Below are positions 1 through 49,747 of a stretch of 49,747 nucleotides of DNA, piece after piece (within the stretch, counting starts at the first letter, position 1; every line of letters begins with the position of its first letter). Source of the stretch: an uncultured Ruminococcus sp. (GTDB lineage: Bacteria; Bacillota; Clostridia; Monoglobales; Monoglobaceae); NCBI GenBank assembly GCA_902797885.1, contig CADBUP010000180.1, positions 1 through 49,747 on the forward strand, given 5' to 3'. The notes below the pieces were generated by a model, which saw only the letters and a list, made by a program, of their open reading frames with translations, was not told the origin of the DNA and did no database searches. The translations under genes were made by a program, and so were the position numbers.

Positions 1-42
1 ACACTGCATACCCTCGGTGGGACATCTGCTCGATACAACTCA

Positions 43-1923
43 TTAACTTTGGTCAGCTTTGTTGTGGTTTTGTTCATACCCTTCTGCTCTAACTCCTTTC
101 CCTTTATAAATATGACCTGTTCCATCGACCTTCGGCGAGATATCCATGCCTCCTGTCCGGTTATTTACATCACTATCATCTTCCGTTTCTTCTGACGGAA
201 CAATTTTCTCTACCCTCTCTATTTCAGCAATCAATTCATCCTTACCTGCATAAGACACCTTTCTGACCTCCTGCTTGTCATTCTCATATTCCTTATCAAG
301 GTCAATCCCCCATTTGAAAAACAAATCAAGTTTTGTTTTCATAGGATTGACGCCTGTCTTTGCAATGATGAAATGAAATCTTGGCATAGTCTTCAGTTCA
401 TCAACCGTCATGAGTGACCTTGACATCATTTGCAATGACTTTGAGCCGTCATTCTTTGATTGTGTAACAGATCCTGACAGTATAGTCTGTTCTCCGAGGT
501 TTTTACTCATAACCTCTGCGGTTTCGGAGTTTGGTGCAAATCCGCCAAAGACTGTAAGCTGACAGTTATCTATGATTATACTCGCACCTTCTTTACCATA
601 GTTTTTTTCAAGCTGTGCAAGCGACTGAATTATTGCTATGATACTTATCCTTCTGGAACGTCCTGCAGAAAACATCATCTCGGCTGAATCAATTTTAGGG
701 ATAGTACCAATCTCATCAAGATAGAACATAACTCTGTTTTTAAGTTTACCGCCTGTTTCATCCGCTACCGCAAGCATTTCACGATAGAGTTGCTGAACGA
801 TAAGAGATACGAGAAAGTATTTTGTATTATCTTCCTCCGGCATAATCAGGAACAATGCAGATTTGGTATTACAGAACTTCTCCGCATCAATCGCTGTGTC
901 AAAACACAAAATCTGTTCCATTTCGCTATCAAGAAAAGCATTCAATCTTGACAGTGCTGTTGATAATACAGACTGCATCGCTTGCTCTGATGTGTTAAGA
1001 GCCGCACCTGCAAACCATTTCGCTTTATGGGTATCAGGAAGCCTTTGCATCAGCATTTGGAACTGCGTTTGTTTTCCTTGTTTGCTTGTACTTGTTTTTG
1101 ATGTACTTGCTGATGCCGGTGCTAACAAGTCCTGAATCATTTTAAATACAGAGATTATATGCCTTTCTTCCGGCTTACAATATTCTGCTATCAAGAGTAT
1201 TACTGATGTCAACAGACCTTCAGCAGCATCATAGAAGAATGCGTTTTGTCCATAGTTTGAGGCATCACCCTCACCTGAATATATAATTGTCTTAGCAGTA
1301 ATCTTTGCATACTTTTCTGCCTTTGCTTTGTCTGAGAGCAGTTTGCTTTTTTTATATAAATCGAAATACTTATTCACCATTGACAGCATATTAAAACTAT
1401 CACTGCGGATAGGATTTCTAAGATCTATTACCGCCACATTGTATCCGTAGTCTTTGCATATGTTACCGTAACTTCTTGCGAGATCACCTTTGGTGTCTGT
1501 TGACAGGAAACTCATTCCCGATGCACAGGCATATTCAAGATTTGGGTATAGAAAGCAAGCAGTTTTACCTACACCTGCCGCACCGATCATCAATGTATGT
1601 ACATCGCCTGAGTCTATGACGCCGTATAGTTTTCCATGTATTTTCCTTGTTCCTACGACTGTACCTTGAGGCAAATTTTTATCTCCTTTTTCTTTTCGCC
1701 ATCGTTTCGGCTCATACGGAACAAGATTGTATGTCTTTCTTATTTCTTTCTCTGTTGCAAATCTCGCATTACCATGCTGACCATGACCGACCTTTTTATT
1801 CTTTATACTATTGATTGAATACACATTGGACCATACTGTCAAAAAGCCTATGATTGCAAACATAGCCGTGCCAATGAGTATCAGTGTTATTACAGGATTA
1901 TTCAAACTCTCACTTCCCTTCAC
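43..1923 (-). CDS. virD4: VirD4/TraG-type coupling protein (T4CP)
   Basis: Coupling ATPase that links the relaxase-DNA complex to the type IV secretion channel at the inner membrane. The 626-residue protein has one N-terminal membrane segment (about residues 10-31), a Walker A motif GAAGVGKT at 114-121 and a Walker B VMFYLDE at 397-403, the normal TraG/TraD layout and length. Its GTG start overlaps the TGA of the upstream primase-like gene (GTGA), which suggests translational coupling. A TTG at codon 7 (1905) lies at better spacing behind AAGGGAAG and could be the true start. It ends in KADQS and lacks the Met-rich tail found on many neighbours. It would be the obvious receptor for such a tail if the tail is a secretion signal. 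The family call is firm; the exact start is not. Confidence 0.95.
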   Translation of the reverse strand: MKGSESLNNPVITLILIGTAMFAIIGFLTVWSNVYSINSIKNKKVGHGQHGNARFATEKEIRKTYNLVPYEPKRWRKEKGDKNLPQGTVVGTRKIHGKLYGVIDSGDVHTLMIGAAGVGKTACFLYPNLEYACASGMSFLSTDTKGDLARSYGNICKDYGYNVAVIDLRNPIRSDSFNMLSMVNKYFDLYKKSKLLSDKAKAEKYAKITAKTIIYSGEGDASNYGQNAFFYDAAEGLLTSVILLIAEYCKPEERHIISVFKMIQDLLAPASASTSKTSTSKQGKQTQFQMLMQRLPDTHKAKWFAGAALNTSEQAMQSVLSTALSRLNAFLDSEMEQILCFDTAIDAEKFCNTKSALFLIMPEEDNTKYFLVSLIVQQLYREMLAVADETGGKLKNRVMFYLDEIGTIPKIDSAEMMFSAGRSRRISIIAIIQSLAQLEKNYGKEGASIIIDNCQLTVFGGFAPNSETAEVMSKNLGEQTILSGSVTQSKNDGSKSLQMMSRSLMTVDELKTMPRFHFIIAKTGVNPMKTKLDLFFKWGIDLDKEYENDKQEVRKVSYAGKDELIAEIERVEKIVPSEETEDDSDVNNRTGGMDISPKVDGTGHIYKGKGVRAEGYEQNHNKADQS

Positions 1924-2834
1924 AATTTTATATCAAAATTTTCTGTTTCTTCTTGTTCTGATTTAGAAATCAAATCCTCGTTCCAATCCTTATTCTCCGG
2001 AACAATCCTATCCCATTCTATTCCTTTTTCGGTCAATTCTTCGCCAATTCTCTTTACGGTTTTATCTCCTGCCTCGTCTTTATCCACGCATAGATGTACT
2101 CTTTGAATATTCCCATTATTTTTCATAATATTTGTGAGTGCATCTATCGCAACACCGCCGAGACAGACATAGCTTTGCTCCTGCCAATTCTCCTTGTGCA
2201 TAGTGATATATGACAGCATATCTATCGGGGCTTCAAATACATATACATCAGATCCGTTCCCTTCATGACGAAAACAGAATTGCTTATCGCTCCCATCTAT
2301 ATCCTGAAAGAAACGATTCCCGGGTATTGTACTTCTTAGATGCATTTGCTTCATCTCGCCCTGTTCATCGTATCCGCAAAAGGCTACATTGTGATACTCT
2401 TCCGTTTCCTGTATCTTCTTCTCATCTACGAAGTGCTGAACTATATCCGCATCTATTTTACGAGTCTTAACCAGATACGCATATGTTCTGTGCATATTCT
2501 TTGACAGCTTAGGCATTTTGAACTCCGGCTTTTCATAGCTTTGCTTTTCTACCTGAGTGAACTCTGCTCCCTCTTCGCCATTGAGCAGATATTTAACGCT
2601 TTCAATGAAGTCCATACCATAGAAGTGTTCCATGAATTGTATTGGTCCGCCGCCTACACCCCTGCTGTGTCTGAACCATTTATTTCCGCATATAACCGTG
2701 CTGTCATATCGCATCCAGCGATGTACTATACCCTCTCTTTTAAGTTTCTCACCTTGACCTCGGAGCATATTCACAAGGTCAATATTGCTTGCCCTATCAA
2801 GCTGTTCATCTGTAAACCTTTTCAGAATAATCAC
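1920..2834 (-). CDS. DUF3991/Toprim primase-like protein
   Basis: Primase-like protein of 304 residues carried next to the relaxase in many clostridial elements. The N-terminal half matches DUF3991 (conserved DLVNMLRGQG and a GGGPIQF region). The C-terminal half is a Toprim fold, with the catalytic Glu in VFEAPID and the acidic pair in CVDKDEAG. The likely role is priming complementary-strand synthesis after transfer. The GTG start overlaps the relaxase stop (GTGA), and its own stop overlaps the start of virD4, so the three genes form one translationally coupled chain. The C-terminus is FDIKL, which keeps hydrophobic-x-hydrophobic spacing like the element's Met-rich tails but has no Met. I regard that as only a weak resemblance. 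Confidence 0.85.
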   Translation of the reverse strand: MIILKRFTDEQLDRASNIDLVNMLRGQGEKLKREGIVHRWMRYDSTVICGNKWFRHSRGVGGGPIQFMEHFYGMDFIESVKYLLNGEEGAEFTQVEKQSYEKPEFKMPKLSKNMHRTYAYLVKTRKIDADIVQHFVDEKKIQETEEYHNVAFCGYDEQGEMKQMHLRSTIPGNRFFQDIDGSDKQFCFRHEGNGSDVYVFEAPIDMLSYITMHKENWQEQSYVCLGGVAIDALTNIMKNNGNIQRVHLCVDKDEAGDKTVKRIGEELTEKGIEWDRIVPENKDWNEDLISKSEQEETENFDIKL

Positions 2835-4216
2835 CCCATTTTTATACCAAGTCTTTGTTTCTTTATTGCAAGTTCCTTGCGTTCTTTTGAGTCAACAATA
2901 GTCTTATTGTGACCATCAATTTGCTTTTCTGCATCGTTATCAATGATTGATGCGAGTCGGCAAAAGAGATTAAGAGCCGATGCAGCAACACCGGGATAGA
3001 TTTCCCTTGGCTGACTTGTTTCTTGAGTTTGCTCATGCGTTTCGCCACTTTCCTCTTCAGGTGATTCCTCAGCATCCTCCGCCTCTTCTGTGGCAATAAT
3101 AATGCGGTCATCACAAAGCTTTACAGCTTCTTTAATGACCGCATTTCTGATATTTTTGAAATTATCATTTTCCCATAGCTTCGGAAACTCGACTTCCTTG
3201 TCGTTATATATCTCAACAATTTTCTTCTGCAATGCACACCACTCTGCATATAAATTTTGAATATCAGAGTCCTCTGCCATAGCTTTAACGATATTATCAA
3301 CTTCTCTTTTAAGAGATTTCGGGAGGTAACCGTAAGTTCTTTTCCCTTTTACATCTATGAGTTTACGAGAGAGATTGATGAGCATGTCACATACAGGCGA
3401 GTCCGAATAATCCTTTTCCCGAATTTTATCAGCCAACTCTTTTAGTCTCTTTTTGCTTTCTTCAGAGATTTTATCTCGTTGTTTTGACTTCTCTGAATAG
3501 ATTTCATACATTTCATTTTTGAATACGTCGTTTGCAATAATAGATTTGAATTTTTCTATACCCTGCTCCGACAGATGTCCTCGGTTTGAGTCTTTTGCAT
3601 ATATAACCATGTGAATATGAGGGTGATGACCTTCGTTATGAAACGCCGCATACCATCGAAAATTTTCTTGAGGAATATTGAAAATTTCAGCAATTTTAAC
3701 TTGATTTGCACGAATTAAATCTCGCCATGCAGATGCATTATCGTATCCGAGCCGTGCCGCATCTTCTCTGCGTAGAGATATAATCGGAGTCCATATAACT
3801 GCTTTTTGATTTCCAATTTCATCTTTTACTTTTGAAATATCCACCGCATATTCATTCCCAAACAACCCATGCTTACCTGTCTTTTCAACATTCGGTCTTG
3901 TGGAAATATAGCTAAGATAAGTTTCACGGCTTTCAAATATTTGCGGATTACTTTCTGCTGCTACACTGATAAATGCAGAGGCATTTTTTATAGTTGGATT
4001 CTCAATATAGTCCTGATACTCATATGCATCTTTTGCGTCCGGACAGAGATTTAATATCTCTTCTATATACTCCATTTGGTTTTTAGACGGCTTGCCTACA
4101 TAAACTTTTTGATTGACGCTTTTATCAACGCCCTCACGTTTTGCTATATAATTAATGAGTCCTGCACTTGCAGATCTGCCTTTGATATTAGGCACTTTTA
4201 TAATAATCTTTGACAT
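2831..4216 (-). CDS. MobP3-family relaxase
   Basis: Relaxase that should nick oriT and lead the DNA strand into the recipient. The 461-residue protein carries the three-histidine metal site in HNEGHHPHIHM (residues 193-203), and the N-terminal region (SKIIIKVPNIKG, INYIAKREGV, and a ROW-type ISLRREDAARLGYDN block near 147-161) matches MobP3 proteins of clostridial elements. The middle is helical and charged; a Glu-rich low-complexity stretch lies near 380-400. The ATG overlaps the end of the upstream ribbon-helix-helix-like gene. The last residues are LGIKMG, matching the G-[M/I]-x-M pattern at the end of about 20 other proteins here. Because a relaxase is transferred through the channel, this is the best internal support for reading the tail as a transfer signal. 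Confidence 0.93.
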   Translation of the reverse strand: MSKIIIKVPNIKGRSASAGLINYIAKREGVDKSVNQKVYVGKPSKNQMEYIEEILNLCPDAKDAYEYQDYIENPTIKNASAFISVAAESNPQIFESRETYLSYISTRPNVEKTGKHGLFGNEYAVDISKVKDEIGNQKAVIWTPIISLRREDAARLGYDNASAWRDLIRANQVKIAEIFNIPQENFRWYAAFHNEGHHPHIHMVIYAKDSNRGHLSEQGIEKFKSIIANDVFKNEMYEIYSEKSKQRDKISEESKKRLKELADKIREKDYSDSPVCDMLINLSRKLIDVKGKRTYGYLPKSLKREVDNIVKAMAEDSDIQNLYAEWCALQKKIVEIYNDKEVEFPKLWENDNFKNIRNAVIKEAVKLCDDRIIIATEEAEDAEESPEEESGETHEQTQETSQPREIYPGVAASALNLFCRLASIIDNDAEKQIDGHNKTIVDSKERKELAIKKQRLGIKMG

Positions 4217-4614
4217 TATTCATCCTCATCCTTGTTCTTGTACGGAAATCTAATCGCACCGTTAATTCGTTTCACTTCTTCAACACAGTCGTTGTGAAGG
4301 TCGTCTACTTGGCTTGGAGTCATTTTGAAACCATCTACCATCAGCCAGAATATTTTAGCAATTTCAACTGCTTGCTTGAACATCTGACGAGCCATTCGCC
4401 TTTCAAAGCTATCCATGACACCCTGTACCGTATCAACGATATTCTTGTTGATATACTCTTCATTATTTTTGTTGTGATGGTATCCGTTATAGAACGCAAC
4501 AGCGTTATCAATATAATCACTCCGACTTTTGCTATCTATACTCTTCATTATCATTTCAGCTTCTTTCAAGTTCTCTTTTGATATCCAGAAGCTGATATGT
4601 TCCTTATTTTCCAT
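4216..4614 (-). CDS. ribbon-helix-helix-like relaxosome accessory protein
   Basis: Small 132-residue protein directly upstream of the relaxase and next to the putative oriT. It opens with a beta-strand-like segment (HISFWISKENLKEAEMIM) followed by SKSRSDYIDNAVAFYNGY, which resembles the N-terminus of plasmid ribbon-helix-helix proteins that bind oriT DNA. The rest is helical with an acidic end (KDEDE). The chosen ATG lies 6 nt after GGAGG; an ATG two codons earlier abuts the SD and is unlikely. It has no Met-rich tail. A relaxosome or autoregulatory role is inferred from fold resemblance and position. Confidence 0.7.
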   Translation of the reverse strand: MENKEHISFWISKENLKEAEMIMKSIDSKSRSDYIDNAVAFYNGYHHNKNNEEYINKNIVDTVQGVMDSFERRMARQMFKQAVEIAKIFWLMVDGFKMTPSQVDDLHNDCVEEVKRINGAIRFPYKNKDEDE

Positions 4615-4620
4615 AAACAT

Positions 4621-4957
4621 CCTCCTTTTTCTCTGGCACCGTAAATATGTGCGAAATTTAGCCTGTAATCAGTAGCATTTTCCCGAATAGTTCACCATAA
4701 ACCGCACCAAAATTTTAAAACCGCACCTTCCCGAACGGCACTGCCGGTCGGTGTTTATCGCTTGGTGCGAGCGGAAACGCACCAAGCCTTTTCCTGCTTA
4801 CATTTATTCCGCTGTTTTCTGCACCCATCAGTTCGGTCGATTTGGTTTGGCAGTTTTGCTTTGGCGTTTTAATGTTGTTTTTACATGAAAAATCTTGCTG
4901 TTACGCGAATATTTTTCTCCTTAACTTTTTTGAGTGCGTGTTATATCTACTCCTCTT
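4621..4957. other. putative oriT: gene-free, repeat-rich region upstream of the relaxosome genes
   Basis: This 337-bp stretch is the largest gene-free gap in the window and lies just upstream of the ribbon-helix-helix and relaxase genes. It holds a perfect 9-bp inverted repeat, CTTGGTGCG (4761-4769) and CGCACCAAG (4778-4786), around an 8-nt loop. Direct repeats of AAACCGCACC lie at 4699-4708 and 4718-4727, sharing the CGCACC core with the hairpin arm, and TTCCCGAA occurs twice (4680-4687, 4728-4735). Inverted and direct repeats next to a relaxase are the usual make-up of oriT. The nic site cannot be placed from sequence alone. The region may also hold the promoter for the mobilisation genes; I could not identify one with confidence. 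Confidence 0.55.
4761..4786. repeat. 9-bp inverted repeat in putative oriT
   Basis: CTTGGTGCG and CGCACCAAG form a perfect stem around the loop AGCGGAAA. The right arm repeats the CGCACCAA found upstream at 4703-4710. It is a candidate relaxase recognition hairpin. No U-tract follows on either strand, so it is not a terminator. Confidence 0.65.
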
Positions 4958-5257
4958 TTACTTTTTCCGAATACCTTGTTTTACGGCAGTTGAAGTTGCC
5001 TTTTCCAAATTCTTTAGCATACTCTCCTTTGCTTTGCCGGAATAATGCCTTTTGAAACCTATGCTGATTTCTTTTTTAGGAACTATGAATGTATAACCGC
5101 CGAATTGATTGCTTGATTTTAACTTTGCAACTTCCGGATGTGCTTTCATCTTTTTTATCATTCTCGGATCGTGAGTATATATTTCAACATCTTTTTCACC
5201 CTGGTTATATAGAATAATTGTTTCCTGTTCTCTCAATGTTAATTTATATTTACTCAT
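4958..5257 (-). CDS. conserved element protein of unknown function, 99 aa
   Basis: A 99-residue basic protein starting YKLTLREQETIILYNQGEKD. It recalls small proteins common in clostridial elements that begin with this REQETII signature and carry a VPKK segment near the middle (here FIVPKKEISIGF), but no function is known to me. There is no signal peptide, membrane segment or Met-rich tail. The ATG overlaps the stop of the DUF6103-like gene, so the two are probably co-translated. It is the last gene before the oriT candidate. Confidence 0.65.
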   Translation of the reverse strand: MSKYKLTLREQETIILYNQGEKDVEIYTHDPRMIKKMKAHPEVAKLKSSNQFGGYTFIVPKKEISIGFKRHYSGKAKESMLKNLEKATSTAVKQGIRKK

Positions 5258-5466
5258 TTGTTCCCGCCTTTCTGATTAGAAGATTCGTCCTCTTTCATCT
5301 TTGCTTCGATGTATTGTCTTGTTGCCGCAGGAACTGATTTTACATAGATTTTCTCTAAGCATTCTTCTAATTCCTTATCAAGATTTTCGTACACATCTTC
5401 TTTTAATATTCTGATCGCTTGCAGTTTTTCTGCGCTGAAACTTACAGTTATCTTTTCAACTTTCAT
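5254..5466 (-). CDS. DUF6103-like small protein, 70 aa
   Basis: The 70-residue product (KVEKITVSFSAEKLQAIRIL, then EECLEKIYVKSVPAATRQYI) resembles the DUF6103 family of clostridial elements: a strand followed by helices with a conserved VPAATRQYI-type segment, possibly a small DNA-binding fold. The start was set at the ATG 9 nt behind AGAGGTG; a GTG four codons earlier is inside the SD. It overlaps the following gene by 4 nt. Its role is unknown. Confidence 0.65.
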   Translation of the reverse strand: MKVEKITVSFSAEKLQAIRILKEDVYENLDKELEECLEKIYVKSVPAATRQYIEAKMKEDESSNQKGGNK

Positions 5467-5481
5467 TTCATCAATCACCTC

Positions 5482-6480
5482 TTATCCCATACTCATACCG
5501 CCCATCTCATCTGAGGTCTGTTCGATATCCTGATTGCATTTTCGGAGCAGTTCATCATAAGAATTTACATACTGCTCGATTGTCATCATCTCTCCGGTGT
5601 AGTTATAATTATCTTCTGTCATAGTGATTCCATCTGCTGTCGTGTAGGTGTGTCCGTCAAAATCCTGCGTCATATCAAACGGTTCTTTACAAATTACAGT
5701 TGCCCAATGATTCACCATCACATGATCCTTCAACTCTACCATATTACCTTGGCAGTCATCATCATGACGGATGTCATATCTAAACATTCCATCAGGAATA
5801 TCTGCATGTTTTAACCTCTCATTCGTGAATAAGACAGGCTTATTAAATATTTCTACAACCTCAAACGACTCACTTGCTGTTCGTGTGGTTGTCTCTGTGG
5901 TCTGTTCAGTATTCTCTTGCGAGAGTTCGTGTGAAGAATAACTCTCTGTTTGAACAACATCGACCATATAGCCTGTATCTTCAAGACTTTCATACCATTT
6001 CAGAACAATTACCTCAATTCCGATTTCTTCATATGGCTGTTCATCAATAATCAGATTGAATTCTCCATCGAAGTTGATCTCATTGGTATCTACGTCTCTC
6101 GGAATATCTAAATCAATTTTCCCTTCGCTATATGCTTGCAAGATATTTTCAACTGTCTGCAGTTCTGATACTGACAGTTTTTGAAACAAGTAATTTTTAT
6201 CTTCACACTCACTTATACACTTGAACCTTCCGAGGCTGTCTTTAAATGCTTTTCTTATCTCTGCCCTATATATAAATTCAGGCTTTGCATCAAACTCTTC
6301 CTGAGTCATACCAAGAAGTTCAAGTGCCTTATCTTTGATGCAACGAGCCACTTCCATCGCTTCTTCGGACTTAATATAGTGCAAAGATAAATCACCGAAG
6401 TATGCAGTGGTAGCTTCGTGTTGCGGCACATTCAGCACTTCTTCATACGTCGCCACCAAATCAATATATTTTGTATCCAT
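5482..6480 (-). CDS. LPD28-like polyvalent accessory protein with Met-rich tail
   Basis: A 332-residue acidic protein. The first half (about 1-190) is helical and not recognised. A Thr/Glu/Ser-rich linker near 190-210 leads into a C-terminal domain with KPVLFTNERLKHADIPDGMF, YDIRHDDD, and DHVMVNHWATVICKEPFDM, the pattern of the large-polyvalent-protein domain LPD28. Such domains occur in phage and conjugative-element proteins thought to act in the newly invaded host. It ends DEMGGMSMG, one of the clearest copies of the shared tail. A clear SD (AAGGAG) precedes the ATG. Function is inferred only by domain association. Confidence 0.75.
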   Translation of the reverse strand: MDTKYIDLVATYEEVLNVPQHEATTAYFGDLSLHYIKSEEAMEVARCIKDKALELLGMTQEEFDAKPEFIYRAEIRKAFKDSLGRFKCISECEDKNYLFQKLSVSELQTVENILQAYSEGKIDLDIPRDVDTNEINFDGEFNLIIDEQPYEEIGIEVIVLKWYESLEDTGYMVDVVQTESYSSHELSQENTEQTTETTTRTASESFEVVEIFNKPVLFTNERLKHADIPDGMFRYDIRHDDDCQGNMVELKDHVMVNHWATVICKEPFDMTQDFDGHTYTTADGITMTEDNYNYTGEMMTIEQYVNSYDELLRKCNQDIEQTSDEMGGMSMG

Positions 6481-6494
6481 ACTTGTAGTCTCCT

Positions 6495-7589
6495 TTACAT
6501 AATAGTAAGTGCTTTTTCAAAAGCACCTATGCCACTGAAAAAACTTCCAAGCCTGATATTCTCAAACAGATACGGCATAGCTTCATACAGTTCTTTGTAT
6601 ATAGCAACAAGGACATTCACCACGACAGAATTTCCTGTTTGTTTATAAACTTGAGCATCACTTACAAACGAACCATGCATAGCAATATAGTCCTCATCTT
6701 CAAATCCCATGAGTCTGATATTTTCAATCGGATATAGCCTCCGTATGTGATTATTATACAAAACTGCTGTATGCGGATTCCCTGCCCGTAGAGTCGGCGC
6801 AAGTTTAATTCCGACCTTGCAATCCTGAAATCCGCTTTTACATTTACACTGATACATTGCCTTGTCAGAGTGTATAATCTCTTCGAGATTTTCCTCATAT
6901 ACTTTTCTCACCGATGGCTTGATTCTTTCATCAATGAATACACCTTTTATATGGCTTTCATAGAATGTGTCTGCTACATTTCCCAAAAGGAAATCCCCAA
7001 GCTGTGCTTCATACGAAAACTGCTCGGGGAATTTAAATTTTCCGTTGTCTAATTCTTTTTTTATGATTACCATATACAATCGTTCTCTGTTTTGAGGTAT
7101 TCCGAAGTCCTTAGCATTCAAGGCTTCCCAATAAACATTGTATCCAATCTCTTTCAGTTCTTCAACGAACAGGTCAAACATTTCCCGAAAACTCAAACTC
7201 AATATGTTCTTTACATTTTCGTAGATTGCAACATCCGGTTTTTTGTATTCGAGAATACGGAGCCATTCCACAAGAAGCGATGAGCGAGTTTTGGATATAT
7301 CATCACCGCCACAATGTGGACAGAACCGCCTCTTTTCGGCTTTTACTGTCAGTGGGTTATATTCTTTGCCGCACGAATTACAATGCCACACAGCGCCCTT
7401 TCTTGCCCCTGAAACGGAGAAGTCTTGACATGGAGTTCCTCCCACCATGAAGTTGAACGGTTTTAGCTTTGTTTCGTCAACCAATTCAATATCTCCGAGA
7501 TTTTTTTCAGGCTCAGCCTCATGGATTGCACAGTAGCTTTTTACGGCTTCTGCATCTATTTCGCAAAAGTTGGTGAGTTCATATTTCAT
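6495..7589 (-). CDS. circularly permuted C5-cytosine DNA methyltransferase
   Basis: DNA cytosine methylase of 364 residues with motifs in permuted order. The protein begins with motif II (FCEID, 8-12), then the catalytic PCQ (53-55, Cys54), ENV (124-126), QNRER (166-170) and QTGNSVVVN near the end. The SAM-binding motif I, LGSFFSGIGAFEKAL, sits at residues 347-361 of the C-terminus. In ordinary enzymes motif I directly precedes motif II. The ATG has an ideal GGAGG five nt upstream and the stop follows motif I, so this is a real permutation and not a misassembled boundary. Two CxxC pairs (70/73, 90/93) between PCQ and ENV suggest an inserted zinc knuckle. No restriction enzyme is adjacent. The probable role is self-protection of the element from host restriction. 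Confidence 0.9.
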   Translation of the reverse strand: MKYELTNFCEIDAEAVKSYCAIHEAEPEKNLGDIELVDETKLKPFNFMVGGTPCQDFSVSGARKGAVWHCNSCGKEYNPLTVKAEKRRFCPHCGGDDISKTRSSLLVEWLRILEYKKPDVAIYENVKNILSLSFREMFDLFVEELKEIGYNVYWEALNAKDFGIPQNRERLYMVIIKKELDNGKFKFPEQFSYEAQLGDFLLGNVADTFYESHIKGVFIDERIKPSVRKVYEENLEEIIHSDKAMYQCKCKSGFQDCKVGIKLAPTLRAGNPHTAVLYNNHIRRLYPIENIRLMGFEDEDYIAMHGSFVSDAQVYKQTGNSVVVNVLVAIYKELYEAMPYLFENIRLGSFFSGIGAFEKALTIM

Positions 7590-7607
7590 ATTGACCTCCT
7601 CTCTACG

Positions 7608-7636
7608 AAAAAAAGAGGTGAGACATTAACTGCCTC
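7608..7636 (-). terminator. weak intrinsic terminator-like hairpin
   Basis: Read on the minus strand: GAGG...CCTC with an inner AG/CT pair, followed by seven T. It lies between the stop of the 394-residue accessory gene and the start of the permuted methylase. The stem is short and bulged, so partial termination is more likely than a full stop. Confidence 0.45.
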
Positions 7637-7656
7637 GCCATATCGTATATTTACTT

Positions 7657-8841
7657 TTACATCCCGGACATACCCGACATACCTTGCATGCCCTGCATAC
7701 CTTCCATTTCAAATTCCTGTTCCTGCTCAGCAGCCATTTCCTCTTCGGTCTTGATGAAGTATTCCTCACTGTTCCAGAAATGAACATATATCTGATTTCC
7801 GTCAACCCGAATTGCCTGTTGTTCAAAGGATTCTCCCCATCCGTCTGAGAACTGACCTGTGATGTAATCCTTTAAGTCATCAATCTCACCCTGACTGAGA
7901 GGTTCTGTCATCTTGATTGCAACAACACCCATCATTACATCATTGACTCGTTCAATATCAGGTTTGATGCTGTACACCTTTTTCTGACAAATGTTTTTCT
8001 TGGATAGATATTCCGCAAGACCGCGTTTCTCATTCTGAATATCATCTCTTCTGACTGTATCACAAATTTTATCGAAATATATGCCGCCGTCAATATCGTA
8101 TCTCTCATCTAATTCAACAACTCGGAGCGGAACATAGAGTTTCATTTCGTATATGGCTTTTTGAGAGAATTCCCTGTCAAGCATATTATCAATTGCCATG
8201 CCAACCTGCGGAGCATAAGCCATATACCTTGCATAGTCATATCCTTGTGTGTCAATTAAAAGCCCATCTCCTGATTCGTTAATTATTGCAACACCATGAT
8301 TGCCTTCCGACACTCCGTCATACACTCTTTCGTTGTATTCCTTGAGTACATCCGAATACTCCAGCTTCTTAATTTTTTCAAATTCTTCATTGTCAACGTA
8401 TATGACTTCATCGACATAGAAAGGAGCAATTCCGTTTTGATAGTTATTTTTCATCAGTTCGGCTTGAAGTATAATCGCTGTCCTTTCAGGATAGAGTTCT
8501 TTCTCTCTTTGTATAAGCTGTGCCACATCAACTGCCTTATTGTCGAAATGCAATACAAGGTCTTTTTCTGAAAACATCAGGCCATGCTCATCTTTGGTTG
8601 TGTTTACACCGTTTACATAGCCAATAATGTTTTCTTTTTCAACCTTATCGCCGTTTGAGTCAATGCATATAAATTCGTCAATTCCTTTCTCAGTGAATAC
8701 CGCTATGTCCGTTCCCTTTTTATATACGACATTGTATACTTCGCCGGTCTTGTTATTCACAAATTCTTTCTGCTCTATATCTGCATTGAACTTTTCCTTA
8801 AAACATTTTTGAATTGTATTAAAATGAATCCTTTTATCCAT
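7657..8841 (-). CDS. accessory protein with C-terminal GEGFEQ-type domain and repeated GM tail
   Basis: A 394-residue soluble protein. I do not recognise the N-terminal two thirds; residues around 140-260 contain APFYVDEVIYVD, DTQGYDYARYMAYAP and LYVPLRVVELDERYD blocks. The last 90 residues hold MTEPLSQGEIDDLKDYI, SDGWGESFEQQAI and YVHFWNSEEYFIKTEEE, a domain shared with the ArdA-like protein at 17479-18339. It ends in an extended tail, EMEGMQGMQGMSGMSGM, in which GM-x occurs four to five times. The glycine codons are GGT, GGC and GGG, so the repetition is at the protein level. GGAGGT precedes the ATG. Confidence 0.75.
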   Translation of the reverse strand: MDKRIHFNTIQKCFKEKFNADIEQKEFVNNKTGEVYNVVYKKGTDIAVFTEKGIDEFICIDSNGDKVEKENIIGYVNGVNTTKDEHGLMFSEKDLVLHFDNKAVDVAQLIQREKELYPERTAIILQAELMKNNYQNGIAPFYVDEVIYVDNEEFEKIKKLEYSDVLKEYNERVYDGVSEGNHGVAIINESGDGLLIDTQGYDYARYMAYAPQVGMAIDNMLDREFSQKAIYEMKLYVPLRVVELDERYDIDGGIYFDKICDTVRRDDIQNEKRGLAEYLSKKNICQKKVYSIKPDIERVNDVMMGVVAIKMTEPLSQGEIDDLKDYITGQFSDGWGESFEQQAIRVDGNQIYVHFWNSEEYFIKTEEEMAAEQEQEFEMEGMQGMQGMSGMSGM

Positions 8842-8863
8842 CTTTTAAGTACCTCCGTTTCTT

Positions 8864-9817
8864 TTATTCTCCGATTGGGAGTCTGCCAAACGCATAGAAA
8901 TGGCTTGACCAATAATCTGTATCTATTGATGCATATTTTATGGGATCGCCGCAGTGTAACATCTGCCCTTCACCAACATATATACCGATATGAGTTACAG
9001 GCTCACTTGTTACATAAGTTCTTGTGAAGAATACCAAGTCTCCAGGTTTTGCGTTCGCTCTCGATATAGGCGCACATTGATTGTATATTCCTTGTGCCGT
9101 TGTTCTGGACAGATTGTATACTCCCGAATGTGTATATGCCCAACACACAAAACCTGAACAGTCAAAGCTTGTTGACGGTGACGATCCGCCCCATACATAA
9201 GGGTATCCAATGTATTTTGTTGCTTCGTTCATAAGCCGGGCAAAGGTCGCATCCGAATATGCTTCAGGTGTCGGACCGCTATATGTATTTCCGTCATCTC
9301 CGGCTGTCTGTATTCCGTACCTAAGCACAGAACACAGTTCATCCACCTGCTGTTGTGTGATGTTGTCTGTCATTTTACCTGTTAGTGTTGCAAGTCTTTG
9401 GAGTGCTGTTTGCAGATTGCATTGCGATACAATTTCGTTCCCATCTTCATCTGTTGTTCTTGATACAAAGCATTCCACAAAATCTGCATAGAAGCTATCA
9501 GACAATCTCTTTTCCTCGCCAAAGTACAAGGTATAAAACACTGCATGGATTTGGTCTTTATCAAGAGCACCGCCTGTTGAATCTGCGGCAGCATCAAGTT
9601 TTGAATACCCGTATTTAATGTCATCAATGAATTGCACATAGGCAGACGATGCTGTTGCCGAGCCTGAATCGTCAAAGGAAAAGATATTAAGAAATGCGGC
9701 TACTATTCCGACTATCATCAGAATAATGCCGCATATTACCGAACCTATTACAATCCATGTTCGCTTATCCGTTGCCAATGTTATCGCCGCTTTTACGACT
9801 GCAGGACTTACCGCCAT
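8864..9817 (-). CDS. NlpC/P60 peptidoglycan hydrolase of the transfer apparatus
   Basis: Cell-wall endopeptidase of 317 residues that would open peptidoglycan for the conjugation channel, as CwlT-type proteins do. It has an N-terminal membrane anchor (about 20-45), an alpha-helical middle region (60-170) in place of a recognisable lysozyme domain, and an NlpC/P60 domain at about 190-317. The catalytic Cys220 is in DCSGF, His276 in THIGIYVG and the third polar residue His288 in MLHCGDP. The gene lies directly downstream of the VirB4 block. AGGAGGG precedes the ATG. It has no Met-rich tail, as expected for an exported machine part. Confidence 0.9.
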   Translation of the reverse strand: MAVSPAVVKAAITLATDKRTWIVIGSVICGIILMIVGIVAAFLNIFSFDDSGSATASSAYVQFIDDIKYGYSKLDAAADSTGGALDKDQIHAVFYTLYFGEEKRLSDSFYADFVECFVSRTTDEDGNEIVSQCNLQTALQRLATLTGKMTDNITQQQVDELCSVLRYGIQTAGDDGNTYSGPTPEAYSDATFARLMNEATKYIGYPYVWGGSSPSTSFDCSGFVCWAYTHSGVYNLSRTTAQGIYNQCAPISRANAKPGDLVFFTRTYVTSEPVTHIGIYVGEGQMLHCGDPIKYASIDTDYWSSHFYAFGRLPIGE

Positions 9818-9851
9818 TTTTCAACCCTCCTCTCGCTATATGTTCCTGTAT

Positions 9852-10907
9852 TTAACCGAGAGTCATTCCTTGTTCGGTTTCTATATCCATCTCGAATTCT
9901 TGTGCCATGTTGTCTGCTTCCGCTTCGGTCATACCCAGCTTTTCAATTAAGGTTTCCCTTAAATTCTCTGTTCCTGAAAGCTCTGTAATGTATGAAACTG
10001 AACGGGCGAGTAATTCATTCGCTCTGTCAAACTCGGCTTCCCTTCTTTGTAATTCATAGAATGAAATGGATTCGTCCATCAGCTTATTGATTCCTTCCTC
10101 GATAGATTCAACCGTAGTATCATCATACTCATAGCCGAGCATCATATTAAACTCACCCAAACCATTCTTGTATTCGACATCGGTTTTAACAAACACTTCG
10201 CAGTATATTTCTTCAGGTGCATCCCTGGCATCAATTGCTTTTTTATAGTCCGGCGATACAACGATTCTGTATTCACCGTAATCATATACACCTTCTGCAT
10301 AGGCTACCTCTTCTTGCGGATCATCCGTCTGTGCAAATAAAACTTCGTTGCAATCCATACATTCGACACTGAAACTGTACCCATCTTCAGCCTCATATTT
10401 CGCATATTCGATTTTGTGTCCGACATGGTCTTTCAACTTGCCTGTTTCATCTTCTGTATGTATCACAAGGTCATCCCAAGTGTTTCTAATCTGATACTCT
10501 GTTTCAGACACCTTTTCGCATACAAGATTGATTTCATCTGCTTCTTCCATTGCCCTGCGGATAAATTCATCTTTACAAGTATGACCTGTTTGTTTAATAC
10601 AGGCTTCTTCAATAAGCGTTTGTATCATATTTATTTCGGCTTGTGTCGGCTGATATACTCTCCATACATTTGAGTCACTTGATGATACGACATAGTCAAC
10701 CCTGAACTGATTGTCACAAGGATTATATTTAGCATATAGATTTACCCAAACTCCATCACTATCTTTTAAGTTCAATCCGAATTTTTTGTCAACATCAAAA
10801 AATGTTTCTATACATGCATCCACAAAATACGGAACTTCACCGAAATCCAATTCTTCCTGAATTTTCAAATCACTCTTTTCGAGAGTTAAATATATATCAT
10901 TCTTCAT
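9852..10907 (-). CDS. tailed accessory protein of unknown function, 351 aa
   Basis: An acidic 351-residue protein between virB4 and the NlpC hydrolase. It contains a segment similar in style to polyvalent-protein domains (VPYFVDACIETFFDVDKKF, then VNLYAKYNPCDNQFRVDYVV, with PTQAEINMIQTLIEEAC) and a C-terminal helical region (FDRANELLARSVSYI ... TEAEADNMAQEFEM). It ends IETEQGMTLG, a variant of the shared tail with Leu in place of the second Met. There is no signal peptide or membrane helix. AGGAGG lies 6 nt before the ATG. The function is unknown. Confidence 0.65.
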   Translation of the reverse strand: MKNDIYLTLEKSDLKIQEELDFGEVPYFVDACIETFFDVDKKFGLNLKDSDGVWVNLYAKYNPCDNQFRVDYVVSSSDSNVWRVYQPTQAEINMIQTLIEEACIKQTGHTCKDEFIRRAMEEADEINLVCEKVSETEYQIRNTWDDLVIHTEDETGKLKDHVGHKIEYAKYEAEDGYSFSVECMDCNEVLFAQTDDPQEEVAYAEGVYDYGEYRIVVSPDYKKAIDARDAPEEIYCEVFVKTDVEYKNGLGEFNMMLGYEYDDTTVESIEEGINKLMDESISFYELQRREAEFDRANELLARSVSYITELSGTENLRETLIEKLGMTEAEADNMAQEFEMDIETEQGMTLG

Positions 10908-12743
10908 TTATCTTCCTCCTGCTGTACCAAACAACTTTTCTTTGTAGCTCGGCGCCGTTACCATCAGGTTATATCTTTCATTACCGCACTTATACAGACA
11001 TACACCTCTTTGCGGATACCTGATAAGATTGTATTCACTCTCGTCAAGCTGCAAGGTGTCCATATAGAATTTAGCATCGATATTACCTGCATTAAATAAA
11101 AACGAGTGCGTTGGGATTGAGAACAGCGGTTTTGTGTATTCCGCAATTCCCGGTAAGTTGTAGTCCTCGAGGTTCTGTGATGCTAAAACCACCGCCGATT
11201 CTTTCTTACGCACACGCTTTGAGAAGTTTCTGATATACTCTACTGCTGTTATATTTGATAAAAAGAGATAAAACTCATCAATCGCCGCCACAGTATTTCC
11301 GTTTGTTAAAAGCTGATTTGACATATATGACAGGACATTGAACAGGAGTGCATTTTTGATATTCTTGCTCGCTTCCAACAATCCCTTTACACCGAATACA
11401 ACAAACCTGTCACTCTTGATATTGGTATGACCATTAAAGAATTTGCTTTCCGCACCTATACACATAGAGTGAATTCCCAGGAGTATCTCTTGTAATAAAT
11501 TCTCGGTATATATTGGCTTTTTTGCAATATCATAGTTCTGGTATTCCTTCTCAATGAAGTGATATAGGTCGCTCATCTTGGGATAGTCTGTCGGCTGCAG
11601 TTTTGAAAAGTCAGCATTGTCACTGATTCTCCATTCCTTATATAATTTTTCAAGCATGATTTCAAGCGTATCAATATGCGAATCTGTAAAATCCTTGTAT
11701 GATGCAAAGAAATCACGAAGGAATGATATATGTTGACTCAGCTTGGTCTTCTTCTTAAATGTTTCGATATTGGCATCGTCATCATATTTATCATCACTAT
11801 CGCTCCACAGCTTTGGCTCTAACGGATTTATCATATACTCGCCTGACATTAAATCTACGAAGTATCCGTCAAGGTTGTTGCACAGTTCCTCGTATTCATG
11901 CTCCGGATCAAGGCATATTACATTCTTGCCCGATTCAAGCATGTTGATCAAAAGCAGTTTCAAAAGATATGATTTACCCTGACCGGAGTTACCCAATATG
12001 AGAATGTTGCTGTTCGTTTTATCCTCTGCTCGTTTATTAAAATCCACAATGATATTACTGCCGTATTTATCTCTTCCCAGATAGAAACCGTTGGCATCTG
12101 TTTTGCCTGAATAGTTGAAGGGATAAAGATTCGCAACGCTTGACGCCGGGAGCACTCTTTCGAATTGGTCACCGAATGCATTGTATCCGCTTGGCATAAC
12201 AGAAATAAAGCCCTGTTGCTGTCTGAGCATCAGTCTGTCTACGTTCAGCTTTGAACGGATGAGTTCTGTCAGCACCTCTGTCTGTATTTCCTTTAGCTTA
12301 TCGCTTTCGTTTGCCATAAGTTCTATGTACACTGCTGTATGAATAAGCGGTTCCCTGTTTCGGTGCATTGTGGTTACAAGGTTGGTTACATCCTGCAGGT
12401 TACCTTCCGCAACTACCGTTTCCTGTAGATCATTAGTGCTTGTCTGCTTCATCCTGTTTTTATTAGCCGCATTGGATATTATCTTTCGCTCCTCTGCGGC
12501 ACTTACATGCCTTGTGTAGATCTTGAGTGTTACTCCGTCTTTTTCTCCCAAGTGCTTTAAGATTGCCTGTTCTTCTGTGGTTGTGGGATATTCTCTTAAT
12601 GCCCACACACTTCTGTATGTGTTACCGCATATAAAGTAATCCGGGAAGAACTTTATCACCGATGGCGCAATCATATCTATAAAAGACTTGATTTTCACAT
12701 TTTCCGTAAATTTTTGTTGTTTCTTCTTTGCCAATTTACTCAT
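10908..12743 (-). CDS. virB4: VirB4-type conjugation ATPase
   Basis: Main energy-providing ATPase of the type IV secretion channel, 611 residues. Walker A GNSGQGKS is at 251-258 and Walker B AAIDEFYLF at about 486-494. The N-terminal half (IAPSVIKFFPDYFICGNTYR, then VWALREYPTT, and RQQQGFISVMPSGYNAF) matches the VirB4 of clostridial elements, which is typically about this short. The 195-residue gene just upstream may supply part of the usual N-terminal region. The ATG lies only one base behind AAGGAGG, so a TTG at codon 4 (12734) with 10-nt spacing is an alternative start. It abuts the downstream gene without a gap. Confidence 0.95.
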   Translation of the reverse strand: MSKLAKKKQQKFTENVKIKSFIDMIAPSVIKFFPDYFICGNTYRSVWALREYPTTTEEQAILKHLGEKDGVTLKIYTRHVSAAEERKIISNAANKNRMKQTSTNDLQETVVAEGNLQDVTNLVTTMHRNREPLIHTAVYIELMANESDKLKEIQTEVLTELIRSKLNVDRLMLRQQQGFISVMPSGYNAFGDQFERVLPASSVANLYPFNYSGKTDANGFYLGRDKYGSNIIVDFNKRAEDKTNSNILILGNSGQGKSYLLKLLLINMLESGKNVICLDPEHEYEELCNNLDGYFVDLMSGEYMINPLEPKLWSDSDDKYDDDANIETFKKKTKLSQHISFLRDFFASYKDFTDSHIDTLEIMLEKLYKEWRISDNADFSKLQPTDYPKMSDLYHFIEKEYQNYDIAKKPIYTENLLQEILLGIHSMCIGAESKFFNGHTNIKSDRFVVFGVKGLLEASKNIKNALLFNVLSYMSNQLLTNGNTVAAIDEFYLFLSNITAVEYIRNFSKRVRKKESAVVLASQNLEDYNLPGIAEYTKPLFSIPTHSFLFNAGNIDAKFYMDTLQLDESEYNLIRYPQRGVCLYKCGNERYNLMVTAPSYKEKLFGTAGGR

Positions 12744-12749
12744 GCCTCC

Positions 12750-13337
12750 TTAGTCGCCTAATATTACCCATCTGTCTCCGTCATGGTCTTCAAAACTCTC
12801 CTGTGTTACATTCTGCTCGAAGTACACTGCCACAATTCTTTGGATATCCTCATGCGTTGAACGCTTGATTGCAAAGCCTTGTTCTCTGAGAGTCTTTTCA
12901 ATTCTGTTCAGATATGGCATTATCTCTTTCTCGTCCTGATTCCTGAGCCTTACCACAATTGCAAATTCTCTTGCGGTTGCCGTCTGAACCTGAATGTTGT
13001 CAAGATGTGTCATATCCTTTTCAAGAAGCTGTCTTATGATGTAGTTTGTCTCCTCATCCATACGCTTCTTTAAGTATCTTTTGTTTCCGTCAAAATTCTC
13101 ACGGCTGTTATATGCACACATTTCAATCTCTGCCATACCTTTCAGTACAGTCATCAGGGCATATACCCTTGCTCTGATACTCTCATCGGATAAAACAGAA
13201 ATATTTGACGGTTTCACAAGAAAGTACACTAATTCTCCGTTGTTGTATGTCACCAGAGAAAAGTCTGATATATCTTTTATTCCAATCAACTTTCGTGTTG
13301 ATGCTTTCTGCTTCTCCTCTTTACGCTTTTTGCTCAT
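12750..13337 (-). CDS. VirB4-associated conserved protein, 195 aa
   Basis: The protein begins SKKRKEEKQKASTRKLIGIK and continues with a region (FSLVTYNNGELVYFLVKPSN, VYALMTVLKGMAEIEMCAYN, then REFAIVVRLRNQDEKEIMPY) that resembles the N-terminal domain of VirB4/TrbE proteins. It lies between PrgI and VirB4, where this domain would be if VirB4 were one chain. I infer a channel component working with VirB4. The start was set at an ATG 7 nt behind GGAGG, giving a 17-bp overlap with the PrgI gene. There are no membrane helices and no Met-rich tail. Confidence 0.75.
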   Translation of the reverse strand: MSKKRKEEKQKASTRKLIGIKDISDFSLVTYNNGELVYFLVKPSNISVLSDESIRARVYALMTVLKGMAEIEMCAYNSRENFDGNKRYLKKRMDEETNYIIRQLLEKDMTHLDNIQVQTATAREFAIVVRLRNQDEKEIMPYLNRIEKTLREQGFAIKRSTHEDIQRIVAVYFEQNVTQESFEDHDGDRWVILGD

Positions 13338-13593
13338 CATCCAACCTCCATTCATAAAATTGTTGCTTGGCAAAGTATGTCCAAGCATTCTGTATAAACA
13401 TCATGATTGATGTGTCATCAACTCTTATTGTCAAAAATGCATATCCTGCAGTTGCAGCCAAAGGAAGCATAAACCCCGTCTGAGTCAATGCAAGTATTGA
13501 TATAATGGCACATACTGCGATTATACCTATATCTTTAAGTTCCCACATCCACATCACTGCTTTGGATTTTAAATTATCGGGATATATATACAT
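13321..13593 (-). CDS. PrgI-family membrane protein (VirB3-like)
   Basis: A 90-residue protein with two hydrophobic helices (about 22-38 and 41-57) and the family's C-terminal amphipathic segment (FIQNAWTYFAKQQFYEW). PrgI proteins occupy the VirB3 position in Gram-positive type IV secretion systems and sit in the membrane with VirB4. The gene order TrbL-PrgI-VirB4 supports this. The ATG is 10 nt after AGGAGG and the 3' end overlaps the next gene. Confidence 0.85.
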   Translation of the reverse strand: MYIYPDNLKSKAVMWMWELKDIGIIAVCAIISILALTQTGFMLPLAATAGYAFLTIRVDDTSIMMFIQNAWTYFAKQQFYEWRLDDEQKA

Positions 13594-13606
13594 TGTTTAG
13601 CTCCTC

Positions 13607-14440
13607 CTATTTCGCAGCAAATTTTCTCACTGCCTGTACTGTTCTTACCGCTGCCTGACCTGCATAGTATGTACTCATGATGTTCACTCTTGCCGATGTA
13701 TCAAGACCGAATCTGTCTGCTATTCTCGGCACTTCATTTGCCGCAAGCATAACTCCAAGTCCTAACAGTGGGTGGTCGCCAAATGTAAGAAGACCTGCAA
13801 ACAAGAGAGAATTTTGCAGAAATGCTGTAACGCACACTGCTATTACTTGCTTGCACCAATCCACGAACCCGTCCTGATGTCCTCTTGTGAGTCCGAAGAT
13901 ATATAGCGAACCTACTGCTATATTGGTGAGCATGATACCGCCGCGCTTGATGTTTGCAAAGAACACCTTTATTACTGCATAGCCAAGCGCAATAACCGTG
14001 AATAAGTTAAAAGGATTTATGTCTGCTGAAAAAGCAGTTAATTGTTGCAAGGACAATTCGGATAAGTCGGTTAAAGAACCGCTATACAAGCCACTCATTG
14101 CAACACCCAAACTGTTCTGCACCTCTACTGCCAATTTGTATAATTCTATAGGCACTATGGTAAACAGATTTACCGCCATAAATCCTTTGATTGCACCTAA
14201 AGCTGCGTCTTTTATATTTCCCTGACCGTTCTGCCAGCCTATTGCCACATCAAATACTGCAACAACCAACGCTATGACATACATCGCCCAGCCGAACAGC
14301 CGAAAGAATTCTACTACAGCCTGAATCCATGAAAGTTCAAAGATCTCCACACCCATTCCGCTTAAATATGTGAAAAAAGTCTGGATAAACTCCATGACCT
14401 TTCCGTATATCCAATCCAAAAACCAGTCAAATACAAACAA
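13607..14440 (-). CDS. TrbL/VirB6-like polytopic channel protein
   Basis: A 277-residue integral membrane protein with several hydrophobic stretches (about 40-66, 85-105, 143-165, 170-186 and 197-220). Its size and position immediately before PrgI and VirB4 are those of the TrbL/VirB6-like channel subunit of clostridial conjugation systems (DUF6045-like). The C-terminus is basic (TVQAVRKFAAK). A short SD (AAGG) precedes the ATG. It carries no Met-rich tail. Confidence 0.85.
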   Translation of the reverse strand: MFVFDWFLDWIYGKVMEFIQTFFTYLSGMGVEIFELSWIQAVVEFFRLFGWAMYVIALVVAVFDVAIGWQNGQGNIKDAALGAIKGFMAVNLFTIVPIELYKLAVEVQNSLGVAMSGLYSGSLTDLSELSLQQLTAFSADINPFNLFTVIALGYAVIKVFFANIKRGGIMLTNIAVGSLYIFGLTRGHQDGFVDWCKQVIAVCVTAFLQNSLLFAGLLTFGDHPLLGLGVMLAANEVPRIADRFGLDTSARVNIMSTYYAGQAAVRTVQAVRKFAAK

Positions 14441-14459
14441 ACTTTACCACCTTGCCTTT

Positions 14460-14900
14460 CTATGTCATACTCATACCCTCATCTATACCCATATAAAAAT
14501 CCTGATATACCGATACAAAGTCTTCCACTGAGTCTCTGAGTTCCTTCATATCTTGCGGTGTCGGATGATATACATACCAATCAAGCTTGTCTCCGCTATG
14601 CCAAAGATGCGGCGAAACACCTTCTTTGAAGTTTGGATTTGTTGTATGTTTCTTGCCCCATAACTCTTCAAACCGAATCACATTGCTATCTACGACTCCT
14701 TCGTTTCGTTTAATAACTTCCAACTTCAAAGCAGAATAATGATTCGAAATGTCTCTTGATATATACTGTGCTTTTAACCTTAACTCATCATCAATCTTCC
14801 CATAAAATGCTCTGCCCACATATTTCATACTGCCTTCTTCAAAGCATCCCATATCATCAAATATTCGCCTCAGTTCATTTTCAAATGTCGTTCCTTTCAT
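14460..14900 (-). CDS. tailed accessory protein of unknown function, 146 aa
   Basis: A soluble 146-residue protein set between two channel genes (DUF3852 and TrbL). It is predicted alpha/beta with a conserved-looking GDKLDWYVYHPTPQDMKELR segment. I do not recognise a family. It ends YMGIDEGMSMT, a clear instance of the shared tail. Its placement in the middle of the channel genes, while being soluble and tailed, suggests that the tailed genes are distributed along the operon and are not one inserted block. Confidence 0.7.
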   Translation of the reverse strand: MKGTTFENELRRIFDDMGCFEEGSMKYVGRAFYGKIDDELRLKAQYISRDISNHYSALKLEVIKRNEGVVDSNVIRFEELWGKKHTTNPNFKEGVSPHLWHSGDKLDWYVYHPTPQDMKELRDSVEDFVSVYQDFYMGIDEGMSMT

Positions 14901-14927
14901 TTTTCAGTTCACCTCCGTTTTTTGAAT

Positions 14928-14954
14928 ATGGCTGTGCTTTTCAGGCACAGCCAT
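14928..14954 (-). other. intercistronic 10-bp stem-loop after the DUF3852 gene
   Basis: ATGGCTGTGC and GCACAGCCAT pair perfectly around a 7-nt loop directly downstream of the DUF3852 gene. On the coding strand it is followed by ATTCAAAAAAC, not by U, so it is not a standard terminator. It could stabilise or process the upstream mRNA segment. Confidence 0.55.
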
Positions 14955-14966
14955 CGTATACACAAA

Positions 14967-15299
14967 TTACATTCCAAGGATTCCCCAGAGATATGTCGGT
15001 GCAGTCAAAACGAATACAAGGCAGGCAAACAAAATCGCCGGAGCTGTCCACTCAAACTGTCCGCTTTTTCTGTAATCGAAATATGCACTGCCGAGTTTTA
15101 CAAAGAAGAATACGGCAAGGATTAAATCAAGCACAGGGAACACAACATTGTTTACCACTGTCTTAATCTGACCTCTTGCCGTTGTCCATGTGCTTTCAAC
15201 TGCCGATGCAACATCTCCGTCCGCAAATACCGGAACTGCAAACATTGCCACAACTGCCATAACTACCAATGCTAAAATAACAATTCTTTTGATTTTCAT
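14967..15299 (-). CDS. DUF3852 (VirB2-like) small membrane protein
   Basis: A 110-residue protein with a signal peptide (MKIKRIVILALVVMAVVAMF, cleaved near VFADGD) and two hydrophobic helices separated by a short polar loop (KLGSAYFDYRKSGQFEW). This is the DUF3852 layout, which resembles VirB2-type pilins and is regular in clostridial conjugation loci. The start is the ATG 10 nt behind GGAGG; an ATG three codons earlier is only 1 nt from the SD. The end, LWGILGM, follows a membrane helix and is not counted as the shared tail. A strong stem-loop follows the stop. Confidence 0.8.
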   Translation of the reverse strand: MKIKRIVILALVVMAVVAMFAVPVFADGDVASAVESTWTTARGQIKTVVNNVVFPVLDLILAVFFFVKLGSAYFDYRKSGQFEWTAPAILFACLVFVLTAPTYLWGILGM

Positions 15300-15318
15300 A
15301 AACTTCATTCCTCCAAAT

Positions 15319-17097
15319 TTAATATTTTTTAGGTGCTATATGCCAATCAGAGAACAGATTACCCTCTATATCTATTTCGGCACTCTTGTTGACTTTCAGC
15401 ATTCCTGCCGGAGTCCATGCGTCAAATACTTCCGTACATGTCCTGTATGCTCCATCGGGATACCATATCGGCGTGAAGTGCGCTCTTGACAGATATGTTG
15501 AAAATCTGTTTTCTTTGAATTTAAATGCTGACCTATATGTACTTACATTTCGGTCAAGCACTCTGAAATATGTTTCATAACCGAACTCGGGGAAGTACAT
15601 TACACTGTTCTGTGCCTGTGTGTATGCACTTTGAGGCGCTGTTGTCACAATCTGTGCATTCAAGTCGGTTTTAAATCCATATCCCGATTTCATCTTGCTG
15701 ACTGAGGTTGTGGGAACTTTCGAATCGGGTGATATGCTTTGTGCTATATCAAGCCTTGCTTCATACATGTTATATGTAAAGTCATACCAACCTTCATCTA
15801 CCCACTGTCCGTTGTCAACCCATGAGGTTCCTGTCCATTCCCAATCTGATGTCCATACCCAATATTCATGCCATGAGGCTGACCAAACTCCCCAAGACAA
15901 GTTATTTGATTCATAACCTATGGGCAGAGGTGATTCTGTAAATGCATCATTTCGATCATTTGCTTTGGGATCAGGCGGTTCGCAATCTCTGACTTCTTCG
16001 ATTGTTGCGTTTATGGTCTGTGTTCTGCCGCCTACGGTAACTCGTATGATTATCGTTTGCGGAGTTGACGGTGTGTGCCATTTTATCCATACAAGCTGTG
16101 ATTCACTTTCGGGGATTACAATATTTCTTACGACATAATTGTTTCCTCCGACTACGAATCTCGCTGTTAATGGATTATCAGGATTATATTCCCTGTCTGC
16201 ATACACACGCACCGATGTAATTACATCGGTATCTGTGCGATATACATATCGTCCGGGGCTTCCTGCATTTCCTGCACCGAATAACCAACCAAACCCAAAC
16301 ATTCCACCACCGCCGTCATCAGGCTCGGGGAATTCCATTTCGGTTATAATTTCTTCCTCTGTAAATTTTACAATACCGATTCCGAGATAATTTATAATCG
16401 TGTCATTGGACACTGCTTTGGACCGATTTCCGTTCCATGCAGCATAACCCAAATCAGGTCGCTCCAAAAACATGGAAAGCGGCAGATTCTTATGTGTCAG
16501 GCTGACCATCTTTGACCTGAGTCCGCCGCTTAATATTTGGTCGCACATTGCCGCCTGATGTGCGGACATAGCGAAATAGTTGCCGTTAAACAAAAAATAT
16601 GCCACAGGCTCAATAAGGATTTTGTAATCTCCGCTTATTAAGGTGGCATATTCTATTCCTGTTTGATTTGCTACAAGCTGTACTGCATATTCACTGCAAA
16701 AATACCGCTTAATTTCGTCTATACTCGCTTGTCTGCTTCCTGTTGATATTATTTGCGGGATTGCCAGAGTCGGTCTTACAACCCTGTAATTTCCTGCCTG
16801 TGGGGTGAGGGATAATCCGCTTCGGTATGCCAGTTTACTGTATATTCCGAAGTTGTTTACATTATCTCTCAGTGCAAAGTCTGCCATATCGAAAGAACTT
16901 GAAACCTGTGAACCATCAGTTGTCCTGATTACAGTTACTCGTACACCTTCCTCACCCGGTATCCATTTGTTTGTCGAGGTGCCGCTTCCCATTCCACCAC
17001 CGCCGCCATCTACATTTCCGTCACCAACCGCATATGCGCTCATGCCTCCCGATATGCAAATGACAAGCATACAAAAAAATGCGATTATCCTTTTCAT
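15319..17097 (-). CDS. secreted surface protein of the transfer region, 592 aa
   Basis: Exported protein with a Sec signal peptide (basic start, then IIAFFCMLVICISGGMSAYA). The mature protein has a Gly-rich start, Trp-rich repeats near 410-450 (WSASWHEYWVWTSDWEW), and a Gly-rich segment with DDGGGGMFGFGWLFGAG near the middle. I see no transmembrane anchor at the C-terminus, no LPXTG and no catalytic motif, and I do not recognise the family. Its position beside DUF3852 suggests it belongs to the extracellular part of the mating apparatus. The start was set at the ATG 10 nt behind GGAGG. Confidence 0.75.
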   Translation of the reverse strand: MKRIIAFFCMLVICISGGMSAYAVGDGNVDGGGGGMGSGTSTNKWIPGEEGVRVTVIRTTDGSQVSSSFDMADFALRDNVNNFGIYSKLAYRSGLSLTPQAGNYRVVRPTLAIPQIISTGSRQASIDEIKRYFCSEYAVQLVANQTGIEYATLISGDYKILIEPVAYFLFNGNYFAMSAHQAAMCDQILSGGLRSKMVSLTHKNLPLSMFLERPDLGYAAWNGNRSKAVSNDTIINYLGIGIVKFTEEEIITEMEFPEPDDGGGGMFGFGWLFGAGNAGSPGRYVYRTDTDVITSVRVYADREYNPDNPLTARFVVGGNNYVVRNIVIPESESQLVWIKWHTPSTPQTIIIRVTVGGRTQTINATIEEVRDCEPPDPKANDRNDAFTESPLPIGYESNNLSWGVWSASWHEYWVWTSDWEWTGTSWVDNGQWVDEGWYDFTYNMYEARLDIAQSISPDSKVPTTSVSKMKSGYGFKTDLNAQIVTTAPQSAYTQAQNSVMYFPEFGYETYFRVLDRNVSTYRSAFKFKENRFSTYLSRAHFTPIWYPDGAYRTCTEVFDAWTPAGMLKVNKSAEIDIEGNLFSDWHIAPKKY

Positions 17098-17135
17098 TGG
17101 ATAATTTCCTCCTTTCATTTTCTCATTTCCACATC

Positions 17136-17477
17136 TTAACTCATCTCCATTCCGAATTGGTGTTCTTCTGATTTTGTAAAGGAGAATTCTGCATTTGCTG
17201 CCTTTGTACACCTTTGCTCAACAAAATCTTTGTTTGTTTTGATTCTCTGCATAAAGTATGCAACCTCTTCAGGTGTGGCATCGAACGTTTTATCCCCGCC
17301 ATAGATGTAGCCTTCTGCTCTGACCTTTACCACATCGTCTTCATCTATTTCATTTACAAAATCCCAAAACTTAAACCACCCTTTGAGTTCTTCAGGTGAT
17401 TTCGGAATCCCTCCAACGAGCAATCCCCCTGTTTTATCATTCGCAGTGAGTTTTACTACTGAGAACAGAACTCCCAT
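17136..17477 (-). CDS. tailed accessory protein of unknown function, 113 aa
   Basis: A short soluble protein (GVLFSVVKLTANDKTGGLLV; KVRAEGYIYGGDKTFDATPE) with no family I recognise. It ends EEHQFGMEMS, matching the shared tail. The ATG follows the TGA of the upstream tailed gene by one base, and its SD (GGGAGG) is formed by the codons for the upstream Met-Gly-Gly-Met end, so the two genes are coupled. Confidence 0.65.
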   Translation of the reverse strand: MGVLFSVVKLTANDKTGGLLVGGIPKSPEELKGWFKFWDFVNEIDEDDVVKVRAEGYIYGGDKTFDATPEEVAYFMQRIKTNKDFVEQRCTKAANAEFSFTKSEEHQFGMEMS

Positions 17478-17478
17478 T

Positions 17479-18339
17479 TCACATTCCTCCCATCTGCATA
17501 CCCATATTCTGATCATCCACCATTCTGTTTTCGAAATCGTCTTGATTTTCCATAAAGTAGTCATCGCTTCCATTCCAGAATGATACGCAGATATATCCAT
17601 CGTCTATCTTGATTTCCCTTTGCTCAAAGCCTTCGCCGAATCCATCGGCAGCCTGACCTATCAGTTCATCAACCCAATCCTTTTCTTCCTCTGGAGTGAA
17701 TTTTTCTGTCAGATGTGTATGGATTACTCCATATAGAGTTCCGTTGACTTCCTTGACATCCCATATTGCTGATACAAGCTTATCTTTTGCTGTTTCACTT
17801 CCGTCAAAGTAATATGCCATGTCATTCAGGTCTTCATTCTGCTCTGCCATAAGCCTTTCTCTTATTGTCTCTTCATTTGACAGTGCATACCCATTATCAA
17901 CCTCGAAGTAATCGACACAGTCATCATCCATCATTTGAATGGTAAGCGGACAATAGTAGTCTACCGATACATTTATCAGCTCGCTTGTTCTTTTATTAAG
18001 TTCTTCCATCAACTCTTCCGGTGATGCAAACTGCTCATGCAGGATATCGCCTTCCATATCTTCAAGTATCGAAAGCCGTGTGTTTTCAAGTTTGTATATA
18101 CAAGCATTTACATCATCCAAGCTATAATCCTCATTAAATAGCTTTATGATACTGTTTCCAAAGTCCGAATCCGAACTCAGCTTCACTTTATAAACCGAAT
18201 CATCTGCATCAGTAAGCTTTATGTTTTCAGGCTTTTCTCTGATGCCGATATCCCATATCTTTTGGTGTAAGATATAACGGTCAGTCGGCAGTTCTATAAC
18301 TACCGACTCATTTCCATTCTGAATATTTACATTTACCAT
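17479..18339 (-). CDS. ArdA-like N-terminus fused to GEGFEQ domain, tailed
   Basis: A 286-residue acidic protein. The first 120 residues (VIELPTDRYILHQKIWDIGI, IKLTDADDSVY, DDVNACIYKLENTRLSILED) resemble the ArdA antirestriction domain that mimics B-form DNA. The C-terminal part (LTEKFTPEEEKDWVDELIGQ, DGFGEGFEQREI, ICVSFWNGSDDYF) is the same domain as in the protein at 7657-8841. It ends MGMQMGGM, a double copy of the shared tail. If active, it would bind or block restriction enzymes. The fusion is read from sequence; the activity is inferred from family resemblance. Confidence 0.7.
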   Translation of the reverse strand: MVNVNIQNGNESVVIELPTDRYILHQKIWDIGIREKPENIKLTDADDSVYKVKLSSDSDFGNSIIKLFNEDYSLDDVNACIYKLENTRLSILEDMEGDILHEQFASPEELMEELNKRTSELINVSVDYYCPLTIQMMDDDCVDYFEVDNGYALSNEETIRERLMAEQNEDLNDMAYYFDGSETAKDKLVSAIWDVKEVNGTLYGVIHTHLTEKFTPEEEKDWVDELIGQAADGFGEGFEQREIKIDDGYICVSFWNGSDDYFMENQDDFENRMVDDQNMGMQMGGM

Positions 18340-18357
18340 CTTCCCGTCTCCTTTTCT

Positions 18358-18864
18358 TTAATCCATAGAGCCGACCATTTTGTTGATATCGCCTGTTGAC
18401 TGACCTGTCTTTGTTTGGGTATTGCTTCCCTGTTCAACATATCCGAATCCGTCAATATATACCTTTGAACCGCCGACTGATGTATTTTGGCTTACCTGCT
18501 GTTTCGGCTTATCCTCGATCACTGTCTGCTCCTTTGTATATGTCGGAGGTGCATCGGGATTTGTGTAGCTTCCGCTTGATTTCGGCTTTTCTGTCGGTGC
18601 TTCAGGCTTTTTCTCGGGAGGTGCGTTTTCCTGCACCTCTGCTACTACCTCATTACCCGATTCATCCACGATTGTTTCATACACTTTGGGAACTTCGATA
18701 TTCTCATTGATTTTGACCACGACTTCCTGCTCTTTACTTTCTTCGCCGACTTCTGTGGCTATCCGTGTAGTATGCGGCTGACTTGTAAAGTACCACACAC
18801 CGCCTGCACATACAAGTGCGATGGTCGCTGCTGTGCTGATTATGATTTTAGCTTTCCTTTTCAT
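18358..18864 (-). CDS. DUF6550-like membrane-anchored extracytoplasmic protein
   Basis: A 168-residue protein with an N-terminal membrane anchor (about 6-26) followed by a Pro/Glu/Thr-rich extracellular stretch (APPEKKPEAPTEKPKSSG) and a C-terminal DINKMVGSMD. This is the layout and ending of the DUF6550 family found in clostridial conjugation loci. The final Met is part of that family's own ending and I do not count it as the shared tail. It probably spans the wall near the channel. Confidence 0.75.
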   Translation of the reverse strand: MKRKAKIIISTAATIALVCAGGVWYFTSQPHTTRIATEVGEESKEQEVVVKINENIEVPKVYETIVDESGNEVVAEVQENAPPEKKPEAPTEKPKSSGSYTNPDAPPTYTKEQTVIEDKPKQQVSQNTSVGGSKVYIDGFGYVEQGSNTQTKTGQSTGDINKMVGSMD

Positions 18865-18894
18865 AGTTTTTTCTCCTTTCAGTATCCATTTGCC

Positions 18895-19356
18895 TTACAT
18901 CGTCATGTCCATAGTTTCATCACAGGACTGTTCATCAAGTATTTTTTGCTTTGCCAATTCAAGGCCTCTCTTTAGTGCCGGATTGGTTGCAATGTCTTTC
19001 GGAGTGTACCCAAGTGCGTCGAGTGTATATTCATCATCCATTGTGTAACCGTATTCATGATTACACAGTTCCGAATAGAACATATCAAGTATAAACCCTT
19101 CGCCTGTGGTATCTTCTGCAATTGCATTGCTAAGTTCCTCTGTGGTAGCCTTTTGCCATGCTTTGATTTTAGGTGCATCTGTTTTTAAATAGTATCCACC
19201 TGCACTCGACAGGCTGTAAAGCTTGTCTGTCTGATTTTCCTTTAAACCGAACTCCTGCATCATCTTTTTAAATTGGTCATTGCCATATGCAAACTTGATG
19301 GGCAGCTTGTTGAACTCCTCTTGTTGCCTTTGTCGCATTTCATCATACTTGTTCAC
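18895..19356 (-). CDS. DUF7659-like protein, tailed
   Basis: About 153 residues (EMRQRQQEEFNKLPIKFAYG; FKKMMQEFGLKENQTDKLY; EEFSELCNHEYGYT-like region), matching the DUF7659 pattern of element-borne proteins. It ends CDETMDMTM, with Met in the shared spacing. The chosen start is a GTG 7 nt behind GGGAG; an ATG six codons upstream (19374) with a weaker SD is the alternative. It is soluble with no known function. Confidence 0.65.
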   Translation of the reverse strand: MNKYDEMRQRQQEEFNKLPIKFAYGNDQFKKMMQEFGLKENQTDKLYSLSSAGGYYLKTDAPKIKAWQKATTEELSNAIAEDTTGEGFILDMFYSELCNHEYGYTMDDEYTLDALGYTPKDIATNPALKRGLELAKQKILDEQSCDETMDMTM

Positions 19357-19402
19357 CGCTTCACTCCCTTTCATAAAGTACCTTTCGGCTATAGTTTTTG
19401 TT

Positions 19403-20221
19403 TTAGAATAAGCGTAACTGTCCGTTTTCTAATTCCCTAATGTTTAGTAATTCTTCTATCGGTGGTTGAATTGTTTGCTCTGCTACTTTAATCTTCTGTG
19501 CATTTGCAATATCCTGCATTGTTCGCCTTTCTTTGAACGCCCAGCCTTGTATCATATACATCGGTGTGTACCATTCCGACCACACCTCACCTGTCAATGA
19601 ATTGCCATGTATTATTTTAGCAGGTATTCCGAACAGCCCAAGTTGCAGATATGCCATATGCACACACTTTATGTCTATATCACAAGCTGTCACGCATAAC
19701 TCTCTTTGATAGTTCATCCCTCTGCCATGCATCGCTGAAGCAAATCCAAGAACAAGCGCTCCTGAACCCACACACGGCTCACATACTGAAATATAGTCTT
19801 TTCCGTAGATTTCCTCGTTTACGGGATCGCCTAATGTTACCTCGCCCATGAATTTGCATACATGAAACGGTGTGAAGAACTGTCCTTTGTACTTGTTGTG
19901 CAGTTCCAACCCATGAAAGACTGAACCTAAGATGTCGTATGGTCCTCCGTTTTCAGCTTCCTGTGTCATTTCATCTATTAACACTCTTAAAGCCTGTGCA
20001 AGTTTGAGCCTTTCTTCTTCGTTGTATCTTTTAATAATCTCCGAATATTCAGTTTCTCGCTCCGCTGCATTATTCCAATCCACCGTATTGCTTATGGATA
20101 TTGCCGATAATGCAATGAAGTCTTGAAATACCTGCCAATTTGAATGTCTGTAACCTATGTCCTGTATTGCTTTCATAACCTTTTCACCTTTGCGGATGTA
20201 TACAGGTTGACTCTTTGCCAT
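19403..20221 (-). CDS. HsdM-like N6-adenine methylase fold, motif IV not visible
   Basis: A 272-residue protein with the Type I/IIG methylase signature GQFFTPFHVCKFM and a SAM-binding motif I (CEPCVGSGALVLGFASAM). An acidic motif II-like DIDIKCVHMAYLQL follows. The catalytic (N/D)PP(Y/F) motif expected after the GNSLT strand is absent; the sequence there reads GNSLTGEVWSEWYTPMYM. It may be an inactive methylase used for DNA or SAM binding, or a divergent enzyme. The start is set at the ATG behind AGAAGGTG, downstream of a promoter (20248-20276). There is no specificity or restriction subunit nearby. Confidence 0.75.
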   Translation of the reverse strand: MAKSQPVYIRKGEKVMKAIQDIGYRHSNWQVFQDFIALSAISISNTVDWNNAAERETEYSEIIKRYNEEERLKLAQALRVLIDEMTQEAENGGPYDILGSVFHGLELHNKYKGQFFTPFHVCKFMGEVTLGDPVNEEIYGKDYISVCEPCVGSGALVLGFASAMHGRGMNYQRELCVTACDIDIKCVHMAYLQLGLFGIPAKIIHGNSLTGEVWSEWYTPMYMIQGWAFKERRTMQDIANAQKIKVAEQTIQPPIEELLNIRELENGQLRLF

Positions 20222-20244
20222 CGTCTGTTCACCTTCTTTCGTGA

Positions 20245-20276
20245 CAAACAATACCACAGAAAATTTCACAAGTCCA
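20245..20276 (-). promoter_or_regulatory. extended -10 promoter, twin of the one at 34240-34271
   Basis: On the minus strand TGGACT (-35, 20271-20276) and TATTGT (-10, 20248-20253) are 17 bp apart, with TG one base before the -10 (extended -10). The block CAAACAATACCACA-N11-AAGTCCA, seen on the plus strand, is identical at 34240-34271. Transcription would start near 20241, about 20 nt before the methylase ATG. Confidence 0.65.
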
Positions 20277-20363
20277 TAAAGGTTTTCATAATCTACGAAA
20301 CAAATAAAACAAGGCTTTCAGAATATGTAAAATGCAATAATACCATAGTCAAATTCAGAGAAA

Positions 20364-21002
20364 TTATATGTATTTAACCACCTTATTACATTTCTCAAAA
20401 ACTATAAAATAGCAATGAAACTTTCGTGCATTCTTTTGGTTTTGCAACTGCCAATCTGCCACAATTCTGTTTTTCGCAAGCAGTACAAAGAGGTCCTTTG
20501 GATAAAATCCTATCTTCACAGCTTCGTTTATAATAAAAACATGTGATAAGTATTGCTTGCCTGAACTTACTTTGTCTTGGCATTTGAATATGAGGATACC
20601 ATGTTCTTTCAGAATTCTATAAAACTCTGCCAAAGAATTTTTGTAAAACCGGTGCAGTTCTGTTTCGCTCTGATAAACACCAAATCTTTTATTGATAATG
20701 TTGTTGTCACCATTCTCATTCAGAGACTTTCCGGTGGTAGCAAGAAATGGCGGATCGTACATGATGCAGTTCAGCGAATTATCCGGATGCGGCAGACATC
20801 TGCAATCGGCATACTCCACATCATCGTATTGAGGCTTTATATCATACCTGTACAAAGGTTTCTCAATCCCTGTGTTTGTATAAAACACACCTTTACTGTA
20901 TGTAGCATCACAGTCTATCTTACCGTCAGGCACATGCAGCTTTAAAATGTTTCTTATGATTTCTCCTTGGTCATACGATATGCTTTTTATTAACTCTAAC
21001 AT
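20364..21002 (-). CDS. DNA methyltransferase with DPPF motif, 212 aa
   Basis: A small amino-methyltransferase. The catalytic motif IV is MYDPPFLAT, followed by a helix with ELHRFYKNSLAEFYRILKEH and a strand-turn GILIFKCQDK, the order typical of N4-cytosine/N6-adenine methylases. A classical glycine-rich motif I is not obvious; the CDATYSKGVFY region may play that part. The start is the ATG 5 nt behind GGGGG. It lies after the Tad genes, with no partner nuclease. Substrate specificity is unknown. Confidence 0.8.
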   Translation of the reverse strand: MLELIKSISYDQGEIIRNILKLHVPDGKIDCDATYSKGVFYTNTGIEKPLYRYDIKPQYDDVEYADCRCLPHPDNSLNCIMYDPPFLATTGKSLNENGDNNIINKRFGVYQSETELHRFYKNSLAEFYRILKEHGILIFKCQDKVSSGKQYLSHVFIINEAVKIGFYPKDLFVLLAKNRIVADWQLQNQKNARKFHCYFIVFEKCNKVVKYI

Positions 21003-21034
21003 AAACACCCCCTTATATGAATGCGATTGGTTGG

Positions 21035-21553
21035 CTAAAACTTAGGCACATACTCTGCTTTTACCTTCATTGTGAACTGTATGGGAACGAGTTCCCCGCC
21101 GCCAAACCTGACAGGGATTTCGACATCCACCATAACCGTTCCATTTAGGTTTTTTGAAGCATCTCCTTGAGCAAAGTCTGTGTTTTCAAAGTCAAGCACA
21201 AGATTGGATATGCTAAACTCTTTAACCGTTCCGTTGTACTTGGTATGTTTGTCGCCATCTTCGGTTAAGGCTAAGAGTTCATCAAGCCGGGCATATATAT
21301 TACCCGTGTCTATGGTTTCGGTAAATGATGAATCTATGTATGTATAACCTCCGCTATATCCTTCACGCAATTGGCTGTATGCATCGTCATAGTTTGCTAC
21401 CACAATGGAAACCGTTGCCGACTGCACCGCATTCTTTATGCCGTTGCAGATAACGAGCATTTGGATGTATTCAAAGATTACACACATTATGAGGATTAGT
21501 GACATACAAACTGCCACTGCGAGAACAGTGGCATTGCCTTTATTATTCATCAT
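21035..21553 (-). CDS. TadE/TadF-like pseudopilin
   Basis: A 172-residue protein with a short cytoplasmic start (MMNNKGNATVLAVAV), one hydrophobic helix (about 8-32) and an extracytoplasmic domain. This is the TadE/F minor pseudopilin layout, next to a second similar gene and the rest of the Tad cluster. GAGGTG precedes the ATG and it overlaps the upstream gene by 4 nt. The N-terminal NKGNATV resembles the processing region of Tad pseudopilins. Confidence 0.7.
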   Translation of the reverse strand: MMNNKGNATVLAVAVCMSLILIMCVIFEYIQMLVICNGIKNAVQSATVSIVVANYDDAYSQLREGYSGGYTYIDSSFTETIDTGNIYARLDELLALTEDGDKHTKYNGTVKEFSISNLVLDFENTDFAQGDASKNLNGTVMVDVEIPVRFGGGELVPIQFTMKVKAEYVPKF

Positions 21554-21942
21554 TTATGGTACACCTCACTTTTGCCTGTAGCCTTTGACCGAATAGTGAC
21601 AGGGAATGATCCAAATCCGCCAAAGCCTATATCGTATTCCATTGTCAGATCCACAGTGAATTCTTCATTCAGTTGTATATTGCCTGTTTTGGACCATGTA
21701 ACTGTCGGACTTAAACCAAGCCTTTCTTCTAAGACAATCTCACGGCTATCCGTTTCGCTTCCAATCCTGCCGCAGATTTCTGCCTCTCTGCAGAGTTCTT
21801 GCGCAAATGTATCAAGCTGCGATTTTGCCACATATACAGGGAACACACTGACTGCCAATGCTATGACCATCATTACTGATAGAATGATTACCACCACATC
21901 TATGTATCCTGAACCACGATTTCTAAATATTCTCTTCAGCAT
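21550..21942 (-). CDS. DUF4320/TadE-like pseudopilin
   Basis: A 130-residue protein: RNRGSGYIDVVVIILSVMMV, then a hydrophobic helix, then KSQLDTFAQELCREAEICGR, the pattern of DUF4320 proteins associated with Tad-like systems. It probably works as a minor pilin. Its ATG overlaps the end of the tailed gene upstream, whose final GGT GGG ATG codons also serve as the SD. Confidence 0.7.
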   Translation of the reverse strand: MLKRIFRNRGSGYIDVVVIILSVMMVIALAVSVFPVYVAKSQLDTFAQELCREAEICGRIGSETDSREIVLEERLGLSPTVTWSKTGNIQLNEEFTVDLTMEYDIGFGGFGSFPVTIRSKATGKSEVYHK

Positions 21943-22943
21943 AAATCCATCCCACCTTGCTGTTCTTGCTCCTCATCTTCATTCTGATTGTTTAATCCTT
22001 GACACGATACATCAAAGAATCCATTTTCTGCAAGTTCGGGGATTTTACTGTAGTCACCGCCACCAGCAAGGTATTTCGCAGCCTCAATCAGTTCATTTTC
22101 TAAAATCAATGTGTCCTTTTCCAAATCATAAAGCTGTTGCAGAATGGCTTTTCCTTGATTATCATTAATCACATTTAATGCCCTGACAAATCCTGCATAC
22201 GGATCATCTTCAAATTCCTGTCCTTGGTCCTCGAGAGTTCTGAAAAAATCAAGCCACCTCATTGTCCTCGTAAAATCCGGATTTGGAACAATATTTAAGA
22301 TTGTATTTATGGCTTCGTGTCTCCATTTTGATTCATCTATTACTCTGTCATAATCAAGTTTGTGAGGCAAAGTAAATATGTCATGATTATCAATATATTC
22401 TTCAGTTTCACTTGTTACATGTATAAGAGATGAGCTTCCTTTTGTCGCTGCTCGTATAACCTCTATAGGTTTTTTAAACTGCAATAAACTCTTTGCCAAA
22501 TGATTACTGATATTAGAGGAAATATTGATCATGTATTCAAACACTTCTTTCTCAACCTCTGCAACTTCATCCGGCTTTGAAGTTTCATCCAATTCCTCAC
22601 CCATTCTTTTGAGCAATTCATTTACCTTTTTCGAACAGCCTGTTGCATAAAGTTTGTTATCCGTTATGTCCTCACATATAATCATAAATGCGCTGTGCAT
22701 TTCTTCTTCCTGCGGGCTATATCGGTTTGCAATGAGATCAATCGCATGCTCTATTTTCATAAAATGCAGCATTTGTTCATCGGATAGAGGTTCATTATCG
22801 TGTAAATATGTATATACCGATTGAAAATCTGCTATATACCTTGATTCTTCTGCAATTTCCTCCGGATCATATCCGCTTATCATTTCCAAACAGTCCTCAT
22901 ATTCCGCTTCGATTTTTTCACGAAACATATCCTTTAATGCCAT
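21936..22943 (-). CDS. tailed accessory protein, DUF3848-like N-terminus, paralogue of next gene
   Basis: A 335-residue acidic protein. The first 80 residues (KIEAEYEDCLEMISGYDPEE, then EPLSDEQMLHFMKIEHAI) resemble DUF3848. The rest aligns along its length with the protein at 22958-23962, for example HDIFTLPHKLDYDRV against HDIYTLPFELNYSKV, and NIVPNPDFTRTMRWL against HIIPNPSFKSSMGWL. It ends EEQEQQGGMDLC, a variant of the shared tail. The gene sits inside the Tad cluster between tadC and the pseudopilins, yet is soluble. Its function is unknown. Confidence 0.7.
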   Translation of the reverse strand: MALKDMFREKIEAEYEDCLEMISGYDPEEIAEESRYIADFQSVYTYLHDNEPLSDEQMLHFMKIEHAIDLIANRYSPQEEEMHSAFMIICEDITDNKLYATGCSKKVNELLKRMGEELDETSKPDEVAEVEKEVFEYMINISSNISNHLAKSLLQFKKPIEVIRAATKGSSSLIHVTSETEEYIDNHDIFTLPHKLDYDRVIDESKWRHEAINTILNIVPNPDFTRTMRWLDFFRTLEDQGQEFEDDPYAGFVRALNVINDNQGKAILQQLYDLEKDTLILENELIEAAKYLAGGGDYSKIPELAENGFFDVSCQGLNNQNEDEEQEQQGGMDLC

Positions 22944-22957
22944 TTATTCCACCTCCC

Positions 22958-23962
22958 TCACATATTCATATCCATTACTTCACTCTGTTCCAATTGCTTT
23001 TGCAGTTCCTCATAGCTATGCAGAAAATATCCCGATTGTGCCATTTCGCTTACTTCGGTTGTATCATTTCCGTCTTCGAGATATTCGGCTATTGTATAGA
23101 GCGAATCTTCACATATATCCCAATCTTTTGTCTCACACCCGAAATCGTAAATCTTCTGCAAAATATCCATTCCGAACTCTCCCCGGATTCTTTCTAACAT
23201 AGATATAAAATCCGTATATGGATTTTCCGGACGCATGGATTCATCCCCATATTCCACAGCAATATTCCTGAAATAACTGAGCCAGCCCATTGACGACTTG
23301 AAACTCGGGTTTGGGATAATATGCAGAATCTCTTCAAGTGCCTCATGCCTTTGCTTTGCTTCATTAGTAACTTTACTGTAATTAAGCTCAAAAGGCAGTG
23401 TATAAATGTCGTGGCTATTTACATACTCTACAGTATCTCTGATTGGGTTTAGTGAATGTTTATCACGCTGACCTACTGCCATTATGAGTTCCATTGGGTT
23501 TTTGAATTGCATCAATATCTCTGCATCTTCGTCTTTTATGTTATTAGTTACATTCAGCATCACATCGGAAACCTTTTCATTGAATATGTCATAAAAGAAT
23601 TTTGCAAAGCCCTCGCCGTCTTTTCTCTCAGGTGCTTCGTTTATGAAATCACACCACTGTCTGCAGGCTTCATCAATCGCCATATCGAAAATATTTTGTT
23701 TGCTAACATCATTCGCTACATCAGTTATATTTATTTTTTCGGCATCGAGATTCAGCTCTCCGTTATCCAATATAACCTTGTATCCAAAAATGTTTGTTAT
23801 CTCCTCTGCATCAAAAAGCCTTGCATCTTTTTCTGCATTTTCCTGGACTTTTGCGATTGCTTCCTTTTTATTTTCTCCTACAGACAATTCTTCACACTCA
23901 TATAGCCCCGAAAGATCGCTTTTCCACTGCATATATGATACTTTATATAATTTCTTCATCAT
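22958..23962 (-). CDS. tailed accessory protein, paralogue of the preceding gene
   Basis: A 334-residue soluble protein with an N-terminal YKVSYMQWKSDLSGLYECEE region different from its paralogue, and a homologous C-terminal 200 residues. It ends QSEVMDMNM, the shared tail with Val in place of Gly. The start is one of two adjacent ATGs behind GGGGGTG. The pair probably arose by tandem duplication and has since diverged strongly. Confidence 0.7.
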   Translation of the reverse strand: MMKKLYKVSYMQWKSDLSGLYECEELSVGENKKEAIAKVQENAEKDARLFDAEEITNIFGYKVILDNGELNLDAEKINITDVANDVSKQNIFDMAIDEACRQWCDFINEAPERKDGEGFAKFFYDIFNEKVSDVMLNVTNNIKDEDAEILMQFKNPMELIMAVGQRDKHSLNPIRDTVEYVNSHDIYTLPFELNYSKVTNEAKQRHEALEEILHIIPNPSFKSSMGWLSYFRNIAVEYGDESMRPENPYTDFISMLERIRGEFGMDILQKIYDFGCETKDWDICEDSLYTIAEYLEDGNDTTEVSEMAQSGYFLHSYEELQKQLEQSEVMDMNM

Positions 23963-23971
23963 TAACACCCC

Positions 23972-24838
23972 CTAAAACATTACTCCTAAACTTTGAATCA
24001 CCTGAACTGCTATCACTATGAGGTAAGTGGCTATAAAGCACATCAGCATTATCATTGAAAATATACGGATTTTACCCGGTATTTTCTGTGCCTGTGCTTT
24101 CAGCTTACGAAGTTCAGCTTGCTTGAAATCGTGAGAGAGCATTTGAAAATACATTACTCCGTCATCGCCCCTTATTACAGATATCAAACCTCTGACAACG
24201 TCAGAAAGCATTGGCGAGTTCACTCTCGCTTCCCATCTCATCAGTGCTACCTCGTAACCGCCTGACCTCATATCTGCACAAGTAATGCTTATTTCATCAG
24301 CAAGGGCAGGAGTTGTTGACTTCTTGAATGACTCCAAGATTGACAGTACATCCCGGCTCGACTTCAGTTCCTGCTCTATGGTCGATACGAGTCGTAACAG
24401 TTCGGTTTCAATTTCCTCCCTCTTCTCTTGCATCTGATTGTCTGCCTTTTGGTATTCTTTGAAATACACCAAAACTGCAAGTACAAGCACCACTATTGCA
24501 ATCAGCGGAAATATCATTATGCACGGTATAACGAGCAAACCGACCAACAATGCCTTGATTATTGCATGCGCCTGATAGCATTCAGGTGTCATCTTTATTC
24601 CGGCAGCTTGAAGCGTGGCTGATAGCCTGTTCTTTTTATATCTGTCCATCGGTATGAATTTGGAAAGTTTTATGCTCAAATCCATTATCAATGCCTCAAT
24701 GGTCTGTGTCAGTTTTCTGTCCGACCTGCCGAGATTCATAATTGCTTTTGATGATTTCAAATAAGGTATTTTTAGTCTGTCTGCTGCTATGAAATATAAT
24801 CCAAAGGACAGACCTATTAAAAGTATAAAAATCCTCAT
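23972..24838 (-). CDS. tadC: TadC-like pilus platform protein
   Basis: A 288-residue inner-membrane protein of the T2SSF family. A hydrophobic N-terminus, a central pair of membrane helices (about 90-125), a cytoplasmic domain with ELLRLVSTIEQELKSSRDVL, and a C-terminal helix are visible, as in TadC. It partners TadB as the platform of the Flp pilus. Its ATG overlaps the TGA of the small Cys-rich gene (ATGA). The C-terminal LGVMF is the end of a membrane helix and not the shared tail. Confidence 0.8.
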   Translation of the reverse strand: MRIFILLIGLSFGLYFIAADRLKIPYLKSSKAIMNLGRSDRKLTQTIEALIMDLSIKLSKFIPMDRYKKNRLSATLQAAGIKMTPECYQAHAIIKALLVGLLVIPCIMIFPLIAIVVLVLAVLVYFKEYQKADNQMQEKREEIETELLRLVSTIEQELKSSRDVLSILESFKKSTTPALADEISITCADMRSGGYEVALMRWEARVNSPMLSDVVRGLISVIRGDDGVMYFQMLSHDFKQAELRKLKAQAQKIPGKIRIFSMIMLMCFIATYLIVIAVQVIQSLGVMF

Positions 24839-24987
24839 TTACATCCACCTCCGCAGATGGGAGCATATTTCTTACAACCGTCTTTGCCGTACAGCGACAT
24901 ATAGATGCACATTGGTTCTCTCGGATCAAGTTTTAACGCATCAAGTCCTGTCTGACAATTCGGGCATAACTTTTCTTTATCTGCCAT
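24835..24987 (-). CDS. 50-aa Cys-rich protein between tadB and tadC
   Basis: A 50-codon gene with a GGAGG 8 nt before its ATG and an ATGA overlap with tadC. It encodes seven cysteines: CPNC near the start (8/11), then Cys27, Cys38, Cys45 and Cys49 in the C-terminal half (KDGCKK, PICGGGC). This suggests a small zinc-binding knuckle. There is no signal peptide, so it is probably cytoplasmic. I know of no such subunit in standard Tad systems. Confidence 0.75.
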   Translation of the reverse strand: MADKEKLCPNCQTGLDALKLDPREPMCIYMSLYGKDGCKKYAPICGGGCK

Positions 24988-24992
24988 CTCGC

Positions 24993-25910
24993 TCACCTCC
25001 TGAATTCTATCGGTCTTGTTAATTTAACTACAAATGCTCCGCAGATGAACACTGCGGCAATATCAATGGCAAGTATCAGCTTGCCTATGGTGGAATACAT
25101 AAGCACCGCATACCAATCCTTATTCAGAAAGTACATCAATGGGATATTGGCAATTACCAAGATTGCCATGATGATAAATTCTTTTCGAGGCTCGGCAAGT
25201 GTCAGCTCCAGTTCCATATTCACTACACGAATATCCGATAGTTTGGTTACTATCGGTGTTAATGTGTTTTTGAGGTTTCTGTCGTATTGGCATTGGATCA
25301 ATGCATCGCACCATTCCTTAAATACATCATTCTCCACCTTTGTTTTTAAGTTCTCTATGGCTTTTATCACATCCGAATCTATGAGTTTAAGCTGCACGAG
25401 AAAGTCTGTGAAGATATTCTGTATCGGTGGGTTAAGGTATGAGATGTTTTCTTCCACTGCGGTTACGATATCCTCATTTCTGATATAGGCTGTCGATATT
25501 ATTGAAAGTGCTGTTTCCAATTCCTCCGACACATCTTTCCTGAAATGACTTGCAGTAAGTTTCACATACCATATCGGCAGAGCCATCATTCCAAGTCCAA
25601 GAATGGGTATCATAAACACATTATTAAGGAGCGATGCAATGATTGTGCCGACTATTGCAAACGCACCGCAAGCAATAAAAATGACAGGGATTTTATCTTC
25701 CCTGCCGGTAATCCGCATAATTTCGGATACCTCCTCAATCTGCCTTAAAATAAATCTTTTCTTTTTACGGTTGGTTACTTCTGCAATCTGTGTTTTAATG
25801 CTCTGAGGCTTGTTTATGAAATTCTCAAACAATTCCCCGAATCTTAGTCCAAAGAGTTTAAATGCACCCACCACCAATGCCATAAAGCTGAGTATTCTGA
25901 GTGTCAGCAT
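24993..25910 (-). CDS. tadB: TadB-like pilus platform protein
   Basis: A 305-residue membrane protein of the T2SSF type with hydrophobic segments near the N-terminus, two in the middle (about 85-125) and two at the C-terminus. The cytoplasmic part has SEELETALSIISTAYIRNED, the TadB/GspF pattern. The start is the ATG 10 nt behind GGGGAGG; it overlaps the tadA stop (ATGCTGA). The next gene, six nt downstream, is the Cys-rich small gene. Confidence 0.8.
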   Translation of the reverse strand: MLTLRILSFMALVVGAFKLFGLRFGELFENFINKPQSIKTQIAEVTNRKKKRFILRQIEEVSEIMRITGREDKIPVIFIACGAFAIVGTIIASLLNNVFMIPILGLGMMALPIWYVKLTASHFRKDVSEELETALSIISTAYIRNEDIVTAVEENISYLNPPIQNIFTDFLVQLKLIDSDVIKAIENLKTKVENDVFKEWCDALIQCQYDRNLKNTLTPIVTKLSDIRVVNMELELTLAEPRKEFIIMAILVIANIPLMYFLNKDWYAVLMYSTIGKLILAIDIAAVFICGAFVVKLTRPIEFRR

Positions 25911-27274
25911 ACGCCTATCGCCTCCCCTCGGCAAATTCTATCAAGTACGCCCTTCGGCATACCGTTTTCTATAAGCCTTTTCTGCAGTCCTTTTGATATT
26001 TCGGACACAAATTCATGTCTGCCTTTAATGATGAATTTACCTTTATCATCATACCTGTTCTCGGTTATATGATACCGATATATTGTTCTGTATTCCCTTG
26101 TGCCGTCAGCCTTTATTTCACATTCCATAATCTCCATGAGTTTACGCTCTCGGTTTTCAAGCTGTTTTGAGAATGCCACAAGCGGAAATGCTTCCGTAAC
26201 CAAATCCAGGAGTACATCTTCTGCCATATCATATTTTCTCTTACAAAGTGTTGCCATTCTCCTGTATGTGGCTTCACAAGAGTTTGAATGGATAGTTGTC
26301 AGAACCGGGTGTCCTGTTCGGCTTGCTTCCTGTGCCAAGAATGCTTCAGGGCCTCTCATCTCTCCTACGCAAATGTAGTCGGGATTAAATCGGAGTGCAT
26401 AGTCGAGCAGTATATCCTGGTCAATATTTTGCATCTCATTTTCTGACGGTCTTGCAAGGGTGTGGATTACACTGTTTAGTATAGTTTCATCATCATTTCT
26501 CCTTGCGAGTGCCAATTCTCGGCTGCCGCTTTCGATTGTGTATATACGCTTATCATTTGGTATGGTTGATAACATCCACCCTGCAATAGTTGTTTTTCCG
26601 CTTCCTGTTGCACCTGCAACGCATGTACTGACTCCGTATCTGAAACATTGTGAAAGGAAGTCAAGCATAGGCTCTGTTGCTGTACTGCTCTTTACAAAAT
26701 CCCCCTTATCAAAGTTATGCGGATTTACAATTCTGATTGATGCGCATACACCAACATCCTCATCTACAAGCGGAGTCTTGAGTGCTGATATACGGATATT
26801 CTTTGACAGATGTCCAAGCACTGCAGGAGAGGCATTGTCAAGTACCATTCCCGATGTGTGCAGCATTCGTCTTACTACATTTATTGCATGCTGCGGTGAT
26901 TCAAACTTCTCGTTCAGTTTCTCCTTAACGCCACCGGCTCTGTATATCTCTATATCATTCCAGGCATTGATATCAATTTCCTCTATGCCCGAGCCGAATA
27001 TATATTTTGTAAGGAACGAGAACTCTGCCATTTCCACATATAAGCGGTTTACAAGTTCCTCATCAGACATACCATCAGCGGTGATTCTGTTGTCAGAGAG
27101 GTATTTCCGGATATAAAACTTAATCTGCTGTTTTACATCGTCTTTTCTCGTATCCACAAGAAGTGCAGCATATTTGCTTGAAATATACTCTTGAACTTCA
27201 GCGAGAATACTTGGGAATTCCCTTTTTTCCGTTGGTGCGAAGAATAAGTCATGTGAGTTGTTTTGCATACTCAT
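25904..27274 (-). CDS. tadA: TadA/CpaF-type pilus assembly ATPase
   Basis: Secretion ATPase of the VirB11/CpaF family, 456 residues. Walker A GATGSGKT is at 221-228, the Asp-box/Walker B region YICVGEMRG at 300-308, and the His box at TGHPVLTTIHSNS. The length and N-terminal domain fit CpaF better than VirB11. It lies in a complete Tad cluster, so it should power the Flp pilus. AGGAGG lies 12 nt before the ATG, which overlaps the stop of the TadZ-like gene. Confidence 0.92.
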   Translation of the reverse strand: MSMQNNSHDLFFAPTEKREFPSILAEVQEYISSKYAALLVDTRKDDVKQQIKFYIRKYLSDNRITADGMSDEELVNRLYVEMAEFSFLTKYIFGSGIEEIDINAWNDIEIYRAGGVKEKLNEKFESPQHAINVVRRMLHTSGMVLDNASPAVLGHLSKNIRISALKTPLVDEDVGVCASIRIVNPHNFDKGDFVKSSTATEPMLDFLSQCFRYGVSTCVAGATGSGKTTIAGWMLSTIPNDKRIYTIESGSRELALARRNDDETILNSVIHTLARPSENEMQNIDQDILLDYALRFNPDYICVGEMRGPEAFLAQEASRTGHPVLTTIHSNSCEATYRRMATLCKRKYDMAEDVLLDLVTEAFPLVAFSKQLENRERKLMEIMECEIKADGTREYRTIYRYHITENRYDDKGKFIIKGRHEFVSEISKGLQKRLIENGMPKGVLDRICRGEAIGVC

Positions 27275-28026
27275 AGGTCAAACACCTCCTCTGCTATATC
27301 CTCAATCACTTGCCTGAATTCTTTTGTTTCTCTTTTTGTCGGTGTATCCAATAACAATTCACCGCTTAAATACTGTTTTTCAACCAAGTCACTGTGCGGA
27401 ATTGTAAAGGTTACACCGCCTATAACCTGCTCAATATTCTCGTTGGAATGAATGGATTTCACATCATTTGCGACCTTGAGCTGTTTATCCGCCTTGAACT
27501 TACTGTCCGCAAGCAAGGGTAATTGGGATGACAGATACGACACAGATTTCAAATCGCAGTTTATAAGCCTTAACACACAATCCGATTCTATAAGCGCCAC
27601 CGTTGACAGAATATCGTCAGACAAATGGCTTGAGCAGTCAACTATCACGAAGTCTACTATTTCACGCAGTTCGGAAATGAGTTCGCTTGCCTGAATCTGT
27701 GTATAGTTCGGATAGGTAAATTTGTTTTCGCCCTTTAACATTCCGATTATGGATATGTGGTCATTTTTCTTGACAGTAATGCTGTTTTGCAGAATAAGGT
27801 TTTTATTTATCTTGACAGCCGCCAAGATGCTTCCCAAAGACTTCTGCTCCTCAATTCTGTTCAGAGGTACAAGCAAGTGCAACGGCGGCGCATCCATATC
27901 GCAAAGAACAAGTGCCACATCATAACCTTTCCCGGTTATATAGTTTGCAAGTTTAGCCGACACCAAAGTCTTTCCGCTTGACGGCGAACCCCATACTGCA
28001 AGCACTTGATTATTGCGCATTACCAT
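27271..28026 (-). CDS. tadZ: TadZ/CpaE-like ParA-family ATPase
   Basis: A 251-residue MinD/ParA-type protein with a deviant Walker A (WGSPSSGKT, about 12-20), an LCDMDAPPLHLL switch region and VIVDCSSHLSDD as Walker B. It has no receiver domain, unlike CpaE of Caulobacter. In Tad systems this protein localises the pilus machine. The start is one of two close ATGs overlapping the end of the CpaB gene. The C-terminus is EEVFDL, with no tail. Confidence 0.8.
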   Translation of the reverse strand: MVMRNNQVLAVWGSPSSGKTLVSAKLANYITGKGYDVALVLCDMDAPPLHLLVPLNRIEEQKSLGSILAAVKINKNLILQNSITVKKNDHISIIGMLKGENKFTYPNYTQIQASELISELREIVDFVIVDCSSHLSDDILSTVALIESDCVLRLINCDLKSVSYLSSQLPLLADSKFKADKQLKVANDVKSIHSNENIEQVIGGVTFTIPHSDLVEKQYLSGELLLDTPTKRETKEFRQVIEDIAEEVFDL

Positions 28027-28822
28027 TTTCCACCGCCTCACTTTCAGCCGATTCCGTTGGTGTTTCCTCCTGACCTTCTTGTTTTTCCTGCTCAGTACCG
28101 TTGTTTAACTCCTCCTGTGCTTTTAAAAATTCCTCTGCTTTTGTACGATTGCCTCTATACACAAGCGACATATGGATTGTACCTGATTTTTCTAGGTCTG
28201 CAAGCAGAAGTGCTTGTTTTTCTGATACAAGGAGTGTTACTGTGCTTGGCAGGTCATCTTCGTTTTCTGCCGTTTCATCCACATCTGCTCCTGATTTATT
28301 TGTTGCTGCAATAACCTCGACGAATTGCAATTCGGGCGGAATGATTGTCATGCCTGTTTTCTGATAGTCGGGAGTAATAATTGATACAATATCACCTGAC
28401 TTCAGTTTACCTGACAGTCCTGTGGCAAAGGATTTTAAGGTTACAGAGATTGCCCTGTTCGAGCCGTTGAGTCCTGCAAGATATGTGTTTTCAACATAGG
28501 GTGTGTCTGACACCTTACTTTTAAGGACATTATCGCCTTTCATCATATCTAGTGCTGCAAACTTTCCGATTACATCATCATCCGATGAAACAATTCCCTC
28601 CGGCTGATTTGTACTTGACATTTTTATCTCTGTTACCATATCTTTCGTTATTTCGTCACCGCTTTTAATATCTGCGGTTACTCTTACTACTGTTATGGTT
28701 TTATCTCCTGTGTTTGAAATTATCGGTGAAATTACAAAACACAGAATAAGTGCTACTACGATACAAGTTGCTCCGAGTACCGTTCTATTCTGAAAAAATT
28801 CTTTTATCTTATCCAATTCCAT
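28010..28822 (-). CDS. cpaB: CpaB/RcpC-like SAF-domain pilus protein
   Basis: A 270-residue protein with a membrane helix (about 16-33) followed by a SAF domain (VVRVTADIKSGDEITKDMVT; GDNVLKSKVSD) and a second domain with KSGDIVSIITPDYQ and VTLLVSEKQALLLADLEKSG, the RcpC/CpaB layout. The C-terminus is Glu/Gln-rich. The ATG is very close to AAAGGAG, so a TTG two codons on is also possible. It follows the prepilin peptidase, as in Tad clusters. Confidence 0.85.
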   Translation of the reverse strand: MELDKIKEFFQNRTVLGATCIVVALILCFVISPIISNTGDKTITVVRVTADIKSGDEITKDMVTEIKMSSTNQPEGIVSSDDDVIGKFAALDMMKGDNVLKSKVSDTPYVENTYLAGLNGSNRAISVTLKSFATGLSGKLKSGDIVSIITPDYQKTGMTIIPPELQFVEVIAATNKSGADVDETAENEDDLPSTVTLLVSEKQALLLADLEKSGTIHMSLVYRGNRTKAEEFLKAQEELNNGTEQEKQEGQEETPTESAESEAVENGNAQ

Positions 28823-28861
28823 TCTCCTTTCGTGTATCGTGGAAGAGAAGCAGCTTATCTT

Positions 28862-29251
28862 TCACGATAAAGCTAATGTTACAATGTATCCTACTGTAAG
28901 TGCAGGGATAAAGGGAAAGAGTGATTTTCCCTTTCCCTTACCCGTCTGCAGAATATATCCAACTATAATAAACACCATACATCCTATAACCGTTATGCAG
29001 AACGTCTTTGGCAAACCCAAACAAAGACCGAGAAGTCCTACCATTTTCCAATCGCCACCGCCCATACTGTCATTTATTCCTGATGCAATTAAAAAAGGCA
29101 GGGCAAGTAAAATACCCCACACATTCTCATTCACATATATAAATGGCAATACAAGTATCAGTGCGACTTGGCAAAGAACGGGAACTTCACGTCTTTTAAA
29201 GTCTGCCACGCTTGTGATTATAAGGATGATTAAGATTATACAATGACTCAT
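28862..29251 (-). CDS. tadV: prepilin peptidase (TadV/CpaA-like)
   Basis: A 129-residue aspartyl prepilin peptidase without the methylase domain. The catalytic aspartates are visible as Asp17 in TSVADFKRREVP and Asp67 in GGGD. Several hydrophobic helices fill the rest. It would process the Flp-like pilin encoded immediately upstream, whose stop overlaps its ATG (TGATG). Confidence 0.88.
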   Translation of the reverse strand: MSHCIILIILIITSVADFKRREVPVLCQVALILVLPFIYVNENVWGILLALPFLIASGINDSMGGGDWKMVGLLGLCLGLPKTFCITVIGCMVFIIVGYILQTGKGKGKSLFPFIPALTVGYIVTLALS

Positions 29252-29466
29252 CAGTGCGTATAATTGAACATTTCCTGAATCTTGGTAGTTAAAGTAGGAA
29301 GCACCGTATCATCAAGTAGTGCATAGAGACCGGCAAGGATCAATGCCCCAAGTACAATGCTTATCAATACAACGACTGCGGTATCCAAGGCACCTTGACC
29401 GCTGTTATCAAGCAGTTTTTTATGAATTATTAGTCTTGTTCTTTCTAATTTTGTGAACCTTTTCAT
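29251..29466 (-). CDS. Flp/DUF6133-like pilin
   Basis: A 71-residue pilin: a basic N-terminal leader, the likely cleavage site in NSGQGALDTAVV and a long hydrophobic helix (VVVLISIVLGALILAGLYAL), then a short C-terminal tail. It is the probable major subunit of the Tad pilus, processed by the next gene's peptidase. The start is the ATG 9 nt behind GGAGG; longer upstream readings have no SD. Confidence 0.75.
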   Translation of the reverse strand: MKRFTKLERTRLIIHKKLLDNSGQGALDTAVVVLISIVLGALILAGLYALLDDTVLPTLTTKIQEMFNYTH

Positions 29467-29467
29467 T

Positions 29468-29728
29468 TTACATTTCCTCCACTTTCTTAGCGTAGGTTTC
29501 AAGTACCTCACGCTCAATTTCTTTCCTTAATTCTTTGGTAATCGGGAAACAAATATCCGCATACTCACCTTTTCTGGTTCGTCTGCTCGGCATGGCTGCA
29601 AATCTTCCGTTTGAGCCATCAACGACCTTGATCCCTTTTACCAAAAAACTGTTCTCAATAAGCACACTTGCATATGCTTTCAGTTTTTCACCGCCAACAA
29701 TACTTGTAATTCTTGCTTCTATTTTCAT
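29468..29728 (-). CDS. SpoVG-family protein (short, untailed)
   Basis: An 86-residue SpoVG-like protein (ARITSIVGGEKLKAYASVLI, FLVKGIKVVDGSNGRFAAMP, FPITKELRKEIEREVL). SpoVG proteins bind nucleic acid and act as global regulators. It ends AKKVEEM directly after the core fold, unlike the second SpoVG of this element (40465-40899), which has a 55-residue extension with the Met-rich tail. The ATG is 8 nt behind GGAGG. Confidence 0.88.
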   Translation of the reverse strand: MKIEARITSIVGGEKLKAYASVLIENSFLVKGIKVVDGSNGRFAAMPSRRTRKGEYADICFPITKELRKEIEREVLETYAKKVEEM

Positions 29729-29746
29729 CCGCATCACCTCCCTCCG

Positions 29747-30433
29747 TTACATACTGATTTTAAAGGTTTCGACTTGAAATTCTTCCTGCTGGGCAGTCGG
29801 TTCAGCTTGGAATATAGGTTCTTCCTGTTTCTTCATCTCATGTTCTTCTTTAGGTTTGGGCATTTCCGGCTTTTTGATTTCATCAATCTTTTTCTCCTTG
29901 CTTTGAGTTTCTTCAATCTGATGCATATCAAGTTTTATAAACCCTCTGCTGTCTACATAATAGAAGTTGCTCCCTGAATCGTCATAAAGTTCGATGATAT
30001 CTGACATTGACAAGGCATATCCTGTGTATTCGCTCGGCAAGTTATCCCGATTAAACAAATCATAAATCTCTTCAAGATTATTTGTGCCAACATCCCCATC
30101 ATATACCATGCGATAGTTTGCGATATCAGGCTCTCCGTAACCTTTATTAATAAGGTCTTCGTAGCCTATATATTTCATCCGCATATCTATCCCCGGTTTA
30201 AGTTGATGGATTCTGCATGATTTCAGCATAATGCTATCCTGAATATCGCCCTTGATTAGCCTGTCATATACTCCTTTTTCCCAAACTACTTCAAAGCCAT
30301 GTTGTTCCTTTAGATATTCTGACACCTCATTCCTTTTGAACATCTCATCAATTACGGCAGTTTTATACTTTACGAATCCTGCTCGGTTACCGTAACATTC
30401 AACAATTCCTTCTCTTGTAATATTGATTTTCAT
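29747..30433 (-). CDS. YodL-domain protein
   Basis: A 228-residue protein whose middle (CRIHQLKPGIDMRMKYIGYE, then PDIANYRMVYDGDV, LEEIYDLFNRDNLPSEYTGY and NFYYVDSRGFIKL) is the YodL domain common on clostridial elements. A Lys/Glu/Pro-rich linker follows (KKPEMPKPKEEHEMKK). It ends VETFKISM, a weak version of the shared tail: I-x-M without Gly. Its function is unknown. Confidence 0.78.
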   Translation of the reverse strand: MKINITREGIVECYGNRAGFVKYKTAVIDEMFKRNEVSEYLKEQHGFEVVWEKGVYDRLIKGDIQDSIMLKSCRIHQLKPGIDMRMKYIGYEDLINKGYGEPDIANYRMVYDGDVGTNNLEEIYDLFNRDNLPSEYTGYALSMSDIIELYDDSGSNFYYVDSRGFIKLDMHQIEETQSKEKKIDEIKKPEMPKPKEEHEMKKQEEPIFQAEPTAQQEEFQVETFKISM

Positions 30434-30450
30434 GCCATCACCTCCGTTCC

Positions 30451-31827
30451 TTAGCTTACCTCCATACTCTCGTCTGCATTTTTACGGATAGGTGTTTCGA
30501 GTACACCGTACTCAGTTACTTTCAAGTTGCCTTTGTTGTACAGGGTTTCACCATATGTTGCAAAATTGAAATGCTGTACTAAGTGTTCGGGAAGTTTATC
30601 TCCGTATTCTGACCGGAATTTAACCTTTGCATATTCGATTATCGATGTCGGTTCGTGATACAGTTTGTATTTTCCTATTTCATTCGCAATAAGGATTACA
30701 TCATCCACCGAATGAATGTTGGCAACAGATAAAGCGGCCTTGAACTTTGCAAGTTCTCCTGACTTTTCCATATCACGCATTCTGTGTGCAAGCGAATTAA
30801 GCGGTCCAAGTTGCGACAAGTCTTTAATACACATCGGTATATGTTCTTCCATGCTTTGAATTGCAACAAGAATACAATCGTCAAAAGACTCTGCACCAAT
30901 TCTTTTGAGGAAATTTGCTTTCCCTTCTTTTGATGCAGGAAGTGTCAGCCAACCTTGACTCCCCTCTTCCGACTCATACTCCTCCGGTTTCCTTGAAATT
31001 TGCAATTTAAAGATGTATTCATCATCCTCAAACACTTCAGGAAATGTTATTCCGTCATATACCTGTTTATATTCTTCTTTGGAGTTTACAAAGTAGCCGT
31101 CTTCTGTATAAATACCGCCTTCCGATTCTCTTATGTCTCTGCCGAGTTTATCATAGTTGATGTACTTCCATACCCTTTTATCCACATCCGTCAGCCACTC
31201 AATCCATCCGTTATCGATATAGATTTTACCAAGTTGTTCATCATTTTGCAGGTCGTTGATAATCGAACATCCATCAAGGTTATATGCTCCGTTTATGAGA
31301 TTTCTAATCAAGAACTCCTCGTCAGGCAAAGTTTGTATAAATCCTTTAAACAATTCATGCTCACGGCTTGTGAAGTTACTCATCACTTTTGCAAGATAAT
31401 TGAGTCGTTCAAAGTCATCGGTTCCCCAATCTATCCTCGGCATAATGTCATTACCGTACACCAAACATTCTTCCAATGAATATCTTTGATTTTTGTCTGT
31501 TATTCTTGCTCTTTGAAATGCATCGTTTATCTCGTTAACCGTTGCCGGAAGTTGTAATTCTGCTCCCTCATACATACTGAATTTTTCTTCCAAGTCATCC
31601 CTTACAATAATTACGCTAATCGAAAAGGCTTCCTGCCTTTTCATTGGTTTAGGAATGTTATGCAGAAAGCGCTTTTCTTCGATTAAGTATGTATTGAATT
31701 TGTTTCCGTCAAGATACACATCAGCTTCCTTATTGCTTCTGACAGTTATTTCGATATCGGTTTTACTGTCTGCGAATCCTCTGAGGAGAGCCTTTATATT
31801 CCTTCCGATTTCTTCTCTGTTAATCAC
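30451..31827 (-). CDS. ArdA-family antirestriction protein (second of tandem pair)
   Basis: A 458-residue ArdA-like protein. Repeated antirestriction domains are visible: LQLPATVNEINDAFQRARIT, then FERLNYLAKVMSNFTSREHE, and LGPLNSLAHRMRDMEKSGEL. A tandem pair of ArdA genes is formed with the one upstream. It would mimic B-DNA and inhibit Type I restriction and perhaps methylation. It starts at a GTG 9 nt behind the GGAGG made by the codons of the upstream tail. It ends NADESMEVS, a weak form of the tail. Confidence 0.8.
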   Translation of the reverse strand: MINREEIGRNIKALLRGFADSKTDIEITVRSNKEADVYLDGNKFNTYLIEEKRFLHNIPKPMKRQEAFSISVIIVRDDLEEKFSMYEGAELQLPATVNEINDAFQRARITDKNQRYSLEECLVYGNDIMPRIDWGTDDFERLNYLAKVMSNFTSREHELFKGFIQTLPDEEFLIRNLINGAYNLDGCSIINDLQNDEQLGKIYIDNGWIEWLTDVDKRVWKYINYDKLGRDIRESEGGIYTEDGYFVNSKEEYKQVYDGITFPEVFEDDEYIFKLQISRKPEEYESEEGSQGWLTLPASKEGKANFLKRIGAESFDDCILVAIQSMEEHIPMCIKDLSQLGPLNSLAHRMRDMEKSGELAKFKAALSVANIHSVDDVILIANEIGKYKLYHEPTSIIEYAKVKFRSEYGDKLPEHLVQHFNFATYGETLYNKGNLKVTEYGVLETPIRKNADESMEVS

Positions 31828-33086
31828 ATCGTCATACCTCCATATCCTTCATCCTGTGTTTCAATTTCGTCCTGATATTCCTCTTCTTGTTCGTTTTTGG
31901 TAGCTGTAATTGTTTCATACAGACTTTGGTCTTTTGCTGAAACTATACCATAGTCTGTTACTTTTGCTTCCATACCCATAATTATTCTTTCTCCGAAATT
32001 CCGCACTTCTCTTTTATCAAATGCATTCATATCAAAGTTAGTAGGAAGTTGTCTTGCCAAATATTCCATAGCAAAGTCTCCTTCACTTACAGAATAGTAT
32101 GAGTGTTCATACCTATTAAGGTTATCCGATATTTCAAGCACCTCATCAAGTGTCTGTGGTTCAACCGTTTCCACTACTGCCTTGAATTTAATTCTGTTTG
32201 CATCATCAAGCCTTACATATCTTTGCGCAATCTCGTTGAGCTTATCGAAGTCCTGCATATCGCCAAATACCTGTGAATCAATACATTTAAATACGCTCTT
32301 GAATTCATAGAACACGCAATCCTCTATGCAACCCTCGTTATGAATTCTTGCTATGCCATTGATGTATTCCTTATCCGCCGGCAAGTATATCCATTCTGCG
32401 GAGTCAGCAGTTTCTTCACTATCATTAACCGGTGCTTCTGCAATATTTAGTGCAAATGCATAGTGATTCTTAACTTCAAGCTGTTCTTTTGACGGACTCT
32501 TATATCCATACTGTTTCTCGTATGCACCAAGCGGAATATATGCTCCGTTATAGAACACACCCTTTTCCATCTCCCTGAATTTCTGCCCGACAATTTTGGT
32601 CGAAACATATTCCAATACATCATCTGATGCAGTTTGCAACACTTCACTCAAATTATTGTCAATAACAAACTCTCCAAGTTGTTCATCGGTTGTTATTCCA
32701 TGTACCGGAATTACCTTTCCAAGACCGTCTGTCATATTAATGAGTTCCTCTAAAGACGGAGCCATCATATCATCGTCTATACTGTTTTCAAATAACGCAT
32801 TGAACACTGTCAGCTGATTATCATCTAATAGGCTTAATTTCTTAGCTAATAAGTTAAGCTCTACAATATTTTTTTCGCCATCAATATATACTTCACCAAG
32901 TTTTGGAACTTTTGGAGAACTAATTATTTCTACGAAATATTCTCCGTCTTTCGTTACTCTTGCTTTTTGAAATGCATCCTCGATTTCCATAGGTGTGGCA
33001 GGAAGTGTTATGGTGGCATAATTGTATTCTTTGGTTAGAGGATTGATTGCCGATATATCAATGGATATTTTATTTTGTAAACTCAT
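31824..33086 (-). CDS. ArdA-family antirestriction protein (first of tandem pair), tailed
   Basis: A 420-residue ArdA-like protein with two domain copies (ITLPATPMEIEDAFQKARVT; LNLLAKKLSLLDDNQLTVFN; later IYLPADKEYINGIARIHNEG and LNEIAQRYVRLDDANRIKFK) and a C-terminal LARQLPTNFDMNAFDKREV block typical of ArdA. It is very acidic, as expected of a DNA mimic. It ends EGYGGMTM, a clear copy of the shared tail, and its GGA GGT codons double as the SD of the next ArdA gene. GAGGTG precedes its own ATG. Confidence 0.85.
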   Translation of the reverse strand: MSLQNKISIDISAINPLTKEYNYATITLPATPMEIEDAFQKARVTKDGEYFVEIISSPKVPKLGEVYIDGEKNIVELNLLAKKLSLLDDNQLTVFNALFENSIDDDMMAPSLEELINMTDGLGKVIPVHGITTDEQLGEFVIDNNLSEVLQTASDDVLEYVSTKIVGQKFREMEKGVFYNGAYIPLGAYEKQYGYKSPSKEQLEVKNHYAFALNIAEAPVNDSEETADSAEWIYLPADKEYINGIARIHNEGCIEDCVFYEFKSVFKCIDSQVFGDMQDFDKLNEIAQRYVRLDDANRIKFKAVVETVEPQTLDEVLEISDNLNRYEHSYYSVSEGDFAMEYLARQLPTNFDMNAFDKREVRNFGERIIMGMEAKVTDYGIVSAKDQSLYETITATKNEQEEEYQDEIETQDEGYGGMTM

Positions 33087-33095
33087 TTAAGCACC

Positions 33096-33401
33096 TCACA
33101 TTCCCATATTCAGTTCACCGTTATCCTGTTCAGGATCTGCCATAGCTTGTTCTTCTGCCAATTCCTCGGCTGTCAGTTTTCTGTAGTCATCCTCAAAGTA
33201 GTCAAGCGAAATCCCTTCGCCGTTATCCCATCTGCACATTAATCCTCCTGCATCGTCAACGCCTTCAACTGTGGCTCTGTCTCCCGGCTGCAGTTTTGAA
33301 TAGGGATCATCCATTTTAAGGAGCAAGATTCTTGTGCCGGGCAGATACTGCTCTCTTAATCTTTCTACTGCTTGACGGCTTGGAAGTTTGAAACCACCCA
33401 T
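33096..33401 (-). CDS. DUF4314 protein, tailed
   Basis: A 101-residue protein with the DUF4314 core (VERLREQYLPGTRILLLKMD; LQPGDRATVEGVDDAGGLMC; WDNGEGISLDYFEDDYRKL), a small beta-barrel-like fold common on clostridial elements. It ends DNGELNMGM after an acidic stretch, which fits the shared tail. AAAGGA precedes the ATG. Confidence 0.82.
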   Translation of the reverse strand: MGGFKLPSRQAVERLREQYLPGTRILLLKMDDPYSKLQPGDRATVEGVDDAGGLMCRWDNGEGISLDYFEDDYRKLTAEELAEEQAMADPEQDNGELNMGM

Positions 33402-33430
33402 TTTTAATCAATCCTTTCTTTGCATAATTT

Positions 33431-33456
33431 AAGGGCATACCCTGTGGCATGCCCTT
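33431..33456 (-). other. intercistronic 8-bp stem-loop after the InlB-repeat gene
   Basis: AAGGGCAT and ATGCCCTT pair around a 10-nt loop just downstream of the InlB-repeat gene. The coding strand continues AAATTATG, so it lacks a terminator's U-tract. It could protect the mRNA end or cause partial attenuation. Confidence 0.45.
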
Positions 33457-33466
33457 TGATTTTGTG

Positions 33467-34198
33467 TTATTTTATTTCCATCAGTATTTGCTGAAGCATC
33501 TGTATGAGCTTTAAGATTTGCTCAGTCGAGTATGTCGGCTTATACTGATTTTCCATTATTTCTTGGTTCATGGCAATCTCTTCATCAGTCCAATATATCC
33601 AGTCTTTTCTGATTGTGTTGACAGTATTCGAAACCTGTTCCCATTTTGCATAGACCGTTATATCATCAGTCAAGGTTATTTCTGTTACCCTGTTTTCTTT
33701 TGTTCGGGCATCAGTGTACCATCCTTTGAATGCAAATCCCGGTTTTGTTGGTATCAGGCTTGCAATACTTACCTTTTCACCATATTTTGCGGTGATTGGC
33801 AGTATGTCTGTACCGCCGTCTGATGAGAAGGTTATTGTCCTTTCGCCTATGATGTTCCACTGTGCATAGAGTGTCGCATCTGTATAGTATTCGGTATCTG
33901 ATGTTACCTTATCACCGTCTTCGGTGTACCATCCCTCAAAGTCATAGTCTGATGTTCTGTATGGGATTGGCAGTTCGATTTTGCCTTTTTCGGTTGTTAC
34001 CTCAATCGTGTTTTGTGTTCCAAGATACCCTGAACCTAAGTACCCACCGTTTGCATCGAGTGTGATTTTACTTTCATGCTCGACAAAGTATGGGTTATCG
34101 TTTTCGTCCTGACCGTATGTCTTGATTTCTGCGGCTGACACCGCACTCTGAAGCATTAGTGTCATTAAGAGTCCTGTAACTATCGCTTTTTTCTTCAT
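33467..34198 (-). CDS. secreted InlB B-repeat protein
   Basis: A 243-residue exported protein: signal peptide (KKKAIVTGLLMTLMLQSAVS), then two Listeria-Bacteroides (InlB B/Flg_new) repeats, each ending in FEGWYTEDG...LYAQW and FKGWYTDAR...VYAKW, and a C-terminal helical segment (YSTEQILKLIQMLQQILMEI). It has no sortase motif. It probably acts at the cell surface beside the giant Cys-repeat protein encoded upstream. It has its own promoter (34243-34271) and an AGGAGG SD before the ATG. Confidence 0.85.
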   Translation of the reverse strand: MKKKAIVTGLLMTLMLQSAVSAAEIKTYGQDENDNPYFVEHESKITLDANGGYLGSGYLGTQNTIEVTTEKGKIELPIPYRTSDYDFEGWYTEDGDKVTSDTEYYTDATLYAQWNIIGERTITFSSDGGTDILPITAKYGEKVSIASLIPTKPGFAFKGWYTDARTKENRVTEITLTDDITVYAKWEQVSNTVNTIRKDWIYWTDEEIAMNQEIMENQYKPTYSTEQILKLIQMLQQILMEIK

Positions 34199-34239
34199 GG
34201 TTTGTTCCTCCTGATTATTTGATTTGCCCTTTGGCAACA

Positions 34240-34271
34240 CAAACAATACCACACCTTTTGCCATAAGTCCA
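34240..34271 (-). promoter_or_regulatory. extended -10 promoter, twin of the one at 20245-20276
   Basis: TGGACT (34266-34271) and TATTGT (34243-34248) lie 17 bp apart on the minus strand, with TG before the -10. The plus-strand block CAAACAATACCACA-N11-AAGTCCA is identical to that at 20245-20276, while the 11-bp spacer and flanks differ. It should drive the InlB-repeat gene with a leader of about 38 nt. Confidence 0.65.
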
Positions 34272-34311
34272 GACAAAGTTTTTAAGAATGTGAAAGAATA
34301 TTTGTATATGT

Positions 34312-34337
34312 GAGAGCAGTCTTTCCGGACTGCTCTC
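34312..34337 (-). other. 10-bp stem-loop after the giant surface protein gene
   Basis: GAGAGCAGTC and GACTGCTCTC form a perfect stem around TTTCCG, 19 nt downstream of the stop of the 1781-residue gene. There is no U-tract on the coding strand (ACATATACAAA follows). A new promoter lies just beyond it, so some termination or processing here is plausible. Confidence 0.55.
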
Positions 34338-34355
34338 TATACATATTTTAAGGGA

Positions 34356-37300
34356 TTATTTCACCCAAGTTTCAGCATCTTCAACGATGTTTGCCATATG
34401 GGTGTTCGCTGCTTCGTGAACATCCATGAAGTACCACAAATTGCTGTTTGTCACATCAGTAAAGCGGTTGAGTTTTGTGAGATTGTCTTTTACATATTCC
34501 TTATCCGCCATTCTGCCTGTTGCTCTGTTCACGATGGTTACTACTTCAGCACGAGTGATATTGTTGTCACCTCTGAACGTGCCATCCGCATAGCCATTGA
34601 GCCAACCGATGTTCTTCGCAAGTGCAATATCGTTATATGCCCAATAGTTCTTATCAAGGTCTGTGTACTTAACAGTGTAGCCTGTATTCTTAACTTCGTT
34701 GAATAAGCCGTAGTATCTTACAGCCATTGCAACAAATTCTGCTCTTGTTACACTCTCATCAGGCTTGAATGTGCCATCGGTATATCCATTAATGATATCA
34801 TACTTAGCAAGATATCCGACATAGTCATAATACCATGCATTTTTGTTGACATCAGCAAAGGTGTTCTTACCGCTTACTTTTTCGCCCTTATCCTCTGCAA
34901 TAAGTCTTGCAAATATTGCCGCAGCTTCGGCACGTGTCATATCGCTGTCCGGTCTGAAAGTTCCGTCATCATAACCTACGATATATGCCTTGTGTTCTTC
35001 TGCCGGGAGAATCAGTATACCATCCTTATTGGTCTTGCCTGTAACTTCATTCTTATTTCCGTCTTTTAATACAACCTCATAATCAGCTTTCGCTTTACCC
35101 GTTCTGTCTGTTACTGTGATTGTATAGTAGTTATCGTCCTTAGCAAGGTTCTTGCCTGTAGGAAGTGTAAGAGTCACCTTATCTGTGCCTGTGGATTTTG
35201 AAACTGTTACAGTCTTGCCATCCTTGTCCACTACCTTAACATTAACAGTAGATACGCTGTATCCACCGCCGCCACCGCCACCGGATGAACCTCCGGAAGA
35301 AGAACCACCGCTTGATGTCTTAACTGGAACTGTAATCTGACCGTTTGAGTTTGTAGTTGCACTCTTTTCGGTTGCAGCATCCTTAACAGTTACCAAAACG
35401 CCCTGAACAGCCTTGTTATCCTTATCAAGCACTGTTACTGTGATCTGGTTTGATGTAGTAAGTGTGTGAGTTTCAGGAAGAGTTACATATACTTTGCCAT
35501 CTTTAATTTCAATGAAAGCACCATTTATAATGCCCTTTGTATCATTTACTTTTACAATGTATGTAGTTGTAACAACTTCGCCCGGTTTATCCTCAACACC
35601 GTCACCATCTGTATCTTCACCTTTACCCGGTTTTTCTTCGGTTACACCCGAATTGCCGTTTTCATCAGTGATATCCTCATTAATCGGAGGGAATACAACC
35701 TTGCCGCTTGCGTTGGTCTTGCCATTGAGTACCTTCGCTTCTGCATCAGCAACAGGAAGTTCTGAGATGTTAACAGTCATTTCCGCCACAGGAGCATTAT
35801 CAGCCTTATTAAGAACTGTCACCGTAATTCTGTTTGCATAATCGAATCTACTATTTTCAGGAAGCTCGATAGCGATGTTTTCTGCCGTCTTTACGGAGCT
35901 GTCTTCATTCAATTCTTCTGCATTATGGATAATCTGTGCTTTTTCGATTGAGCCTGTTTCGCATATAACAGTTACAATGTACCCATCTACTTCTGAGTAG
36001 CCATTGATGTCTGTGTAATCAATGTATGTCGGAGGCACGGTTGCCTTTCCGTTCTCATCAGTAAGGTTTGTTTCTGCCTTTCCGGCACCATCTGTGAATG
36101 TCACAGACATATCCTTCACAGGTGCGTTGTCCTTATCGGTTACTGTTGCAGTGATTCTGTTGTTATAATCGAATACCACACCCTCCGGCAGCATAACTGT
36201 GATTTTACCATCAACGATTTCAATATATGCATTTTCAATAGGCTTGGTTTCATCGGTAATGAGTACATTATATCCGTTTACCACACCCTTGCCTTCGCTG
36301 TCGGTCATATCGGTGTTTACAGGCGGAACAACAATTCTGCCGTTATCATCTGTAATGTCTGTGTATGTATTTTCTGTAAGGTCTGATACAGTTACATTCA
36401 CATCACTTACAGCCTTGCCCATTGAATCCAGCACTGTTACAGTAATTCTGTTTGCATAGCTGATTGATTTATCTTCAGGAAGTGTTACATTGATTGTACC
36501 ATCCTCGTTATGCTTAACATAAGCGTTTCGAATTACACCGAGTTCATCGTTAACAATAACATTAATATTATCAACATTTACCTTACCGTTCTCGTCTGTA
36601 TAGCCTTCGCTTGCAGTAGGAAGTGTGATCTTGCCGTAGATATCTGTGACGCCCTTTTCGATAAAGTCTGCATCGCCCATTGCAATTACGGTTACACCCT
36701 GCTTTGCCGTACCATTCTGGTCAACCACTGTTACGATTACAGGGTTCTCTCTTGTAGGCTTGATTCCGTCAGGAAGGTCAACAACAATGTTATTGCTCTC
36801 ACCGATTCTGATGTCGCAGTTCGGTATGATTACATTAGCCTTATCTGTAACTGTTACAACATAAGTATTCTTAATCTCGTCATCACCGTTACCGATTGTA
36901 CCGTTGTCATCACCTGTTGAGGACTTATCATTCGGTACTTTTAAGATACCTTCTGCATTTGTCTTACCTGTGGCATTGTTGCCGTTCTTATCGATTGTAA
37001 GAATTGCAAGTCCTTCTTTTGCTTCGCCTGTATCAGTCTTTTTAACTTCAATTGTGGTCTGATCTGCAAAGTCAAGAAGTCTGCCATCGGGAAGTTTAAT
37101 CAGAACATTGTCGTTCACATCAATTGTTATTTCTGCATTCCATACAGGCATATCATTTTTATCAGATAATCTGATTGAGTATGCACCTACAACCGCATTG
37201 CCATCTTCATCGGTGAAGTCTCTGCCAACAAGCTGTGTAATTGCTGCTGTCATCAGTCTTTCGCCGCAGACCGTACATTCGATGTGTTTTTCACCTGCGT

Positions 37301-39701
37301 TATTGATTGTTGCTTCTATATCCACAATCCATTCCGATGGTGTGTGTCCGAGTGCTTCCTTGTATTCTGCCTTGTATGTGTCATGGCAATCAGCACATTC
37401 AAAGGTGGTATATCCAAGGTTTAAGCAAGTCGGTTCGGTTACTGTTCCCACATAGTTGTGAGGTAGCTTGTCTGTATAGTCTGCTTTGTAGCTTTCACCG
37501 CAATCATAACATACATAAGTGGTATATCCCATCTTAGTGCATGTTGCAGGAGTGACTGTTGCAGTGTATGTGTGCTGTTTTACATCCGTATAGTCTGCTA
37601 TGAATTCCTTACCGCAATCCGGACAAGTATATACTGCGTAGCCATGCTCTTCACAAGTAGGTTCGATTACCTGTTTGGTATAATTATGCTCTAACATTTC
37701 AGTATAATCTGCCTTGTAAGTTTCACCGCAGTCATCGCATACATAAGTGGTATATCCCATCTTAGTACATGTCGGAGGAGTTACTGTTGCCGTATACTTA
37801 TGGTCGAGTTTATCTGTGTAATTTGAAATGTATTCCGCATCGCAATCCGCACACTTAAATGTGCTAAATCCATGCTCTTCACAAGTCGGTGCAGTTACTG
37901 TTTCTACGTAGTTATGCTCTGTCATATCGGTATAGTTGCCTATATAGGTATCTCCACAATAGCATGTAAAAACAGAGTGTCCCATTGTTGTGCAAGTCGG
38001 ATCGATTACCTCTTCGCTATAGCTATGGCCTGTAGGAAGTTCAAGCACTGTTTGGCATACAGTACAAATATGCGGTTCTGTGCAAGTCGCAGCCTCGCCG
38101 GGAGTATGTCCTGTTGCTGAATCTGACTTAATCATCTTCTCATTACAGTTTTCGCAGTTGTACTCAATAACACCCTCTGCCTCGCATGTAGGCAAGGTTA
38201 CATTGTGACCTTCATCCCAACTATGACCGAGTGCATCTGTGTAGTCATCTGTAAATGAAATGTGACATGTGTTACAGATATATGTGGTATAACCGCCATT
38301 GATACAATCAGGCTTTCTTACAATTTTTGAAAATGCGTGATTTACTAAATCAGTGATATCTGTGATATATGAATTTCTGCAATTCTTACAGATATGTTTG
38401 GTGTATCCTGCGCTTTTACAAGTTGCAGGGACTATTTCGTCCTCGTATTCGTGATCTGCCAATGCTGTGGTATGCTCATGGAAGTCTCCGCATCTGGTAC
38501 AGATTTCAAGTTCCATACCGCCTTTTGTGCAAGTCGCTTCACGAATAAGGGTTGACTTATAGTTATGACCAAGTGCCTGTGTATAGTTCTGCTTTAACAA
38601 GTTTCCGCAGCCACTGCACTGCCATCTTTCATATCCCAATTCCAAGCAAGTAGGCTTGACTGTTTCTAAGTATCTGTAATCATGAACATGAGGAACAACC
38701 GCTGTATTGCTGTCTCTTTCCTCCGGTGCTTCTAAAAGCCATACATAGGATACACCGTTTTCTGTCATTGTTTCGCCTTCGAATTTATAATCAATTTCGT
38801 AGTAAACGGGATAGTATCCTGCTTCTGTGTAATTAGGTGCTGATGTTAAAGTGCAGCTGTCTGCTTCTGTCCCGTATCTGATTCTTGTATGAACTTCGTC
38901 ATCTGACAAGTCCGTTACACTCAATGTGTGTGCCTTACCATCCACATTTCCGTAATACGAAGATACAACAGCTTTTGCGGTTACATATTCGTTTGTTCTG
39001 TATCCGCAGTCTTCACAAGATTCCTCCATGAAGAATCGGTTATTTGCTACCTGACCGTCTACAATCGTTGTAAGGTTGTGTGCTTCCTTTTTGGCATTTG
39101 CCCTTGCATATGTACCCTTACAAAATTGACAATAATTACCCTTCTTAACAATAGTGGTGTGCTGATGCTCATCGTACTGTTCGTAGGTTGTATTATCATA
39201 GTCTATGAAAAAATTGTGATCACAGCTATTGAGACCATATACATTTTTGTTGTAACAATATGCAGTCGGTCCGTCTACTGTGTTAAGAATACCGCAATGC
39301 TGACACAAAGACTTTGTCCAGTGATATCCGGTATAATATGCATCTACACCCGGTGTTCCGTTATCAAGATTACCCTTACTGACTCCGTCCATCATTGTTC
39401 CGTCTGACCACATAACTCCACGATTTAATGCCGTAGTACCTGACTTTGTATATTCAGGCACTCTGTAAGTCATGACCGTTGTATCCATACGACAATTTGT
39501 ACACCATAAGGTTTCATAGGTGATTGTTGCATTGATGTCAAGTTCGTTTGTTCTACTGTTTGTAACAAGCCAATTATCTGCCGGATCGGCATAGTCATTC
39601 TTCTGTGCGGCAAACACTGTCATTCCCGGCAATGTTCCGAGAACCATAATAACTGTTAACACCATGGAAATTACTGATTTTAATTTATGATTTGATTTCA
39701 T
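34356..39701 (-). CDS. giant secreted Cys-repeat, Ig/transthyretin-like repeat, SLH surface protein
   Basis: A 1781-residue cell-surface protein. In order: signal peptide (about 1-32, ending VFAAQ); a Cys-pair region (CTNC, CQHC, CQFC, CEDC); 12-13 repeats of about 38 residues with the form PTC...GYTTYxCxxCG...Y..DYT...H.Y, probably zinc knuckles (37230-38692); about seven repeats of roughly 95 residues of a transthyretin/Big-like fold (VTVLD...ITVTVLD..G); a Gly/Ser linker with a (G)n run; and three SLH domains (VGYDDGTFRPDSDMTRAEAA and two more) that anchor it to the wall polymer. It is likely an adhesin for donor-recipient contact. The start is the ATG with GGAGG 9 nt upstream. Confidence 0.9.
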   Translation of the reverse strand: MKSNHKLKSVISMVLTVIMVLGTLPGMTVFAAQKNDYADPADNWLVTNSRTNELDINATITYETLWCTNCRMDTTVMTYRVPEYTKSGTTALNRGVMWSDGTMMDGVSKGNLDNGTPGVDAYYTGYHWTKSLCQHCGILNTVDGPTAYCYNKNVYGLNSCDHNFFIDYDNTTYEQYDEHQHTTIVKKGNYCQFCKGTYARANAKKEAHNLTTIVDGQVANNRFFMEESCEDCGYRTNEYVTAKAVVSSYYGNVDGKAHTLSVTDLSDDEVHTRIRYGTEADSCTLTSAPNYTEAGYYPVYYEIDYKFEGETMTENGVSYVWLLEAPEERDSNTAVVPHVHDYRYLETVKPTCLELGYERWQCSGCGNLLKQNYTQALGHNYKSTLIREATCTKGGMELEICTRCGDFHEHTTALADHEYEDEIVPATCKSAGYTKHICKNCRNSYITDITDLVNHAFSKIVRKPDCINGGYTTYICNTCHISFTDDYTDALGHSWDEGHNVTLPTCEAEGVIEYNCENCNEKMIKSDSATGHTPGEAATCTEPHICTVCQTVLELPTGHSYSEEVIDPTCTTMGHSVFTCYCGDTYIGNYTDMTEHNYVETVTAPTCEEHGFSTFKCADCDAEYISNYTDKLDHKYTATVTPPTCTKMGYTTYVCDDCGETYKADYTEMLEHNYTKQVIEPTCEEHGYAVYTCPDCGKEFIADYTDVKQHTYTATVTPATCTKMGYTTYVCYDCGESYKADYTDKLPHNYVGTVTEPTCLNLGYTTFECADCHDTYKAEYKEALGHTPSEWIVDIEATINNAGEKHIECTVCGERLMTAAITQLVGRDFTDEDGNAVVGAYSIRLSDKNDMPVWNAEITIDVNDNVLIKLPDGRLLDFADQTTIEVKKTDTGEAKEGLAILTIDKNGNNATGKTNAEGILKVPNDKSSTGDDNGTIGNGDDEIKNTYVVTVTDKANVIIPNCDIRIGESNNIVVDLPDGIKPTRENPVIVTVVDQNGTAKQGVTVIAMGDADFIEKGVTDIYGKITLPTASEGYTDENGKVNVDNINVIVNDELGVIRNAYVKHNEDGTINVTLPEDKSISYANRITVTVLDSMGKAVSDVNVTVSDLTENTYTDITDDNGRIVVPPVNTDMTDSEGKGVVNGYNVLITDETKPIENAYIEIVDGKITVMLPEGVVFDYNNRITATVTDKDNAPVKDMSVTFTDGAGKAETNLTDENGKATVPPTYIDYTDINGYSEVDGYIVTVICETGSIEKAQIIHNAEELNEDSSVKTAENIAIELPENSRFDYANRITVTVLNKADNAPVAEMTVNISELPVADAEAKVLNGKTNASGKVVFPPINEDITDENGNSGVTEEKPGKGEDTDGDGVEDKPGEVVTTTYIVKVNDTKGIINGAFIEIKDGKVYVTLPETHTLTTSNQITVTVLDKDNKAVQGVLVTVKDAATEKSATTNSNGQITVPVKTSSGGSSSGGSSGGGGGGGYSVSTVNVKVVDKDGKTVTVSKSTGTDKVTLTLPTGKNLAKDDNYYTITVTDRTGKAKADYEVVLKDGNKNEVTGKTNKDGILILPAEEHKAYIVGYDDGTFRPDSDMTRAEAAAIFARLIAEDKGEKVSGKNTFADVNKNAWYYDYVGYLAKYDIINGYTDGTFKPDESVTRAEFVAMAVRYYGLFNEVKNTGYTVKYTDLDKNYWAYNDIALAKNIGWLNGYADGTFRGDNNITRAEVVTIVNRATGRMADKEYVKDNLTKLNRFTDVTNSNLWYFMDVHEAANTHMANIVEDAETWVK
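37230..38692 (-). repeat. tandem Cys-x2-Cys protein repeats in the SLH surface protein
   Basis: Twelve well-formed and one degenerate copies of a repeat of about 38 codons. Each has a lone Cys in a PTC-type start, a CxxC pair about 14 residues later, and a His near the end (GH.Y or EHNY). Later copies are more alike (for example TCTKMGYTTYVC occurs twice), which points to recent amplification at that end. Confidence 0.8.
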
Positions 39702-39718
39702 TATTCTTTTACCTCCGA

Positions 39719-40453
39719 TTATTTTAATTCCATTCCTGATTCCTGTTCTGGATTTTGTATTTCTTGCAATTTCTCTCTTGCCCAATCAGGCAAGTATTCA
39801 TCTTTGATTATTCCTATAATATCCCCTCTATCCCATCGGTTTTCGTCACCGTCTATGAGACAAGTGCTATATACTGCTCTGCCCGAGGCTGTAGGACTGC
39901 ATCCAAAGCCTCCTGTTGCAAGCCATAGTTGATTTTCAGGCGCCCAATATTCTTCTTTCAGATGTTTAGGGCTTACCACTACAACCCTTCCTGTCAAATC
40001 TTCTCCAACTGTGCTTATACAATGCTCACTTGAAAAAAGCTTGAGTTTGTTGTATTCCTCCACAGCATGTCTTGCAAGAATATTTACAATGCCTATATGC
40101 ATCTTACTCAGATGTAGATCAGATTTATCTTCTTCATGCCTGAGTCCTGCATTGAAGTCACTTGCCCATTTTTTCATGTCAGGGGATATCCTTCCGTCAT
40201 GTATGCTCGCTTTCAATGTAGCGGCATATATACTCATTACTCGTTCCAAGCCGAATTCTTCGATAAGATGTTTCGAATATTTTCCATCGCTGTCAACGCA
40301 GTTATCCTTGTATGCGTTGGCATAAAAACCTGTGTTTTCATCCTCGATATACTTCACACAGCGAATGTTTTCCGCTTTGCTTTCACGATAGCGATCCGTC
40401 ATCATCTCGCTTGTGGCTGTTTTATACGAGTATCTGTAAAATGGGACTGGCAT
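39719..40453 (-). CDS. DUF3849-like protein, tailed
   Basis: A 244-residue protein. The first 120 residues (VPFYRYSYKTATSEMMTDRY, YIEDENTGFYANAYKDNCVD, ERVMSIYAATLKASIHDGRI) fit DUF3849. The second half (GRVVVVSPKHLKEEYWAPEN, LWLATGGFGCSPTASGRAVY, LIDGDENRWDRGDIIGIIKD) is a domain usually found with it. Both are of unknown function and typical of clostridial elements. It ends PEQESGMELK, a variant tail with one extra residue. The start is the ATG 7 nt behind GAGGTG. Confidence 0.75.
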   Translation of the reverse strand: MPVPFYRYSYKTATSEMMTDRYRESKAENIRCVKYIEDENTGFYANAYKDNCVDSDGKYSKHLIEEFGLERVMSIYAATLKASIHDGRISPDMKKWASDFNAGLRHEEDKSDLHLSKMHIGIVNILARHAVEEYNKLKLFSSEHCISTVGEDLTGRVVVVSPKHLKEEYWAPENQLWLATGGFGCSPTASGRAVYSTCLIDGDENRWDRGDIIGIIKDEYLPDWAREKLQEIQNPEQESGMELK

Positions 40454-40464
40454 TTCCATTCACC

Positions 40465-40899
40465 TCACATTGACATTGCAGGGCCGCCTTCTACCTGCTC
40501 GTCTTGCCCCTCCTGCGAAAGCTCTGTATCGGTCTGTTGGGGAGCATAGTCTGCTTTTTGAGATTTATTGGCGGATTGTTTATCATTCGACTGTCCCTTT
40601 TTATTGCCTTTAGACTGCCCTTTTTCATTTTTATGTTCCTCCTGCTGTGTAAGTTTTCTGTCATATGCATCAAGAACAGATTTATGAAGCTGTTCTCTTG
40701 CTTCTTTTGTAATTGGGAAGAATGCCTGGTCGTAATCATTTCCGACTTTTTTCTGCGGCATTGACACAAACGGACCGTTTTCTCCTTCCACTACTCTGAT
40801 TCCTTTTATGACAAATTCATCACCCAGATTTACATCCACCATTGCCTTCAATGAACTGTCGGGTTTTGTCATTAAGTGAACTGTTGATTTAATGTCCAT
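40465..40899 (-). CDS. SpoVG-family protein with long tailed extension
   Basis: A 144-residue protein: a complete SpoVG core (VNLGDEFVIKGIRVVEGENG, FVSMPQKKVGNDYDQAFFPI, TKEAREQLHKSVLDAY) and then about 55 residues of low-complexity Lys/Gln/Ser/Glu-rich sequence ending VEGGPAMSM. The extension is missing from the other SpoVG of the element. Its gene overlaps the end of the C5 methylase. AGGAG precedes the ATG. The contrast between the two paralogues suggests the tail was added as a module. Confidence 0.88.
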   Translation of the reverse strand: MDIKSTVHLMTKPDSSLKAMVDVNLGDEFVIKGIRVVEGENGPFVSMPQKKVGNDYDQAFFPITKEAREQLHKSVLDAYDRKLTQQEEHKNEKGQSKGNKKGQSNDKQSANKSQKADYAPQQTDTELSQEGQDEQVEGGPAMSM

Positions 40900-41996
40900 A
40901 TTTTATCGCTCCTTTTGTATAGCTCGTCATCGAGCAATTTAATTCTTTTTCCGATTGCATTCACAACCGTTACGGTTACTGCATTGCCAGCTTGTTTATA
41001 TAGCTGATTATCCGAATTGATTTCGAGCATCGGCAGTATTTGCTCATCATTAAATCCCTGCAATCTTAAACATTCTATGGGCATCAATTTTCTGATTCTG
41101 CAGTTTTCTAATACCCCATGAATGTCTTGGGCAGTTAATGTGAACATCGGGCAGTTATGCGGTCTGAATCGCTTACCCTGTTGCCTTTTCTCTAATCTAT
41201 CGGGTGTCAGGCACGGCATAAGGCATTCAAAAACGCCTGAATTTTCACCGCGTCTGTTTGTGATCCCTGAGTTATATCTGCTTTTAATGCATCGGGCAAG
41301 GCATGTGATACAAGGATTTTCATTCATGTCGATATACATCCCCGTTTTACCGCCTTGCCCTCCTGCATTTGACGCGAGAGTGCAGCTTAGTCCGGACATG
41401 TCATATCCTCTTTGACCTTGACTTCCCGGCAAGACCTGTCTAAGAGTTTGAGGGTTGCACTCTGTGAAAGGTAATACTTTTCCGGCACATCTAATATCAC
41501 GATATCCGAAAGCGAACATTCTCTTTCGGGATTGGGGAACTTTGAAATCGGCGCTGTTAAGCAATTGCCATTCAATACAATACCCCAATTCTGATAACGT
41601 ACTGAGGATGGTTGTAAAAGTCCACCCTTTGTCATGACTAAACAAGCCGGGAACATTTTCAAGGAGAAAATATTTAGGCTGCTTTTCTCTAAGCACTCTG
41701 GCAATTTCAAAGAAGAGCGTGCCTCTGGCATCTTCAAACCCTTTTCGTTTCCCTGCCACTGAAAATGCCTGACATGGAAATCCCGCACAAAGCAAATCAA
41801 ATTCCGGGATATCCTTTGGATCAATTTTGGTTGCATCATTAAAAAACACCTCGCCATCTGTATCAAACAGGCACCGATAGCTTTTGTCAGCAAATTCGTC
41901 TATCTCACAATGACCGATACATTTATATCCGTCAATGGATTCAAGCCCTGCCCTAAAGCCACCGATGCCTGAGAACATATCAAAAAATCTAATCAT
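40872..41996 (-). CDS. C5-cytosine DNA methyltransferase (canonical order)
   Basis: A 374-residue methylase with motifs in the usual order: motif I FSGIGG (8-13), EID (31-33), catalytic PCQ (74-76, Cys75), ENV (113-115), QSRKRM (155-160), and the C-terminal QAGNAVTVTVV motif X region. The specificity region lies about 190-320. There is no restriction enzyme next to it. It probably modifies element DNA to protect it from host restriction after transfer. AGGAG precedes the ATG. It has no Met-rich tail. Confidence 0.93.
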   Translation of the reverse strand: MIRFFDMFSGIGGFRAGLESIDGYKCIGHCEIDEFADKSYRCLFDTDGEVFFNDATKIDPKDIPEFDLLCAGFPCQAFSVAGKRKGFEDARGTLFFEIARVLREKQPKYFLLENVPGLFSHDKGWTFTTILSTLSELGYCIEWQLLNSADFKVPQSRKRMFAFGYRDIRCAGKVLPFTECNPQTLRQVLPGSQGQRGYDMSGLSCTLASNAGGQGGKTGMYIDMNENPCITCLARCIKSRYNSGITNRRGENSGVFECLMPCLTPDRLEKRQQGKRFRPHNCPMFTLTAQDIHGVLENCRIRKLMPIECLRLQGFNDEQILPMLEINSDNQLYKQAGNAVTVTVVNAIGKRIKLLDDELYKRSDKIWTLNQQFT

Positions 41997-42093
41997 TGCT
42001 CCTGCTCCTTTTCAGGTGCCAAAGACAATAACCGACTTCTACTTTTGGCTATTAAGTTTTAATGATTTGATATTTTTACTTTCTGTTGATGAT

Positions 42094-42402
42094 TTAGCCG
42101 ATATTCTTATCTTCGGCACTCGTATTTAATTTTGAGGACACTGCTTTTTGTATAAGTCTCAATGTGTCTTCAGGAATTTCTTCCACAAACCGCTTCACCT
42201 CTTCCGGTCTTGTCAGTTCGTAAAAGGCTCCACTTTCACATATTCCGTCTTTAAATTCTTTTAAGGGTGTTACGATTATCCTTCTACCATCTATCTGCCA
42301 TTTAAGGAGTGTATCATTTGTAATCCCTAAGAGCCTGCGATATGTAAAAGGTATGGTTGTTCGCCCTCTTTTGCCTATAATCCTGCAAATAGTTCCTTTC
42401 AT
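42094..42402 (-). CDS. AbrB/MazE-like DNA-binding protein
   Basis: A 102-residue protein whose first 50 residues (KGTICRIIGKRGRTTIPFTY, RRLLGITNDTLLKWQIDGRR) match the AbrB swapped-hairpin DNA-binding fold. The rest is a charged helix (RPEEVKRFVEEIPEDTLRLI). It overlaps the last 89 bp of the Dam-type methylase gene in another frame. It might regulate this part of the operon. No toxin partner is visible. The start is the ATG 9 nt behind GGAG. Confidence 0.7.
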   Translation of the reverse strand: MKGTICRIIGKRGRTTIPFTYRRLLGITNDTLLKWQIDGRRIIVTPLKEFKDGICESGAFYELTRPEEVKRFVEEIPEDTLRLIQKAVSSKLNTSAEDKNIG

Positions 42403-43336
42403 AGTCATCATCTCCAAATAAACTTAATTGTATTGGTTCGTTTTTTCTTCTCTCGTTTATATCGTAGTTTGCTATGAGCAGTTCCTCAAATTGACTACCG
42501 GCTTTGTAACGCTGAACCATTGAATGTAAGCGCGAAATTTCTACTACGGTGTACTGATCATACAGTTCCTTAATAAATTCGCAACCGTTATATGACAGCA
42601 AGAATTTGGTATATTTAAGATCGGCAAGGCATTGGTAAAGCCTGATATGGTCGTTTCTTGTAAATCCGCCATAAAACCCTTCTGTCATGAAATACGGGGG
42701 ATCAATATACATAAATGTTCCTGGCTTATCATGCAGCTTGATTAAGTCCTCAAAGTCCTTGTTTTCAATTACTACATTTGTCAGCCGTTTTGATATCGCA
42801 TATATATCCTCAAGTACATTGGGAAGATTAACAGGCTGACCGCCAAAGTTCTTTCCCGTACTTGAATAGCTGTAACGAATAACTTTATAGAAGGCTGCCG
42901 CCCTCTCAGCGTCGTACATTTCTGCTCTGCCTGTCAGTATCTGTTCAACCTGTTCTAAGTCCTCGCCTGTGAACAATTCTCTTGCTACCTCGATCTCTCG
43001 ATTTATATGCAAGAAATCCGGTTCTTTGCGTTCCAAAAAATCCTGTAGCATTTTAAACTCCTGCCTACCGTTAAGCGGAAACAGTCCGGCACACTTGAAG
43101 AATGAAAGTGGTTTTTCCTTAATGCACCTGAACATATTTACAAGGTCAGAATTAAAGTCGTTATATACTTCGAACTTATGAGGCTCTTTTGAAAGCAAGA
43201 TTGTTCCTCCGCCTCCAAACACTTCAACATATCTTGTACATCCCAAAGGGGCAGACTTGAGAATTGTCTCTCTTAATTGACCTTTACCGCCTACCCAAGA
43301 AATCGGACTCTTGATGCTCTTGCTAATTCTAAACAC
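42314..43336 (-). CDS. Dam-type (D12 class) N6-adenine methyltransferase
   Basis: A methylase of about 340 residues with motif I SPISWVGGKGQL, YVEVFGGGGTILL and the catalytic DPPY (in FMYIDPPYFM), the D12/Dam layout. The start is uncertain: a TTG at 43357 lies inside the T-run of a terminator and has no SD; a GTG (43336) overlaps the SD GGAGGTG; an in-frame ATT (43327) is 8 nt behind GGAGG. The GTG is given here. A terminator and a 14-codon leader ORF precede it, which suggests attenuation. Confidence 0.88.
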   Translation of the reverse strand: MFRISKSIKSPISWVGGKGQLRETILKSAPLGCTRYVEVFGGGGTILLSKEPHKFEVYNDFNSDLVNMFRCIKEKPLSFFKCAGLFPLNGRQEFKMLQDFLERKEPDFLHINREIEVARELFTGEDLEQVEQILTGRAEMYDAERAAAFYKVIRYSYSSTGKNFGGQPVNLPNVLEDIYAISKRLTNVVIENKDFEDLIKLHDKPGTFMYIDPPYFMTEGFYGGFTRNDHIRLYQCLADLKYTKFLLSYNGCEFIKELYDQYTVVEISRLHSMVQRYKAGSQFEELLIANYDINERRKNEPIQLSLFGDDDYERNYLQDYRQKRANNHTFYISQALRDYK

Positions 43337-43340
43337 CTCC
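43325..43340 (-). promoter_or_regulatory. ribosome binding site that decides the Dam start
   Basis: GGAGGTG (43334-43340) is the only good SD in front of the Dam-type gene. Its best-spaced in-frame codon is ATT at 43325-43327 (8 nt from GGAGG), an unusual AUU start; no ATG exists in frame here. The GTG within the SD is the alternative. Confidence 0.45.
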
Positions 43341-43355
43341 GATTTTCTGGCAAAC

Positions 43356-43403
43356 AAAAAAGGCGGCCACTTTTGTCTTTATCACAAAGACCAAGCGACC
43401 GCC
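43356..43403 (-). terminator. intrinsic terminator between leader ORF and Dam-type gene
   Basis: Stem 43362-43372 with 43393-43403 (9 of 11 pairs) continued by a perfect 6-bp inner stem (43375-43380/43386-43391) and loop ATCAC. On the minus strand it is followed by six T. It lies 16 nt before the SD of the Dam-type methylase and so could control it by attenuation. Confidence 0.7.
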
Positions 43404-43423
43404 TATCTACACTGAATTCTGTT

Positions 43424-43468
43424 TTATTGGGGTGCATCTCTCGGATGATTTGCTACCTTTTTTCGCAT
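43424..43468 (-). CDS. possible 14-aa leader peptide before the Dam-type gene
   Basis: MRKKVANHPRDAPQ, preceded by AGAAAGGAG with 9-nt spacing and followed 21 nt later by a terminator hairpin. A short ORF with a strong SD between two terminators is the layout of a translational attenuator. The codon content shows no obvious regulatory amino-acid run. It might be a chance ORF. Confidence 0.4.
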   Translation of the reverse strand: MRKKVANHPRDAPQ

Positions 43469-43498
43469 TTTTATTCGCTCCTTTCTGTTTTTAGGTAC

Positions 43499-43540
43499 AA
43501 AAAAAGCGGTCAGGTTGCTTTTTCTTAGCTTCCTGACCGC
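43499..43540 (-). terminator. strong intrinsic terminator
   Basis: GCGGTCAGG (43506-43514) and CCTGACCGC (43532-43540) form a perfect 9-bp stem followed on the minus strand by seven T. It ends the DUF3846-like gene. Its 3' arm (GACCGC) could also pair with the 5' arm of the next hairpin (GCGGTC). Confidence 0.82.
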
Positions 43541-43550
43541 CTTAATATAT

Positions 43551-44438
43551 TTACATACTATCCATACTCATTCCCTGCGTCTGCTCTTCATTTCCTCTTG
43601 CATAGTTTATGAGCTCCAAGACATCCTCCGGGGCATCTTCTATATCCGTGTGTATGTCGTTACCGTATATGGGTGTGTACCAATAATCATAACTTCCTAT
43701 ATCTTTCAGATAAACGAAATTAGGATCATTTCTTTGTGTACTTTCAAAACTCAAAAATCCTTTTTCTGTTATAAAATCAGTTCCCCAATGCTCACCTGAT
43801 GAATCCATATCAACATATACAAGTCCTATGTGCAATTCTCCTGTATCCCTCGACTTACATACCGCAGGAAGATGGATGAACTCTTCATCACCGGTCAAAT
43901 TATCGACATCATATGTTCCAAAAGTCTTTGCAAATACATCATGCATTCTCTTCAGAAATTCCTTTGCCTCAATCTTATCCGCCGTTTTCAGTGATTCGAC
44001 TATTGCCTTGAAATTCGGCTCATTATTCCCAAAGCCTAAGTTGAGGTTGTTGACAAACATTTCATCTTTTCCGATTACATTGTCGCTCAAAGAAATATGT
44101 GTCGAATATTCTTCCTTGCTGATTTCGTGAGGCTTTCCGTAAACAGCGTTATAGTACTGCATCTGATATGGTTTTATATCACTAAGCTTCTCACCGTCAT
44201 CACTGCTTGCAAGAAAGAATGTACCGCTTATTATTGCCCCACCTACCCATCTGTTTGGCATTGCATTTTCCTCGCTTTTAATATCGTTATACACGATTAC
44301 CGTGTTATCATCAAGAGGCTTGGCGGTTATATCTCCTCCCACAAGTTCTCTGTATGCACCTTCGTCCTTGTTTATAATTTCCACATGCGGTTCTTGTCCC
44401 GGTTCAAACACCAGAACCTTCATTCTGTTCTTCTCCAT
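43551..44438 (-). CDS. DUF3846-like protein, tailed
   Basis: A 295-residue protein whose start (MKVLVFEPGQEPHVEIINKD, then GGDITAKPLDDNTVIVYND, with MPNRWVGGAIISGTFFLAS) matches DUF3846. The following 200 residues are acidic and not recognised. It ends QTQGMSMDSM, a strong copy of the shared tail, immediately before a terminator, so here the tail codons do not serve as an SD for any gene. The start is an ATG 12 nt behind GGAGG; a second ATG five codons on is possible. Confidence 0.75.
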   Translation of the reverse strand: MEKNRMKVLVFEPGQEPHVEIINKDEGAYRELVGGDITAKPLDDNTVIVYNDIKSEENAMPNRWVGGAIISGTFFLASSDDGEKLSDIKPYQMQYYNAVYGKPHEISKEEYSTHISLSDNVIGKDEMFVNNLNLGFGNNEPNFKAIVESLKTADKIEAKEFLKRMHDVFAKTFGTYDVDNLTGDEEFIHLPAVCKSRDTGELHIGLVYVDMDSSGEHWGTDFITEKGFLSFESTQRNDPNFVYLKDIGSYDYWYTPIYGNDIHTDIEDAPEDVLELINYARGNEEQTQGMSMDSM

Positions 44439-44559
44439 TGAGATATTTCTCCTCCTTCTTTGACCCTTGCCCTGATACAATAACGCAGCACATTGTTGCC
44501 ACACTTACCACTGAACCGAAAAGCACACCACCTGCAAAAGTTAAAATATGACTTATCAT
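44404..44559 (-). CDS. DUF3789-like 51-aa membrane peptide
   Basis: A 51-codon gene starting directly after the TAA of the upstream tailed gene; its SD is GGGAGG from the codons of that gene's GGM ending. The product has one membrane helix (FAGGVLFGSVVSVATMCCVI) and a short charged end, as in DUF3789. Its 3' end overlaps the DUF3846-like gene by 35 bp in another frame. Confidence 0.75.
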   Translation of the reverse strand: MISHILTFAGGVLFGSVVSVATMCCVIVSGQGSKKEEKYLNGEEQNEGSGV

Positions 44560-45285
44560 TTACATCCCTCCCATCTGCATTCCCTCATCTTTGGTTTCAT
44601 CAAAGTTCTCGTCTATGTCCTCACTATTGTATGCTTCTTCAATTACAGGCATATGCTCTGAACTGTTTTCAACCTGCATACCAAGAAGCGCCATATCGTT
44701 AAGTCTTGATTGGATATGCCCTTCAACCTCTGCCTTGGCTTCGGTTACTGTTTTCTCCATTTGTCTGTTAAACTGTGAAAACATAAACGGCATATTGCTT
44801 CCAAGCTCCATTTGAACCTTGTGGAAAGCCGATATTATTTTTTCTCTGTCTGCTTTTGATAAAGTCTTCTTGTTTTCAAGCAATTCTTCTGCTTCTTTTG
44901 ACACTTCCTTCAGCTCATTAACAAGGTTTCTCATATCCTGTGAAAACTCATCGTCAAACTGCATTCTTTTATCCTCAAACGGACATGGCTCTATATACTG
45001 TCCGTTAAGTCTTCTAAGTGTAACGGGAGTTCCCTCGCCTTGATTTAGCGATGTTATTGCTTGTGCAAACTGTGCCTGACTCATATCTATTTCGATATAT
45101 GGCACAGACTCCTGATACACATGGTCTTCATGTAAATTTCGTCCTAACGATGCAGGTGATATTTTTAATGTTATCACATCGCTGTGTTTAATAGAACTGC
45201 CAAACAATGTTTGTTTTCCGCTGCAGAAGCTTCTGCCGATATATAGGTTCGCAAAGCTTGGGTGTCTTTTAAATTCCTGACTCAT
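44560..45285 (-). CDS. tailed helical accessory protein, 241 aa
   Basis: A soluble protein of about 241 residues. The first 110 residues look like a beta-rich domain (FCSGKQTLFGSSIKHSDVIT; GTPVTLRRLNGQYIEPCPF), followed by a long helical, probably coiled-coil region (LVNELKEVSKEAEELLENKK through AKAEVEGHIQSRLNDM). It ends DEGMQMGGM, a double copy of the shared tail. I do not recognise a family. The start is the ATG 8 nt behind GGAGG. Confidence 0.7.
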   Translation of the reverse strand: MSQEFKRHPSFANLYIGRSFCSGKQTLFGSSIKHSDVITLKISPASLGRNLHEDHVYQESVPYIEIDMSQAQFAQAITSLNQGEGTPVTLRRLNGQYIEPCPFEDKRMQFDDEFSQDMRNLVNELKEVSKEAEELLENKKTLSKADREKIISAFHKVQMELGSNMPFMFSQFNRQMEKTVTEAKAEVEGHIQSRLNDMALLGMQVENSSEHMPVIEEAYNSEDIDENFDETKDEGMQMGGM

Positions 45286-45301
45286 TGTCCTCACCTCCGT
45301 C

Positions 45302-45979
45302 TTATTTTATTCGTATCTGCTTTCCTCCGTATTCGTATGTACAAGATTTACGGTTATGTTTATGCGGTGTATTGATATATCTCGGCTTATTCTGTTTTTC
45401 TGACTTGTTCAGGTATCCGTGAATTCCATATTGTGATATAAGCTTTGCATTAATAACAAGGCACAATACCTTATCCGACAACGCCTCATTGTCGAACAAA
45501 TCCTCTTCATACAATCCTGATTCCATACCTAACAGCATTTTAATTGCGTGATATATGCTATACACTTCCTCATCCACATTGCCGACAATCATCGCAGGCA
45601 TTTCATACAGTGGATTTGATACATAATTTTCAAGCACCGTTTTGAATATATTGTTTGTGCTTAAAAGGTATATAACTGCAGTTTTCAGGTTGTCTTTATT
45701 ATCATATCCTTTTGTTCTTTTGCAATACATTCTAAGAAACATATCCCTGTGATCTTCACTGCAGAATAGAAAATTATCAAAAACCATACTTCCTATTGTT
45801 TTCATTACTCTTTGTATTATTTCCCGGTATCCGTATTCTCGCATGTACTGTTTCAGAAACAAGATGTATTTTCCTTTTGCCTTTTTCTCATATTTATCAA
45901 CACTTACTGCCGCAGGAGTCTGCTGCATCATAAATTCATACGGTGCTAAATATGTTCCCGATAAAAATCTTTTAGACAT
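45302..45979 (-). CDS. DUF6075-like protein
   Basis: A 225-residue basic protein. The centre (DNFLFCSEDHRDMFLRMYCK; LKTAVIYLLSTNNIFKTVLE; EVYSIYHAIKMLLGM; NDEALSDKVLCLVINAKL-type block) resembles DUF6075 of clostridial elements. The Lys/Arg-rich C-terminus (KHNRKSCTYEYGGKQIRIK) may bind nucleic acid. It has no Met-rich tail. The likely start is the ATG that overlaps the stop of a 15-codon upstream ORF. Confidence 0.55.
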   Translation of the reverse strand: MSKRFLSGTYLAPYEFMMQQTPAAVSVDKYEKKAKGKYILFLKQYMREYGYREIIQRVMKTIGSMVFDNFLFCSEDHRDMFLRMYCKRTKGYDNKDNLKTAVIYLLSTNNIFKTVLENYVSNPLYEMPAMIVGNVDEEVYSIYHAIKMLLGMESGLYEEDLFDNEALSDKVLCLVINAKLISQYGIHGYLNKSEKQNKPRYINTPHKHNRKSCTYEYGGKQIRIK

Positions 45980-46019
45980 AAGGTTGCACCACATCCTTAC
46001 CCATAATCGCTTTTACCAT
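45972..46019 (-). CDS. possible 15-aa upstream ORF coupled to the DUF6075-like gene
   Basis: MVKAIMGKDVVQPYV with GAGGTG 5 nt before its ATG; its TAA overlaps the start region of the DUF6075-like gene, which lacks a good SD of its own. It could deliver ribosomes by coupling. It may be a chance ORF. Confidence 0.35.
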   Translation of the reverse strand: MVKAIMGKDVVQPYV

Positions 46020-46028
46020 ATTGCCACC

Positions 46029-46427
46029 TCATTCCTGTGTACCGTATCCGTCTTGTGTCAGGATTCTGTATCCTCGTATTGTTTCACTGATGTACAGCTC
46101 AAGGATTTTATGTGCTTCCTCGAAAGTTTCAATAAGCCCGGTAAGCCTCATGAGGTCATAACAAAGTTCGCTTACCCATGTTGAATACGATTCGCAGTCA
46201 AATCCTTCATTACAAAGAGATGAGCGCAAATCTTCTGTCAGCATATTAAGTGTGCAATCAATCTTCTTAAACTGTTCAAGAAGAGCCAAGACATCTTCAT
46301 CCTTTTCCGAAATAAGTTCATCGAGGTCAACATCTTCTACGTCGATGCAGGTAGCCAAATCGTCCATCATGAAATCTGCCGTTTCCACCTGTGCCTTTAA
46401 TGTTACTAAAATTTGAATGTTTTTCAT
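46029..46427 (-). CDS. small acidic protein of unknown function, 132 aa
   Basis: A 132-residue acidic, mostly helical protein (VETADFMMDDLATCIDVEDV; ALLEQFKKIDCTLNMLTEDL; LTGLIETFEEAHKILELYI). I recognise no family. It ends DGYGTQE, so it lacks the shared tail. It is flanked by tailed genes. AGGAG precedes the ATG. Confidence 0.6.
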   Translation of the reverse strand: MKNIQILVTLKAQVETADFMMDDLATCIDVEDVDLDELISEKDEDVLALLEQFKKIDCTLNMLTEDLRSSLCNEGFDCESYSTWVSELCYDLMRLTGLIETFEEAHKILELYISETIRGYRILTQDGYGTQE

Positions 46428-46443
46428 TGTTAGTTAGTCTCCT

Positions 46444-46791
46444 TTATATATTCATTGTAGGTTCTTCATGACTTTCGTCATTGCCATCATTTATCCATGT
46501 ATCATACAAGTCCGCATCACAGTATCCTGCAGGCACATGTGAAAATTCTGCCAATCGTTCAGGCTCTACATCCTCACATTCAATCTGTAATCCGTATCCG
46601 CCTACAAATATCCGATTTACCTTTGCATTCATTACACCTTCCCAATGTTCTTTACCGCTTTGGGTGAGTGTGTTATCATCCAATTCCACAATAGTCGAAA
46701 GTTCAATTTCCTCGTACTTGTGTGTCAGATGCACATCTTCAAAACTCATGTATTTAAGCAATTCTCCAAGTGATATTTTATTTTCAGGCAT
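46444..46791 (-). CDS. tailed small protein of unknown function, 115 aa
   Basis: An acidic 115-residue protein (ALLEYMSFEDVHL-type start: LGELLKYMSFEDVHLTHKYE; WEGVMNAKVNRIFVGGYGLQ; FSHVPAGYCDADLYDTWIN) similar in style to conserved proteins of clostridial elements, with no known function. It ends SHEEPTMNI, a variant tail (M-x-I). The gene overlaps the upstream one by 8 bp. Confidence 0.65.
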   Translation of the reverse strand: MPENKISLGELLKYMSFEDVHLTHKYEEIELSTIVELDDNTLTQSGKEHWEGVMNAKVNRIFVGGYGLQIECEDVEPERLAEFSHVPAGYCDADLYDTWINDGNDESHEEPTMNI

Positions 46792-47146
46792 TTACCTCAC
46801 CTTCCTCTGCAATTTTCTTATAGAACTCATCATTTTTAAGTGAGCCATACCGCATATCAACTACGATCTTCAAGAGTGCATTGGCACAATTTCTTGTTTT
46901 TGTGATATCCGCAGGTTCTTTGTCAAGACTCTCCGAAATCATATCCACATATTCCGTAAAGGCAATGCTTTTCTCTGTATGCAGTTTCTTAAGTTCTATA
47001 ATGTCAAGGCTGTTCATTTTCTCCTTAATAGCCTCAGCCATTTCCGCTAATTTCTCAACACTTGCATTACTGTCACATCTGCAAATAAGTTCCTGTGCAT
47101 CGTAACCGATGTTTCTCCATGTCATTATCTGGCTTTTATTTATCAT
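46784..47146 (-). CDS. helical protein of unknown function, 120 aa
   Basis: A 120-residue helical protein (MTWRNIGYDAQELICRCDSN; LAEMAEAIKEKMNSLDIIEL). I recognise no family. The C-terminus EEGEVNA lacks the tail. AGGAGG precedes the ATG and the end overlaps the next gene. Confidence 0.6.
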   Translation of the reverse strand: MINKSQIMTWRNIGYDAQELICRCDSNASVEKLAEMAEAIKEKMNSLDIIELKKLHTEKSIAFTEYVDMISESLDKEPADITKTRNCANALLKIVVDMRYGSLKNDEFYKKIAEEGEVNA

Positions 47147-47174
47147 CTTTTATTCTTCCTCCTGTTCTAAAACG

Positions 47175-47215
47175 AAAAAAAGGCGATACCTTCTTGTTTT
47201 CAGAAAGTACCGCCT
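47175..47215 (-). terminator. intrinsic terminator after the RHH-like gene
   Basis: Stem 47181-47185/47211-47215 continued by 3 and 4 more pairs across single mismatches, followed on the minus strand by seven T. The TAG stop of the upstream gene lies at the base of the stem. Its AGGCGGT start resembles the two hairpins near 43.4-43.5 kb. Confidence 0.7.
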
Positions 47216-47627
47216 AAATATTCATATCAGGCCCTATATCAAAGCCTGCGTCCTGCTCTATATTGCATATTTCATTGTATCGCTGATTTGCATACTGTGC
47301 CGGGGATATTTCCACCAATGCTCTTGCAGCGGCACCATATGATGGGAGTCCGTTTTCATTTTTAAATTCTTTCTGTGATGGAACTCGGCCGTTTTGCAGT
47401 ATAAAATCATCAATCGCTTTTTCCACCTCCGGTCTATCCCATCCTTTCGGACCTGTTATTTCAGGTTCTGCTACCTCCTGTTCTTGTTTCATGCTCTGTG
47501 CGAGATTTGCTCTTATGATCTCTGCCACATACTGTTTCTTTGATAAGCCATTCTTCTTTACAAAGTCATCCAACTCATCAAATAAGGTATTGTCAATCTC
47601 AACTGCCAATATTCGTTTTTCAGACAT
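47214..47627 (-). CDS. ribbon-helix-helix-like protein, tailed
   Basis: A 137-residue protein with an N-terminal segment (LAVEIDNTLFDELDDFVKKN, then GLSKKQYVAEIIRANL) that fits a ribbon-helix-helix DNA-binding fold. The C-terminal half has a small helical domain (RPEVEKAIDDFILQNGRVPS). It ends GFDIGPDMNI, a variant tail. The start is the ATG 7 nt behind AGGAG; a longer reading lacks an SD. Confidence 0.7.
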   Translation of the reverse strand: MSEKRILAVEIDNTLFDELDDFVKKNGLSKKQYVAEIIRANLAQSMKQEQEVAEPEITGPKGWDRPEVEKAIDDFILQNGRVPSQKEFKNENGLPSYGAAARALVEISPAQYANQRYNEICNIEQDAGFDIGPDMNI

Positions 47628-47640
47628 TTCTTTTCTCCTT

Positions 47641-48843
47641 TCACATTCCGGACATCTGCATGCCCTGTTCTTCGCAAAGTTCGTCATCCCTTAAAATTTC
47701 TTCCAAGGTAATATAATCTTTAATTGCAACATAGATGTTTCCGTCAAGATATTTTCCCTGCCATTCCATATCTATATCCTCGCCATATTTCTCGAAATCA
47801 AAATAATCTTCCAATTCGATATGTATGTTGTATTCGGGGTTTGCATTTATTACAGCCTCTCCAAGTTCGTATGCATCGCTGACCTCGCCAAATACTGCAA
47901 ATGAGTCAATGTTGTCAATTAACTTTACAATGGCATCACTGCTGCTGTCCTCAGCATATTCAATCACGGGAACAATATGTGTAAGCTTTGTATCGTCTAA
48001 TTGAACGAGTTTATTCACCACCATATTGAGTTTATCAACACCTTCATTTTGGCAAATATTTTCGAGAATATTTTGTAATTTGTTGTATTGCATCTCTACG
48101 CTATTAAGCTCCTCCGAATGAGCAACACTGAAACCTGTATTATCAATTATACATTTGCATTGCGATACATCTCTCGCTCCCATTCTGAATGCTGCCCTTT
48201 CAAGTGCCATTCTTGTATCGGGAAGATTTACATAGTTTTTATTCCCCTGATAACTCATTTCAACACATACAGGCTGACTATCATAAAATTGAAATGAAGG
48301 CAAGGATTCACGAGTACACGGCTCATAATACTCCAAATCACTGTTTGTATATATATTGCCGTATCTCGTTATTCTTCCGTTCCCTGATTCTATCAGTTTC
48401 TTTCCGATAGCTTCAAAATCAATATTATTGATATCCTCTGCAGATATGCCTCCATCTCTGGTCATTATATGCAGTTTGCCTACGGCTTTTATATCGCTCA
48501 TATCTTTAACCAAAGTATAATAGTGCATATTATCTGTAAGGTTTATCATATCATATAAATCGGTAATTCCGTTCAGCTCTCTGACTGCTTCAAATTTATT
48601 AACCTCATCACTTGTAAGTGAACAAAGCTTTTTAGCTAATAAGTTTACAGCATCCAGATCGTGCGACTTACCTTCAAGGCATTTTAACGGTTCATAATCA
48701 GTTTCCACGATATGAATATCTATTTTCGATTTTTCTTCATCGGGAACATGTAAGTCTGCAAGTTTTGCAAATAAAGTTAAATTCGTACATGGGAACTCAA
48801 TATTAACGTTTGTGTCATTATATTTAATGTTACAGCTAAACAT
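47641..48843 (-). CDS. ArdA-like protein, tailed
   Basis: A 400-residue acidic protein with ArdA-type features: NVNIEFPCTNLTLFAKLADL at the start, AVNLLAKKLCSLTSDEVNKF, two further domain-like repeats (YVNLPDTRMALERAAFRMGA; NMVVNKLVQLDDTKLTHIVP) and the ArdA-style EDYFDFEKYGEDIDMEW block. It should mimic DNA and block restriction. It ends EEQGMQMSGM, a strong shared tail. GGGAGGTG precedes the ATG. Confidence 0.78.
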   Translation of the reverse strand: MFSCNIKYNDTNVNIEFPCTNLTLFAKLADLHVPDEEKSKIDIHIVETDYEPLKCLEGKSHDLDAVNLLAKKLCSLTSDEVNKFEAVRELNGITDLYDMINLTDNMHYYTLVKDMSDIKAVGKLHIMTRDGGISAEDINNIDFEAIGKKLIESGNGRITRYGNIYTNSDLEYYEPCTRESLPSFQFYDSQPVCVEMSYQGNKNYVNLPDTRMALERAAFRMGARDVSQCKCIIDNTGFSVAHSEELNSVEMQYNKLQNILENICQNEGVDKLNMVVNKLVQLDDTKLTHIVPVIEYAEDSSSDAIVKLIDNIDSFAVFGEVSDAYELGEAVINANPEYNIHIELEDYFDFEKYGEDIDMEWQGKYLDGNIYVAIKDYITLEEILRDDELCEEQGMQMSGM

Positions 48844-48858
48844 CTTCTTTCACCTCCC

Positions 48859-49533
48859 TTAATTCATTGATATGCCGTTATTTAGTTCTTGATCAAAGTG
48901 TTCTTGAGCCTCAACAGCTCGTTCAATTACATCAGGTACTACCTCTGCAATTTTGTCTTTTATTATATTAAGCACATCTACCTGTTCATCTGAGATTTCA
49001 TATCCACCTCCAAGTGTATCATCTACGCACCTGTATATCTCAACAAGTTCATTGGTTGAAAATATTTTATCTCGATTTACAATGTCTGATCTTACAGCGA
49101 AATCTTCTTTTGCACGAGTAAAGTCACTCCCAAAGTAGTTCCCTGCAGATACGCCTCTTGAATCCTTATCCCACGTAACAAACTCAACATTGTCTACGCC
49201 GTTGACTCTTGCGGCTAATACTGTGTTGTTAAACTGTGCAAGCAGTTTGTATTTGTTTTTGAGACCTTCTACTTCAAAATCCGGTGCTTGGTCAATTGTT
49301 TCAAGATATTCACGGACAAACCTTGATGTGCGAACAATCTCACCGCATATATTCTTAACCTTATCTGTATCTGAACAATTTGGCATGTAGCTCACTCCGC
49401 CTGATTCTCTTACATAAAACTCTAACCTCCCATCTATGTAGAAATTCATTTTGTTGTCTTCAACCTTAACAGCAACTCCTTCCATAGGAGGAAGCTGCTC
49501 TTTGATTTGGTTGTATAACAATTTTGAGTTCAT
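48859..49533 (-). CDS. tailed protein of unknown function, 224 aa
   Basis: A 224-residue soluble protein, the first gene after the hairpin cluster. The region NVEFVTWDKDSRGVSAGNYF, then FTRAKEDFAVRSDIVNRDKI and LVEIYRCVDDTLGGG, occurs in conserved proteins of clostridial elements with unknown function. It ends LNNGISMN, a tail with Ile in place of the first Met, like the relaxase's GIKMG. Confidence 0.7.
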   Translation of the reverse strand: MNSKLLYNQIKEQLPPMEGVAVKVEDNKMNFYIDGRLEFYVRESGGVSYMPNCSDTDKVKNICGEIVRTSRFVREYLETIDQAPDFEVEGLKNKYKLLAQFNNTVLAARVNGVDNVEFVTWDKDSRGVSAGNYFGSDFTRAKEDFAVRSDIVNRDKIFSTNELVEIYRCVDDTLGGGYEISDEQVDVLNIIKDKIAEVVPDVIERAVEAQEHFDQELNNGISMN

Positions 49534-49567
49534 TCTCCTTTTCTCCCTTCATTTTAAATTTGGATAT

Positions 49568-49627
49568 AAAAAAGTCACTATCTGAGTTTCGTTTCGCTAC
49601 GCTACACTCAAATAAGAAGACTTTTTT
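49568..49627. terminator. bidirectional terminator-like hairpin
   Basis: AAAAAAGTC (49568-49576) and GACTTTTTT (49619-49627) pair over 9 bp, with an inner TGAGT/ACTCA stem (49583-49587/49606-49610). T-runs flank the stem on both strands, so it could work in both directions, just upstream of the long leftward operon. Confidence 0.5.
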
Positions 49628-49628
49628 G

Positions 49629-49658
49629 CTATTAGGAAATTGGGGAATTTCCTAATAG
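49629..49658. repeat. perfect 13-bp palindrome
   Basis: CTATTAGGAAATT and AATTTCCTAATAG flank GGGG. No U-tract follows on either strand. It might be an operator for the operon starting at 49533, or a structured RNA element. Confidence 0.6.
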
Positions 49659-49660
49659 AT

Positions 49661-49698
49661 AAAAAAAGACAGCAATCTCTGTTATAGAAACTGCTGTC
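49661..49698 (-). terminator. intrinsic terminator of a gene beyond the right edge
   Basis: GACAGCA (49668-49674) and TGCTGTC (49692-49698) form a 7-bp stem followed on the minus strand by seven T. It would end a leftward transcript arriving from the right. Confidence 0.7.
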
Positions 49699-49747
49699 CT
49701 CTTTATCGTATTTAGTTGTATTGTCTCCTGTTCGTATCTAAGAACAA

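What the first reader, a model, noticed from the sequence alone, without database searches (positions are those of the whole stretch)
2831..4216. The relaxase itself ends in a version of the tail, pointing to a type IV secretion signal
The MobP3 relaxase ends LGIKMG, close to GGMSMG and NGISMN of the accessory proteins. A relaxase is known to cross the channel, and C-terminal signals recognised by the VirD4 coupling protein are established for other type IV systems (for example VirE2 and VirF of Agrobacterium). If the tail is such a signal, the element would send ArdA, SpoVG, LPD28 and other proteins into the recipient together with the DNA, before its genes are expressed there. This would fit the proposal that polyvalent proteins act on arrival. 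The primase-like protein ends FDIKL, a possible weak form. The link is an inference.
Basis: inference. Interest (0 to 1): 0.85.

Follow-up and report, generated by a model that had tools for sequence, protein, structure and literature searches.

The report
Shared protein tails on conjugative element
Many unrelated proteins carried by this self-transferring DNA element end in the same short methionine-rich tail, probably an address label for export into the receiving cell, but the DNA-nicking relaxase singled out here carries at best a chance or vestigial copy of that label.

Summary
The relaxase (2831-4216, minus strand; MobP3/MobL) does end LGIKMG, but this is weak evidence for the tail. It is the end of a C-terminal motif of MobL relaxases, D-x-K-(x7)-K-K-x-x-x-G, whose two K and G were invariant in 49 aligned relatives. 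The final MG* (ATGGGGTGA) overlaps the primase start. It lacks the acidic/Gln linker and M-x-M; a classifier trained on accessory tails scores it 0.17. The tail on accessory proteins is real: 11/55 window ORFs, 0/467 ORFs elsewhere in the genome, 107/819 genes in MobL elements, 0/337 genes around other relaxases. It tracks the element, not the protein family: amidoligase, SpoVG and ArdA carry it on MobL elements, not elsewhere. VirD4, VirB4, VirB6, PrgI and NlpC/P60 lack it. Relaxases of some sister elements carry a full tail (HEQEQTPGMTMTM, WGGMTMKGW); most do not, although their accessory proteins do. The neighbouring Toprim primase carries a clear tail in many relatives, so FDIKL is plausibly a weak form. 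Best reading: the tail is a C-terminal recruitment signal for this VirD4-type secretion system, used by accessory proteins and the primase; the relaxase here relies mainly on something else. Protein transfer is not shown.

The parts
2831..4216 (-). MobP3/MobL relaxase, 461 aa
   Evidence: PF18555 1e-31; NF041499 MobP3 2e-102; invariant H193, H198, H200, H202 in 20 relatives
2846..2893 (-). C-terminal core motif of the relaxase, residues 442-457 (DSKERKELAIKKQRLG)
   Evidence: two K and G invariant in 49/49 aligned relatives; predicted as a separate helix 443-455; same module at the end of a PF03432 relaxase
2834..2851 (-).
   Evidence: MG* = ATGGGGTGA overlaps the primase start
1920..2834 (-). 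DUF3991/Toprim primase-like protein, ends ETENFDIKL (weak tail; nearest relative L002 ends NEIKMEM)
   Evidence: PF13154, PF13155; 39 dereplicated relatives, many ending in M-x-M
43..1923 (-). VirD4-type coupling protein, CD1115 family, no tail
   Evidence: PF02534 1e-44; NF045973; only VirD4 found in the genome
4216..4620 (-). probable relaxosome auxiliary protein next to the relaxase, no tail
   Evidence: conserved next to MobL, 0/71 with tail; role inferred from position
5482..6480 (-). LPD28 protein with tail EMGGMSMG
   Evidence: PF18843
7657..8841 (-). DUF6329 protein with tail GMQGMSGMSGM
   Evidence: PF19854
9852..10907 (-). protein beside VirB4 with tail EQGMTLG
   Evidence: same position beside VirB4 as the tailed amidoligase of relatives
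14460..14900 (-). unknown protein with tail DEGMSMT
17479..18339 (-). unknown protein with tail GMQMGGM
18895..19374 (-). DUF7659 protein with tail ETMDMTM
   Evidence: PF24692
22958..23968 (-). unknown protein with tail VMDMNM
29747..30433 (-). YodL-domain protein with tail FKISM
   Evidence: PF14191
31824..33086 (-). ArdA protein with tail DEGYGGMTM
   Evidence: PF07275
33096..33401 (-). DUF4314 protein with tail ELNMGM
   Evidence: PF14192
39719..40459 (-). DUF3849 protein with tail ESGMELK
   Evidence: PF12960
40465..40899 (-). SpoVG protein with a linker of about 60 residues and tail GGPAMSM
   Evidence: PF04026
29468..29737 (-). second SpoVG of the element, without linker or tail (internal control)
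43551..44504 (-). DUF3846 protein with tail QGMSMDSM
   Evidence: PF12957
44560..45294 (-). unknown protein with tail EGMQMGGM
46444..46791 (-). unknown protein with tail EEPTMNI
47214..47687 (-). unknown protein with tail GPDMNI
47641..48843 (-). ArdA protein with tail EEQGMQMSGM
   Evidence: PF07275
48859..49533 (-). unknown protein with tail NNGISMN

Best explanation
The element is a MobP3 integrative conjugative element whose accessory proteins carry a portable C-terminal tail: a disordered acidic/Gln-rich linker followed by a short methionine-rich end (M-x-M or M-x-L). The tail most likely works as a recruitment signal for the element's own VirD4-type secretion system, so that ArdA, SpoVG, YodL, LPD28, the Toprim primase and others enter the recipient as ready-made proteins. 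The relaxase belongs to the same pathway, but in this element it ends in its own conserved C-terminal helix motif (D-x-K...K-K-x-x-x-G) and has no proper tail; some sister relaxases add the tail after that motif. Shown here: the tail, its tie to MobL elements, its absence from the machine, its presence on some sister relaxases, and selection at the protein level. Inferred: binding to VirD4 or an adaptor, and protein transfer.
For: Tail frequency: M-x-M in the last six residues in 11/55 window ORFs against 0/467 elsewhere in the genome; 107/819 genes in MobL loci against 0/337 genes around non-MobL relaxases. Specificity: VirD4 0/64, VirB4 0/53, NlpC/P60 0/55, PrgI-like 0/32 and 0/26, VirB6 0/12, auxiliary 0/71, against 42/47 for the protein beside VirB4. 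Matched families: amidoligase tails in T4SS context, none in 26 other ORFs; SpoVG 0/23 chromosomal copies; ArdA tailed on MobL-type elements, untailed on Tn916-like and MOBP elements. The window holds a tailed and an untailed SpoVG. Tails sit on Toprim primase and Fic proteins; SogL primase and FicT toxins are demonstrated conjugation substrates (PMC8406263). Sister relaxases carry full tails, with at least 6 changes forced on the tree. Ser codons TCN and AGY are both used and tails end before the next ribosome site. Polyvalent proteins had been proposed to be delivered with DNA (PMC5512222).
Against: No transfer or binding data. Relaxase tails do not co-vary with accessory tails: elements with TTY-ending or short relaxases keep PGLSMSM tails on accessory proteins. 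A distant MobP3 plasmid has neither motif nor tail. Tail carriers vary in strength. The motif was chosen after seeing the window, although it held in independent loci.
Confidence: 0.6

Rival explanations
1. One reading: LGIKMG is itself a working version of the shared tail, and the relaxase is recruited by it.
For: Top-five match to window tails reached by only 0.2% of background genes. The closest relative (63% identity) keeps LGIKMG exactly. Eight of 50 MobL relaxases in a tree carry methionine tails, among them the weak sister clade of the window relaxase.
Against: Most of the hexamer is the family core motif. In the same position short-type relatives end KQG, KHE, RN or RG. No acidic linker; classifier score 0.17. 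MG* overlaps the primase start.
Confidence: 0.15
2. The tail is a degron or stability tag: it lets a host protease or adaptor remove these proteins quickly after conjugation.
For: Short hydrophobic C-terminal ends after disordered linkers are a usual form of bacterial degron (general knowledge). Short-lived establishment proteins would benefit.
Against: The tail is restricted to one type of conjugative element across many hosts and absent from MOBP and Tn916-like elements carrying the same protein families. It appears on some relaxases.
Confidence: 0.15
3. The tail is a docking peptide for another element-encoded hub (a DNA-binding or replication protein), comparable to the tip of single-stranded DNA-binding protein, with no role in export.
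For: Acidic linker plus short hydrophobic tip resembles hub-binding tips in general form (general knowledge). Tailed proteins include DNA-related ones such as primase and ArdA.
Against: Tails also occur on Fic, amidoligase and AbiEii-type proteins with no evident DNA hub. The four DNA methylases of the window lack it.
Confidence: 0.15
4. The endings are a by-product of ribosome-binding sites or start codons of downstream genes.
For: True for the MG* of this relaxase, which overlaps the primase start.
Against: Accessory tails end before the downstream ribosome site; 46% of tailed genes have no downstream gene within 30 bases; synonymous Ser and Thr codons vary freely.
Confidence: 0.02

Closest known systems
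Legionella Dot/Icm C-terminal E-block signal
   Same: Glu-rich stretch near the C-terminus on many unrelated effectors of a type IV system (PMC10025392)
   Different: Here the end is methionine-rich, the system is a Gram-positive conjugative element, and translocation is untested
Agrobacterium VirE2/VirF C-terminal transport signal
   Same: Short C-terminal signal on proteins sent through a VirD4-dependent system
   Different: That signal depends on positive charge (title of Vergunst 2005, listed); the tails here are acidic/Gln-rich before the methionine end
F plasmid protein transfer and ColIb-P9 SogL primase transfer
   Same: Conjugation systems move maintenance proteins and a primase into recipients (PMC8406263); here a Toprim primase and maintenance-type proteins carry the tail
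   Different: No shared terminal tail is described there in the passages read
Polyvalent proteins of Tn1549-like and Tn5253-like elements
   Same: ArdA, YodL and primase domains on Firmicutes conjugative elements, proposed to be delivered with the DNA (PMC5512222)
   Different: No delivery signal was found in the passages searched; here most carriers are single or few-domain proteins
Relaxase translocation signals of MobA, TraI and TrwC
   Same: Signals on relaxases for their coupling proteins
   Different: Those are internal (PMC10025392); here the conserved MobL motif is at the extreme C-terminus and its role is unknown

Membership tests
MobP3/MobL relaxase | match to the curated family models above cut-off | tested here: met
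   PF18555 110.8 bits, cut-off 28.5; NF041499 343 bits, cut-off 150
MobP3/MobL relaxase | invariant metal-binding histidine motif | tested here: met
   H193, H198, H200, H202 invariant in 20 sequences (output lists them for alignment A1)
Shared methionine tail of MobL elements (as defined here) | M-x-M or M-x-L within the last six residues | tested here: not met
   relaxase ends LGIKMG: one methionine, no M-x-M/L
Shared methionine tail of MobL elements (as defined here) | acidic/Gln-rich linker just upstream | tested here: not met
   upstream is the basic helix KERKELAIKKQR; classifier 0.17
E-block type T4SS signal (for the accessory tails) | Glu-rich stretch close to the C-terminus | tested here: met
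   DE and QN counts upstream are positive predictors of the tail; for example EEEYQDEIETQDEGYGGMTM
E-block type T4SS signal (for the accessory tails) | signal needed for translocation through the system | not testable with these tools
   needs a mating assay
VirE2/VirF type T4SS signal | net positive charge of the C-terminal signal | tested here: not met
   accessory tails are acidic/Gln-rich
Protein substrate of a conjugative T4SS | presence in recipients after mating, dependent on VirD4 | not testable with these tools
   experiment

The most novel reading that the evidence does not exclude
Firmicutes MobP3 conjugative elements carry a portable, previously undescribed C-terminal export signal that sends dozens of unrelated proteins per element (ArdA, SpoVG, YodL, primase, Fic, amidoligase, AbiEii-like, and in some elements the relaxase) through VirD4 into the recipient. 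The tail would then predict the protein cargo of such elements from sequence alone.
Probability: 0.5. Interest if true: 0.9.

Novelty: new variant of a known kind. Interest (0 to 1): 0.72.

Why it matters
If the tail is an export signal, it would be a readable address label for protein cargo of Gram-positive conjugation, where I found no substrate signal described in the reviews read. It would make the proposal that polyvalent and anti-restriction proteins act on arrival directly testable, and would let effectors of unknown function be listed from sequence in gut Firmicutes elements.

Tried and rejected
Ribosome-site by-product: rejected for the accessory tails, kept as a partial explanation for the relaxase MG*. 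Co-variation of relaxase and accessory tails within elements: looked for and not found; TTY-type relaxases coexist with PGLSMSM accessory tails. Phage homologues as untailed controls: viral-contig scans gave no usable relatives, and the SpoVG hits in phage records were not followed up. Plasmid searches: a search with a long relaxase was swamped by repeat-domain hits; one with the window relaxase gave four records, of which the distant MobP3 plasmid CP141730 lacks both motif and tail. AlphaFold model of the relaxase: separate C-terminal helix 443-455, last residues low confidence; uninformative on binding.

Full report
What was checked. The relaxase lies at 2831-4216 on the minus strand and ends ...DSKERKELAIKKQRLGIKMG. 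It is a MobL relaxase by Pfam and MobP3 by NCBIfam. The VirD4 next to it belongs to the CD1115 family, and no other MobL or VirD4 was found in the genome.

Is LGIKMG a copy of the tail? Eighty relatives from GTDB genomes show that the MobL C-terminus has its own motif, D-x-K-L-x-R-K-I-x-E-K-K-x-A-x-G, with both lysines and the glycine invariant in 49 of 49 aligned sequences. The G of LGIKMG is that glycine; only KMG lies beyond the motif. What follows the motif varies by clade: KM, KMG, KQG or RN in short forms; HARDDHEQTMSL; HAPDDHEQKFTTY; HKPDDHEEQGISMR; and in L255 HKADDHEQEQTPGMTMTM. The window relaxase is of the short kind. Its MG* is encoded by ATGGGGTGA, which overlaps the GTG start of the primase gene. 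Scored against window tails, LGIKMG is matched or exceeded by 2.1% of background genes on best match and 0.2% on the top-five mean. A classifier trained on accessory tails gives it 0.17, and none of 287 secretion-machine and relaxosome-auxiliary proteins passes 0.5.

Is the accessory tail real? Yes. M-x-M within the last six residues occurs in 11 of 55 window ORFs and in none of 467 ORFs from 585 kb of the same genome (Fisher 7e-12). In MobL loci it occurs in 107 of 819 genes, against 0 of 337 genes around non-MobL relaxases. It is absent from VirD4, VirB4, VirB6, PrgI-like, NlpC/P60 and auxiliary families and near-universal (42 of 47) in the family beside VirB4, which is an Amidoligase_2 protein. 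Thirty-six of 78 loci carry tails on at least two unrelated families. The loci are not all independent: the TMSL relaxase group in particular is a set of close relatives.

Does the tail follow the family or the element? The element. Amidoligase_2 copies beside a type IV system end AFTMRM, FSMGM, FSMTLGT, FSMSMNQ or PAFFMT; 26 amidoligase ORFs elsewhere in the same class have no such end. Of SpoVG proteins, 23 chromosomal copies have none, while the window carries one untailed SpoVG and one with an added linker of about 60 residues and GGPAMSM. Single-domain ArdA of Tn916-like loci has no tail and ArdA on a MOBP element ends KKDLQAAM, but tandem-domain ArdA on MobL-type elements ends in QQMGGI, TQKMGGM, FQMGGM or NMTMGEM. 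The four DNA methylases of the window lack the tail.

Selection acts on the protein. Serine in M-S-M is coded by TCA, TCT, TCC, TCG, AGT and AGC, and in the window the ribosome-binding sites of the next genes lie after the stop codons.

Primase. The Toprim protein directly downstream of the relaxase ends FDIKL here, but NEIKMEM in the closest relative and NFSMTM, FEMRMA, QVMTM or GLTMKMN in others. SogL primase and FicT toxins are demonstrated natural conjugation substrates (PMC8406263); a Fic protein with a tail-like end is among the relatives (L043, LSDFTQSM).

Relaxases with real tails. Eight of 50 relaxases in a tree of the N-terminal domain carry methionine tails, with at least six changes forced by well-supported branches. 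Thirty-four of 54 loci with tailed accessory proteins have a relaxase without one. A PF03432 relaxase (L313, L351) ends with the same core module, DSKTLRKEKEKKIALGQKEDDHEDEQTYQQIMY, and another (L314) ends KKKLAIGQKADDHSGHDFEMKM. The C-terminal module is therefore shared across relaxase families, which suggests a function of its own.

Interpretation. The most economical account is a C-terminal recruitment signal for the MobL-type VirD4 system, of the general kind of the Legionella E-block, used by accessory proteins and the primase, and by the relaxase only in some elements. Degron and hub-docking rivals remain open. Nothing here shows protein transfer. Iyer et al. 2017 proposed that polyvalent proteins of Tn1549-like elements are delivered with the DNA (PMC5512222); I found no signal described there or in the reviews searched, within the limits of an open-access library.

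Noticed in passing
6495-7589: C5 cytosine methylase that looks circularly permuted: the PCQ motif lies near the N-terminus and a motif-I-like FFSGIGAFEKAL at the C-terminus; PF00145 matches in two stretches.
   Followed up: partly
21035-28822: A Tad-type pilus gene set (T2SSE ATPase, ParA-like, RcpC/CpaB, T2SSF) lies inside the conjugative element; similar-looking sets appear in related elements L253 and L256 (not annotated there).
   Followed up: no
34356-39785: Surface protein of 1809 aa with SLH and Ig-like domains on the element.
   Followed up: no
L313 (456-aa ORF), L314 (466-aa ORF): PF03432 relaxases that share the C-terminal core module of MobL relaxases, one followed by FEMKM.
   Followed up: partly
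L011, L013, L019, L032 (cluster 9): A family beside the tailed amidoligase ends in a different shared tail, LFGMKWW or LFGQKWW, and in some members GGMNL; possibly an alternative form of the signal.
   Followed up: no
L335, L333: In a MOBP element type, Toprim and neighbouring proteins end in acidic EEEMEL-like ends, possibly an analogous but different tail.
   Followed up: no
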